NCBI GenBank assembly: GCA_964019135.1
Contig: OZ025265.1
Location: 620,001-684,000 of the forward strand
Direction of reading: 5' to 3'
DNA from: Arenicola marina
Lineage: Eukaryota; Annelida; Polychaeta; Arenicolidae
DNA length: 64,000 nucleotides
Under the pieces are notes generated by a model. The model did no database searches. It had not been told where the DNA came from and worked only from the letters and a program-made list of their open reading frames with translations. Position 1 is the first letter of the stretch, and each line of letters starts with the position of its first letter. Positions 1-64,000 of the stretch are shown here, one piece after another. A program made the translations under genes and the position numbers.

Positions 1-564
1 GCGCAATTTCGAGGTGGAGGCACTTTACACGTGGCGTTTTGTTGTCGAGGGAGGGGGAGGGTGGGAGCGGGTAATTACGGTTACGCCGTGGGTGTTTTAG
101 CCTTATTGCATGGAAGGTGACCTAGTATAACATATGTATCCTGCCACCATGAGAGTCCGTATAGTTAGCGAACACACAATGTTGTTTCCCTCCAGTTCAT
201 GTCTTCTGGGTGAGTTACAGCCTCCAGACTGTTCCACAGTATGCAGTGTATAATAAGAGCGTTTACTAATGTTTGCTGTTTCACCGCACCTAAGTTAGTA
301 CCAGGGTTAAGTGTGTATGAGAATGAAGTTACAGTCTGAATCCGACATTGTTTAAGGGCAAGAACGTTTAACGAACAACGTGAACGTTTAAAGGCAACTT
401 GAATGCTTTCCCAAAACCAATACCTTAGCATCCTATTCGGACGTCTATTCCGATGTTGTTGCTATTGAACTATATAAATAACGATGACGATGACCTATTT
501 TCTATGTGAATTATATGCTAACTGGGACCATCAAATATAGTTCAGTTCTGTTTTTTACCACTCG

Positions 565-588
565 TGACGTCACCAAGGTGTGACGTCA
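565..588. promoter_or_regulatory. two CRE palindromes 16 bp apart
   Basis: TGACGTCA at 565-572 and 581-588. This looks like a CREB/ATF site pair; no adjacent gene is known. Confidence 0.3.
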
Positions 589-984
589 TATGGGACAAGC
601 GTGTTACTGATGTCTATCGTATTTACTGTCGCCATGATGATAACGTGTATGGTTTCCTCCCGTTCTCTGTTTCGGGGCGAATGGAACTAGGTGCCTAGAA
701 GGTTATTTTCAGATGCAAATAGCTATTTGTCATATCATTCGTCGATCTATGCCAATATTTGCGTGCCCGGCTACAGAGCAGTCGCGTGTGTTAGTGCTGG
801 TTTACGTATATCAGCGGCGCCATCATTACCATGGGACCCATGTGTCGCAGAGGCTTCCTCAGAAATTATTTTATGGCGTCGGTCGTTGATTTTGTTGATT
901 CTCCCAGTTTTATAGCAAATCATTGGAATAGCAGGTGCAAAACACATGGAGTACACTAACACAGGGCGGTCTGGTGGCTGTTTC

Positions 985-1046
985 CTTACATAATCCTAAA
1001 TGAAATATTCTGCAGCTTACATAATCCTAAATGAAATATTCTGCAG
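985..1046. repeat. 31-bp perfect tandem duplication
   Basis: CTTACATAATCCTAAATGAA then ATATTCTGCAG, twice with no change. Confidence 0.95.
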
Positions 1047-1138
1047 CGACCAATGGAATGAAAGGACCAATGCATGTAGTGCGTCTCGTCGCCTTAACGA
1101 CGCAGTGCCTTCAGACTGGTGTTCACATTGTGGCGCTG

Positions 1139-1241
1139 TCAGAGGCAGATCCAGGATGGGGGTCAGGGGGGCGGGGGAGGGGGGCTCAATTTTCATCTAC
1201 CTCGCCCCCCCCCCCCCCTCCATCTTCTGGATTCGCCACTG
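1139..1241. mobile_element. short hAT-like MITE
   Basis: CAGAGGCAGATCCAGGATGG at the left and the inverse of CAGTGGCGAATCCAGAAGAT at the right enclose poly-G and poly-C blocks. About 103 bp. No clear target duplication. Confidence 0.65.
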
Positions 1242-1246
1242 ATTGT

Positions 1247-3995
1247 CGTGGTCACGTGATCGTGTCACGTAATCACAATATTCGCCGCGTTCCTTTGCGC
1301 CCGGCTTTCGCTTCGCGCGGCCCCCTATCTGGTACCTTCACAATGTTATGCACTGACACTGGAGAGATTGGTATGTGACCAAAAAAAAACGTCCCCATAA
1401 TATCACCATTTGCTAAATTTCTGCCAGAAATATTATATCGGACCAACTGTCGCTAAACGCAGTGCCTGCATATACTACAATTGCTTAGATAGCACGGAAG
1501 TTTGACTTAAACGTTTGCTGTTGAATAGAGGTTCTTTACTCCGATGATACACTCGAACCCCTGGCCGCTAGTCTACCAGATACCACTACTGAATGTACGC
1601 TAACGACAAAGTACAATGAACGCCAATTGGTAAATAAAATAGCTTTCCTGGTTTTGGGGGTGAGAAAAGTACGAAGAAAAGGGTGAATTTCGTGTTTCGC
1701 TTATGAAGTGAACGCCATTCCTGCAGTTAATGTGACCTCCATGACGTCATTTGTTCTATATTTAGCACTTTTAACCTTGAAACAATATGTAAAATCGGAT
1801 GATGCTCTACAGAATTTGAGAACATATCTGTTCTTCGATTTCAGAATGTATATCGCGTTCAGTTGTTTAAGAATGATGAATTGGTTGACTTACATTGGTC
1901 ATAACAGAGCAGGACATTACTGTTATGGGGACTCGGACCTGTAGACCGTCAGAGCAGAAACTCTCTCACCTTGGTTGAGAAATGTCCACCTGCCCTTACC
2001 GATTAGCGAGTTTGTTTGATGTCACAAATGTGATGAGAATGGTTCACTGACCAAACAAAATTTTCTTTTATAACTTACACTGATATTAGTGCTTGTTGCT
2101 TGATATATTTCACTGTTATTTGTTATTCGTACGGGAATACTCTGTGTTCGATTGTTTTTGTTATGCACTGTATAGTTACAGTTGATTGGTGCACGGTACT
2201 TTATTACCATCGGGATGTGTACAACGCGTGCGGTTTGTTAACGTCGTCAGCCCCTGCAGCAGTTGCCTTCAGTACTGCGTTTGTTAGAACATTAAGGGCG
2301 ATGCATGTGTTCGGCTGCTTTCTGGCGCTAGTATATATTCTACCATTGCCTACTATGTTCACTTTATTCACTCAGAACTTGCACAATGCTTCTATGTGAC
2401 GTGCCCGCGTGATACAAGAGAACAACAACATTTAAGTAGACAAACGAAAAGCGAAATAACAAATATTTCCTCATAATCAATTCCTTTTCGGTACCGTATT
2501 TTCAGTTTTTACGCGCTGGCTTCTTTGTTTCGGATCGCTCATCCAACGCCGGCTTTAGCGATAAATTCCGTATCACGTGTTTTGCTTCAAGCATGTGCAC
2601 CAATGATTCACCATGAACGCAACCCCCTTGGCGATGTGACGCTGTTAACCATTGACGTAAACCAAAGACTCGTTTTATATTATTAGGGTAGCCTACCCCT
2701 GTAGCATACGGGCCACACATTGTACATTATTGTCCATATGATTATATTTAAATTTAATATTATGACTATGCTGTAATTATACAACTGATAAATTTTTACT
2801 CCAGGCAAGTGCAATTATGTATAGAATACAAACCACACAACCCCTCGATGAAAACTGACCACAACCGGAAGATTGAGAAGCAATAACTACAAAAACAGCG
2901 GCGTGTTTTATACATAGATATAGATTTGTACACTTTAATTTAGACTAGACTAGAAAAGAGTACTAAAGCCACTTATATTTGCAAATGTGACCTTCAATGT
3001 GACCTTGATCCGAGCCACCTCTCATTGCTCACCGCCGTACCTCATTGGACAGATTGGGAGTCGTTTAAATCACCTAATAATGTAATATCATAACTCGTAT
3101 TTTTCTACTGTGTTGCCACGTAACATAAATTTTATATCAAATTGTTCCGTCTCCTATTCGATGGACTAATATTCTGAGCTTCTTTGTTTTGTGTTTAGCG
3201 CCTTAATGTGTAAATAATACTGACCACATCCTGCTTATTACGCAAGGTCGACGGAACAGTTTTCAAGGTCATCCGGATTACGGTGAATTATTGTCTGGAT
3301 ACTGAAGGCCGAGGGAAGATTTTGCTCTTCAGTTCAATTAATTAGTGTCTAGCAACGGCGTTGTTCCGCTGATCTAGATCCAGATCTTCATAGGGTGTGT
3401 GCTTACTTTATGCGGGATTTAACATTATAAATCCTGATCGTTATCTTTTCTTTGTTTAGTCCTGCTTATAATATTTGCTGGCTATTGAAGTTGTAAATTT
3501 GTACGTGTTTTATCGTTGGATAAGCAGGGCTGTGTGCCTGGGACACTGGACTATCAACGGTATCTTGTCCTGCCTGTTAATCTTCCAGGTCGATTCCCGC
3601 CTAAATTCACAGGAGTCCGAATTATTATATCGTTGAATTGTATTGAGTTGAATATTACGTTTATTACTTGGATAGTTTTGCTGCGTTTAGGTTATTATTG
3701 TCATTCGGTCTTTTGGGGACTAATTTGTACAGTGTTATTATTGCCAATGACTGCTTCTCTTTACTTCTCTTTTTTTACTTTGCATGTATTTGTCTTCAGA
3801 CAATGGTCGCCTTTCCAAAATGCTTAGTATGTCATGTTTACTCCCTTGCGTTATTCTAAGTTGAACGTTCAAGTCGCAAGCACTTCTGGTTGTGACAAGT
3901 CCAAGATGGCGTTCAATAAGTATAAAATTATGATGATTTAGATTCTCAATTTAGTCTTTTAACTGGTCATGTGAAGGACTTTTGTGCGATGGCAG
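1247..3995. other. intergenic region, no gene recognised
   Basis: Short open frames only, none with a domain, splice context or coding bias I can defend. The same holds for 1-984, 4418-5239, 6226-6904 and 8063-8696. Confidence 0.5.
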
Positions 3996-4417
3996 GCTAT
4001 TGGACGTTGTGACGTCTCCGTGACGCCACGTTATTGGACGTTTTGACGTCTGCGTGACGCCACGCTATTGAACGTTGTGACGCCTGCGTGACGTCACGCT
4101 ATTAAACGTTATGACGTCTGCGTGACGCCACGCTATTTGACGTTGTGACGTCTGCATGACGGCACGCTATTGGACGTTGTGACGTCTGCGTGACGTCACG
4201 CTATTAAACGTTATGACGTCTGCGTGACGCCACGCTATTGGACGTTGTGACGTCTGCATGACGGCACGCTATTGGACGTTGTGACGTCTGCGTGACGGAA
4301 CGTTATTAGACGTTGTGACGTCTGCGTGACGCCACGCTATTGGACGTTGTGACGTCTGCGTGACGCCACGCTATTGGACGTTGTGACGTCTGCGTGACGC
4401 CACGATATTGGACGTTG
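3996..4417. repeat. 34-bp minisatellite rich in TGACGT
   Basis: About 12.4 units of GCTATTGGACGTTGTGACGT plus CTGCGTGACGCCAC. Each unit has several TGACG half-sites, and some units have complete TGACGTCA. Confidence 0.95.
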
Positions 4418-5239
4418 AACCTTCTGTGAAGAAATGGGTTAATTAAGTGAGCGTGACGTCATGATGTTCAATAAAGACTTAACACAATGAAATGAAAACG
4501 GAATAAAAGGTTAATGTTCCACTGTATTATGGTTTGTTTTTACTCGTATACATACGCTATATATACGTTATACAATAACATCATTGCCGACATACATATC
4601 TGTGGCAAAATAGCTACAGGACCTTATATCATAGCAGCATGGCCAATATTTCGGTTAAGTTTTCTGGGAGTGTAATTACAGAATGAATGTGTTTTAATCT
4701 CGTTTTATGCCACATATTTGCACACGCTGATCAACGAACATGCTTCCCCCTCGCTCCGTGGAGACAATGTCTTAAATTCTCTGAATAAGACCACTTTTCT
4801 TGGAGAGACGCTGGACAAAGTACGCGTATTACGTCATTAGACACGACGAGGTGAAGAAAAGCCATTATTTCGCATGCACTGAAACTCGTCACTAATTCGT
4901 GGAAGGCAAACATATGGTGCTTAAGTTCTACCGCAATTCCGATCCACGGGATCGGATATCCCTTTTTGTCTTTAGATTGCTATTTACATGTAGTGATATT
5001 GAGGAAGGTAATTCAGCACGCAGCCCAGACTGTTGCTTCTGCCAGCAGGAGGCGCATGTTGTCACTCGATTGTCATTTGTATACGCTTTAACTCCGAAGG
5101 CAATAACATGTTATTGCTAAGCCCGGATAATGGCTCTGTAAATGTCCGGCCATTTTCAGTGCAGATGTAAAAGCAGATAATTCTGTGACAGATTGTGTTA
5201 TTTTAATGAAATGAGCCTCCTTATCTATCAACCATGTGA

Positions 5240-5645
5240 GATTTTATACAGCCCCCTCCCTCCCCGCACCTTTCCCACCTCTCGCCCCACTCTCTTCCCT
5301 CTTTCTCCCATTGTCTCTGTTTCCTTTCGCCCTCCACTTCCCTTGTTCCCCTGTTCTATATCTCCTGCTCTCCCACTCCCCACATTCTCATTTCCCTTCC
5401 TCCCTATAGCTCATTTCCTTGTCCTCTACTTTTCTCTTGCCCTTCCCTCCCCCCCCCCCTTCTTCCTAACCTTCCTCTCCCCTTTGTGCTCCCCGCCCAT
5501 TTCCCCCTTTATCACACACTCAACTTCGTCCCATCCACCCCTCCCCTTTCACCTGCCTTCCTTCACCCCTTTTCACCTTTGTCCCTCCACGCACTCCCTC
5601 ACTCACTCCCCCTGTCTCTCTAACCCCACTTCCCTCTTCCTTCCC
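5240..5645. repeat. long polypyrimidine tract
   Basis: About 400 bp almost entirely C and T on the plus strand. The 174-codon proline/serine/leucine frame across it is low complexity and not called as a gene. Confidence 0.8.
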
Positions 5646-5957
5646 CTGTCCTCTCGTCTCTCGTGTCTGCCTTGCGGATACATGCACAGTGTCCTGCAGA
5701 CATATAACACGAGGTAGCCCTATCAGAGTGACATCCCAACCGATAAGTTTGCTGCCCAACAGTGTTTCGCTTGTGTGTTGGTCGCATCTAGGTTTGTAAC
5801 ATAAACGTTGCTGGAATTTTAAAACACTTCAAATAGTTGTTTTCGTCCATAAATAAAGCCATCTCGAATTTGCTATTCAGCCATACAGTCACTGCTCTAA
5901 GCTCCCGCTCGCGGGAGAAAAGGGAGATAATGTGAATAGGGAGATTGAAACCTAAAA

Positions 5958-6225
5958 CAGGGTTGAGTTGCGGAGCACGATCGACCGCGGTCGACCGCCT
6001 CAGCGAAAACAGTCCCGCATCATAATATTAAACTCTGGTCGACGATTCATCTGAAATACGTGGGGGTAACCCGTAAATATCGATGCATACCAATTATCTT
6101 TTATTTAGCAATATTTTACCCTATGTAGAGTGTGCTACTATTTCGAAATTAGGGTTATTTATTTAGTGCATATGCCCGCAACAAATTGTACGCGGCGGTC
6201 GATCGTGCTCCGCACCTCGACCCTG
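5958..6225. mobile_element. 268-bp MITE with ~31-bp inverted ends
   Basis: The left end CAGGGTTGAGTTGC and the reverse complement of the right CAGGGTCGAGGTGC both continue GGAGCACGATCGACCGC. Only two mismatches in 31 bp. The centre is AT-rich and non-coding. The CAGGG start recalls hAT elements, but no matching 8-bp flank was found. Confidence 0.85.
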
Positions 6226-6904
6226 GTGGTACACATACCGCCATGACACGTCTCTCACAGGGGATGAACCCTGGCACATGTATACGTTCTAACCTGGTCG
6301 TTATGACAGATCTGTCCGCATGATTAATAATGTGGCTCTAAAACCATACTTAAAGTGTGTATTTCGCATACGGTAGATTAAATTTGCCTCGGTGCAATAA
6401 TGATTTACATGATTTAAAAAAGAATAGGTGTAGTCAAGTGAGGCATGAATTATGCCAATAGCATGTGACAGTCTAAGCAGATAATTTGCAAATTCTCGAC
6501 AATTACAACAATGTATGAATGCATAATAAGAACCTGTGCATAACTCGATGCTTAGTATTTAATATTGAATTAACGCCAAGGGATAAGATTGTAATATAGT
6601 TATACCCCTATTGTCGGTGCTGCCGTTGAATTTCGTTGTTTTTTTCTGATAATTTTGACACTACCGAATTGAATACCGCCTCAATATGTTGTTCTCACCC
6701 ATTCGGACAGATATGTCATCACGACACATCTGGAGCGCACGCATGTAGCTCCACGACAGCACGTGGTAAGTTAGGGGCAACGTATATATGTGCCACGTGC
6801 CTCGAGGTAGAAATATAATATAAGATGAAGTTTTATTTAACGTCGGTATGTAAAAGTCAACAATAAACATTAGCACAAGTACTATTGACCGACAACGAAC
6901 AACT

Positions 6905-7245
6905 TGGCTGCCACCAAGTATGTGTGTGTGTGTGTGTGTGTGGTGGGGGGTGAAGGTGCAATACTGACGGATGTGGGTGTGCCGTAATTGGCTGTTGGCA
7001 GCTTATATCCTTCTAGGGTTTCCATATCGCAATGATGATGTCTGTCTTTGATGATACACAATTGTCTTATAGCTTACTTATAGCTATAATATAGTGTGAT
7101 GCTGTGTTATTTCGTTATATGTGTTACATCTCAATCTGTACCAAAATTTAGTATTAGTTTTTTCAAGGCATTAATTGTTAAATATTGATGCTTTAGTTGA
7201 TAGACTTAGCTTATCCTAGCTATAAATTCACACAACCTTCAGATG
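6905..7245. repeat. direct duplicate, copy 1, with (GT)n
   Basis: Starts with a (GT)n run at 6920-6942 followed by a G-rich block and GTGCAATACTGACGGATGTG. It pairs with 7770-8062, about 850 bp away. Confidence 0.8.
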
Positions 7246-7769
7246 ACTTTCCTCCTCCCCCCCCCCCCCACCAGCTCGACCGGCCTGAGATGTACGAGCC
7301 AATTGCTCACAGCCAGTTAAATTGTGCCAAGCGCATTTCTCAACAGCATTTATAGACTTGACATTTCTAAGTGTCGCCGACACACAAGTCGCAAGATCGG
7401 TCCTCCTCAGACACTGTAGTCTGCAGCCATGTTTCGCGCTGAAAATGTAGATAATAATCATGGTAGATTTTGACATGATGATATATAGAGGGTTTTAGGT
7501 AAACGTATAGTACGTTGTATTTATATGTGTAGTATCCTGTTGTAAGGTTAAAAATATTCCTGGAATATGAGCAATTGACTGAACGCAGTTAGTTTATGTG
7601 TAATGAATACCACTCTTTCTTCCATTATCGCCCAATCAGTATCCCGATTGGGAAGCATTACAACTTCTGGAACATTTATACTATTTTCTCCTTTTTACCG
7701 TAAATAGTCCTTCGGGAAACGGCGACAAGTGTAACTCGAGGTTGTTCTGTTGACAGTTCGAGTAATAAG

Positions 7770-8062
7770 TTGTGTGTGTGGAGGGGGGAGGGTGAGGGTG
7801 CAATACTGACGGATGTGTGGGGGGAGGGTGAGGGTGCAATAATGACGGTGTGGGTCAGTGGTAATTAGCTATTGGCATCTTATATCCTTCTAAAGTTTTC
7901 ATATCGCGCTGACATGATGTTTATCTTCCATGGTGCTTAGTTGTCCTTTATTCTCATAGTTATAAAAAAAAATAATACCTGCAACGCATTCATGGTTTAA
8001 TCGTAACGCTTCATTTAAGGGATTTACCTTTTTTTAAATATAAATTCACGCAACCTTTGGCG
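7770..8062. repeat. direct duplicate of 6905-7245, copy 2
   Basis: Shares GTGCAATACTGACGGATGTG, TTATATCCTTCTA, CATATCGC and TTCAC(A/G)CAACCTT in the same order, with a local duplication of the GTGCAATA(C/A)TGACGG block. Confidence 0.8.
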
Positions 8063-8694
8063 TCAGTTTTATGCTTCTTACCTGAAGCCCATATCACGTG
8101 GACGGTGTTACTTTACATCAAACCAACTAGGTCGCAGCGGGTGAAGAGAAAGTGAAAGCAAGGGAACACTGCGAAACAAAGTGAAACAAATGAGTGTGTG
8201 GCAGATATAAACCGTTTTTGGTTGACAAGTTGTTAATAGCGAAGGTAGTTGGCATGGCAACAGTCTGTGTTCTTCAAGGGACGCGTTACCTTGAGACGAC
8301 ATCACGTGGGGAATAGGATCTGAACAAGGAGGGGATGGGTGGGGTAGGGAATGGGAAGCTCCGCCAGGGAATAGATGGATGGTGTGGGGTGGGAGTGCGG
8401 GGTCCGTGTTATGGGAAGATACCAGTTCATTCAGTAGGCGTGCTTACGTCCCGTGCCCATCCACTATGAAATAGATTTCATCTGTTTTTTGTCGCCATGG
8501 AAACGATAAGGCTCGTGCGTTGGTATCAATATCGGAATGGTTCGAGCGCTTCTGGTTGCTTTCCAGGTCTTTATGCCATCGTGGCGGATAGAATATGAAT
8601 CTTATCAGGTACAGAAATGTTCATCTGCTGCGCAGACAGCTGAAGGTCATATTCGGACAGCACCTAGGATTGGCAACAGAATGATGAATAGTAA

Positions 8695-8696
<2 letters not shown>

Positions 8697-8726
<30 letters not shown>
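8697..8726. repeat. (TA)n microsatellite
   Basis: About 14 TA units, just left of the LINE fragment. Confidence 0.9.
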
Positions 8727-8729
<3 letters not shown>

Positions 8730-8799
8730 TTATTATGTGCGTTAAATCTAATTAATAGGTTATTTGGTATTGGAGTTTGAAAACCAGGCGGTAGCAGCC

Positions 8800-10840
8800 T
8801 GGTATTACAGTAATGATTAAACCATTTGCAACAAGAAGCTGTTGTTGTATGGTGCTCAACACTTGTCCACAGACAATGCTTAGTGATCAGCAGCATCAGC
8901 AGCAAATGCAAGACGAGATTGCGCAACTAGATTTGAATGACCCGCGTCAATTCTGGAAACAAATTGAAAGTCTTGGGCCAACGAGAAATAAAAAGAGTAT
9001 ACAAATGGAGGTATGTGCGGCAACAGGTGACATAGTTACGCGTCTAAATGACGTTCTACATAGACGGCAAAATGACATCAGTAGTTTTTACAAAGATAAC
9101 AAGGAGGGGGTTCATATTTTACGTCACACTGAAATTAGTGCCATGGTCGAGAAATTAGAAAAAGGCGATGATACTTGTATACCTCGTAGTGGTGTTATGG
9201 ATGAAGACACGTTACAAGCGTTAAACGCGGATATAAGCATGGATGAGGTAATAGCAATTGTAAAGAGAGCAAAAAACGGCAAAGCATCGGGTATCGATCG
9301 GCTGGCAAATTGTGTTTTTAGAAGTGAACCATCGTTGCTTGTTCTGCACTCCTTCTTTCAGTGCTGTTTTAAAAATAACATCATGCCGAGTATGTGGAAC
9401 AATGCCATTCTGTGTCCGATACCCACAAACAGCAAGGACGATCCACGTGTGCCATTGAATTACAGAACCATAAGCCTCCTGTCTTCAATGTACAAGCTGC
9501 TGTCTAGTATCATTAACCAAAGACTCATGCGCGCAATAGAGTCATGCGATCTACTTGTGGAGGAACAAAATGGGTTCAGGCCGGCAAGATCATGTATGGA
9601 TAATATATACATGCTCACCTCGGTTATTCGAGCGCGTCGTGGAACTGGTAAGGAGGTATTTGGGTGTTTCATTGATATGAGAAAGGCGTTTGACAAAGTA
9701 GACAGAAATATGATGCGGTTCAAATTGTTAAAGAAAGGGATAAGAGCCCCGGTGTATAAAGCCATTAAGCAGATGTATCGCGACCCAAGAGCCTGTGTCC
9801 GTGTAAATTGTTACGTCACAGACTGGTTCCCAATCGAAACTGGTGTGAAACAAGGCGACAGTATTCGTCGACCTTATTTAGTATATTTATTGATGACCTT
9901 GCCAGAGATATGAAAGACCTGAACATTGTTGTTAGCATTGGGACACAGAAGTTATCAATCCTACTTTATGCGGACGATATAGTTATACTTGCCGAAAATG
10001 AGAGTTACATGCAAAAATGTTAGATGTAATATCTGAATGGTGCGCCAATTGGCGGATGGATATTAACACATCAAAGAGTAATGTGGCCCACTTCAGGAAA
10101 CAAAGCGTATTGAGAACAAACCATGTGTTTAAATGCGGTTCTCACACTTTGAATGTAACGGATAAATACAAATATCTTGGTTGTATATTTAATGAGTACC
10201 TTGATTTTACGATGACCGCGACCGGTCTCGCTGATTATTCAGGGCGTGCATTAGGATCACTGATCTACAAATACCGCATCAAAGGTCACACCTGGTTTAA
10301 AGACCTGTTTAAGAGTTTAAAGCATGCTGATATGAATCATCTTCTAGATGTGTGTCCCTTGAGTAGCAAAGCCACGCGGGAGCTGGCGATGAAAAATCTT
10401 ATGTCAATGGAATCTAAAAATGGTGTACACTACTAGCTTCACAGAGTAAGCTGAGTACTTGTATTACCCTGAAAAAGAGATACGAAGCCGAACAATATGT
10501 ACTTTTGCCCATGTCAAGACAACAAAGGTCGTACCTGGCACAGATACGATTTGGTGTCCTACCACTGCAGGTAGAAATTGATCGCTATATAGGGACGGGA
10601 GGCGAGGCTTTGTCGAATATGTAACGGCGGTGAAGTAGAAGACGAATCACACTTTCTATTATTTGTAATCGGTACGTTGTTGAAAGGGACATTTTGTTCA
10701 ACATCGCAACTCGTTTATTTGATAACTTTCTTTCGTATTCCAAAGAGAAGAATATTAAATTTCTGTTAACGAACGTCAATATAATTCGCAACACCTCAAA
10801 CTGTGTAAGAGACTCATTTGTTAGGCGACGAAAACTCTTA
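8800..10840 (+). pseudogene. degenerate LINE reverse transcriptase (ORF2 remnant)
   Basis: Non-LTR retrotransposon polymerase. From 8813 to about 9870 one frame gives FWKQIESLGP, NGKASGIDRL, LNYRTISLLS, EEQNGFRPARSCMDNI, FIDMRKAFDKVDR and GVKQGDS, i.e. RT blocks up to the palm. A frameshift near 9865-9890 moves to the frame with LARDMKDLN and the catalytic YADDIVILAE. A second shift near 10015 leads to WRMDINTSKSNV and DKYKYLGCIF. A third frame around 10600-10670 carries RICNGGEVEDESHFL, the C-terminal Cys/His tail. No endonuclease domain lies upstream, so the copy is 5' truncated as well as frameshifted and should be inactive. Confidence 0.9.
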
Positions 10841-11084
10841 TACCAGTAACTATATAATTAAATCTTTAAACGTAACTGCATGTATAATAATGGAGATGCA
10901 CAATACAAATACTGCGCTGTTAAAGTGTTAATTTTCAAGCAAAGATAGTGACTCGTAAGCTGCTTAGGCTGGTTGGCCAATGTAACCCTGCTGTTGTGTT
11001 TTACACATTAAAGTGATTGGATATTATGTAGTGTTTCATGCGAAGTGTCACTTAAACAAACTATTCTACTACTACTAGTGATAC

Positions 11085-11320
11085 TATCGGCTATACTGGC
11101 TAGACTAGATAACGCAAACAATATCACATTATACTAGATGAAACTAAACATTTGACATAATACTGGATAAAACTAAAAAGATGGCATTATACTAGACAAT
11201 ATTATATATAGGACACAAATATCAAATGATACTAGATAACAGTGAAAATATTACCTGATTCTAGATAACACCGAAAATTTGACAGGATATTAGACTAAAT
11301 AATAACACACTTACTAATCG
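11085..11320. repeat. degenerate ~38-bp array (ATACTAGATAAxACTxAAA)
   Basis: Six or so diverged copies of an ATACTAGATAA core with TTTGACAT-type spacers. Confidence 0.6.
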
Positions 11321-11545
11321 GTCAGACGTCAGTTATAGGAATGACTGCATGGGTCATACAGGATACCAACTGACCTCTTATACAATAGTGTACCGAATGC
11401 AAGACTTAACGATGGACACACTAATCGGGGGGGGGGGCAAGACACGCATCATTGAGATTATGAACAACTATGGTTCAACCAGGGCGCTTGGGGGGTACCT
11501 AGGTTGGTTTCAAGAGAGGTGGGTAGGGCTTTAATCCGCACCCAG

Positions 11546-11816
11546 CCTCCCCCCCCCCCCTCCCTCCCCACACACAACCACCCCTCGCCCCACCCTACCC
11601 ACTGGATCCGCCGGAGCCCCCCCCCCCACCGCCTCCACCTACACGCACCCCTCGCCTCTCCCTACCCCCTGGATCCGCCGGAGCCCCCCCCCCCACCGCC
11701 TCCACCTACACGCACCCCTCGCCTCACCCTACCCCCTGGATCCGCCGTAGCCCCCCCCCCCCCACCGCCTCCACCCACACGCACCCGTCGCCCCACCCTA
11801 CCCACTGGATCCGCCA
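11546..11816. repeat. ~66-bp C-rich array, four copies
   Basis: Each copy has a poly-C run, CACCGCCTCCACC(T/C)ACACGC, ACCC(C/G)TCGCC and CCTAC(C)CCTGGATCCGCC. The CTGGATCCGCC ends resemble hAT-like MITE termini. Confidence 0.88.
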
Positions 11817-12146
11817 GGTTGATAAGTGCACCACATCAGATTGGTTGGACTATGCCATCTAGCCCGAGTCATGAGACCAGGGTGAGACCAGGACAGATCT
11901 GTGATGGGAAAATATCCATCTGGCACCAGAAGCAATGCCATATGCCTTCTGTGGCACGAACTATAGACAATGCCTTGAGAGATTGCAAATCAAGTTTTCT
12001 AAGTGGCAAGTCGCAGAGTGCGGGACGGTGGTACTCTCGCCTGAATGTCACAGTGGGTCACCGACACAGCAGCGCCGACAACATGAAGATGCGAGGTTTG
12101 TGTAACGATGTAGATCAAGTAGGTGAAGCGACCCGAATATGATCAT

Positions 12147-12989
12147 CAGTGTACTGTTGTGTGTGGTACCAGCTCATCATTACCCACAGTGCACTGTTGT
12201 GTGTGGTACCAGCTCATCATTACCCACAGTGTACTGTTGTGTGTGGTACCAGCTCATCATTACCCACAGTGTACTGTTGTGTGTGGTACCAGCTCATCAT
12301 TACCCACAGTGCACTGTTGTGTGTGGTACCAGCTCATCATTACCCACAGTGTACTGTTGTGTGTGGTACCAGCTCATCATTACCCACAGTGTACTGTTGT
12401 GTGTGGTACCAGCTCATCATTACCCACAGTGCACTGTTGTGTGTGGTACCAGCTCATCATTACCCACAGTGTACTGTTGTGTGTGGTACCAGCTCATCAT
12501 TACCCACAGTGTACTGTTGTGTGTGGTACCAGCTCATCATTACCCACAGTGCACTGTTGTGTGTGGTACCAGCTCATCATTACCCACAGTGCACTGTTGT
12601 GTGTGGTACCAGCTCATCATTACCCACAGTGCACTGTTGTGTGTGGTACCAGCTCATCATTACCCACAGTGTACTGTTGTGTGTGGTACCAGCTCATCAT
12701 TACCCACAGTGCACTGTTGTGTGTGGTACCAGCTCATCATTACCCACAGTGCACTGTTGTGTGTGGTACCAGCTCATCATTACCCACAGTGCACTGTTGT
12801 GTGTGGTACCAGCTCATCATTACCCACAGTGCACTGTTGTGTGTGGTACCAGCTCATCATTACCCACAGTGTACTGTTGTGTGTGGTACCAGCTCATCAT
12901 TACCCACAGTGTACTGTTGTGTGTGGTACCAGCTCATCATTACCCACAGTGTACTGTTGTGTGTGGTACCAGCTCATCATTACCCACAG
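12147..12989. repeat. 40-bp minisatellite, 21 nearly perfect copies
   Basis: The unit is GTGTGGTACCAGCTCATCAT followed by TACCCACAGTG(C/T)ACTGTTGT. The only common variation is GCAC versus GTAC. Because 40 leaves remainder 1 on division by three, all three plus frames stay open (287-326 codons); these are periodicity effects. Confidence 0.98.
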
Positions 12990-15322
12990 ATGTAGGACTT
13001 CTGTCCGTGTAATCGTCAGTTCGGTTTGTGCATTTGTTTGTTCAATGTATGTGGCCTCATTTGTTTCTGTCGCCTCTTTCAGTTTTATTATGAAGCGGTC
13101 TTTAATAAAGATAAGTTAAAGTTAATTTAACCCCCCCCCCCCACCCCTCCTGTCTGACCAGGTCAGCCAGCTATGTGAGTATTTGAATGGTAGAGATAAT
13201 GGTAAATGCTATATAATTTGCTTCAGCGTTTAAGCTAGTCCTCGCTATTAAATGTTCCTGGGACCCAGTCTATGCCTAAACACACGGTACCAGGTGAACG
13301 AAGGAAAACGTTTTGCTGCATTCATGAAATACGCAATTTATTCGCGCTTTATTCTTGAGAATGACGATTATTTTATATTGTAATATATCATAGCTTCGAC
13401 CGTTTTCCAAAAAATTTAGTAAAAGTAAAATGTTTCGCCAGTCGCCAGTAGCGGTCTAAACGGAAGGACGGAGCGACACCTAGCGATCGGGAGTGGGATG
13501 GTCAGGTCGCTGATCAACAGGTCTCCAGTCTCGAGTGTCGTGGATAGGAGCAGAATGCAATGATGATATTATATGTTATGGCTCGTCCTTGCTCCTGGGC
13601 AATGCAAATCGTTCCCAAGGCTCTTTGGTGACATGAAAAAACGGCAACCTTTTTTGCATTGATACACAACCGCAAATGACGACACCACCCACTCCCCAAC
13701 CCCCACGCCACGACCCACACCCAAGCCCACCCCCACTGGTGTCGTGGATGCAGGCGGCAGCCCCCCGCCCCCTCCGCCAACCGAATCCCTCATTTATCCC
13801 CCACCCACCCACCGGTGTCACGGCCAGTGCGAGTAAACTCCAGCGCTGAGTTCCCTCCCAACGCTCGCATCAGGCAAACGACCCATCTTTAAAACCTTAC
13901 AAAACCGTTTTTGGCACTAAAGTTAAACAGATGAGATCCCCGACGATGTCGCGTGTCCCTTTATCTCACGTGCCCTGTGCCTCTGTCCACCCTGCCATCC
14001 TGCGACCCAACCACCCAACCACCCCGTCACCACCGCCCGCCACCGTCACCCCTGCCTCTCGCCCCGCCGGCTCGCCGCTCGGTGTCTTTCGCTGTTTTCG
14101 GTAAATAGACATTTTCCCAGGGCGCCTGGCGTTGACCTAGATATCGTGACTCGACGCTTGCTGTGAGGACAGTGAGAGGGCGACCCGGGATCCTATAGCT
14201 AGCGCACTTATTTGACGGAGACAAAACTACGGAGTGATCAAACAAGACAGGAGGGTGGAGTAGGGGGAGGAGAGGGGGTTATAGACCGCGGAGGAGATCT
14301 CTCCATACAGCTACACCACAGATATTGACACTGGTGCCGGCCGCTGTTCTGCGGACGTCTTCTCTGACACACGCGCTGAGCCAGTTTAAAAATGGAGAGG
14401 GGATCTTGGAAACGAAGACACTGTCAGGGCGCGCAGTACAATATGGAGAGGTGATCTTAGAAACGAAGACACTGCCAGGGCGCAGTGCAACGCTGAAATG
14501 ATACCGTGGGGGTCAAATTCGTTGCGGATTGATTTTGCTATTATTAAAATACGCATATGCGCAAAACTGGCGTGTGGCTAGCTTGAATAGTTTGAACACG
14601 TGCCGACATTCGACGACATATGACCTCTACCCACGTTAATGAATTACTCACGTTGAAATATTGGTTCCAATTTGTTACATTGTGTTACGACATGTTGAGT
14701 CCTGTTGCATTTACATCGACAAATTAAATATTAAAAAGGAAGTTGCGTGCAAGTTAAATCTGAACACATTGCACCACATACAGGATAAACAATGGCGCAT
14801 CCAGAAATTGGAAAGGGCAGGAAAAGAAGTTGGGGGTGGGGGGGGGGGGGGCGGGGGGCTCTGGCTTCTCTCCGAGAACAGCGGGGGTTGCACCAAACAG
14901 GAGAGGTCTACAACGAAAAGAGGGAAACTCAGACCTAATCAGCTGTACGTGGTCAGTAACTTCATATTTAAGATGTTAGAACGCCTTCAATATCCCTCAA
15001 GTTACCCACCATGTTATGTATTTATTTATTTATGTCGTACTCGTAGTACACAAAAAGGAAAGGAAAAGCAGAAAAGGAAAGAAACAAAAAACAAGTTAAA
15101 CTAACATGTAACTTACGCCGTACATAAATAGTGCAGAATGCCATTGATTACGTCCATAGCCCGGTCTCTCATGTGGGTGAAATCTAGAATTGCACCTGCT
15201 GTTATTCGGTCGCAAACATTGACGCCGGAATGGGATGTTCTAATCAACAGACGCCCGCGCGACGGCACGAGAGTGGAGGAGGCCAAGGAGTGGGGGTGGG
15301 GGGGGGGTGCTCGCCCCTAGAT
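12990..15322. other. intergenic region, no gene recognised
   Basis: AATAAA with a following A-rich end occurs at 13099-13105. Pyrimidine-rich blocks lie at 13130-13150, 13680-13810 and 14010-14080. The poly-G at 14838-14852 follows GGCGCATCCAGAAATTGG, resembling one end of an hAT-like MITE. Confidence 0.45.
14391..14495. repeat. ~56-bp two-copy tandem repeat
   Basis: ATGGAGAGG(G/T)GATCTT(G/A)GAAACG and AAGACACTG(T/C)CAGGGCGC occur twice. Confidence 0.85.
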
Positions 15323-17085
15323 GTCACGTGGTGCTAGGACACCGCCACAAGAGGTTACGTGATGCTAGGACGCCGCCACAAGGGGTCACGTGGGGCTAGG
15401 ACGCCGCCACAAGGGATCACGTGATGCTAGGACGCCGCCACAAGAGGTCACGTGGGGCTAGGACGCCGCCACAAGGGGTCACGTGGGGCTAGGACGCCGC
15501 CACAAGGGGTCACGTGGGGCTAGGGCGCCGCCACAAGAGGTCACGTGGGGCTAGGACGCCGCCACAAGGGGTCACGTGGGGCTAGGACGCCGCCACAAGG
15601 GGTCACGTGGGGCTAGGACGCCGCCACAAGAGGTCACGTGGGGCTAGGACGCCGCCACAAGGGGTCACGTGGGGCTAGGACGCCACCACAAGGGGTCACG
15701 TGGGGCTAGGACGCCGCCACAAGGGGTCACGTGGGGCTAGGACGCCGCCACAAGAGGTCACGTGGGGCTAGGACGCCGCCACAAGGGGTCACGTGGGGCT
15801 AGGACGCCGCCACAAGGAGTCACGTGGGGCTAGGACGCCGCCACAAGGGGTCACGTGGGGCTAGGACGCCGCCACAAGGGGTCACGTGGGGCTAGAACGC
15901 CGCCACAAGAGGTCACGTGGGGCTAGGACGCCGCCACAAGAGGTCACGTGGGGCTAGGACGCCGCCACAAGGGGTCACGTGGGGCTAGGACGCCGCCACA
16001 AGGGATCACGTGATGCTAGGACGCCGCCACAAGAGGTCACGTGGGGCTAGGACGCCGCCACAAGGGGTCACGTGATGCTAGGACGTCGCCACAAGGGGTC
16101 ACGTGGGGCTAGGACGCCGCCACAAGGGGTCACGTGATGCTAGGACGCCGCCACAAGAGGTCACGTGGGGCTAGGACGCCGCCACAAGGGGTCACGTGGG
16201 GCTAGGACGCCGCCACAAGGGGTCACGTGGGGCTAGGACGCCGCCACAAGAGGTCACGTGGGGCTAGGACGCCGCCACAAGAGGTCACGTGGGGCTAGGA
16301 CGCCGCCACAAGAGGTCACGTGGGGCTAGGACGCCGCCACAAGAGGTCACGTGGGGCTAGGACGCCGCCACAAGGGATCACGTGGGGCTAGGACGCCGCC
16401 ACAAGGGGTCACATGATGCTAGGACGCCGCCACAAGGGGTCACGTGGGGCTAGGACGCCGCCACAAGGGGTCACGTGGGGCTAGGACGCCGCCACAAGGG
16501 GTCACGTGATGCTAGGACGCCGCCACAAGAGGTCACGTGGTGCTAGGACGCCGCCACAAGAGGTCACGTGATGCTAGGACGCCGGCACAAGAGGTCACGT
16601 GATGCTAGGGCGCCGCCACAAGAGGTCACGTGATGCTAGGACGCCGCCACAAGAGGTCACGTGGTGCTAGGACGCCGCCACAAGAGGTTGGTTGGTTGGT
16701 TATCCCGGACGCTTTAACCACATTTGGTCATATCGCGTCAACGGGAGAAAAAAGGGAGAGAGGAACCATGTCCCGGGGGGTAACCCCCTACTCTTTACGA
16801 AGAAAGACATGGGATCTTTATCCTGCGACCACACAGACATGGCCACAGCGGGGCTCGAACCACCGATCCACGTGCCGTTAGGCTCTCAGGTGACCAGAGC
16901 ACTCAACGCGAGCGCTTTAGCCCACTGAGCTATCGCGCCGGCCCTCGCCGCCACAAGAGGTCACGTGGTGCTAGGATGCCGCCACAAGAGGTCACGTGGT
17001 GCTAGGATGCCGCCACAATAGGTCACGTGGTGCTAGGATGCCGCCATAAGAGGTCACGTGGCGTTAATACGCCGCCACAAGAGGT
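15323..17085. repeat. 31-bp E-box minisatellite, interrupted by a SINE
   Basis: About 48 units of GGTCACGTGGGGCTAGGACG plus CCGCCACAAGA. Nearly every unit contains the CACGTG E-box palindrome. A SINE at 16688-16945 splits the array. The five or so units beyond it are more diverged (AGGATGCC, ACAATAGG). Confidence 0.97.
16688..16945 (-). mobile_element. full-length tRNA-derived SINE with 15-bp target duplication
   Basis: On the minus strand it starts GGCCGGCGCGATAGCTCAG, with A box TAGCTCAGTGGG and B box GGTTCGAGCCC, then a body of about 170 bp and an AACC-repeat tail. The flanks at 16673-16687 and 16946-16960 are both CGCCGCCACAAGAGG. Diverged copies lie at 22865, 25238, 49613 and 59467. Confidence 0.93.
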
Positions 17086-17974
17086 AATTGAAGATGACGT
17101 TGCTTTTGACGACTTTTGCTTGATGACGTTGATCACTTTTATCCGTTTTTATCCAATCATGTTGTGAAAAAAAGTCTTCCACGTGCGTTATGTCGGACAA
17201 GCAAGTCGGACAAACGAAGCAGCATGTCACTTTCTTGTCAGTTTCAGAGATGAGTACTTCTCACTTGTACCTCCCATCAGCTATGATTGTCAATTTCAAA
17301 CTCACCATTAAAGCAATATACTTACATGCGCCATCTTAGATTTTTTAAATTTTAGAATCAAGACTAAAAGTATCTCAAAAATTATGATTCATATATTTTA
17401 TATCTCTTTGAGTCTGTAAAACAAACTTTTCAACATAAATCTGCGCGGTCTATTTTTATCGCGCGCGGACGTGATAGCGAGCCGCGGTCGACATCACACA
17501 CAAAATACCGAACGGCGAACAGGCGCGCAGGGATATAAAGCCGGCCACCAACTTCTGTTCCTGTGACCAAATTGCTTCTCTCCGGATAGCCCACAGGCTT
17601 TCAGGATTTAAATTCAAGACAGAATGTACTTATTTGACATGGAAAAGAGGTTGGTAATACAAAAAATTACGGAATATATTGCTTTAAGGAAAAAAAGACT
17701 CACGCATCAGTGAATGATAGACGGTCTGGATCGGTCTATTATCACTCCCGCAACTTGTCTGCTCAAGTGTACTTCAGGTACAGCGGGGGGGGAGGGGGGG
17801 TCCACCTCCTTCCCCTGCCGCACCCCGCCTCCCTTTCCCCTGGATCCGGCAGTATAAAAGAGCTTGCAATCATTTTTGTGCGTGAAAACTTGCTTTAAAA
17901 ATCTTTCATAATTAACAGCGGGATACATGTTTTCACGATATTTGATGAGGTTTTTGTAATTATTCCCTTTGTTA

Positions 17975-18110
17975 AGTATATTGACAGACTATGTCGACAA
18001 GCTATATTGACAGGCTATATTGATAGGCTATATTGACAGGCTATATTGACAGGCTGTATTGACGGACTATATTGACCAGGACGGGTATAAGGGGGAGTAT
18101 GGGGTTTAAT
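17975..18110 (+). repeat. 13-bp (CTATATTGACAGG)n plus shared flank, copy 1
   Basis: About seven units of 13 bp, ending GACTATATTGACCAGGACGG and GTATAAGGGGG. Same arrangement at 22515-22760. Confidence 0.85.
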
Positions 18111-18214
18111 TCAACACCTATCCCCCTCAGGCAAGCGCACATGAAGGCTAAACTAGACCATGAAACCACCCTGACAATGACAGTAATAGGATCAGACATA
18201 CCCATGCAGCTACC

Positions 18215-18275
18215 AGACTCGAACCCACGACCCGGCGATCTGCAGCTCAACCTGCTGACCAACTGAGCTGAGGGC
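18215..18275 (-). mobile_element. tRNA-like SINE head (second family)
   Basis: Minus strand GCTCAGTTGGTCAGCAGG (A box) and GTGGGTTCGAGTCTGG (B box) in tRNA-like spacing. Same type as 57838-57965. It lies directly right of the 13-bp repeat block. Confidence 0.65.
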
Positions 18276-18290
18276 GGTCTCCTCGGCTAC

Positions 18291-19850
18291 GACTGATAAT
18301 CAATTGGTTGTAGTTTATATATGTAAACCAACTAATTCCCTATCGAAGACATTACATATATTGTGTGGATAACGTTTGTCGTCGACGTTAATACCGTTGT
18401 CCAACGAGCGTTGAGGGCCGCGTTACCCAGCAAGTTATTCTTATGTATGTTATCTTCGCTTTATCTCAGAAACAAATGAAGCCTTCTGACAAATATAAAG
18501 ATACGGAGAAACATGTAAATACGTAACAAGATGATATGAGTGCATTAAAAGTCCCTCTAGTTTTCATTACAATGCGTCTTAAATAAAACAGTTTATTCTA
18601 TGGCATAACCATGCTTAACTCTTTCATCGCGTGTGAAAGTCAATACAGCTCGCGGCCAAACGCTGAGGAAAATGCACCGGTTAACCTACTTGTAGTCTTA
18701 CTATGTGTGCAGAGTATGTGGAAATGTCACTGAAGCATTGTCTGCCGGTTGTTACAAAACCTGTGGCGTGCGAAGAGTAGGGAGTGGGTGGGAGTGGGGA
18801 GGGGCGGGAACGGGACGAAATGGGTGAAACCTTAGGGATATAGGGTGGGGATGAGGTAGTGGGGGGGGCGTGCATGCAATAGAACGGTGATCCCCCGTGA
18901 CTTTTACATTGTCATCGGTAAATGTAGCTAACAAACAATCGACACCGTGCCCATTGCATCGTTCTCTCAGGCGTCACTTCTTTAGTTATAGCATAAAATT
19001 AAATACACAAATACTATAAAATGTCACACAAAAGCGGTTCATGCCTTGATGAAGGTATTGCTTCCCGCGCCACTCTCCCGAGGGTAAAACACGGTCACTT
19101 AATGGCGATATTACGACCACTTTGACGCTTGCGCTTGAATGACTGCCTCAGCACTGTATATATATACACCGCCAACGAACTTGAGGTCCCCACCCTCTCT
19201 CCTCAACACTGTAAAGATTTCTGTAAAGACTGATGTTTGCATTCCGTGGTTGATTTTTCACTGGAACCGAGCAGAGCGCGTGCTTAATTAACGTTTAATG
19301 GTGCGGTGTTTGTTGCCTTGCGTCTTTCTGAACAAGGCGATGGGGGTGTCGCGTGAGTCTTCATTAAATAATGTTTGCCGGCAATTTGAAAATAGATCCA
19401 ATTTAATATACATAAAGATATACAAAAATGGAAATTAATCATTTCTTGATGAGGCTCAAACAACGCTTACGGCTAATGTGATGTTGTTCATTTGTTTTCT
19501 GTGTGCTGACAATGATAAGGCTAAGATACGGACATAACCAGCCTCGGTGATCCCCATTGACATGATATGACCTTCATGTGTCCTTCAAGGCGTCCATCTG
19601 AAACCAACCAATCGACTCCACGCTCGCATTTGACGTTTTCTACGGACGATCGGATATATTATACCTTAAAAAAAACGACGTTTTGTAGGCATATCGCCTT
19701 CTGCACTCATTGATTGCTGAGCGGGCATTGGTGGAGAGGACAACCAATGGGCGCTTCACACCCGCTCAGACCGCGGCTCTCGGCCACGAGGTAATGTCAA
19801 GAAGGAGCGATGAGCGGTCCTCTTTCTTTACTTCACCTGATACATCAGAC
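18291..19850. other. intergenic region, no gene recognised
   Basis: No domain or exon pattern seen. A G-rich block lies at 18780-18870. The frame entering the 15-bp array from 19710 starts in unique sequence but shows no known family. Confidence 0.45.
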
Positions 19851-22480
19851 ATAGAGAGGTCACATACAGACCGGTCACATATAGAGCGGTCACATATAGC
19901 GCGGTCACATATAGAGCGGTCACCCATAGAGTGGTCACATATAGAGCGGTCACACATAGAGTGGTCACATATAGAGCGGTCAGATACAGAGCGGTCACAT
20001 ATAGAGTGGTCACATATAGAGCGGTCACATGTAGATCGGTCACATATAGAGCGGTCACATATAGAGCGGTCACATGTAGATCGGTCACATATAGAGCGGT
20101 CACATATAGAGCGGTCACATGTAGATCGGTCACATATAGAGCGGTCACATGTAGAGCGGTCAGATGTAGAGAGGTAACATATAGAGCGGTCACATGTAGA
20201 TCGGTCACATATAGAGCGGTCACATATAGAGCAGTCACATGTAGATCGGTCACATATAGAGCGGTCACATATCGAGCGGTCACATATAGAGCGGTCACAT
20301 ATAGAGTGGTCACATATAGAGCGGTCACATATAGAGCGGTCACATATAGAGCGGTCACATGTAGATTGGTCACATATAAAACGGTCACATATAAAACGGT
20401 CATATGTAGAGCGGTCACATATATAGCAGTTACATATAGAGCGGTCACATATAGAGCGGTCACATGTAGATCGGTCACATATAGAGCGGTCACATGTAGA
20501 TCGGTCACATATAGAGCGGTCACATGTAGATTGGTCACATATAGAGCGGACACATATAGAGCGGTCACATATAGAGCGGTCACATATAGAGCGGTCACAT
20601 ATAGAGCGGTCACATATAGAGCGGTCACATATAGAGCGGTCACATATAGAGTGGTCACATATAGAGTGGTCACATATAGAGCGGTCACATATAGACCAGT
20701 CACATATAGAGCGGTCACATATAGAGCGGTCACATGTAGAGCGGTCACATATAGAGCGGTCACATATAGAGCGGTCACATATAGAGCGGTCACATATAGA
20801 GCGGTCACATATAGAGCGGTCACACATAGAGTGGTCACATATAGAGCGGTCACACATAGAGCGGTCACATATAGAGCGGTCACACATAGAGTGGTCACAT
20901 ATAGAGCGGTCACATGTAGAGCGGTCACATATAAAACGGTCACATATAAAACGGTCACATGTAGAGCGGTCACATATATAGCAGTTACATATAGAGCGGT
21001 CACATATAGAGCGGTCACATGTAGATTGGTCACATATAGACCGGTCACATATAGAGCAGTCACATATAGACCCGTCTGATATAGAGCGGTCAGATATAGA
21101 GCGGTCAGATATAGACCGGTCACATATAGAGCGGTCACATATAGACCAGTCAGATATAGAGCGGTCACATATAGAGCGGTCAGATATAGACCGGTCACAT
21201 GTAGAGCAGTCACATATAGACCAGTCAGATATAAAGCGGTCACATATAGAGCGGTCAGATATAGAGTGGTCAGATATAGAGTGGTCACATATAGAGCGGT
21301 CAGATATAGAGCGGTCACATATAGAGTGGTCACATATAGAGCGGTCACATATAGAGCGGTCACATATAGAGCGGTCACATATAGAGTGGTCACATATAGA
21401 GCGGTCACATATAGAGTGGTCACATATAGAGCGATCACCCATAGAGTGGTCACATATAGAGTGGTGACATTTAGAATGGTCACATATAGACCGGTCACAT
21501 ATAGAGCGGTCAGATATAGAGCGGTCACATATAGCGCTGTCACATATAGACCGGTCACATATAGAGCGGTCAGATATAGACCGGTCACATATAGAGCGGT
21601 CACATATAGACCAGTCAGATATAGAGCGGTCACATATAGAGCGGTCACATATAGAGTGGTCACATATAGAGCGGTCACATATAGAGCGTTCAGATATAGA
21701 GCGGTCACATATAGAGCGGTCACATATAGAGCGGTCAGATATAGAGTGGTCAGATATAGAGCGGTCACATATAGAGCGGTCACATATAGAGCTGTCAGAT
21801 ATAGAGCGGTCAGATATAGAGCGGTCAGATATAGAGCGTTCAGATATAGAGCGGTCACATATAGAGCGGTCACATATAGAGCGGTCACATATAGAGCGGT
21901 CAGATATAGAGCGGTCAGATATAGAGCGGTCACATATAGAGCGGTCACATATAGAGCGGTCACATATAGAGCGGTCAGATATAGAGCGGTCACATATAGA
22001 GCGGTCAGATATAGAGTGGTCACATGTAGAGTGGTCACATATAGAGCGGTCACATATAGAGCAGTCACATATAGACCAGTCACATATAGAGCGGTCACAT
22101 ATAGAGCGGTCAGATATAGAGCGGTCACATATAGAGCGGTCAGATATAGAGCGGTCACATATAGAGTGATCACATATAGAGCGGTCACATATAGAGTGGT
22201 CACATATAGAGCGGTCAGATATAGAGCGGTCACATATAGAGCGGTCACATATAGAGTGGTCACATATAGAGCGGTCACATATAGCGTGGTCACATATGGA
22301 GCGTTCAGATATAGAGCGGTCACATATAGAGTGGTCACATATAGAGCGGTCACATATAGAGCGGTCACATATAGAGTGGTCACATATGGAACGTTCAGAT
22401 ATAGAGTGGTCACATATAGATCGTTCAGATATAGAGCGGTCACATATAGAGCGGTCACATATAGAACGGTCACATATAGA
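19851..22480. repeat. 15-bp minisatellite (CACATATAGAGCGGT)n, about 175 copies
   Basis: Strict 15-bp periodicity with point variants (CAGATATAG, CACATGTAGATCGGT, CATATAAAACGGT, GAGTGGT). Because 15 is divisible by three, frames of up to 881 codons stay open on both strands as pentapeptide repeats. They have no non-repeat domain and are not called as genes. Rare variants show a 555-bp higher-order duplication. Confidence 0.97.
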
Positions 22481-22514
22481 TATTATTATGTTAAAGTGGT
22501 ATTAAAGCCAGGGT

Positions 22515-22760
22515 TGTATTGACATTGCGTATTGACAGGCTTTATTGACAGGCTATATTGAAAGGCTATATTGACATGTTATATTGATAGGCTACATTGA
22601 CTAACGATATTGACAGAAAATAATGACAAACAAAATTTACATGAATATCTACATTTGTTGTATCTACATGCTATATTGACAGACTATATTGACCAGAACG
22701 AATATAAGGGGTGGGGGGGGGGTATAGGGGGTTTAACCTCGCCCCCACCCCCCTCAAGCA
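22515..22760 (+). repeat. 13-bp (CTATATTGACAGG)n plus shared flank, copy 2
   Basis: Degenerate 13-bp repeats, then GACTATATTGACCAGAACG and ATATAAGGGG, matching 17975-18110 in order and orientation. Confidence 0.8.
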
Positions 22761-22864
22761 AGCGGATGTCAAGGCAGTGGGGGTTCCAACTCACCTCCCA
22801 CCCCCTTTCCCCGGTCACATTATGTCTCAATTTCAAAACCTTAGCTCTGTTGTTGACAGGCTGT

Positions 22865-22985
22865 ATTGATTGGTTAGTTGCATATTCAGGCCGCTTTAAT
22901 CACTTTTGGTCCCATCGACCACAGCGGAGCGCGAACCACCGATCCACGTGCCATTAGGCTCTCATGTGACCAGAGCGCTTATTTG
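22865..22985 (-). mobile_element. tRNA-derived SINE with internal deletion
   Basis: Begins with TTGGTTAG and CAGGCCGCTTTAATCAC like the SINE tail end, then jumps to CGAACCACCGATCCACGTGCC and GACCAGAGCGCTTA. About 100 bp of the body and the A box are missing. Confidence 0.75.
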
Positions 22986-25237
22986 CTTAATAAAAAACAA
23001 TCACTGACTCAAAGAAAAGTACATATGCTGTATAAATCAAAAGATCCAATCTTTACAGTTGGCGTAAGGGTGTCACAGAGAGATATACACAGTTACTGTA
23101 GATTTGGGCACATATTTCTAAAAGTCAGAATTATGTTATTCTTTACAGCTCTTTTTCTTCTATGCATAAATGTTGCTCAAATCGTGCCATGAGTGCGGTG
23201 ACCTACAGAAAAACGGAGTGACATTTACAGTGATATATATAGCATCTGCCGAATAAGACGAAGTCTGCCCAAATAATAGGTTCATTATAATCATCAGCCA
23301 CAGATCTCCTGAATTGAAAGCAAATATCAGACCGTCATGAACTTACTGAGGACTAGAAAATTACCCTAGCCCCCAAATCACCCTCTACCCTTAAAACGAA
23401 CACCGTCACAACCCCGAATCCCCCCCCCCCCCCGGCACGCCCCCCGACTCCACCACATACCCCTCCTCTGTCCCCAGACTGCACCCTGGCAACCACCCAG
23501 CTGCTTCTACCACTTCCAGATTTAATGTTTCCCTCTTCATAACAGACGAGATATTACTTTAGACAAAATATAAAAAGCATGCATTTCATCTTCTCCACGG
23601 ATTTTTCGCGCCCCCATAGTTGTGTTTACTCTCTGGCCGCCGTGCCTCGACTGACAGAAAGATGCGCACTGCCACAAAAACCGGTCGTCTCTGTCTGTAT
23701 TTATACGACACTTACAAAGCTGTCTTTGTCCTACCCGTGAATATCTGTTTTCACCGCCGTCCAGCGTGTTGGCTTGTGTATCAAACCGACAGGGAGGGAG
23801 ACAAAACCGACGAATATCATACGCAAATGCACAAACAGTTAAATGTTAAAACAGACCTCGCTTCTGAGAGTTACAGGCCTAATGTCTTTCTAAAGATGTC
23901 AATTTTGTTTCTATTTCAATGTACGCATATGAAACCCGGTGCGGTCTTTTTATTGTTTCGGTATAAAACATATGCAACATACGCCAGACGCCAACATTTG
24001 AAAAAAAAGATATCTGTAATATTCACTGTCCTGGAATGTCTTTAATGCCAAATTTTATTTTTATGTAAAAGGCTCACTATAAAATGTCTGGAAGGATACA
24101 AAGGGGATGTTTCTTTGAGGGCAACATATTGACGGTCAACTTTGTCCTATGTTTAAGAAATCCTTATTTTGATTTTTGTAAATGGAAGAATATCTGCGAT
24201 GATGTTTCGGGTGATCACCCATCAACATTATTGGCAAATGTACAGTGGCGTCGGGAGTTGCTTGGCGTGTGTGGGGGGGAAAGGGTGGGGGGCTGCTCTG
24301 GAAATAAAATCTCCTCTGGCCCGGTATGTATCATAATAACTGATAAGATAGGCCACACACTTTACAGAACTCTCATTAACAATATGAAAACAAGATGTTA
24401 AAGTGTTCGTGCCACAATTCTGTCTTGCTCAGAGTTAACTTGGTTTAGGGAAGATAAACAAATAAAAATTTGTTTTAATTGGATTTTACATTTTTTATTC
24501 CGCGATATCACTATAAACGCGTTCGTCAAAGTAGCAAAAGTGAGATCCGGCGGGTATATTTCTAGGAACATTGCATCTGAGCGTTATTTGAAAATTCCCC
24601 AATGATGTCAGAAGATTGACAGGTGAGCTTTGATGCAGTGCGTAGACATCTGTGGTCGAGGGCGTGTATTGTTTTATGGTTGAGTGCGTTTCGTTGAGTT
24701 CAAGCCTTTCCTCGCTCGCAGAATTTAAATTGGTAGGTGCGAAAACAAGTGGAAAAAGTATTCCCTTACCATTTGGGGCGTTTCAGCTCGATAATATAAG
24801 CGTGGAAACACATAAGATAATTATGAGCTAAAGTTGTTTTGGCGTGGCACGAACACTTTAAGTAAATGTCCAGATATGTTCCGAATACTCATTATGTAGG
24901 TGTTCGTGTAGTGTTTGAACCGCTGCAAGAGTATTTTTGAGACTGAAATCAGTATTTACAATTCATCCGTGTACATCATGAAGGCATTGATAAAAGTTCC
25001 TGTTTAATTAAAACTTAATACGCAAACACATGGGCCATCGAGGTTCATAATGATAGCCGCCATCTTGTTCATTGCGCAAATATTTACATAAATCTGTTTA
25101 TTCTGCACTTTTGGAGATCCAGGTAAACCAAACAAACATTTTACATTTAGACTATACAAAACCTTGGCCACTCCAGGCATAGACTCACTTTACCTTAGCG
25201 CTGTTTATAGATATCTTCAAGCCCAAGTTATTTAAAG
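22986..25237. other. intergenic region, no gene recognised
   Basis: A 141-codon frame at 23620-24045 (plus) has no recognisable domain and no splice context. A poly-C block lies at 23420-23434 and a G-rich block at 24270-24290. Confidence 0.45.
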
Positions 25238-25425
25238 ATCGATGGTTCGAGTCCCGCTGTGGCCATGTCTGTGTGGTCGCAGGGTAAAGATCCCATGTCT
25301 TCCTTCACAAAGAGTAGGGGGTTACCCCCGGCGACATGGCTCCACTCTCCCTTCCTTCTCCCATTGACGCGATATGACCAAACGTGGTTAAAGCGTCCTG
25401 AATAACCAACCAACAACCAACCACC
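25238..25425 (+). mobile_element. tRNA-derived SINE, 5' truncated
   Basis: Starts at the B box GGTTCGAGTCCC, continues with GCTGTGGCCATGTCTGTGTG and ends in an AACCAACCAACAACCAACC tail. Same family as 16688-16945; the A box is lost. Confidence 0.85.
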
Positions 25426-25864
25426 TTAGGCAGGTGAGGCTATAATACTATAATAGCTATTAATAATAACAATACAGATAGTAAATAACAATAAATAACG
25501 GTTCATTAATGAGATTCGATGCCAAATGCTTGGTGCTGAAATTGAAATGAAGAGTCATCCTAACTACAAGTTAAACTTGAAGTAAGACAAAACTATACAC
25601 GCTATAAAAACGGTAAAATGTAAATTTAAATTGGGGTTTACTACAGGTGCGGATTCAGGAGGAGCCGCCCCCCCCCCTCCCCCCCTCCACCCCCACATCG
25701 GTCATCATTTTATGAGCCCTCACACCTACCCCTCGCCTATTTCAGAAACTCCGTATATCCTCTTGGATCCGCCCCCACCCTTCCTGCAGCCACCCCCCTA
25801 GATTTACCCTCACCCTCCTCGATACACCCCTCCAGACTCATGATCTCCGTTGATTTCCGGACGA

Positions 25865-26250
25865 GACTTATAATTGTTGGTGGTTACCCTATTGACCACA
25901 ACACGTCTCCATCGACCGCCCGGAATAGTACTTGTTGGTGGTTACCCTATTAACCTCAACACGCCTTCATCAACCTCCCGGGGTCTGAATTGTTGGTGGT
26001 TACCATACAGAGCTACAAAGCATCCATCGACTTGACGTTCAGCCTTAATAATTGGAGGTTACCCTACTGACCCACATAGCATCCTTCGACTTGACGTTCA
26101 GCCTTAATAATTGGAGGTTACTCTACTGACCCACATAGCATCCTTCGACTTGAAGTTCAGCCTTAATAATTAGAGGTTACCCTACTGACCCACATAGCAA
26201 TCATCGACTTGACGTTCAGCCTTAATTATTGGAAGTTACCCCGCTGACAC
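25865..26250. repeat. 59-bp minisatellite, four good and three diverged copies
   Basis: TCAGCCTTAATAATTGGAGG anchors fall at exactly 59-bp spacing from about 26040 to 26218. Older copies to the left share TTGTTGGTGGTTACCCTA. Confidence 0.88.
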
Positions 26251-26576
26251 ATCGCGAGATTTCGCTAGCACACGTGAACGATAGCCTCGTGACACTCATC
26301 AAACATCGCGAGACGTGGGAAGTCTCACCAAGGACCGCATGTAAAGGGGGACAACGAAAAAGGTCAAATCGTCCACAAACTTCTCGGTCAATGGCCAAAA
26401 AGAGTTCTGAGACTCAGCGTCTCTTATCTAAAAACATTGTATATTCATGTACTTTTCTAATTTTAAATTCCTACGACTAGGGGAGGTGGGGCTAAAGACC
26501 GAGCGTGGGGGTGGGGGGCCCACACATCTAAGCTAGCGTACATTTACGCCTTGTTCACAATATGTAATAGGCCATG

Positions 26577-26780
26577 TCAGTTCTCGCGGGTTCTACTTAC
26601 GGCCTGGGATTTTGGGGACAAGCAAACGAACACGTGCTTTTTGTTCAGTGCGCAGCCTGACTCGCCCCCTGCGTAACAATGGATACCGCGCGCAGAGGGC
26701 TGTCATACTAGTTACGACATAGGACGCGGAACCAGGCAAGGTGCGCGGCCGGTGAGGCAAACAAGGGGTGGGTCGCAATT
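26577..26780 (+). mobile_element. left copy of inverted-repeat family
   Basis: CAGTTCTCGCG start and TTTTGGGGACAAGCAAACG at 26610. The 40 bp at 26699-26738 match the reverse complement of 29927-29966 at 35 of 40 positions by eye. Confidence 0.6.
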
Positions 26781-26799
26781 CGTCTTTCGTGCGTCTTAA

Positions 26800-29700
26800 A
26801 TAAAGAACTGTTAACTTTTTCGTGTCGATATGTTAGTAGATGACACTTTGAACATGTCATTTTCCATAATACTGGCCACGTTCAGTTAACTAGGCGAACA
26901 ACAGATAGATGATTTCCCAATGTTTACACTGATCTTGAGTGATCGAGTGACAGGTATGGACAGCCTTTGCCGTCAAAATTACAGTTTTGCAATCCTGAAT
27001 GCAACTACCATTCAAATAGGCACATTTCAAAAGAACAACGTTGTAAATTTACTGTACTAACATTATCTTTTAAAATGGCTTCCGTTCTGTTACATTCATA
27101 GTATTGATGGGTATTTTGACAAACAGTTTCATGAGAACCACAAAATAGACCAGTACTGTGACTTTTCCATTTCCACAGAGTGAGCTAGCTTACATGTACT
27201 TATCGGCTTACCGGTATAGTGATCTGCGGCAAACTTAATATCCAAAAAGTATATACATGTATGCAGTTGACTTCAGTCTTACCTCAGTTTAACGGGTCCT
27301 TTCAAACATGCTAGCAAAAATAGATAATCTATGCTTCCTCTTTATGGGAATGGTGGAATTAAGCCTTAATTTATAAAAGAAAAAGTTTTTTAGATTGTTA
27401 TAGGTGGCCACTTGTGTTGATATTATTCATTTGTATAGCTGATGTGTCTACGTTCAGCTTACTATAGTTCTAGTTCTGCATAAATCTTTAATTGTAATAT
27501 TTCCTTGATTTTGATTAATTAAATTACACTTTCTTTTGCTACTTTTGACATAAACACACAAGGAAACAAAAATTATTTAAAAATTGTGGCATATTTAAAT
27601 ATATGGAGATTTTCATCAAGAATCTGTAATGCAAACATACAAAATCAATAACTCTTCAGTATATAACCTTCATGATTGACTACTTTTTTGCCAATACATT
27701 GCATAAACATGATAATAAATCAAAGTTTTTCTATTTGTCTCTTTGCATTGGATTTGCCCTTATCATATCAGTTTAATTAGGTTTACAACATATGGTATAA
27801 AATTAAATCTGCAAGTATTTCAAATGTAGCAGATACAAAAACTAAGTGAAGGTACAAAAACTAAGTTAAGGTACAAAAACTTAGATACTTCATACTTCAT
27901 CAAATTCATAACATTTCCTTTTAAGGTTGTCCAATTAATTTGATTAAATTACAACTTTCATAGCTACTTTTGTCCTGATGAAACATGAAACATATAATAA
28001 AGAAACAAGAGAACGACAAACTATATTAAAAATATTGATAACAGTTAACCCATAAGGAATTCAGTAGTATTATTAAATATATTATATATAGAAACATTTT
28101 TATTTAACCAGCATAAACTAAAAAAATCCTAATAAAGGGATAATCAATGTATATGTTACATTTTGTTAGGTCAATTTCATCGCTTAATTCTCCTGCATTG
28201 AACTACATTATTGACAAGGGCACATTCCTTGGTTAATAAATCCTGTGTATCGTAATAAATATAACATATAAGCTTTTTCAAATCTCTCAGTTACTACCGG
28301 TATATTGTATTAGATTGTGTTCCATCAATTTAAATGAAGAAAAGATAAAGTTAGGACTGTTAAAATAAAATAGGACATTATATGGTTTAATAAGATATAA
28401 TAATCATCAACTTTGTTCTACATTAAATCAGCCCTGGGTGACAAAAGTTGTTCATGACATTTGCAAATTAAAATCTACATTGAAATTAATGCTGCATAAC
28501 TCTGTAATGATAAGATGTTCTTTTTAGATTGTGCGACTTAATTTTGATTAAATTGCACCTTTTTGGTACTGTTGTTCTGAGGTCTATACATATGATGTAT
28601 ATAAATTTAAAAAAATCAAGAAAAATATCCATAATAACAAGTACCCGGTAGCACATAAGGACTCAAGTAACATTAAACATCTTTAGCAGGTTTATATATA
28701 TGTATTTTTATTTAACCAGTATAAACATCACAATAAAATGATACTAATCATCAATATATATGGCACATGTTGTTACTTATATTCTTTTCTGTAACACTTA
28801 GCTACAGTTGTGACAAGAGCACCAAGACATATAGCTTTGATAATAAATTCTGTGTGTCATAATAAATAAACTGGTGTTGTATAATCACTTTCTCAGACTT
28901 CTACTCGGTTGCTATAGTATATATTATAACATGTTCCATTATTTGAAAAGACCAGTTTACAACACTTAAAATATAACTGGACATTACAATTCAGTAGGCT
29001 ATAATCAACTTTCTACTTTCTGTGATGACAAACATTATTCATGACATTGGCAAATTCATTAATTGTCTTTAAATGTTCTAGAGTTTTACGCAGTCTAGCT
29101 GTTAACTTTTTCATTTCTTCATAAATTTAGTTATATTTACAATCTTTGCAATGTTTTATTGGTATGTTCACTTGATTGTTGACTCAATATTTCAATATAA
29201 TCAAAAAACTAAAATTTGACCAATTACTTTTTTTTATCATAGATTAAAAAATATGTAAAAGACATATCATTTCCCATATACTCAGATCTATTTTTGTGTG
29301 TAATATATATCTCAGACAAATATGTATAGGTACATTGTCACATTATTTGACATAAAATATTTGCTAAATACAAAGGGCATGATTGAGGATATATATAATG
29401 TCACAATATTTAAGTTAATACAGTTAAGTTTTGTTTTAAATTTTATAATGCTATTCCTATTCAAAGCTTTATTTAAATAAAGCTTAGTTATAATTTGTCA
29501 AAGCCGTCATAATTGATTTCTTGATTTGGACAAAACTGTAATAAAAGCATTCGCGGTAAAATAACAATTAAGCATTATTGAGCTCAAGTGGCTCTATCAT
29601 ATCTGCTCATAAAATCACCCATATGCATCAGCAGTATGAGAAATATTGGATAAATCGAAACAATAGCCGTTGCCCCATTTTCGCGAATTATGGTTTATTC

Positions 29701-29892
29701 CGCTTGTCATCTGTAATTCGGCCGTCGGCAACACAGTCAGGCCAGCACAAATATTGGGTATTCAGCAGGCTGTAGTGCGCCAAGTTTACTGACCGCAGTT
29801 ATTGATACGGGAAAATACAAGTTCAAAGTGTCTTTCAATAATATATTGTCACTAGATAGTTAACAGGTGCTTATTTAAGTTGCATACAGGTC
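26800..29892. repeat. AT-rich island with diverged ~610-bp tandem copies
   Basis: Composition shifts sharply to AT-rich. Similar blocks recur about 605-611 bp apart: AACCAG(C/T)ATAAAC at 28108 and 28718, AATAAAT(C/T)CTGTGT near 28235 and 28845, and GATTAAATT(A/G)CA near 27943 and 28548. No long open frame. Confidence 0.6.
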
Positions 29893-30090
29893 TAGAAGGG
29901 ACCCACCCTTTTCTCCCCTCGCAGTTTGCCTGGTTCCACGTCCTAAATCGTGACTAGAATGACAGCGTTTTGATTCGTCAAGCAGGGAGCGAGTGAGTTG
30001 CGCAGTGAAAAATTAAGGTCGCATATAAGGCCGTAGGCTCTTCCACAGCCCCACCTCCGCTCGCTCCATGTGAGGCTGTAAACGGCTAAT
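29893..30090 (-). mobile_element. right copy of inverted-repeat family
   Basis: Reverse complement of the 26.6-26.8 kb segment, including ACCCACCC, TGCCTGGTTCC and ACTAGAATGACAGC, followed by CCACAGCCCC and TGTAAACGGCTAA shared with 33.9 kb. The TTTTGGGGAC terminus itself is lost here. Confidence 0.55.
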
Positions 30091-30130
30091 CTAAGGTTGG
30101 CAGGGATTGGTCAACGCGCTCTGTCTGTTT

Positions 30131-32853
30131 CGAATATTCTCATTGGCTGTGCTAACTTTAGCTCAGCGAGTGCACCATGGCCGCCGTTGACAACGTTTTG
30201 GAGAAAGTGAAAGAGTTTTGGCTGAAATAAGATTTAAACTTGCTCCTGAAATAGTTTTAACGCATATAAACGAAACAACCAGGAAAGAAAAGTAGACGCA
30301 TGGCTATTTAGGAAAATAATAATGTGATTGTAGGCGGAAATACGTGGAAGAAACCTCCGATCGGGCGGACGTTTCGCGAAAATCGAGAATGTTTACTTTC
30401 CAGTCAAGCGGGGGGGGGGGGGGGTGCTGATTAGCTGATGCCTTCAGTGACCTCCCAAGAGAAATGACAGTGGTGTCACTGTCAATGCGGTTATACACCA
30501 GCGAAGAAATAAGCTGGCAGAAGCAACATCTATGTTGGAAATTGCAGGTAAATTTCAGTTATATTTAAATTCTTTATGTTTTCATTACATAAGATTATGA
30601 GTAAGCTTCATTAGGTATACAGCTGCAATTAAATGCCTTTGATTAATTTGTGCCAAATTTTGCATTTTAAATTAATCATGTTTTTTATGCAGCTGTAATA
30701 TTAATGGTGTGTCAATATGAAAGGGCCAGCATATGACTTTACCTCTCCCCACCAAGAAAATGATTGCAACAATTTAATAAGCTTATCTGTGTTTTTGTCT
30801 TTTAGATGCATGAAGAGCTATGCTGCAGATATTTGCAGACCTCCAGACAATATTCATTTGCCAAATGCTATTGCAGCATTTAGAATAGGTGTGAATATTT
30901 ATATATTCCTGTTTTTTATTACTTGAAGAGTTTTAGCCTCAATTAATCATGTTAATTCCTTAATTCTTATCTAAATTCGGTAGTGTTATAATCTATTTCT
31001 GGTAAAGTCTCTGTGTAAGGACTTCATATGTACATGACATGTACATATGCACATGAATGAAGTGTATAGAACATGTTATTATTGTCATTTATGTGAAGTA
31101 CAATTAAGCATGATTTGTAGGCAACTGACTGAGCAATATGACATATGAGCCATATGAGCAGATTATGGGTCTGTATGGTAAACTCAGATGATCAAGTATT
31201 AAGCAGCAAGTATTACTTTTTCACCTGGGTAATTTACTTTGTCTAAGAGAATTGTGCATAGTTGTCTGCTCTACTTAGATACCTTTGTTTAATCATACAC
31301 TGCATCTCCAAAACTCCCATGATGGGAGCTTGGTCCAGTACCTTATTATATATAATCATGTATCAAATTTATGATCAATCTGTCAAACCCCTAATATATA
31401 AAAGTTATTTTTATATTCACAGCATGTTGTCAAGAGGCTGGTTGAGGCACTGGACTATTGAACACATGGAGGAGAACTCATGTTAAACCTTTAGTGTTAC
31501 TGTTTCGTGAGAGGTCAAACTGGCAAAAATGGTGCTTTGTCAAGACCAGGACACCACATCTGGAGCCATCACAGGATGCTGTTTCATGACTATCACAGTG
31601 AAGCACAGTTCGAATGCATGCTAATGCAAGATTTTGATATGAAATAAGCCAGGGATTTTTCAGAATTATGAGCTGGGTCATTATGAAAACTTGGTAGCCA
31701 ATGTTGATTTACATCAATGCTACCTAAGAATAATTGGACGAAATGCATTTCATTCAGTTTCATGAAATAATACTTATTAATGCTTTCAATAAATTTGTTT
31801 GTCATTCTTCAATCAAATATGGCTGATGTTTTGTTTTCCCAAGGGAACAGATATATTCCATGTTATACGTGTGGCAGCACACTTTTTTTGCTGCAAAACT
31901 GTCCAATAATGTTCTCAGGCAGTCACTTTTCTCATTTTATGTATATATGTAGCTACAATTATAACTGTTATAAAAAGAAATTTATAATAGGTTTTATTTT
32001 ATTATATGTTATACTCTTTGAAGCAAATACCAGTATTTAGTACTTAAAATCTCATATTGATGATTTATTTGATATTTGAGGCTTAAGTTAATGTCTGATA
32101 GACTCTGAACTTAATTATTATGAATGTGTGTGACCATGAAAGGTTAACTTCCTAGATTCATTTTCTAAGTGATGAGAAGCCTGCAGAAACATGTACAGAA
32201 CTGTTAATGATCCTGTAATTTTATCCGCTATAGAACAATAATAGCTTTTTTCTCTAATCAAAACCTATAATTTTCACCAAATAACATAATACGAATTTCT
32301 ATTTCAACAAAAGATAAAATCAGCTAACAAACAAAAGCTTTTTCACTATAAGCATGTGAGAGGAGTGATACAGTAAAATGTTCATTGATTACTTTTAAAC
32401 AATTAAACGTAATAATGTGCAATAAAATATTATAACACCGGCTTATGATGATGCTTAATATGTGATAATACTTATAATGATACTTAATAAAAGTGAAATA
32501 TTACTTTAATAGGTTGATGCAGGTAATTTTATATTGATCTTTTTGACTTGAATGTTGCTGAACAATCAAAGTTTACATGACAAATGTTTAAAGAGTCAGG
32601 TGACCCATTATAGCTTTAAAAGGGGCATACCATTTCATTCCAGGAGGTAGGGTGGGGGGCATGGTTGTAAGCTTATCAGGCCTTCCTCTAAGCAGGGTGT
32701 ATCCATGTGACCTTACAGCCAGGTAAGGCTTTTAGCAGGATAGATATTATTATGATATATATATTATAAATGTATATATAGTGATGGAAGAAAATGTTCA
32801 CAATAATTCCAACTCCCTTCCTTCAACTTCCAACAGGAAGATACTGCTAAGAT
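30131..32853. other. AT-rich region, no gene confirmed
   Basis: Weak exon-like pieces occur (30806-30886 after TTTTGTCTTTTAG; 31423 onward after TATTCACAG), but joining them gives an early stop. A CACCATGGCC start at 30176 opens only 17 codons. A poly-G tract lies at 30410-30424. Confidence 0.4.
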
Positions 32854-33083
32854 CAGAGGCGGATCTAGAGGTGGGGTCAGGGGGGTTGCAACCAACCCCC
32901 CCCCTCCCTTGGGAACTTAAACATACACTGTAAAAGTCGGGTTCTTCGAGTACCTCCCCCCCCTTACAACGCGGTCGCAAGTTTTTAGAGAGCAACCCCC
33001 CTCCCCCCCCTTACAACCCGGTCGCAAGTTTTTAGAGAGCAACCCCCCTTTCCTTTCCAAATTCCTACATCCACCCCTGACTG
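32854..33083. mobile_element. hAT-like MITE with G/C tracts
   Basis: Starts CAGAGGCGGATCTAGAGGTGG and ends CATCCACCCCTGACTG, an imperfect inverted pair of the CAGnGGCGGATC type. The inside holds a two-copy repeat of ACAACCCGGTCGCAAG followed by TTTTTAGAGAGCAACC. No clear 8-bp target duplication. Confidence 0.5.
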
Positions 33084-33715
33084 ATTTAATGCCGTTTCAA
33101 TACCTTTGCATTTAAATAGAGAGATCACACCTTGAATGCTAAATTCACGGGCATCGTAAAGTGACAGAGGGAGGGGTGGGCGGTATTGGGCCGCATAGTC
33201 GCACCCCCACCCCATCCCTCACCCCTAGTACTGAAACGAGTCTCTCTGACTTGCAGGCCTCGCACGATACGGAGACGAGAGAGCCTGCTCCGGCGCGGTC
33301 CACAGCGGAATAACCAGGGGGGGTTATGCAACGGGGCTACCCCATTTCCCCTCTTTCCGTCGCTTTACAGTGCCTATAGATCTATAGCTGTAACTAGATT
33401 TTAGACATCTAAATGTTGGACATTAAACCTCTTTGCATCCAAAAATAGATCGACTTCTAGATTTAAAGTTTAAAGTGAAACCAAGCCATCGCCCCCTCTC
33501 GCCCTTGGGATCAAATAGCCCGTCCCTTAGGCTCAGCGACTTTCCGACATATTTTTGCCGAGTTGGTACCTGCGCCAGTAAACCACCGATGAAGCCGACT
33601 GCAAAGTTTAAAACAATGGAGAAACTGTGTCTTGTCATGATCAAAAAGTGATACCAAAACATCAAAACGGTCTTGTTTTACCTTTATCGTGTAGTGTAAT
33701 GACGCATTATTGTGT

Positions 33716-33960
33716 TCTTACGCCATGCACCACACAGCTTTGCATGGGAATGGTTATGTCGACCACTTGCTCTCGCCATCTTGGTTGGTGAGATGCCGCG
33801 GAGGCTGATGGGATTTTTGTGACGTCACTGTACGGAATTCCGTACAGTGAATTTAGCCGTTTACAGACCCAATCTGAGTGAGCTGGCCACGCAGGCACGC
33901 AGCGGGGGGCTGTGGAGGAGACTAATAAGGCCGTTGTCCCCAAAATCTGATCTCGTGAGG
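33716..33960 (-). mobile_element. end of inverted-repeat family with exon-like segment
   Basis: On the minus strand it reads from an ATTTTGGGGACAACGGCC end, through CCACAGCCCC and TGTAAACGGCTAA (also at 30050-30090), to ATGGCGAGAGCAAGT at 33779. That last part is homologous to 37985-38075. A 26-bp palindrome and a CRE lie inside. Confidence 0.5.
33825..33850. repeat. 26-bp perfect palindrome
   Basis: Each arm is TCACTGTACGGAA, with no spacer. It overlaps TGACGTCA at 33820-33827. Confidence 0.9.
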
Positions 33961-35199
33961 TATCGCACACATAAAACGAGATTCACTTGCATGCCCTATA
34001 TGTTGTAAAGTTGATTGCAACAAATCAACTTTCGATATACTGTGCCATTGGACGCCGGTTTTCCAGGGGTCGCGGGTGTCCGGACTCATTGGGAAGGATG
34101 AGGGGCAGAGCTGAAGCATATAGTTACCGTCTACTCTGTTCGAAGGAAGATGTCACATTTTCAGCAGAGCGCGTTCCGCTAATTCCAGTTATCCTTTATA
34201 TGCGATAAATGGCATAATCTAGCTAATGAAATAGGCGTTATTTAGCATCAGATACAGGACAATCATTGCTATTCACTGGCGGATCACTGCACTATATTCC
34301 AATGTTGAAGTGAAGCCTCCTTTTGGGGTGCTACTCCCCGCCCCCCCTGTCCCCCTCCCTCTCAGATAGTTATAGGTTCGGAGATGTCATCCCATCCCCA
34401 TAGAAAGTGCCCCCACCTCTCCACCATTTTAACATTCTCGTCCTGCCCTTGCTAGTCATACGGAAAGCGAAAACGTCAGGTGGGTTTTGTTTAAGTCACG
34501 GTCTTATGTTTCACGAAATATACTTTGAACTCGATCGATATCAAAGTCATGAATCGGCTTAAACCGTTGATCCGCTTATCACTTGTCGATTCGTATTAAT
34601 TCAGCAGCGGTTTCCGTTCACACTGCTTACGTCCATCGTCCTTTAGGCGAGCAATTTGTTGACATTTGCCGGATCTTCAAATAAACAGGTCTTCGATAGT
34701 GATTGGTTCAAACAGCATCCTTATAGTAAGCCTGCATTATGATTGAACTCCACGAATATAATACATGTTCCAAAATACTGGCATGGCGCGTGATTTGGCA
34801 ACGCTTACCACGGGATGCGCACTCCCAAATGCAACCACCCGAGACCCAGCGAAATGTTCCTAAGCGGCAAAAACTAACGACACTGTATAGTGGACTCATC
34901 ATGGAGCTGACATCTAGGACGTGTTCATCCCGAAAACGATTTCAAATTTCCTGAGAGGTTTCTTGATCCAGTTAGACCTTTATGCATACGAAGGTTGTCC
35001 TATACACCAACATTTCATTGCACTTTCACGCCCTGGGGGGGGGGGGGGGGGGGAGGGCACTACGAAAGCGCGCACATCTCATAATCTAGACACCCAACGC
35101 ACTTGATAAAGTTGCCCTCTAGTCATAACGCAAACATGTAAGGCGTGATAAGGTCTGGGCCGGTACACATAAACTCTATTCTGTCATACACCTTTAGTT

Positions 35200-35850
35200 A
35201 TATAATAATAATAATGTTTATTTTAAACTGTAGGCACCAGGCCCATGGTACAAATCTAGAAACATTTAATTTGCGACAAAGCACAACATTTTTACAATAG
35301 AAAACCCAAAAGCCATTAAGTGAAATCTCTCAAGGTAAATATGCTTCTTCATACAGTTGAATTGCACATTTAACAAATAGGGCTAGGTTATGAAGTTTTC
35401 CTTTATCATTTGAAGACATTAAATTACAAAAATCTACAAGGTTGCAATATTGGAGGTCTTTTCTAGATATATACTTAGATCTTAACGGTAAGTAAAAAGG
35501 ACATTTGACCACAATATGAAACTCGTCTAGCTTTAACTGTAAACCATTTTCTTCCAGGCAGCATTTACATGTGACACCATTTGCCTCATGCTTTCTTAAC
35601 AAATACATTCCACATCAAAATTTTGACAGGGCCTGGCGAAGTCTAAAATTAGAGAGTAATATTAAATAATCTTCACACATAAGAGACCTTTCATATTCTT
35701 TATAAATTCCTAGTCTATCTGTATTACTAACATTACTACACCATTCCTGCCCTGCACAGTCAATAACTCTTTGGCTAGATAACGAGATAAATAACTCTGG
35801 GCTACCCAATTGTTGAGCCAACCAGACATCAGCAAAGCCATACATCAAAA
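35200..35850 (-). pseudogene. LINE 3' end (reverse-transcriptase C-terminal tail)
   Basis: One reading frame runs from 35848 to 35330 with a single in-frame TGA at about 35615-35617 between LRQALSKF and MYLLRKHEANG. The second part has a CKCC..EFHIVVKCPFYLPLRSKYI arrangement typical of the Cys/His tail of non-LTR retrotransposon ORF2 proteins. A (TAATAA) microsatellite at 35200-35216 is placed like a LINE 3' end. The RT domain itself is absent, so this is a 5'-truncated copy. Confidence 0.75.
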
Positions 35851-36010
35851 GTAATATTTAGTCATATACACAACACAAGGAAATGGTATAACCGGCAAAT
35901 AACAGAATAAGGCCACAAACCAAGCGCTTTTTTCAGAATTAGGTATGTGTCAAAATTAAAATAATGACGTGTGAGGCTATGTCAAAAATGCATGAAAACG
36001 GCGTAAGATA

Positions 36011-37164
36011 CGCACTGCACTGAGTGTGCCTTTCCCCCAAAGTTTCTCAAACCACTGCACTGAGTGTGCCTTTCCCCCAACGTTTCTCAAACCACTGCAC
36101 TGAGCGCCTTTCCCACAAAGTTTCTCAAACCACTGCACTGAGTGTGCCTTTCCCCCAAAGTTTCTCCACGCACTGCACTGAGTGTGCCTTTCCCCCAAAG
36201 TTTCTCAAACCACTGCACTGAGTGTGCCTTTCCCCCAAAGTTTCTCCACGCACTGCACTGAGTGTGCCTTTCCCACAGAGTTTCTCAAACCACTGCACTG
36301 AGTGTGCCTTTCCCCCAAAGTTTCTCAAACCACTGCACTGAGTGTGCCTTTCCCCCAAAGTTTCTCAAACACTGCACTGAGTGTGCCTTTCCCCCAAAGT
36401 TTCTCCACGCACTGCACTGAGTGTGCCTTTCCCACAAAGTTTCTCAAACCACTGCACTGAGTGTGCCTTTCCCCCAAAGTTTCTCAAACCACTGCACTGA
36501 GTGTGCCTTTCCCCCAAAGTTTCTCCACGCACTGCACTGAGTGTGCCTTTCCCACAAAGTTTCTCAAACCACTGCACTGAGTGTGCCTTTCCCCCAAAGT
36601 TTCTCAAACCACTGCACTGAGTGTGCCTTTCCCCCAAAGTTTCTCAAACCACTGCACTGAGTGTGCCTTTCCCCCAAAGTTTCTCCACGCACTGCACTGA
36701 GTGTGCCTTTCCCACAAAGTTTCTCAAACCACTGCACTGAGTGTGCCTTTCCCCCAAAGTTTCTCAAACCACTGCACTGAGTGTGCCTTTCCCCCAAAGT
36801 TTCTCAAACCACTGCACTGAGTGTGCCTTTCCCACAAAGTTTCTCAAACCACTGCACTGAGTGTGCCTTTCCCCCAAAGTTTCTCCACGCACTGCACTGA
36901 GTGTGCCTTTCCCACAAAGTTTCTCAAACCACTGCACTGAGTGTGCCTTTCCCCCAAAGTTTCTCAAACCACTGCACTGAGTGTGCCTTTCCCCCAAAGT
37001 TTCTCCACGCACTGCACTGAGTGTGCCTTTCCCACAAAGTTTCTCAAACCACTGCACTGAGTGTGCCTTTCCCACAAAGTTTCTCAAACCACTGCACTGA
37101 GTGTGCCTTTCCCACAAAGTTTCTCAAAGCACTGCACTGAGTGTGCCTTTCCCCCAGTTTCTCC
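36011..37164. repeat. 40-bp minisatellite with 120-bp higher-order pattern
   Basis: About 29 units of ACTGCACTGAGTGTGCCTTT plus CCCCCAAAGTTTCTCAAACC. Variants CCACGC for AAACC and CCCACAAAG for CCCCCAAAG recur every third unit over much of the array. Confidence 0.95.
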
Positions 37165-37717
37165 AGCTCGTAGCGGTGTAACCGTTCTGTATTGAAACTA
37201 ATATTGGCGCAGTATTTCTATAAATATTGACATATTACTTATTCTAAAATTGCATTCAGGGAGTGGCGCTGTTCGGTGTGACGCCGCAAAAACGTTTCTA
37301 ACTGTTATATAAGCGCTAAGTAGATCTGCGTAGCGCTTAGTAGGGTTGGGAAATGCCGGCCCAGAAGTTCACATTTCTTCATTAATCGCTATGGAGCGGC
37401 AAAGGGCGTTATAGGATCCGTTAAAGTGACACTAATTGAGACAATTCCGGCAAATTCTACGACACATGGAAAAAAAGGACTTTTTAAAACTTGTTTTACC
37501 TAGTGTATATCGCCAGACAAACTCTCGCTGAAATCTCGGAAGAATTCGACTCAAGATGAAATTCAGAACTGGTTTTGGTGACTTTAATTGGAAACTGAAT
37601 ATTATTATTAAGGCTTTTTTGATCGTAGAAGGTTGTTTTCAGTGAATATCATATTAGCTTTTTCGCTGCTACATAATAGGGCTATACAGTTCTCGCGATC
37701 GGGCCGCGAGACTTCAA

Positions 37718-38569
37718 TTTTGGGGACAAACAAACACACGTGCTCCATGTTGAAGTATAGGCAGCTATAAGTCAATTTCTTTCCAGGTTTATTCTAAAGA
37801 CTATGAGTACCATTTCACTAAACATGGCTATGGGAGATAGACGTTAAAATATTTGGAGGCGATGAAGCGCAGAACTTTGGGAATATACAATGAAAAATCC
37901 GTCTTCAAAACACTCGAAAGCTAAAAATAACGTTCTAAATGTAGCCCTGCACCCGGGCTTTCGCAAGTTCACCAAACAGCGAGTGACGTGCCTCCGCGGT
38001 AACAAAAATGGCGAAAGCAAGTCATCGACTTAACCATTTCGCTGTCAGAATGTGCAGTGCATGGAGTAACAATACACGGGTGGGTGCGTCATTAAACCAC
38101 ATGGTAAAAATAAAATAAGACCAGTCGGATGTTTTCCTATCCCTTTTGGATCACGAAGACCGAGTTTCTTAATTTTTGTAAGTTTTCTGTTTGAAGCGTT
38201 GCGCCAACGTTGTCACCGGGGAGAATCCGTGTGACGTCATAATGCCTCGTTTTCGTAGGAAATGCAAAAAAACGTTAGTTTCTCAGTCGTATTGTCCCGT
38301 CGTAACAAATATTCGTGATGGTGATGGCGCCAATGAATACAAAATATGTCGTCTATCCGTTTTGTGAAGCTATATTTCTTAAATATTCCTAATCATATCG
38401 CCAGGCCTTCCGCAATGGACCCACCCCTCGGCGCCTGCTATTGCGCAGGTAGTCTGGTTCCCAGTCTCTCTCTTTGCGTAACATACACGTCACGCCTACG
38501 TCACAGATAGGATACCAGTGTGCGCAGAGATTCTAAACTCGTTCCGAACACGTGCTTCGTCCCCAAAAT
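37718..38569. mobile_element. ~0.85-kb element with TTTTGGGGAC inverted ends
   Basis: The left end carries TTTTGGGGACAAACAAAC..CACGTGCT; the right end is the inverse, AACACGTGCTTCGTCCCCAAAAT. The inside contains an exon-like ATGGCGAAAGC segment at 38008. The family is shared with 26577-26780, 29893-30090 and 33716-33960. Confidence 0.55.
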
Positions 38570-39216
38570 GAGTTAACCGGAAGTCTAAGCGAACGAGACT
38601 TTATAGAAATGAAACTTCAGAACATGTTGAATATGTCAGTCCTGTAACAGTAGTGTTTTCAGCGCACCGCATCGTGGCGCCACTTTAAGTAGTGTTTCAA
38701 GACATCGAATGGTGACGCCACTGTAAGTAGTGTTTCAACCCACCTGATGGCGCCACTGTAAGTAGTGTTTCAACGCACCTGATGGCGCCACTGTTTCAAC
38801 GCACCTGATGGTGGCGCCACTGTAAGTAGTGTTTCAACCCACCTGATGGCGCCACTGTAAGTAGTGTTTCAACGCACCTGATAGCGCCACTGTAAGTAGT
38901 GTTTCAATGCACCTGATGGTGGCGCCACTGTAAGCAGTGTTTCAATGCACCTGATGGTGGCGCTACTGTAAGTAGTGTTTCAATGCACCTGATGGTGGCG
39001 CCACTGTAAGTAGTGTTTCAAGACATCGGATGGTGGCGCCACTGTGAGTAGTGTTTGAACGCACCTGATGGTGGCGCCACTGTAAGTAGTGTTTCAATGC
39101 ACCTGATGGTGGCGCTACTGTAAGTAGTGTTTCAATGCACCTGATGGTGGCGCCACTGTAAGTAGTGTTTCAAGACATCGGATGGTGGAGCCACTGAAAG
39201 CAGTGTTTCCAGGGTC

Positions 39217-39655
39217 GAGTTCGGATATGCGATCGGCGTAATCGGCGCAGATATTTGGAGCATGCGCACTTATACCTTCCGCTCATGTGCGGATCAAGAT
39301 AAACCGAACGCAAAATCCGCGGTCCACGTGAATGTTGCACTTGCTGGACTGAACAAATTTTGAAGATCGTTAAATAGCGCCATAAAATAAATCAACGGAT
39401 ACGTATTGTGTTCATTATCTTATTCTTGTTGTTATAATATTATTTACAGATTTGCAGGTCGCAATACTACTATATATATATTAAATGTATTGTGCGGCCT
39501 GGACGCCATGTTAGAAATCCTCGTGATCCTCCTCCGAATGGGGGAGTAAGGTCTGGGAGTAAAATGTACCACGTGACCGCCCTATCGGACCACAATCTCC
39601 GCGTTCGGTTATGCACTCCGCGGAGTCCGACTACACCGCTCGCATACCCGAACTC
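39217..39655. mobile_element. MITE-like element, copy 1
   Basis: Imperfect terminal inverted repeats of about 30 bp: the left reads GAGTTCGGATATGCGATCGG and the reverse complement of the right GAGTTCGGGTATGCGAGCGG. Length about 439 bp, no coding capacity, inserted in the 38-bp array. A target duplication could not be defined. Confidence 0.7.
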
Positions 39656-40043
39656 ATCCAATGCATCAGATGGTGGTGCCACTGTAAGTGTCCCAATGCA
39701 CCGCATCGTGGCGCCACTGTCAGTAGTGTTTCAAGGCATCGGATGGTGGCGCCACTGTGAGTAGTGTTTGAACGCACCTGATGGTGGCGCCACTGTAAGT
39801 AGTGTTTCAATGCACCTGATGATTGCGCCACTGTAAGTAGTGTTTCAATGCACCTGATGGTGGCGCCACTGTAAGTAGTGTTTCAAGACATCGGATGGTG
39901 GCGCCACTGTAAGTAGTGTTTGAACGCATCGGATGGTGGCGCCACTGTAAGTAATGTTTAAACGCATCGGATGGTGGCGCCACTGTAAGTAGTGTTTCAA
40001 AGCATCGGATGGTGGAGCCACTGAAAGCAGTGTTTCCAGGGTC

Positions 40044-40482
40044 GAGTTCGGATATGCGATCGGCGTAATCGGCGCAGATATTTGGAGCATGCGCACTTAT
40101 ACCTTCCGCTCATGTGCGGATCAAGATAAACCGAACGCAAAATCCGCGGTCCACGTGAATGTTGCACTTGCTGGACTGAACAAATTTTGAAGATCGTTAA
40201 ATAGCGCCATAAAATAAATCAACGGATACGTATTGTGTTCATTATCTTATTCTTGTTGTTATAATATTATTTACAGATTTGCAGGTCGCAATACTACTAT
40301 ATATATATTAAATGTATTGTGCGGCCTGGACGCCATGTTAGAAATCCTCGTGATCCTCCTCCGAATGGGGGAGTAAGGTCTGGGAGTAAAATGTACCACG
40401 TGACCGCCCTATCGGACCACAATCTCCGCGTTCGGTTATGCACTCCGCGGAGTCCGACTACACCGCTCGCATACCCGAACTC
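40044..40482. mobile_element. MITE-like element, copy 2 (by block duplication)
   Basis: Essentially identical to 39217-39655 and flanked by the same array variants. It therefore arose by duplication of the 827-bp block, not by a second transposition. Confidence 0.75.
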
Positions 40483-41081
40483 ATCCAATGCATCAGATGG
40501 TGGTGCCACTGTAAGTGTCCCAATGCACCGCATCGTGGCGCCACTGTCAGTAGTGTTTCAAGGCATCGGATGGTGGCGCCACTGTGAGTAGTGTTTGAAC
40601 GCACCTGATGGTGGCGCCACTGTAAGTAGTGTTTCAATGCACCTGATGATTGCGCCACTGTAAGTAGTGTTTCAATGCACCTGATGGTGGCGCCACTGTA
40701 AGTAGTGTTTCAAGACATCGGATGGTGGCGCCACTGTAAGTAGTGTTTGAACGCATCGGATGGTGGCGCCACTGTAAGTAATGTTTAAACGCATCGGATG
40801 GTGGCGCCACTGTAAGTAGTGTTTCAAAGCATCGGATGGTGGCGCCACTGTAAGTAGTGTTTGACAGCATCGGATGGTGGCACCACTGTAAGTAGTGTTT
40901 CAATGCATCGGTTGATGGCGCCACCGTAAGTAGTGTTTCAAGGCATCGGATGGTGGCGCCACTGTAAGTAGTGTTTGAACGCATCGGATGGTGGCGCCAC
41001 TGTAAGTAGAGTTTCAAGGCATTGGATGGTGGCGCCATTGTTAGTAGTGTTTAAAAGTATCGGATGGTGGCGCCACTGTAA

Positions 41082-43989
41082 ATCGACTATCATATCTGCT
41101 ATGAGATGATGGGTCACAATCTCGTTAACCTCCCGCGACATCACCTCGTACCGAAATTAATAACACAACACCAGAGTTACTTCCATAGTCCATGTCATAA
41201 GTTTCGTATCATACAATATATTACATTCCAGTATATAAGTACATAATTTATGTATGATTAAGCGTTATCATACAGCACACGCATCTGTACAAATGTAGGT
41301 CTCGGAACATCAGCATTAAAACGCACCTTACGACACGAAATAGTATATATACGGCAGCGAATATCCTGACATCACTCGTAAGTCCATCCACACCTCGCCA
41401 TGCCATGACCAGTACATAAAGTGTATGAATAAGCAATCACCAAGGCTAATTCTTCCACGAGACAGTCAATGTATTCCAATCTTTCACAAAAAAACCTTTA
41501 GCAGTATCTGACCTCGACAATCCGGACGATCAAATCATTCGTTTGGGGCCGTTATTTGAGATCCGGTCACTGACACGCTATTGGCCGACCCGCCAGGGTC
41601 AACGTATTTGATTTTGGCCAATCACAATAAAGCATTCGTATCACGTGATCCACCGCACGCGCAGTGGATCAAAACACACTAGAAAATTAACTCTTTGGTC
41701 GTTCTGTTCTAATCACCTAATGAACACAATTATCACTCTGTTGTCCAATGAAATCATTTCAAAAAGCCCCCCGAAATAAAATGAAGCAGATAAAGAGACA
41801 GTTTTCCTGAAAAATTTACTCGCAAGCATTCTTTCTGCGCATTCTCTAAAGTGACATTGATAGAGAAAAGGTCTTAGAGTAAAATGTATACACAACTAAA
41901 GTTCTCGTACTGTTTAAGTATATCTTACTCTTTGCCACTGATTTTACTTTGGCTTACAAGTTTGCTTCCATTTGGCAACACAAGAGATGTCACAAGATGG
42001 ACAAAGTAGCCATAATCAGCATCTATATCACTGACGTTAAATGTATTAACAAAAATTGGAGACAAGATTTTTGGTCGTATTTATACTTGGATGTATGGGT
42101 AGTAGAAGGCGTGAGGGTGGAGAGTGACAGGGGGGGGGTGCAAGGGTGGAGGGTGAGGGTAATGGTGGAGGGGGAAGATGACGATAATGGGGGAGCGAGT
42201 GCGGATGGGGAGTCGGTGGAAAGTGCGAATGTTCTTTTGGGGGGGGGGGGGGCATGGCCGTGCATCATGGGGGAGGCACACATTCGGGCGGGGGGTGGGG
42301 GTCACACTGCCGACAGAGACGCCATTTTGTTTCAGACACCCAACAACCAATCAAAACCGATGAGCAAAAGGATTGTAGGCTCATGTCGCCCGTTTCCACG
42401 GAGCATAGTACTGAATATTACTTCATCAAACTACATGCCAAAGCGGTTACAAATTATCAGCATAATTATCCAGCAATTGCGATGATAAATATGACGGCGC
42501 CACCAACACGTGTATTGATTACTGACTCGCATCCGCGTGTCTCGGAAATAATCAGAAGTTTCATTTCGGGGCCGAATTCCGTAGAAACCACGCGCAACAG
42601 TGCTGCTAGCTGGTGAATAAATCACCCTAGGGGAACCAGTTCAAAACTCTGCCCTCTACGCCTGGGTGACGTGTTTAATATCCCGGCCAGTATAGGGCAG
42701 CATTGTACTATGCGGAATACGGAATTGGGCAATGAAATGAAAAGAATCCAATATTCCTTAGTAACCCAAACAAAGTCGGCCATACTGAGGGTTAAGATTG
42801 ACCGCTGTAGCGGCCATCCAATGCTAGTCAGGCAGTCTCATGCCAACATTCTTCATCTAGATATACAGAGGAGACATGACGTCCACACTTGTCACCACAG
42901 TCACGTGGACACTATTACCGATAAGCTGAGTATAATCAGTACGAAAACATACAGACAAAAAATTCCGAGTACCAATAGTATAATTAGGAAATAAAACGAT
43001 GTAAAATTGCGATATTGCACAGGGAGACGAGGTATTTTGCCCTAACATCAGGTTACCGTGTAATAAATAACACACGGAATACTTATTGCACAATAATCCA
43101 GTGCATGCGGTAAACACAAGGAGAGGATGGCAATAAAGTGACAATATAATTACATGTTTGATTATTGTTTAAAAGATAAAAACATAATAATACACGTAAA
43201 GTTGGCACACTGGATGCTGTTGGTAGCTGTATGTAATTACAAGCATTAGTTCCATGTGTTATATCAGGGTTGACCTGTTGGGGGACACGGCTGCCACAGT
43301 ATGTGTTTTCAGAACAAAATTCTCTCGTACATTGATTATTGCTGGATGTTAGCTAGCCATTCACATTTAGGGAATACTTGAGATAATTTGGTTTCATTTG
43401 TACACAAAAACAAGACTCCAAAGGATCGTTTTACTATAAGAGTTGTGCCAATGGAAGTTCGTTGTTCCGGGAGGAATCTTGGCCCAATTTAGCCCTCATG
43501 TGCACAAAAGTGGCCTAAAACCCGAACATTTCATTGCATTACATTTCATTACAATCAGCTCAAGTCGTTACTTGTATTAACTGAGCTGAGCGGTACAATT
43601 ATCTCACATCACACCTCATTATAGAAGGCAAGACTCGGGAAAATCCAGCAATCACAAACGTAACATGAAGAACACGTTGCTTTGAGAACACCTACTCCAG
43701 CAGGTGCTCTGTTTTTTAGGTCCAGAAGCCCCTATTAAAATTAAGTTAATTAATTAATTATTAAGTTAAAAGCCGCTCTGTTATTGTTACTGGCGTGTCA
43801 GTTCATGGGGCACACGATACCAGTGCTAGAACTATAGATAAAACAATGAAAAGTACAGGAGTTGTAAATCAGGAGGCTGACAAGGCAGTGAACTTTTACT
43901 CTAGGATAATGTTGATCCTCTGTAAACCTTCATCAATTAGCCTTATTACTTATTTCATTGTATTATGACCCATTCTTTTCATTCGTACA
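41082..43989. other. intergenic region, no gene recognised
   Basis: Nothing with a recognisable domain. A purine-rich G-tract block lies at 42100-42300 and gives spurious proline-rich frames on the minus strand. Confidence 0.5.
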
Positions 43990-44225
43990 TACATGTAGAT
44001 TTATATATAATACTCTCATTTGTGTACACATGCAGATACATATACTCTCACTTATGTACACGTGTAGATATCTATACTCTCACTTGTGTACACGAGTAGA
44101 TGTACACTCACTTGTGTACACATGTACATGTAGATGTATATACTCTCGTTTGTACATATATTAAAATGTGGACTCCTCTCACTTGTACATACACATGCAT
44201 ACACTCCATCGTTCATTTGTACATA
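43990..44225. repeat. ~33-bp degenerate array (TATACTCTCACTTGTGTACA-type)
   Basis: Five to seven diverged units with CTCACTTGTGTACAC and GTAGAT(A/G)TA cores. It forces open frames that I do not call. Confidence 0.75.
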
Positions 44226-44960
44226 CTTATATATAGATACATGTCTTTATTTAGAGACGTTCTGGCACAAAACAGACTCCTCTGGGCTTTGGAATAGTAC
44301 ATTTGGACAATAGTAACCTGGGTTTGATTCCCCTAGGTTTCTTCATTTTTTTAAAATACAAATTGCCCTTAAACTTCTCTATTCCAAAGTCCAAACTGGT
44401 CTCCATACGAAAATCGTTTATGAATCAAAGCATATGTATATTTATATATCCTGTAAAGTGGGCAGCATTAGATAATGTTCTTGACAAGATTGTTGAATAG
44501 AGACATGCAAATAATGATGTACTGTAAACTCTTCATCTATCTAACTAAGCTGCAGTATTTAGATACGAAAAATAAGTGATTTAAAATAATCAGAATATAT
44601 CAATTTTAAATACTCACAAGCTAAATATATTTATTTGTATAATACTCTTTTCTAAGGTGGGAAGGACAGAAACAACTGAACGTTTCCGCCCAAAATCGCA
44701 GGGAGTCTATGTGGTTATTATTTCGGTAAGTAGATTTCCAGTTTTGTGGCCTTTTCTGTATTGATTCTGATGACGTCAGCTAAGCCAATCCAGGACATGG
44801 TGATGATGTCACTACATCGCTATCTACTACATACATCACGAAATATACGTCATTTCCGGCGACACTTCACACGAGAGCACGTGAGTCACGTGACCTCAGC
44901 AGCAATGACGTCGCCAAGTATTTTAGTCAGATTAGACTTTTTCAAGTGATACAGTCGCTT

Positions 44961-45120
44961 GGCGCTACCTGCACGCTACCCCACATTGGCCGTGCTATAC
45001 GGTGCTACCTGCACGCTAGCCCACATTGGCCGTGCTATACGGTGCTACCTGCACGCTACCCCACATTGGCCGTGCTATACGGCGCTACCTGCACACTACC
45101 CCACATTGGCCGTGTAATAC
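44961..45120. repeat. 40-bp x 4 minisatellite
   Basis: Four units of GGTGCTACCTGCACGCTACC plus CCACATTGGCCGTGCTATAC with single-base changes. Confidence 0.93.
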
Positions 45121-45283
45121 GCTTCTTTCCATCTCCTTTGCAGGCATCACCTAACACTTCCCATCCCTTGGTCCAACCCCGCCAATTCCCCATCCGCTCG
45201 TCTATAACCTAACAGCAACCTTAGCTCCGCGCATGCGCTGTCGTACTAAAAAGACCTCTACTGCCGAGGGTAGGCAATCTGCA

Positions 45284-45571
45284 GGTATCAGTTCTACAGG
45301 TCAGTAGAGCTTCTACAGATCAGTAGAGGTTCTACATGTAAGTAGAGCTTTAAAAATTAAGTAGAGCTTCTACAGGTAAGTAGAGGTTCTAAAGTTAAGT
45401 AGAGGTTCTACATGTAAGTAGAGGTTCTATAGGTAGCTTCTACAGGTAAGTAGAGGTTCCACATGTAAGTAGAGGTTCTACATGTAAGTAGAGGTTCTAC
45501 ATGTAAGTAGAGGTTCTACATGTAAGTAGAGGTTCTATAGGTAAGTAGCAGTTCTACAGTTAAGTAGAGGT
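45284..45571. repeat. 19-bp array (TCTACATGTAAGTAGAGGT)n
   Basis: About 14 degenerate copies with ACAGG/ACATG variants. Every unit contains GTAAGTAG, which looks like a splice donor on the plus strand, though no neighbouring exon was recognised. Confidence 0.88.
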
Positions 45572-48422
45572 TCTGCGTCCAGGCTCCCTTTACGATCAAT
45601 ATATTTAAACTTAATATCATAGGAAATCACTCCTAAAGTAATAAGAGAAGGAAATTATCCACATAAGTATCGAGCTGTTACTGTACACGCGGCACTGACA
45701 CCTACAACCCGATGGGATACTGTGCATCCTAAGCAACAACAATATATTCATGATATATCTTTAACATGAAGCCGGTTAGCACAGCAGCTTTAAAGTATTG
45801 TTTCTCTCCTTACTGCATGAACACTCGCCCTAATTAAACTGGATAATACTCAAGAACGATAACGTAAAATTACTAAAGGAAACCTTATGTTTAACGTACG
45901 ACTTGATGTATATCGCGTTGGCCTCTAGGCATTGACTTTCCTACACCATCTAGAGAAATTTGAATCCCTTTTTCCAGTAAGAACATACACGACAAAACTC
46001 ATATTCGAAATTTGACTGAGAACAATACATGCAAAAAATAATTATTTTATAAAACTCAAAAGTTTCCATTACTTCAAACGGTTAACTGGCATCCGACGTC
46101 AAGAATAATTCCAATGACCTTTAAATATGGTTGTCACGAGCATGACGTCACAGGTGACTAGACAGGCAGTATTATTAAGCTGTAGTCTTTGGTAAAAAAT
46201 TGTTGCTCGACTCGAATTAAAATGAAAAACTCCTCACTAACAGCCTACATATAATGACAAAAAGCTGTCGCTTCAGCTGATAGGAAAAAAAAACTAATTA
46301 ATATGCTCATGAATATTCATACGAAACACTGTCAAGGCATTCAAACCCGGACGCCACGTGGCTTTGTTTACCTCATTACTCGCGCGGATGATTCATAAAA
46401 AAGTAATAATGATTTTGTTTACAATGGTAACTTATAGTGAGAAACACGCTTTTAAACACTGATTTACATCATGGTCGCTTCAGACCAGTAATGCTACTGT
46501 AAATCTCAATTTCAAGAAATATTCCTCAAACCGCCGAAGCAAGTCAAAACAGAGCCATTCGACCAAGTGAGGCTGAGGGGAAAAGGAGGATAGTGGTGGG
46601 GGGGGGGGGGCAGAGAGACCGTCAAACCATTCGGGAAGACAAATCTAAATATTAACAAGACACTGTTAAAATCATCAAAAAAATATACTTAACGACGATA
46701 CAAAGAATGTAACAAGTTTTATCACCACACCACTCAGATAGAACTATATAGGTGCCTCGAAGCAGCACAAATAAACTTCTTGTTATTCTTGTCGTCTTGT
46801 TAACTATCTCAATACGTCGGGCCTTCATGGGTAAACATGAATACTCATATCAACTCAGTAAGCCATTAAATAAAATCGTAAAAAGTACAAACATAAGATA
46901 CAGACATTAAAAGCAATCCTCTAGACCAGTCTCGCAGTAACGACCATCAGAGACTCGCCGCTAACGGTTGTGTAACTCAAACTCCGACGAAACAGTGACA
47001 TTATCCGCTTTGTATCCAGTGCTATGTCTACTACGGCTGTTCCATGATACTCCCTCCGAGGCTCTTCCAACAATCTGCCACCCCCAGCAGCTTTAACAGC
47101 CACCCTTCATCCAGTGACGGGTTCCAGTGGGTAGAGGAAGAAACGGGAGATAAAACTCATCCCGCAAAGCTTTTTGGCTATAATCATCCAGCATCGTGTA
47201 TTTAAACTGTGTGTTTTCTTCAACATGCAAATACGTGATTATCACGTGTTACCACGTGGCCACGTGCTGTGGGAGGTATCGCTGGAGTAACCCACGCCTC
47301 CAATGCCCTGTGTACTGGCCTAGTCAGATGTGGTGAGTTAAGCAAGGATATTTGTTACAATGGCCCTTTAACTTTTGCTGCCAGTGAAGTGGTCTCCATC
47401 TCGCTAGAAACAGATACACACCGTTCAATGCCCGTGCTGATAGAATAGCTATATAGAGAGACTTCAATACACCCGAACACCAATCACAATGATGAAGAAG
47501 TCGACAACAAAGTTTCGAAAAAATAAACATTGGACGAGCGGGGACACACAGACTTGTGTAGTGACGTCAGCACACTGACGTCACCTGCATGGATAAACTC
47601 TTCTGACAGAGGGCGCAACAACTTCTCACTTGCCGTACATTCACCAACTGTACCGCCTCCTTGCGGGAGAGTGATATTTAGTGTTAGCGGCTATCCCAAC
47701 AGTGAAGGTGCCTTCCTCCGATCTGACGGAACCCACCGCAGTCAAATTTGTTGAAATAGTAATTTCAATTGTAATGCTTTACAAGGCAACCCTAGATAAC
47801 TTCTGATTGGATTGGGGTTAAAAGGCCTTTCAGCTTGATGGGCTATATTGTGCCAGTCTCCAATAAGCCAATGCCCAAGTAATGATATATATATGGATCG
47901 ATATAATACGAAGTCAGCAGATAGTGAATTATGCGTGTTTTATCCTATGAAGAGGAACTTCAATTGTTCATATCAAACTCACAAAGTGCATTTTACTTCT
48001 CGACTGCCGAGAAATACGCCTCCCAGGGCGATAAAAGGGGGATTTTCTACAATCTCACTGAGGAAGAATGCTAATCACAAGCCGAGGAGAAAGACACAAA
48101 CAGTCGGACAGATGTCGAGGAGTGAGTGAGAGAGAAGGGGACACACATGAGCCTGACCTACGTGTAATAAAGTTCAGCACTCAGGCACCCTAACCACTCA
48201 AGGCTGTGCCATAAAAAACCCACAACCCATCCCTCACCACCCAGCCCACCCCCTCAACCCGCCCAGCCCCCCCCCCCCCCACCCCCCCCCCTCCTTCCCC
48301 ACGCGATCCCGATTCGGCCCACAAACACACTGGAGCGACAATACCCGACTACCTATAAACTTGAATATTTGTGATAAATGCGACAGAGTGCGAGTACGGA
48401 ACGCTGGCCACCAGAGGGCTCT
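45571..48422. other. intergenic region left of catulin, no gene recognised
   Basis: No exon or family match seen. It holds a poly-G tract (46594-46610), a C-rich block (48230-48300) and a paired CRE at 47561. Short open frames, e.g. 46921-47103, show no recognisable domain. The catulin 3' UTR probably extends into the right part. Confidence 0.5.
47561..47584. promoter_or_regulatory. inverted pair of CRE-like sites
   Basis: GTGACGTCAG and its exact reverse complement are separated by CACA. Each contains the TGACGTCA palindrome that CREB/ATF proteins bind in animals. Function is inferred only. Confidence 0.4.
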
Positions 48423-48787
48423 CACAACCGGTCGTACGAGTTGACGGTCGCCATGACAACCGGTCGTACGAGTTGACAGTCATCACAACCGGTCGTACGA
48501 GTTGACGGTCGCCATCACAACCGGTCGTACGAATTGACGGTCGACATCACAGCCGGTCGTACGAGATGACGGTCGTACGAGTTGACAGTCGACATCACAA
48601 CCGGTCGTACGAGTTGACGGTCGCCATCACAACCGGTCGTACGAGTTGACGGTCGCCATCACAACCGGTCGTACGAGTTGACGGTCGCCATCACAACCGG
48701 TCGTACGAGTTGACGGTCGCCATCACAACCGGTCGTACGAGTTGACGGTCGCCATCACAACCGGTCGTACGAGTTGACGGTCGCCAT
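48423..48787 (-). repeat. 32-bp array spanning the catulin stop codon
   Basis: About 11 copies of a unit reading ATGGCGACCGTCAACTCG then TACGACCGGTTGTG on the coding strand. The first copy encodes MATVNSYDRL and the stop; the others form the 3' UTR. One unit near 48541-48580 is rearranged. Confidence 0.93.
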
Positions 48788-48994
48788 CGGTTTACTGCTG
48801 AGCGAGGAACTGCGACGGAAGTTGGGATCGGAACGCGCGCTTCCGCTGCCGCTCTGCACCGAGTCACGGTCACTTCCGGTTCCGTCGCTGCCGCAGTTTG
48901 TTGACGTCATCTCCATCTGGGGCGACGTCCGCCATCTTGGCATTGAGGTCTGTGAGCCGTGCTGCGACATGGTGCCCCGGTAGTCTATGTTGTA
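48755..48994 (-). CDS. CTNNAL1: catulin terminal exon (Ser-rich tail and stop)
   Basis: Seventy-nine codons plus TGA. Acceptor CCTCTTGCAG. The tail starts YNIDYRGTMSQHGSQ, continues through a Gly/Ser/Asp stretch (GSGSARSDPNFRRSSSLSS, several possible basophilic phosphorylation sites) and ends MATVNSYDRL. The last ten codons and the stop are the first copy of a 32-bp array that continues as 3' UTR. The vertebrate tail is shorter and unrelated, so this assignment rests on splice phase and open frame rather than homology. Confidence 0.8.
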   Translation of the reverse strand, partial: YNIDYRGTMSQHGSQTSMPRWRTSPQMEMTSTNCGSDGTGSDRDSVQSGSGSARSDPNFRRSSSLSSKPMATVNSYDRL

Positions 48995-51900
48995 CTGCAA
49001 GAGGGCGGCACAGGGTTAAGATCAGGCCATGGGGTTAGTGAAGATACCATCTCTCAAGTAGGGGTACATTGACGACATAGTGAGATCATAGTAACATAGT
49101 AACGTGGTAACATATATGAACTGGGAAGAAAATATAGTAAAGTGGAAATATATACAAAATTGGAAAAGCCTGAATTCTGCAACCTGCAGAACCAGTGCGC
49201 AAACAAGCGGGTCTGTACCTAAATCAGCGATCGGTGTAGCTTCTGGGTCCTGGACGTGCACACGGCTTTACTAGACACTGAGGGGGGGGGGGGGGTCGAG
49301 GGTACTGAGGCGGCCGGCTTCCCGGAGTACGTACCTTTGTTGTACATATGAAGCACGTGGTCACAACCTTGGCAATGGCGTTCATCAAGTTCTTTGTCTC
49401 CTGTATCACACTGTCCACCTGTCGGTTATATCACAAATATCACAGAGGATTAACACCACATTTTGTCTCCTGTATCACACTGACCACCTGTCGGTTATAT
49501 CACAAATATCACAAGGATTAACACCACACTTTGTCTCCTGTCTTACAGTGTTACCAAATACATGATTTCATAGGCATAGATGACAGCAAAGTCCTCTAAT
49601 TATCATTATCAATTGGAGAAGCATGGAACAGCGAAGCCATGTCCCCGGGGGTGACCCCCTACTCTTTGCGAAGAAGGACACAGGATCTTTATCCTGCGAC
49701 CACACAGACATGGCCACAGCGGGGCTCGAACCACTGATCCACGCGCCGTTAGGCTCTCAGGTGATCAGAGCACTCAATGCGAGCGCTGTAAGTCACTGAG
49801 CTATGGCGGCGGCCCGGTTTGGGGCTGTGACACTGTACCTTGTTAAATGTGGCCGCCTTGCCCATGGTGGGGGACTTGATGGTGAAGTTGAGCTGCTGAC
49901 ACAGGACTGGCAGCCGCTCCTGGTGGGCGATCAGCTCCGTCTTGTGGAGACCGGCCGGAACCTAAACAAAGGTCAAAAGTCAAAAGTCAATGGTCAAGGT
50001 CAGCGAGCAGTGTAATGCGTCACGTGTTTTTAATACTGGTGCTGCCTGAGCAACTGAGCTAGGGAGTCTCTCTACCAGGGTTCGAGCCCACGACTTATTG
50101 ATCTGCATACAGCCTAGCATGCATACCAACTCAGCTAGGGAGCCTCCAGCACCCCCCCCCCACCCCCCACCCACCCCCTGTCCCTCAACACCAACCCATC
50201 AAATACTGAGCTGCATGATATATATAACAACACAACTTATAATAAATCATAAAAAGAGAAAGCTATCTCACATGACTCATGAACTCCTTGACCGTCTTGA
50301 ATAGCTTGGCGCCCTCCTCCCCGAAGTACTCCGCCTGGGTGAAGAGGTCCTGAGTGGTCTTCAGCGGCCCCTCGCCCCGCGTGAACAGGTACATGGCGAA
50401 GGCCATGCTAGACATGTTCTTGGCGCGCCGCACGATCTCGTTGTCCGGCTCCTCCCACTTCTCGGTCTCGGCGTCCATCTCCGAGGTGATCAGCTTCATC
50501 TCGAGCCCCAGCTTGGCGATCTTCGCTTGCTCCTGCAAAGGCCAGAGTGGGGAGACGCTGCACGAGGGGCGTTTGGCACCAGTGACGTCAGCAAATGACG
50601 TCACGAAGGCGATATGAGAACATGGGTGTCGTACTTTTAAGTACGTTACTGTTTATAAAATGTGATGTGAGGAAATGACGTCACAAAAGTGACATCCGAA
50701 CATGGATTGCATATTTAAGTAGGTCAATGTCTATAAAATAATGACGTCATTCAGTAATATGACGATAAAAAGTAAGAATAGGGTGTCGTATTATGAAGTA
50801 TCTTAAGAAAATGATATCAAAAATAATACTTTATGGTCTTCATGAATGCAATTTCCAAAAACTTCCCTTTCAGTAATATATTTGCTGCATATTTGCACAG
50901 AACAAAATGCGGCAATAAAATATAAAATAGTTCTATCCGTACGATGCAAGAAAACTATTGTTACAAATATGTAACTAACAGGTCCATTAACAATCAGACA
51001 GTGTTAACTACGGTTCAAAGACCTATAGCCTCAACAGGACCAGATATATTTGCCGTACAATAACCATGCATCGTGAAATTTTCGTTCCAAAATAAAGAGG
51101 GAAACGAGTAGTGTGGTTGAAAACGTGGGACACATATTCGGTTAACATCTCTCGTGAATTGCATCAAACTAACATTTTTGGAAATCAGAAATTGACACAT
51201 TTGCCTTGGTAATAACAATAAATAGAAATACGTGGGACAAAAATGAAACGTACACCCGAGGTGAAAATGACGAAACATGCAGTTACATACTCAAGAATAT
51301 ATCCAAGATATGATATCAGGGGGGACATCAATGCTAAGAACACAAGAACTAGTCTATATCAAATTAATGTTGTTGGTTAAAATTTAAAGCCAACTAAAGC
51401 ACACACGACATGAAGCACTGTGAGCAGCGCACAGTTGTGCACACGGCACCCAGATGACGTGTATATTACCTCCGCATTTAGCCGAACAGGTTTCACAGAC
51501 CGTGTGGTAGTCCCGTGTTTCTAAGGCCAGACAAAGGGGGTCAAAGAACAGACATAGTATAGTACAGCACAGAGAGGTCCAGGGAGTTATCGGATTACAA
51601 ACAGTACGACACGCCGTGAAATGGACGGCGGGAGGAGTTGAAAAAGACTGAAATGTACATGTGAATGATTAGCACTTCATTGGACACGGCGAGTAAGGGT
51701 GAAAGAGGAGGCTGAAAGGTACCACAAAGAGGTGAACACTTATTAATATACATATATAAATAGGTGTATATCTTTATATATAAAGATTAGTAGGTGGGAA
51801 ACACACGCCTGCCATGCCCAAAATCATCAGAGCTGCGAGATTAGAACGTTAATAGAATTCAATATGTACCATTACATGCCATAATGTTCCAGCACGTGCA

Positions 51901-54900
51901 GCAATGTACCATAATGTATTATAATGTACCTTAATGCACCATTATGTACCACAGTGTACCATTATGTACCACAGTGTACCATTATGTACCACTATGTACC
52001 ATAGTGTACCATTATGTACCATAGTGTACCACAAAATTATGTATTATTATATACCATAATGTACAATTATGAACCATTATGTACTATTATGTACCATTAT
52101 GTACCACGGTGTACCATAATGTGCCATAATGTACCATAATGTACGGTCATGTACCATAGTCTACCACAAATTAAAGTATAAGTATTAAAGTACATTATTA
52201 TGTACCATAACGTACCACAATGTACCACTATGCACCATATTGTACCACTATGCACCATATTGTACCACTATGTATCATAATGTACCATAATGTACTATTA
52301 CGTACCACTGTGTACCATGATGTATATATCATCATTGTTGTATATCATAAAGCAAGTTCCAAAGAAGCGAAAACGAAACCATTGAATTTAGGAAAGTTTC
52401 CATGTAAACGCATTTCTAGAATCTCGCGTAGAATGGTGCCAAGCTCTCCTCTCTTCTGTTCATAGACATGGCGCGGCGTGAGTTGGGGACCCACGTCAGT
52501 CATGCACTACGAAGCCAAGCGTACAGGTAGCAACAGCAAAGACAAGCATTTCATAGGAAACATTTCAATTTCGTACTTTCACCAATATTGAAGACACCAG
52601 ATAACAAAGATAGAGCTGGCAAGGCCCATGGGGATTTAGTTGTTAAAATAGAAACAACAACTATTTACGTTTGGATTGTAACAATGAAGAAATTGAAAAC
52701 ACAGATCCGGAATGGAAAATGCGGAAAGGCTGGCGGTTAGTTTGGAATACGTCAAATGAACTCCATAAGGAGGCAGGAAAAGAGGCCTCTTAACAAACAT
52801 TGTCGGAAACTATGCAGAATGTAAAAAAACAGAATGCGGACCCTTTAAGAAGGTAACTATGGCTGTACTGCGCACAGAGAAGATTATCTCTCGTTGCATA
52901 AACACAACAATAGCCGAGAAACCGTGGTGGTGAAAAGTGAAAGTAATCACGATGACTTTTGGGAGTAGTTACACATTCTACCGCCAGGGTCTGTAGTTTT
53001 GGCTTAGTGTTTAGTCGGTATGTTTCAATGAGTCGATGATTTCAAGGACGAGAGACACCAGTTACGGCAGGTCGGTTGCCACGCACACCAGAGAGTTTCT
53101 CCTCCACCTCACAGGAAATGGTAACAGGAAGGAGATAAAACACGGACAAAGCTACTCACTTCATTGCTCTACACAACGTGTGACATAACGCGGCAGGGGC
53201 AGGCAACCGCAATGCATGGCGGGAAGAGGCGGAGAGAACGCATGCAATGAATATTAATACGGTTGCCATGGCAGCACGTGTCTTATATGGTCACGACCGG
53301 GCAAAGCGGTGAGGCAACTACACAAAGCTCACCCCCCCCCCTCTCTCCCAGCCCAATGCTCAGTCAATATCTGAATTTGGAATATGAGGTGCATAATAAA
53401 AAAAAAATGGTGGTATATATCTATCTTTCGATATATATACCACGAAATTGGCGAGTCGTGGCATAATTAATAACTTATCTCAAGCTTAATCGTATGTTGC
53501 ACGACGACATACGAATTTACATACGTAAATTACAGATGCACAAACATGTCGTTTCAACGTTTGACATACTATTGAACTAATATTTGTATTAGCGTAATAT
53601 TCTCATATGAACTTCAAATGACATTAGAATTCATTTAATCCTACTTAAGACATGTCAAAAGATTACCCCAGATATCACATAGTGGGTAATGAATTGATTA
53701 GCAGCGAACTTAACCATGTCGTACAAACAAAGCCAAGGGCACAGCTAGCGCACGATTCCAACTTAACCCGAGACACTGTCTTAGCCACATTGGCCTTCCT
53801 CCTACAGCATGCGTCTCCCTATTATCGCCCACGGAGCGGGACATGCATTACTCCTACAGCATGCGTCTCCCTATTATCGCCCACGGCGCGGGCCATGCAT
53901 CGCTGCCAGCAATACACTAGCATTGGAGCCAGTCCAGCTACACTAGATACAGAAACCAGTAAGCAAACACAGACGTGGAAGCCTTTCACCCTTACGGCGC
54001 CTAAAGTGAATACATTCACAGCCTCAGCGGCTCTTTCGCAAAGAGCAAGGTCAGCCTAGACACTTTTGCAAAGAGCGAGTGGAATTTTAGTTACTCTCCT
54101 ATCGAGAGCAAACTGAATTGCGACAATCTCTTTGCAGAAGGCGGCGAGACCTTATAAACTCTTGCGTAAAGGGGGCACTGAAGGCTTACATCATCAATCT
54201 TTATAAGATTTTCAAGTTATATGAGAAACTTAAGAGAAACGTATATAAGAATATGAACCATCATTACTAAATGTGAAGTTATTGCATTAAAGCAATAAAT
54301 CTTAATAATGTTACGTAACTTGCACATATCATATATAGTGTATATCTGTTGGAACTCTTCAAGGAATTGCCGTTCTCTCCCCAAACAACAATGCAAGAGA
54401 AACCCTTCCACATATTAATGGGCACATTTCGTCTCTTACTCCCCACCGAGCTTAGGATGAGTACTGTTACCCATCATTACATTCCGTATTTTACCCACTC
54501 TCTCAGTTAGTGACAGCTCATATGGTAAAGCTTCCGTATTTTCCTCACCCCGGGCCTTGGCAAGGAGTTACAAGATATGGTAAAGCTTCCGTATTTCCCT
54601 CACCCCGGGCCTTGGCAAGGAGTTACAAGATTTGGTAAAGCTTCCGTATTTTACTCACCCCGGGCCTTGGCAAGGAGTTACAAAATATGGTAAAGCTTCC
54701 GTATTTTCCCCACCCCGGGCTTTGGCAAAGAGTTACAAGATATGGTAAAGCTTCCGTAGTTTACTCACCCCGGGCCTGGGTAAAGAGAGGTAGACCTGTC
54801 GGTCAGCCACCTTGCCTTGACTAGAGTCGTTAATGTCCTTGACTAGCACGGAGAGGTCATTGATCTGTGAGGCCCACGTGTCCGCGAACACGTCCACATT

Positions 54901-57900
54901 CTCTTTGGCGATCTTACTGGCCGGGTACTGCGCCAGCGTCTTGGAAGCTTGCAGGATCTGAGGCCAAACCGAACGATAAACCATAAAAGAACAAACTGGC
55001 ATGATGTAATTGATGGAAACGCAATTCAATCAAAGCGGTGGGAGGCGTCCGGAGTTAGCAAAATTGGGCTTAAGCACTAGAATGGTGAAGACCTAAGACT
55101 TGAGCTTTGTACCTACCATGGGTGACAGAAACTTGAGTTGTGTACCTGCCATGGGTGACAGAGACTTGAGCTGTGTACCTACCATGGGTGACAGAGACTT
55201 GAGCTGTGGACCTACCATGGGTGACAGAGACTTGAGCTGTGGACCTACCATGGGTGACAGAGACTTGAGCTGTGTATCTACCATGGGTGACAGAGACTTG
55301 AGCTTTATACATACCATGGGTGACAGAGACTTGAGCAGTGCACATACCATGGGTGACAGAGACTTGAGCTGTGTACATACCATGGGTGACAGAGACTTGA
55401 GCTGTGTACATACCATGGGTGGCAGACACTTGAGCTGTGTAACTACCATGGGTGACAGAGACTTCAGTTGTGTACCTACCATGGGTGACAGAGACTTGAG
55501 CTTTGTACATACCATGGGTGACAGAGACTTGAGCAGTGTACATACCATGGGTGACAGAGACTTGATTTGTGTACATACCATGAGTGACAGAGACTTGAGC
55601 TGTGTACCTACCATAGGTGACAGAGACTTGAGCTGTGTACCTACCATGGGTGACAGACTTGACCCGTGTACCTACCATAGGTGACAGAGACTTTAACTGT
55701 GTACATACCATGGTTGACAGATACTTGACCTGTGTACATACCATGGGTGACAGAGACTTGAGTGATGTACCTACCATGGGTGACAGAGACTTGAGCTGTG
55801 TACCTACCATGGGTGACAGAGACTTGAGCTGTGTACCTATCATGGGTGACAGAGATTTGAGCTGTGTACCTACCATGGGTGACAGAGACTTGAGTTGTGT
55901 ACCTACCATGGGTGACAGAGACTTGAGCTGTGTACCTACCATGGGTGACAGAGACTTGAGCTGTGTACATACCATGGGTGACAGACTTGAGCCGTGTACC
56001 TACCATAGGTGACAGAGACTTTAACTGTGTACATACCATGGTTGACAGATACTTGACCTGTGTACCTATCATGGGTGACAGTGATTTGAGCTGTGTACCT
56101 ACCATGGGTGACAGAGACTTGAGTTGTGTACCTACCATGGGTGACAGAGACTTGAGCTGTGTACCTACCATGGGTGACAGACTTGAGCCGTGTACCTACC
56201 ATAGGTGACAGAGACTTTAACTGTGTACATACCATGGTTGACAGATACTTGACCTGTGTACATACCATGGGTGACAGAAACTTGAGCCGTGTACCTACCA
56301 TGGGTGACAGAGACTTGAGTTGTGTACCTACCATGTGAGACAGAGACTTGAGTGATGTACCTACCATGGGTGACAGAAACTTGAGCTGTGTACCTACCAT
56401 GGGTGACAGAGACTTGAGCTGTGTACCTACCATGGGTGACAGAGACCTGAGCTGTGTACCTACCATGGGTGACAGAGATTTGAGCTGTGTACCTACCATG
56501 GGTGACAGAGACTTGAGCTGTGTACCTACCATGGGTGACAGAGACTTGAGCTTTATACATACCATGGGTGACAGAGACTTGAGCTGTGTACCTACCATGG
56601 GTGACAGAGACTTGAGCTGTGTACCTACCATGGGTGACAGAGACTTGAGCTGTGTACCTACCATGGGTGACAGAGACTTGAGCTTTATACATACCATGGG
56701 TGACAGAGACTTGAGCTGTGTACCTACCATGGGTGACAGAGATCTGAGCTGTGTACCTACCATGGGTGACAGAGACTTGAGCTTTATACATACCATGGGT
56801 GACAGAGACTTGAGCTGTGTACCTACCATGGGTGACAGAGACTTGAGCTGTGTACCTACCATGGGTGACAGAGACTTGAGCTGTGTACATACCATGGGTG
56901 ACAGACTTGGACCGTGTACCTACCATGGGTGACAGAGACTTTAGCTGTGTACCTACCATGGGTGACAGAGACTTGAGCCGTGTACCTACCATGGGTGACA
57001 GAGACTTGAGCTTTATACATACCATGGGTGACAGAGACTTGAGCTGTGTACATACCATGGGTGACAGACTTGAGCCGTGTACCTACCATAGGTGACAGAG
57101 ACTTTAACTGTGTACATACCATGGTTGACAGATACTTGAGCTGTGTACCTGCCATGGGTGACAGACTTGAGCCGTGTACCTACCATGGGTGACAGAGACT
57201 TGAGCTGTGTACCTATCATGGGTGACAGAGACTTTAGCTGTGTACCTACCATGGGTGACAGAGACTTGAGCTGTGTACCTACCATGGGTGACAGAGACTT
57301 GAGCTGTGTACCTACCATGGGTGACAGAGACTTGAACTGTGTACATACCATGGGTGACAGAGACTTGAGCTGTGTACCTACCATGGGTGACAGAGACTTG
57401 AGCCGTGTACCTACCATGGGTGACAGAGACTTGAGCCGTGTACCTACCATGGGTGACAGAGACTTGAGCTGTGTACCTACCATGGGTGACAGAGACTTGA
57501 GCTGTGTACCTACCATGGGTGACAGAGACTTGAGCTGTGTACCTACCATGGGTGACAGAGACTTGAGGTGGCTCTCGCAGTGCTCGGTCCAGATTGCCAG
57601 AGGTTCAGAACCCGCTATGTGACGTAACAACTTGCACACCTGTACCAAAACGAAGAAACATACATGTAATAATTCTGAAAGTAAAAACTGTAAATTACAG
57701 CTTCGTTGTACATATACTATAACCAAGTCTCAATCTCAGAAAATTATCCCAGTTTCGAGATATTTCGTTATGGTGGATGCATTAGGCGTTCTATGGCATC
57801 TCTGTGTACACATGGGATGAAACGTTTCGAGCTTACTAGCCCAGGGTTCGAACCCACGACTATTGATATCTAGCTCAGCCTGCTTACCAACTGAGCTAAG

Positions 57901-60900
57901 GACTCTCCCTGCCAGGGTTCGAACCCACGACCTGTTGATCTGCAGCTCAGCCTGCTAACCCGCCCGGGCTCTCTAAAATGAATTCCCGGTGCCATGGTTA
58001 CCCCGAGGCCCCACGTGACCCACCTCCTGCAGCTGTTCGGAATGTTCCTCAAACTTGACGGACAGTTCGGCCACGCGGTCCGCCTCTCCGCGGTACCCGG
58101 ATGTCTTCAGTGACGTCAATAACTCGTGGTCTTCATTCGACTTGAACACGTCTGAGGCCTGGTCCATGGCTGTGGCTTGTAGCTGAGGGGGGAGAGAGGG
58201 GGAGAGGGGGGTAATATATGTACATGGTGTGATTTGAACACGTCTGAGGCCTGGTCCATGGCTGTGGCTTGTAGCTAAGGGGGGAGAGGGGGGGGGGGGG
58301 TAATATATATACATGGTGTGATTTGAACACGTCTGAGGCCTGGTCCATGGCTGTGGCTTGTAGCTGAGTGGGGAGAGGGGGGGGGGGTAATATAACATAT
58401 ACATGGTGTGATTTGAACACAGTAAATGTAAAACACTTGCCTTCGTTGAGATTTGAACGCACAACGCTACCATCAGAAGTCCACAGTTCTACTGAGTGAG
58501 CTACCCAAGTTCCACCTGTTTGAAGACGTCTGCATCTGATTTTCTGGAACCTTTCCCCCCAAATGTCTACGGCCCCGCTCGTCCAATGTTTACCATTGGG
58601 GGGGATAGTAACTTTAAGGTACATGAGACCAGGATCCCACCCCCTGGACGCCCTACCTGTTTACGGAGGCTTTAACTTTAAGGTACATGAGACCAGGATC
58701 CCTTCCCCTTGACGCCCTACCTGTTTACGGAGGTTTTAATTTTAAGGTACATGAGACCAGGATCCCCACCCCCTGGACGCCCTACCTATTTGCGGAGGTT
58801 TTAACTTTGAGGTACATGAGACCAGGATCCCCACCCCCTGGACGCCGTACCTGTTTGCGGAGGTTTTTACCAGGATCCCCACCCCTGGACGCCCTACCTG
58901 TTTGCGGAGGTTTTTGCAGGCGGTCTTTGTCTTGAGAATGGTAGTTTCCAGCTCTTGGTTCGGCGCTGTGTTGTCCTTCTGGTCCTGGGAAACAAACGTA
59001 AACAAACTTCTGTCAATAGAAAACAAATGTAAACAAATTTCTGTCAATAATAAACAAACGTAAACAAAGTTCTGTCAATAATAACAAACTGTATTCCGCA
59101 TAAACAATTTCCAGGAAAAGTTGAAGACTCACTTGTTACAGGTGGTCGTAATTAATCCATACATTTCATGTAATTGTAACTTAACAATTATAGCGACCAC
59201 AAGTATCAAATTGTAATACAGTTGGAAGTTAGCACCACATATACTTAGTAAAGCAAAATGATCTCAATATCTGACATGTTTTTCAAATCGCAGATTATTC
59301 CCATTATAACGCATCGAGTGGAGGTTAAATTGCATTGCAAAACCATAATTGTTTGTATTGCAAGACATATATTTCACTTCGGTATACTCTTACATATGTT
59401 TCACTTTTGATGCTTCACTTTTGATGTTTCACTTCTGTATATTCTTACAAATTTCTCCTTTATTGGAATCTTTATCCTGCGACCACGTGCCGTTAGGCTC
59501 TCAGGTGACCAGAACACTCAAGGCGAGCGCTCTAGCCCACTGAGCTATCGAGGCGCCCCCCTCCCCCCTCGAGGATTGGAAACAAATCTACATGAAATAC
59601 TCAATCTGAGGCTCGTGCCCCGCCTACTCCCTCCCCGGTACACCCTGGCGCCGTACCAGCCTGGTTCCGACCCTGAGCAGCGCCATGAGGTCTGCCCGGA
59701 GCCTGTCACACAGCACCAGGATCCGCTCCCGGTTCTCGTGGGACGTGTAGGCTGAGTCCGTGAAGTCCTGGGTCGTCTCCAGAAGGGAGTCCAGCGCACT
59801 CTGTAGCTTGGCCTCCGTGTTGGGTCCGACCAGCGTCACCCGCGTCATCTCCACCAAGTCCTGGGCAAAGCATTTTGGAAAGATTTTAATAACTTTAATG
59901 TTTCGAATTTCTTTTATAAACTTAGTTTTAAATTTGCGTTATGAAAACTTTAATCCTTAGTTTTAAAGACTATTAAGAAATCAATGTTGCAACAAAATTG
60001 TTATTTCTTTTCTTGCGTCACTGGCTCAGCAGATTTATATACCAAAATTCAACATTTTGCTTCAAAATTTTACGTTTCTATGAACTCCGTTAGCAATGGT
60101 ATATCTTATTTTTGATCAAGATTTGTCAATTTGAACATCTGCAATTTTCTCATACTTATATCAGTTTGTTCCTTTAACCAGTGGAGGCTTACTGCTAGAA
60201 AATAATTATCATATATTAACATAATTTGACTAAATCTTCCTATTCCTAACACATAATACAATATTCTTACTCTCACAGCCTCACAACTCCCCTCAAAGAA
60301 CACGACACAGTCCCACATGTATGTATACTGAAAGTGTCGTAAAACCCCAATCAAATGAATTAATCAGATCCCGCAGGTCCCGCCCGCCGAGGGGAAGGAG
60401 CGTCCGTCTGACCTCGCATTCCTTGAGCGCCCGGAAGGTGAGCGGCTGGTGCTGCGCCAGACTGATGCCAGAGTCCCCATTTACCGCCATGGACGGCGAC
60501 ACATCACCGCTCACGTGACCGCCGTGTGTCGCCACCTGGTGGACGGTGTCCAAGGCTTTCCGCATCTGGACGAAGACGCCTTCCCGGTTGCGGCGCGCGG
60601 ATTCGCAGTCCGGATGACGTAGGACCGTCTGCGAGCAGGACAGAGGACAGCGGGAATCAATGGTGGGCGGGTGGGTGTGTGCTTCATGCCAGCCTCGGGC
60701 ATACAAGGGTTAAAGCCGGTCAAAAGAACGCATGGGACTGCGGGGGTGAAGGGGTGGGGTTCATAAATGATTAATTAACGTTGTTCACTAAAATGGAAGA
60801 TTATCATACAAAACGGATTAAACAGAAAACGGAGATGGATACTGATGTGGCCCGCGCAGATTGGTGGTTGCTTCAGGCCAGTTTATGCACACATGGGTTA

Positions 60901-63388
60901 AAGCTGGTAAAAAGAATGTCTGGGACTCAGAAGTGAAGGGATGAGGTTCTTGAATGATTAAATAAAGTTGTTCATTAAAATTCATGGAGAATGTTATAAA
61001 CATGTTTTTTTTTAAACGGAGATGGATACTGATCTGACTCCGTACAGTGGCGCCCTCTTACATCACGCCGGAGCGCTCCAGCACGGAGAGTGATCCGTAC
61101 AGTGGCGCCCCCTTACATCACGCTGGAGCGCTCCAGCACGGAGAGTGATCCGTACAGTGGCGCCCCCTTACATCACGCTAAAGCGCTCCAGCACGGAGAG
61201 TGATCCGTACAGTGGCGCCCTCTTACATCACGCTGGAGCACCCCAGGGCGGAGTGATCCGTACAGTGGTGCCCCCTTACATCACGCTGGAGCACCCCGAG
61301 GATGGAGAGTGATCTGTACAGTGGCGCCCCCTTACATCACACTGGAGCACCCCAAGGATGGAGAGTGATCTGTAAAGTGGCGCCCCCTTACATCACACTG
61401 GAGCACCCCAGCACGGAAAGTGATCCCTACATTGGCGCCCCCTTACATCACGCTGGAGCATCCCCAGCACGGAGAGTGATCCGTAGTGGCGCCCCCTAAC
61501 ATCACCCTGGAGCACCCCAGCACGGAGAGTGATCCGTAATGGCGCCCCCTTACATCACGCTGGAGCACCCCCAGCACAGAGAGTGATCCGTAGTGGCGGC
61601 CCCTTACATCACGCTGGAGCACCCCAGCACGGAGAGTGATCCGTAGTGGCGCCCCCTAACATCACGCTGGAGCACCCCCAGCACAGAGAGTGATCCGTAA
61701 TGGCGCCCCCTTACATCACGCTGGAGCACCCCTAGGATGGAGAGTAATCCGGACAGCGGCGCCCCCTTACATCACGCTGGAGCACCCCAGGGCGGAGAGT
61801 GATCCGTACAGTGGTGCCCCCTTACATCACGCTGGAGCACCCCAAGGTTGGAGAGTGATCCATACAGTGGCGCCCCCTAACATCACGCTGGAGTGCCCCA
61901 GGGCGGAGAGTGATCCGTACAGTGGCGCCCCCTTACATCACGCTGGAGCGCCCCAGGGTGGAGAGTGATCCGTACAGTGGCGCCCCCTTACATCACGCTG
62001 GAGCACCCCCAGCACAGAGAGTGATCCGTAGTGGCGGCCCCTTACATCACGCTGGAGCACCCCTAGGATGGAGAGTAATCCGGACAGTGGCGCCCCCTTA
62101 CATCACGCTGGAGCACCCCAGGGCGGAGTGATCCGTACAGTGGCGCCCCCTTACATCACGCTGGAGCGCCCCAGGGTGGAGAGTGATCCGTACAGTGGCG
62201 CCCCCTTACATCACGCTGGAGCACCCCCAGCACAGAGAGTGATCCGTAGTGGCGGCCCCTTACATCACGCTGGAGCACCCCTAGGATGGAGAGTAATCCG
62301 GACAGTGGCGCCCCCTTACATCATGCTGGAGCGCCCAAGGTTGGAGAGTGATCCGTACAGTGGCGCCCCCTAACATCACGCTGGAGTGCCCCAGGGCGGA
62401 GAGTGATCCGTACAGTGGCGCCCCCTTACATCACGCTGGAGCACCCCCAGCACAGAGAGTGATCCGTAGTGGCGCCCCCTAACATCACGCTGGAGCACCC
62501 CCAGCACAGAGAGTGATCCGTAATGGCGCCCCCTTACATCACGCTGGAGCACCCCCAGCACAGAGAGTGATCCGTAGTGGCGCCCCCTTACATCACGCTG
62601 GAGCACCCCCCAGCACAGAGAGTGATCCGTAGTGGCGGCCCCTTACATCACGCTGGAGCACCCGCAGGATGGAGAGTAATCCGGACAGTAGCGCCCCTTA
62701 CATCACGCTGGAGCGCCCCAGGGTGGAGAGTGATCCGTACAGTGGCGCCCCCTTACATTACGCTGGAGCACCCCCAGGATAAGGAGTAATCCGTACAGTG
62801 GCGCCCCCTAACATCACGCTGGAGTGCCCCAGGGCGGAGAGTGATCCGTACAGTGGCGCCCCCTTACCTTGGAGGTAGTCAGCAGCATCATTGTGGATCG
62901 CTCCAGCACGGAGCGTGCGGCGCCGATCTGAGCTCTCGCCTTCTCACTCTTCAAGTCCTGCACACAGACGAAAAGCAAACAAAATCAAATCTCCACTAAA
63001 CTGCCGTGTTAAAATAATGCCATTTATTACATATTATATACATACGGATTTAGTATATTTCAGGCATGTAAGCAATGTAAATTCAATTATTTAATCATGG
63101 AAGTCTGATCGTGTTATATATAATCGTACCAGATCTGAAAGTTAAACGAAACGACATGCCCAAACAAGTGTGCAAACATGTGACACGTGAAAATAACTGA
63201 CATTTGCCTCTGGACAGATGAGTAAAACTTACATTTTGCCTATCTCTAGACAGATGAGCAAAACTTACATTTTGCCTATCTCCGGACAGGTGTGCAAGCT
63301 CAACCATCTCGTTGCCGAACTGACTGAAAGCCTTGACGAAATCCGTGAATCCACAGACGTTCTCTATTTTGTTTAGACTCGATAATAC
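48755..63388 (-). CDS. CTNNAL1: alpha-catulin, C-terminal ~638 residues in 13 exons (5' end beyond window)
   Basis: Alpha-catulin belongs to the vinculin/alpha-catenin family of helical-bundle scaffold proteins; vertebrate catulin is a cytoplasmic scaffold linked to Rho-GEF signalling. Thirteen exons with GT/AG borders join without any frame change: 63269-63388, 62868-62957, 60413-60628, 59657-59860, 58898-58984, 58024-58182, 57547-57639, 54769-54957, 51470-51520, 50272-50532, 49839-49961, 49335-49418, 48755-48994. The joined product is collinear with human catulin from about residue 170 to the end. It carries the family-diagnostic stretches FSQFGNEMVE, LSGDRQN, TDSAYTSHE, SKIAKEN and TRGEGPLKTTQD, which separate catulin from alpha-catenin and vinculin. 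Every visible intron is phase 0. The N-terminal exons are missing because the window ends. Oddities: eight exon borders are copied into adjoining minisatellites, and the tail is longer than and unlike the vertebrate C terminus. No polyadenylation signal was recognised on this strand downstream of the stop. Identity is based on remembered family sequence, not a search. Confidence 0.96.
49335..49418 (-). CDS. CTNNAL1: catulin exon l
   Basis: Twenty-eight codons, VDSVIQETKNLMNAIAKVV to CTTK. Acceptor ACCGACAG, donor AAG|GTACGT. It aligns with the vertebrate VDKCITKTRSMM segment. Its first codons and the acceptor occur again about 69 bp upstream on the coding strand. Confidence 0.92.
49391..49550 (-). 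repeat. 69-bp array copying catulin exon l start and acceptor
   Basis: TTTGTCTCCTGTATCACACT starts at 49393 (exonic) and recurs at 49462; a partial copy lies at 49530. The second copy keeps CGACAGGTGG, i.e. an acceptor plus the first exon codons. Confidence 0.9.
49613..49815 (-). mobile_element. tRNA-derived SINE copy
   Basis: Closely matches the SINE at 16688-16945: the B box on the minus strand is GGTTCGAGCCC and the A-box region TAGCTCAGTGAC. The (AACC)n tail end is missing. It sits directly beside the exon k donor. Confidence 0.85.
49839..49961 (-). CDS. CTNNAL1: catulin exon k
   Basis: Forty-one codons, VPAGLHKTELIAHQERLP to KAATFNK. Acceptor TTTGTTTAG, donor AAG|GTACAG. It aligns with the vertebrate segment containing LIPLCHQL (here LPVLCQQL). 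A tRNA-derived SINE lies directly downstream (49613-49815), only about 24 bp from the donor. Confidence 0.93.
50045..50130. mobile_element. degenerate tRNA-like SINE fragment
   Basis: GCCTGAGCAACTGAGCTAGGGAG and CCAGGGTTCGAGCCCACGAC resemble the reverse complements of an A box and a B box, followed by a second TCAGCTAGGGAGCC. Located in the intron between exons j and k. Confidence 0.5.
50272..50532 (-). CDS. CTNNAL1: catulin exon j (most conserved)
   Basis: Eighty-seven codons, EQAKIAKLGLEMKL to KEFMSH. Acceptor CCTTTGCAG, donor CAT|GTGAGA. It contains NMSSMAFAMYLFTRGEG followed by PLKTTQDL, the strongest family signature in the gene. Third positions are strongly GC-biased compared with the AT-rich intron next to it. 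Confidence 0.97.
51470..51520 (-). CDS. CTNNAL1: catulin micro-exon i (17 codons)
   Basis: A 51-bp exon encoding KHGTTTRSVKPVRLNAE, found by bridging the gap between SLPRPG and EQAKIAKLG. Acceptor GGCCTTAG, donor GAG|GTAATA. Phase 0 at both ends, and the length and position match the vertebrate linker. It is short and basic, and a likely candidate for alternative inclusion. Less certain than its neighbours because the linker is poorly conserved. Confidence 0.82.
51862..52325. repeat. 10-bp array (ATGTACCATA)n in a catulin intron
   Basis: About 45 degenerate copies of a decamer, with A/T changes at the last positions and GTACCACAGT variants. One short interruption near 52160-52195. Confidence 0.88.
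53793..53903 (+). repeat. ~54-bp two-copy tandem repeat
   Basis: TCCTACAGCATGCGTCTCCC begins twice, at about 53800 and 53851, followed by TATTATCGCCCACGG(A/C)GCGGG in both. It lies inside a catulin intron (between exons h and i) and no exon is involved. Confidence 0.85.
54487..54795 (-). repeat. 55-bp array copying catulin exon h donor
   Basis: Period exactly 55 bp (anchor TATGGTAAAG at 54521, 54576, 54631, 54686, 54741). Each coding-strand copy has GCC(C/A)AGGCCCGGGGTGAGT-like sequence, matching the exon h end and donor with a few changes. Confidence 0.92.
54769..54957 (-). CDS. CTNNAL1: catulin exon h
   Basis: Sixty-three codons, ILQASKTLAQYPASKIAKEN to VYLSLPRPG. Acceptor TTGGCCTCAG, donor CCCGGG|GTGAGT. 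SKIAKENVDVF and YLSLPRP are nearly the vertebrate sequence. About 27 bp spanning the exon end and donor are copied in a 55-bp array directly downstream. Confidence 0.95.
55091..57570 (-). repeat. 33-bp minisatellite derived from catulin exon g donor (about 75 copies)
   Basis: The unit on the coding strand reads TACACAGCTCAAGTCTCTG then TCACCCATGGTAGG. It equals the last seven codons of exon g plus its donor. Because 33 is divisible by three, long frames stay open on both strands (for example LKSLSPMVGTQ repeated on the minus strand). Some units lack 6-7 bp, which shifts the frame. The open frames are not called as separate genes. Confidence 0.97.
57547..57639 (-). CDS. CTNNAL1: catulin exon g, donor copied into the 33-bp array
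   Basis: Thirty-one codons, VCKLLRHIAGSEPLAIW to SHLKSLSPM. Acceptor GGTACAG, donor CCCATG|GTAGGT. VCKLLRHIAGSEPL matches the vertebrate CRLLRHISGTEPL. The final codons LKSLSPM and the donor form the repeated unit of the array below, and the exon frame stays open into the array to about 57013. Confidence 0.95.
57838..57965 (-). mobile_element. tandem tRNA-like SINE heads
   Basis: Two copies of GGGTTCGAACCC-type B boxes with accompanying GCTCAGT(T)GGT-type A boxes lie about 70 bp apart. On the minus strand they read AGCTCAG..GGTTCGAACC. This is a second SINE family, also at 18215-18275 and 50045-50130. Confidence 0.6.
58024..58182 (-). CDS. CTNNAL1: catulin exon f
   Basis: Fifty-three codons, LQATAMDQASDVFKS to FEEHSEQLQE. 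Acceptor CCCCTCAG, donor GAG|GTGGGT. It aligns with the vertebrate segment that precedes CRLLRH. The acceptor and the first 13 codons occur twice more upstream on the coding strand (58232-58412), so there are three competing acceptor-like sites. Confidence 0.94.
58141..58420 (-). repeat. ~90-bp array copying catulin exon f start and acceptor
   Basis: Three copies of the exon f 5' end (GTCTGAGGCCTGGTCC on the plus strand at 58150, 58242 and 58331), each followed by TGTAGCT(G/A)A(G/T), a polypurine tract and TACATGGTGTGATTTGAACAC. Each carries a pyrimidine tract plus an AG acceptor-like site on the coding strand. Confidence 0.92.
58430..58525 (-). mobile_element. tRNA-derived SINE head in a catulin intron
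   Basis: On the minus strand TAGCTCACTCAGTAGA resembles a Pol III A box and GCGTTCAAATCTC, about 35 bp further on, a B box. No tRNA fold was checked. It differs from the SINE at 16688-16945. Confidence 0.6.
58617..58910 (-). repeat. ~64-bp array copying catulin exon e end and donor
   Basis: Five units including the exon itself, starting near 58617, 58681, 58746, 58811 and 58865. Each coding-strand copy has CCTCCG(C/T)AAACAGGTAGGGCGTCC, i.e. the last exon codons plus the splice donor, followed by a GGGATCCTGGTCTCATG block. Confidence 0.92.
58898..58984 (-). CDS. CTNNAL1: catulin exon e
   Basis: Twenty-nine codons, DQKDNTAPNQELE to NLRKQ, a predicted charged helix that aligns with the vertebrate ELELSILK region. 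Acceptor TTTCCCAG, donor CAG|GTAGGG. The last five to seven codons plus the donor are repeated downstream in a ~64-bp array (58617-58910). Confidence 0.93.
59467..59556 (-). mobile_element. tRNA-derived SINE with internal deletion
   Basis: Keeps TCTTTATCCTGCGACCA, then jumps to CGTGCCGTTAGGCTCTC and the A-box side TAGCTCAGTGGGC. The B box is deleted. It lies about 100 bp from the exon d donor. Confidence 0.8.
59657..59860 (-). CDS. CTNNAL1: catulin exon d
   Basis: Sixty-eight codons, DLVEMTRVTLVG to GTRL. It includes the hallmark TDSAYTSHENRERIL, which differs from the vertebrate stretch at only one or two residues. Acceptor GCCCAG, donor CTG|GTACGG. No boundary-copying repeat was seen at either edge of this exon. 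Confidence 0.95.
60413..60628 (-). CDS. CTNNAL1: catulin exon c
   Basis: Seventy-two codons, from TVLRHPDCESARRNREGVF to LKECE. Acceptor GCTCGCAG, donor GAG|GTCAGA. The first half aligns well with vertebrate catulin. The second half (around VSGDVSPSMAVNGDSGIS) is a low-conservation linker, longer and richer in Gly/Ser than in vertebrates. GC-rich compared with the flanking introns. Confidence 0.94.
60655..61040. repeat. ~195-bp two-copy tandem duplication in a catulin intron
   Basis: The segments starting near 60661 and 60855 share GTGCTTCATGCCAG-like starts, GGGTTAAAGC, a GGGACT..GTGAAGGG block, TGATTAA and AAACGGAGATGGATACTGAT. The copies are diverged. The second runs directly into the 55-bp array. 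Confidence 0.75.
61041..62867 (-). repeat. 55-bp minisatellite derived from catulin exon b border
   Basis: About 34 units of ~55 bp (variants of 51-53 bp lack part of GTACAG). On the coding strand each unit contains ATGTAAGGGGGCGCC, resembling the true donor AAG|GTAAGGGGGCGCC, and TCCGTGCTGGAGCGCTCC, resembling exon b coding bases. The array ends exactly at the exon b donor. Confidence 0.95.
62868..62957 (-). CDS. CTNNAL1: catulin exon b
   Basis: Thirty codons starting DLKSEKARAQ and ending MMLLTTSK, collinear with the vertebrate segment that follows LSGDRQN. Acceptor GTGTGCAG, donor AAG|GTAAGG. The segment around SVLERS (bases near 62905-62930) and the donor both reappear in the 55-bp array that starts immediately downstream. 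Confidence 0.95.
63203..63303 (-). repeat. 36-bp duplication of exon a end and donor
   Basis: Copies with donors at 63268 and 63232 are 36 bp apart; a third degraded copy lies at 63203-63220. Each copy reads AHLS(G/R)DRQN followed by GTAAGT. Thirty-six bp is 12 codons, so use of the second donor keeps the frame. Confidence 0.9.
63269..63388 (-). CDS. CTNNAL1: catulin exon a (first visible exon)
   Basis: Forty codons, phase 0 at both ends. The acceptor is TTTTCTCTTCAG and the donor AAT|GTAAGT. It encodes FSQFGNEMVELAHLSGDRQN near its end, nearly identical to the vertebrate protein. The last 12 codons plus the donor are duplicated 36 bp downstream (second donor at 63232). Confidence 0.95.
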
Positions 63389-64000
63389 CTGAAGAGAAAA
63401 TACCAAAAAATGACAACAAGCTTTGTCGGTCACAGATAGGCTTATTTAGTCATAAGCGCAAATGCCGCGAAACAATTCTTACAACTTAAAGCAAAACAAA
63501 AGCTGCAAATCCATCGTCTTTCGCAAATGGACGGATGCCAACAACTACATATGTTAATACCATTGCTACCACCACAATTACAAGTACTTCAAGCCACACC
63601 ATAATCAATATGATATCGCTAAGATGTCTTGCTCTATACTATACAACCGTTCCTACTGGCGTAAGGTAGCGCTAAACACAACTGCCAATCAAAACCTAAA
63701 GGCACAAATTTAGGCTAATGCCTCCTGATAATAATCCTGAAACAGCTATGATACTGTTAAAAAGCCAAGCGACGGAATTGCACATATAATGAGACAATTG
63801 TACGCTAATGAAGCCCATCGTTAAATGCATGAAAAATGATTCACATTTGCCTCGAAAACATGTTCACGAGACGTGTGTTGAAATATTTACGCAGTTGGCG
63901 CTTTGTTTTTACTCAGCGGTTTACGGTAATGGACGCATATTCGCATTGGGAAGCGATGAAATTAGTTTTAACTGCCTCTCCCAGCTGGTTGATAGAGAAC

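Follow-up and report, generated by a model that had tools for sequence, protein, structure and literature searches.

Tandem arrays at the exon edges of an annelid alpha-catulin gene as probable mirage-type minisatellites

Why should eight tandem arrays in one gene each be built from the edge of an exon? The question is raised by a 64,000-nucleotide stretch (the window) of the Arenicola marina genome, an annelid genome of 867 Mb, in which most of an alpha-catulin gene lies on the minus strand at 48.4-63.4 kb. The thirteen exons in the window join into a single open frame of 639 codons including the stop, and their borders were set by this one open frame together with an alignment to the catulins of other animals. 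The first 12 exons found matched the Pfam vinculin family (E 1.7e-65), alpha-catenins in the PDB and the catulins of many animals. Among the best 120 of 1368 matches listed, the closest protein was that of the annelid Paralvinella palmiformis (75%), and the Branchiostoma catulin entries reached 53-55%, which rules out amphioxus as the source of the DNA. The length of each of the 13 exons (48755-63388) is a multiple of three and all joins are in phase 0. The exons are as follows.

63269..63388, minus strand: exon, peptide end GDRQN; donor array
62868..62957, minus strand: exon, peptide end MMLLTTSK; donor array
60413..60628, minus strand: exon without edge array
59657..59860, minus strand: exon without edge array
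58898..58984, minus strand: exon, peptide end KNLRKQ; donor array
58024..58182, minus strand: exon, peptide start LQATAMDQ; acceptor array
57547..57639, minus strand: exon, peptide end LKSLSPM; donor array
54769..54957, minus strand: exon, peptide end YLSLPRPG; donor array
51470..51520, minus strand: 51-nt exon, KHGTTTRSVKPVRLNAE, the 13th exon; no array at either edge
50272..50532, minus strand: exon without edge array
49839..49961, minus strand: exon without edge array
49335..49418, minus strand: exon, peptide start VDSVIQETKN; acceptor array
48755..48994, minus strand: last coding exon, ending NSYDRL-stop; array at the stop-codon end

Two further catulin exons were found upstream, beyond the window. 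No array enters either of them, and one array ends 11 nt away.

The eight arrays of the preliminary description were all listed by Tandem Repeats Finder (TRF), with units of 32-89 bp, and comparison of units with exons confirmed which border each one copies: five donors, two acceptors and one stop-codon end.

63195..63297, minus strand: 36-bp donor array, 2.5 copies; unit with about 29 nt from exon 63269-63388 and 7 intronic nt
61039..62867, minus strand: 55-bp donor array, 33 copies, 438-bp higher-order period; from exon 62868-62957 minus its last 18-19 nt
58609..58915, minus strand: 65/47-bp donor array; unit with 18 nt of exon 58898-58984; five donors of at least 3 bits
58142..58420, minus strand: 89-bp acceptor array, 3.1 copies; unit with 41 nt from exon 58024-58182 and 48 intronic nt
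55096..57567, minus strand: 33-bp donor array, 75 copies; from exon 57547-57639; 68 donors of at least 3 bits; 95% of its intron
54520..54777, minus strand: 55-bp donor array, 4.7 copies; from the donor of exon 54769-54957
49392..49541, minus strand: 69-bp acceptor array, 2.2 copies; unit with 27 nt from exon 49335-49418 and 42 intronic nt
48422..48788, minus strand: 32-bp array, 12 full copies; at the stop-codon end of last coding exon 48755-48994

In seven of the eight arrays the unit spans a splice border of its host, combining the adjoining exon edge with intron sequence; the eighth copies the stop-codon end and has no intron part. The exonic part of a unit ranges from 9 to 44 nt. In the array at 61039, the splice border was fused after a deletion of 18-19 nt; the match, 32 nt long, lies 18 nt inside the exon, and the array end given by TRF (62867) is flush with exon 62868-62957. 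For all eight arrays, the best-matching exon among the 13 was the adjoining one. The consensus units of six arrays scored above all 300 shuffles; those that did not were 54520 (23 against a maximum of 24) and 61039 (24 against 28). Direct comparison with its exon gave the 61039 array a score of 39, where the highest of 500 shuffles reached 30. The direct score of the 54520 array, which enters its exon by only 9-19 nt, was 23 and was matched by two of 500 shuffles; its entire border copy aligns over 48 bases. In an independent self-identity scan, 8 of the gene's 11 clusters lay at exon edges, the one at 61038 by a margin of just 4 nt. Mutual comparison of the eight units revealed no relatedness, which rules out shared descent and upholds the earlier statement that what the arrays have in common is position. 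Introner-like elements are a single sequence family found in many introns; these eight mutually unrelated units are not such a family.

The edge arrays make up 5253 of the 12,717 intronic bases of the catulin part in the window (41%). Their share is 95%, 82% and 74% in three of the 12 introns and nil in five. A separate AT-rich 31-bp array (58990-59089) ends 6 nt from the acceptor of exon 58898-58984.

Which copy is the original? The border peptides of the array-bearing exons are conserved across animal catulins, which identifies the array as the copy and the exon as its source. At six of the seven array-bearing splice borders, the alignment runs into the next exon without a gap in all nine relatives. 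The seventh, of exon 54769, leads to the 51-nt exon, which was missing from the aligned query; at this border the protein runs straight on in six of the nine relatives, contains additional residues in two and is without the stretch in one. This points to the exon-side copy as the one that would be used in splicing. The alignment at the borders, the scoring of donors and the composition of the units agree with the earlier proposal that working sites are retained on the exon side.

The copies themselves keep AG/GT signals, as judged by scoring in the five donor arrays and by eye at the acceptor copies. Of the 68 donors in the 33-bp array, 47 share the nine bases of the real donor. All 33 full units of the 55-bp array at exon 62868 contain GT, the donor of its copies is weakened, and only one inner copy reaches at least 3 bits. 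Next to their exons, both the 33-bp and the 36-bp array read on in frame without a stop, and in the former the frame stays open through 16 further copies, so that downstream donors could be used without a break in the frame. Polarity of copy age, with the youngest copies at the exon, was weak and mixed (33-bp array, rho -0.24, p 0.04; 32-bp array, rho -0.60, p 0.04) and was absent from the 55-bp array; it was not used as evidence.

Could so many arrays reach exon edges by chance? The main array set was defined by a period of at least 25 and a TRF score of at least 100, and four weaker catulin arrays entered only the 14-array tests. Eight of the ten catulin arrays end inside an exon (the 61039 array being counted to 62899 in the placement test, on the strength of its exon match), a number reached in 1 of 20,000 trials of random placement. 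When placements that destroy an exon, by swallowing it or lying inside it, were excluded, it was reached in 2 of 3000 accepted placements, from 409,538 tries. For 8 of 14 arrays, the corresponding values were 0.0003 and 0.016. A null model based on the array density of the other 48 kb (16 arrays) gave 1.27 expected (P = 5e-5). The arrays in the window are GC-rich (0.53 against 0.41), as are the catulin exons (0.58 against 0.42 in unique intron), and GC content is thus a real confounder of edge counts. Under GC weighting, P was 4e-4 with seeds of 55 bp and 0.015 with seeds of 89 bp; the corresponding values for 8 of 14 arrays were 0.011 and 0.17. Since catulin was chosen by a reader who had seen the pattern, all of these P values are to be discounted.

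We looked for a replicate among other genes at 1-48 kb, and no coding-like segment stood out by codon score, a measure that put three of the 13 known catulin exons below zero, so that a small gene could escape it. Several other features were noted in the window. Open frames at 8795-10433 are reverse-transcriptase-like and were judged by eye to belong to a LINE-type element. The 12-mer GGCGCCACTGTA occurs 60 times with at most one mismatch (0.22 expected), and 59 of these occurrences lie in two otherwise different array groups, 38649-41081 and 61039-62867. At 39473-41081, two of three neighbouring 38-bp arrays (39473-39730 and 40300-40557) share a flanking frame at a spacing of 827 bp. The unit of a 19-bp array outside recognised genes (45291-45574, plus strand) resembles an acceptor followed by a perfect donor (CAG GTAAGT). 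A stretch at 48406-48421, where the stop-codon array has its far end, resembles the core motif of CTCF.

To replicate the edge count in the same genome, exons were set for alpha-catenin (18, one with uncertain borders) and vinculin (20) by protein search and spliced alignment. Both genes were chosen as paralogues from one family search, not for their repeats. Arrays ending inside an exon numbered 7 of 13 in alpha-catenin and 7 of 24 in vinculin, and the recurrence of the pattern in other genes is thereby confirmed. In vinculin, the array after exon 1 consists of about 21 copies, each with the final 66 nt of that exon and 22 intronic nt, and after exon 8 a 69-bp unit is repeated about 67 times. 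Some vinculin arrays lie close to a splice site: the distance to an acceptor is 26 nt for three of them and 9 nt for another, and one begins 7 nt after a donor.

In the main null model, each array was collapsed to one unit and seeds of the same length were drawn from the collapsed gene. Alpha-catenin and vinculin together had 14 edge arrays of 37 against 4.74 expected (P = 8e-5), or 6.80 expected after GC weighting (P = 0.0035). For the three genes, in which the 61039 array was entered by hand as an edge array on the basis of its direct exon comparison, the count was 22/47 against 5.97 (P = 6e-9) or, GC-weighted, 8.81 (P = 7e-6). A stricter run dropped the uncertain exon, demanded at least 12 exonic nt and used the array ends 62899 and 54787; it gave 19/46 against 7.61 expected for the three genes (P = 4e-5) and 11/36 against 5.81, GC-weighted, for alpha-catenin and vinculin together (P = 0.02). 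Across stricter settings, the P values for these two genes together were 0.007 and 0.02. Vinculin alone gave P = 0.029, and 0.16 after GC weighting. Non-edge arrays average 0.51 GC against 0.42. All three positive genes are related to each other and do not form a random sample.

A broader set of genes gave a different result. Among 28 myosin loci there was no excess of edge arrays: 5/41 against 4.1-4.4 expected with borders taken from family matches, and 3/41 against 2.5-2.9 with borders refined by splice signals, the approximate borders weakening the test in both cases. In the first count, two further arrays overlapping matched stretches were classed as 'other' and counted as non-edge. The 28 loci come from a set of 30, from which L042 and L055 were left out as overlapping L034 and L049. 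Each of these two had an array overlapping an exon match (by 11 and 51 nt), and leaving them out therefore works against the edge reading. Myosin edge arrays do exist, at L035, L052 and L056, all at donors. The prediction that arrays overlap exon edges more often than random positions thus held in the three genes and found no support in the myosin loci; kinesin and chaperonin matches were left out of the edge test.

Some features of these matches were noted in passing. Two groups of four myosin matches, at G000:C4:380231-383133 and 367768-371306, each fall on a near-identical profile stretch and are perhaps alternative exons. Seventeen of 77 short myosin exon matches lie inside open frames of at least 600 codons, up to 1760, which indicates that the DNA beside exons is often free of stops in the frame of the exon. 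The kinesin matches on the small contigs C390, C504 and C536 (G000) contain several in-frame TAG and TAA codons and may be contamination from an organism with a ciliate-type code.

Tandem arrays make up 57% of the 170 kb of the genome examined for array load (L011-L027), of which 110 kb is the neighbourhood of vinculin; the share varies, reaching 98% in a piece of 10 kb and falling to 1% in a different one. For Alvinella, the available part of the genome report gives 23.3% repeats (PMC12403961), so the high load here may be a trait of this lineage.

What, then, explains the edge arrays? We consider it probable that those of catulin are mirage-type minisatellites in an annelid, produced by a survival filter and ordinary growth. 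A tandem duplication would by chance span an exon border and would be tolerated as long as the exon-side copy still had a complete site, leaving the mature protein unchanged. The exon-side copy would be the first copy at a donor, the last at an acceptor and the one with the first stop codon at the end of the gene. The direct repeat would then expand into the intron through ordinary minisatellite turnover, creating many decoy sites. A high minisatellite load and a preference for GC-rich seeds, which exon edges are, account for part of the pattern. A donor-spanning duplication preserves the exon-side donor when some six or more bases of intron are included, and an acceptor-spanning one must also include the polypyrimidine stretch. 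The intronic part was at least 7 nt in the 15 donor units listed (period minus exonic overlap) and about 23 nt by alignment in the 16th (61039), and was 24, 42, 48 and 53 nt in the four acceptor units with firm exon borders. In alpha-catenin, one unit of acceptor type (joined region, 16622-17625), whose exon border is uncertain, would have only 12. In the three genes, edge arrays at donors outnumber those at acceptors by 16 to 5 (P = 0.027), which is what one would predict if more intron is required to keep an acceptor working.

A survival filter alone cannot raise edges above introns. Chance and GC bias are also insufficient, as an edge excess of about 2 to 2.5 times persists in the three genes with exact borders, and this residue needs either a mutational preference or better sampling. 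It is possible, though we think it doubtful, that exon-intron borders are mutational hot spots, where something linked to transcription or splicing, such as R-loops or forks stalled at splice sites, produces tandem duplications more often than elsewhere. The three-gene excess beyond GC weighting and the favouring of donors fit such hot spots, and the lack of any excess in the 28 myosin loci and the value for vinculin alone after GC weighting speak against them. The myosin and vinculin results, together with the abundance of GC-rich minisatellites in this genome and a GC-weighted excess of about twofold (14 against 6.8) in the two paralogues, do not bear out the earlier suggestion of a dedicated mechanism that amplifies DNA across junctions. 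A survival filter and a border-specific mutational effect are compatible, and both can be true. A more speculative extension, which we regard as unlikely, is that in this annelid lineage borders, and donors above all, are the preferred birthplaces of minisatellites, that many introns are mostly amplified exon edges and grow outward from their borders, and that transcription or splicing feeds back on DNA to drive this.

Edges might instead not be special at all, with minisatellites arising anywhere in an array-filled genome and catulin standing out by chance and selection. The 57% array content, the null result in the myosin loci and the GC bias of arrays are consistent with this. The paralogues, which were not chosen for their arrays, argue against it (14/37 against 6.8 after GC weighting, P = 0.0035), and we hold it, too, to be an improbable account.

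It is very unlikely that the decoy copies are themselves selected, as redundant donors that protect splicing or as a source of in-frame protein variants. Two arrays, of 33 and 36 bp, are in frame and open beside their exons, and the period is divisible by three in 10 of the 22 edge arrays, but this is near the chance expectation of 7.3. The donor columns of the 33-bp unit are no more conserved than its exonic part (0.959 against 0.963), giving no sign of selection on decoy donors in that array, and the upstream copy of the 69-bp acceptor array contains in-frame stops. Less credible still is the Rogers model, in which segments of exons, duplicated in tandem, gave rise to the introns themselves. 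This process is documented elsewhere (PMC4974935, in the part available) and was proposed for the amphioxus mirages (PMC3087553, likewise), but the units here match the adjoining exon, with the other exons at background in the two arrays scored on all 13, rather than the exons on both sides of the intron, and no array covers a whole intron; recent intron gain was rejected. An assembly artefact is hardly plausible: long near-identical arrays are difficult to assemble, but adjacent copies are not identical (the main TRF rows for the eight arrays give 88-98% matches) and the pattern is present on several contigs.

Collectively, these results favour mirage-type minisatellites that pass a survival filter and then grow by ordinary turnover, and they suggest introns growing outward from exon borders with the exon staying intact. 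They would extend mirages, so far reported mostly in amphioxus, beyond chordates to an annelid, in which they are dense enough for statistics. Three questions become testable: whether exon borders are mutational hot spots, how the spliceosome picks one among 68 near-identical donors, and how much intron length is owed to amplified exon edges.

The amphioxus mirages mentioned in the preliminary description were traced to two publications. In the available text, the paper on amphioxus globins calls such repeats mirages and cites Adh3 (PMC3087553), and a further case comes from the PGBD5 paper, which also refers to troponin C (PMC3902484). The genes concerned are Adh3, the globins BflGb6 and BflGb9, PGBD5 and troponin C. 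In the literature searched, which left most subscription journals outside its coverage, we found no published annelid case, and for mirages in this sense it yielded only the two amphioxus papers (PMC3087553, PMC3902484). For an earthworm, the available text reports minisatellites in a first intron (PMC12783039).

Related arrays are known from human genes, as far as the available parts of the sources describe them. The 31-bp VNTR of human CBS, c.1444_1467+7(16_21), is polymorphic, with 16-21 copies, and lies at a donor (PMC2630376). Its unit combines 24 exonic and 7 intronic nt and thus spans the donor like those of the worm donor arrays, but it is a single described array, unlike the eight of catulin. 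Genes in human segmental duplications carry internal tandem repeats at exon-intron boundaries, some of which alter splicing (PMC2812944). Their minisatellite units of about 30 bp at borders resemble those found here, but they occur in recent gene duplicates, with 27 intron modifications kept after inspection. In documented intron gain by tandem duplication (PMC4974935), the duplication carries splice signals, as it does here; in catulin, existing introns have been lengthened and no new intron is evident.

The closest likeness is to the amphioxus mirages, which in the text available are likewise tandem repeats across donor or acceptor borders with AG/GT signals in many copies. Regular splicing is reported for the amphioxus genes; in catulin, the gap-free protein alignment at six of the seven borders lends indirect support to normal splicing. 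The catulin arrays differ in their annelid host, in reaching 75 copies, in numbering eight within part of one gene, in including one at a stop codon and in having an enrichment tested against GC-matched seeds.
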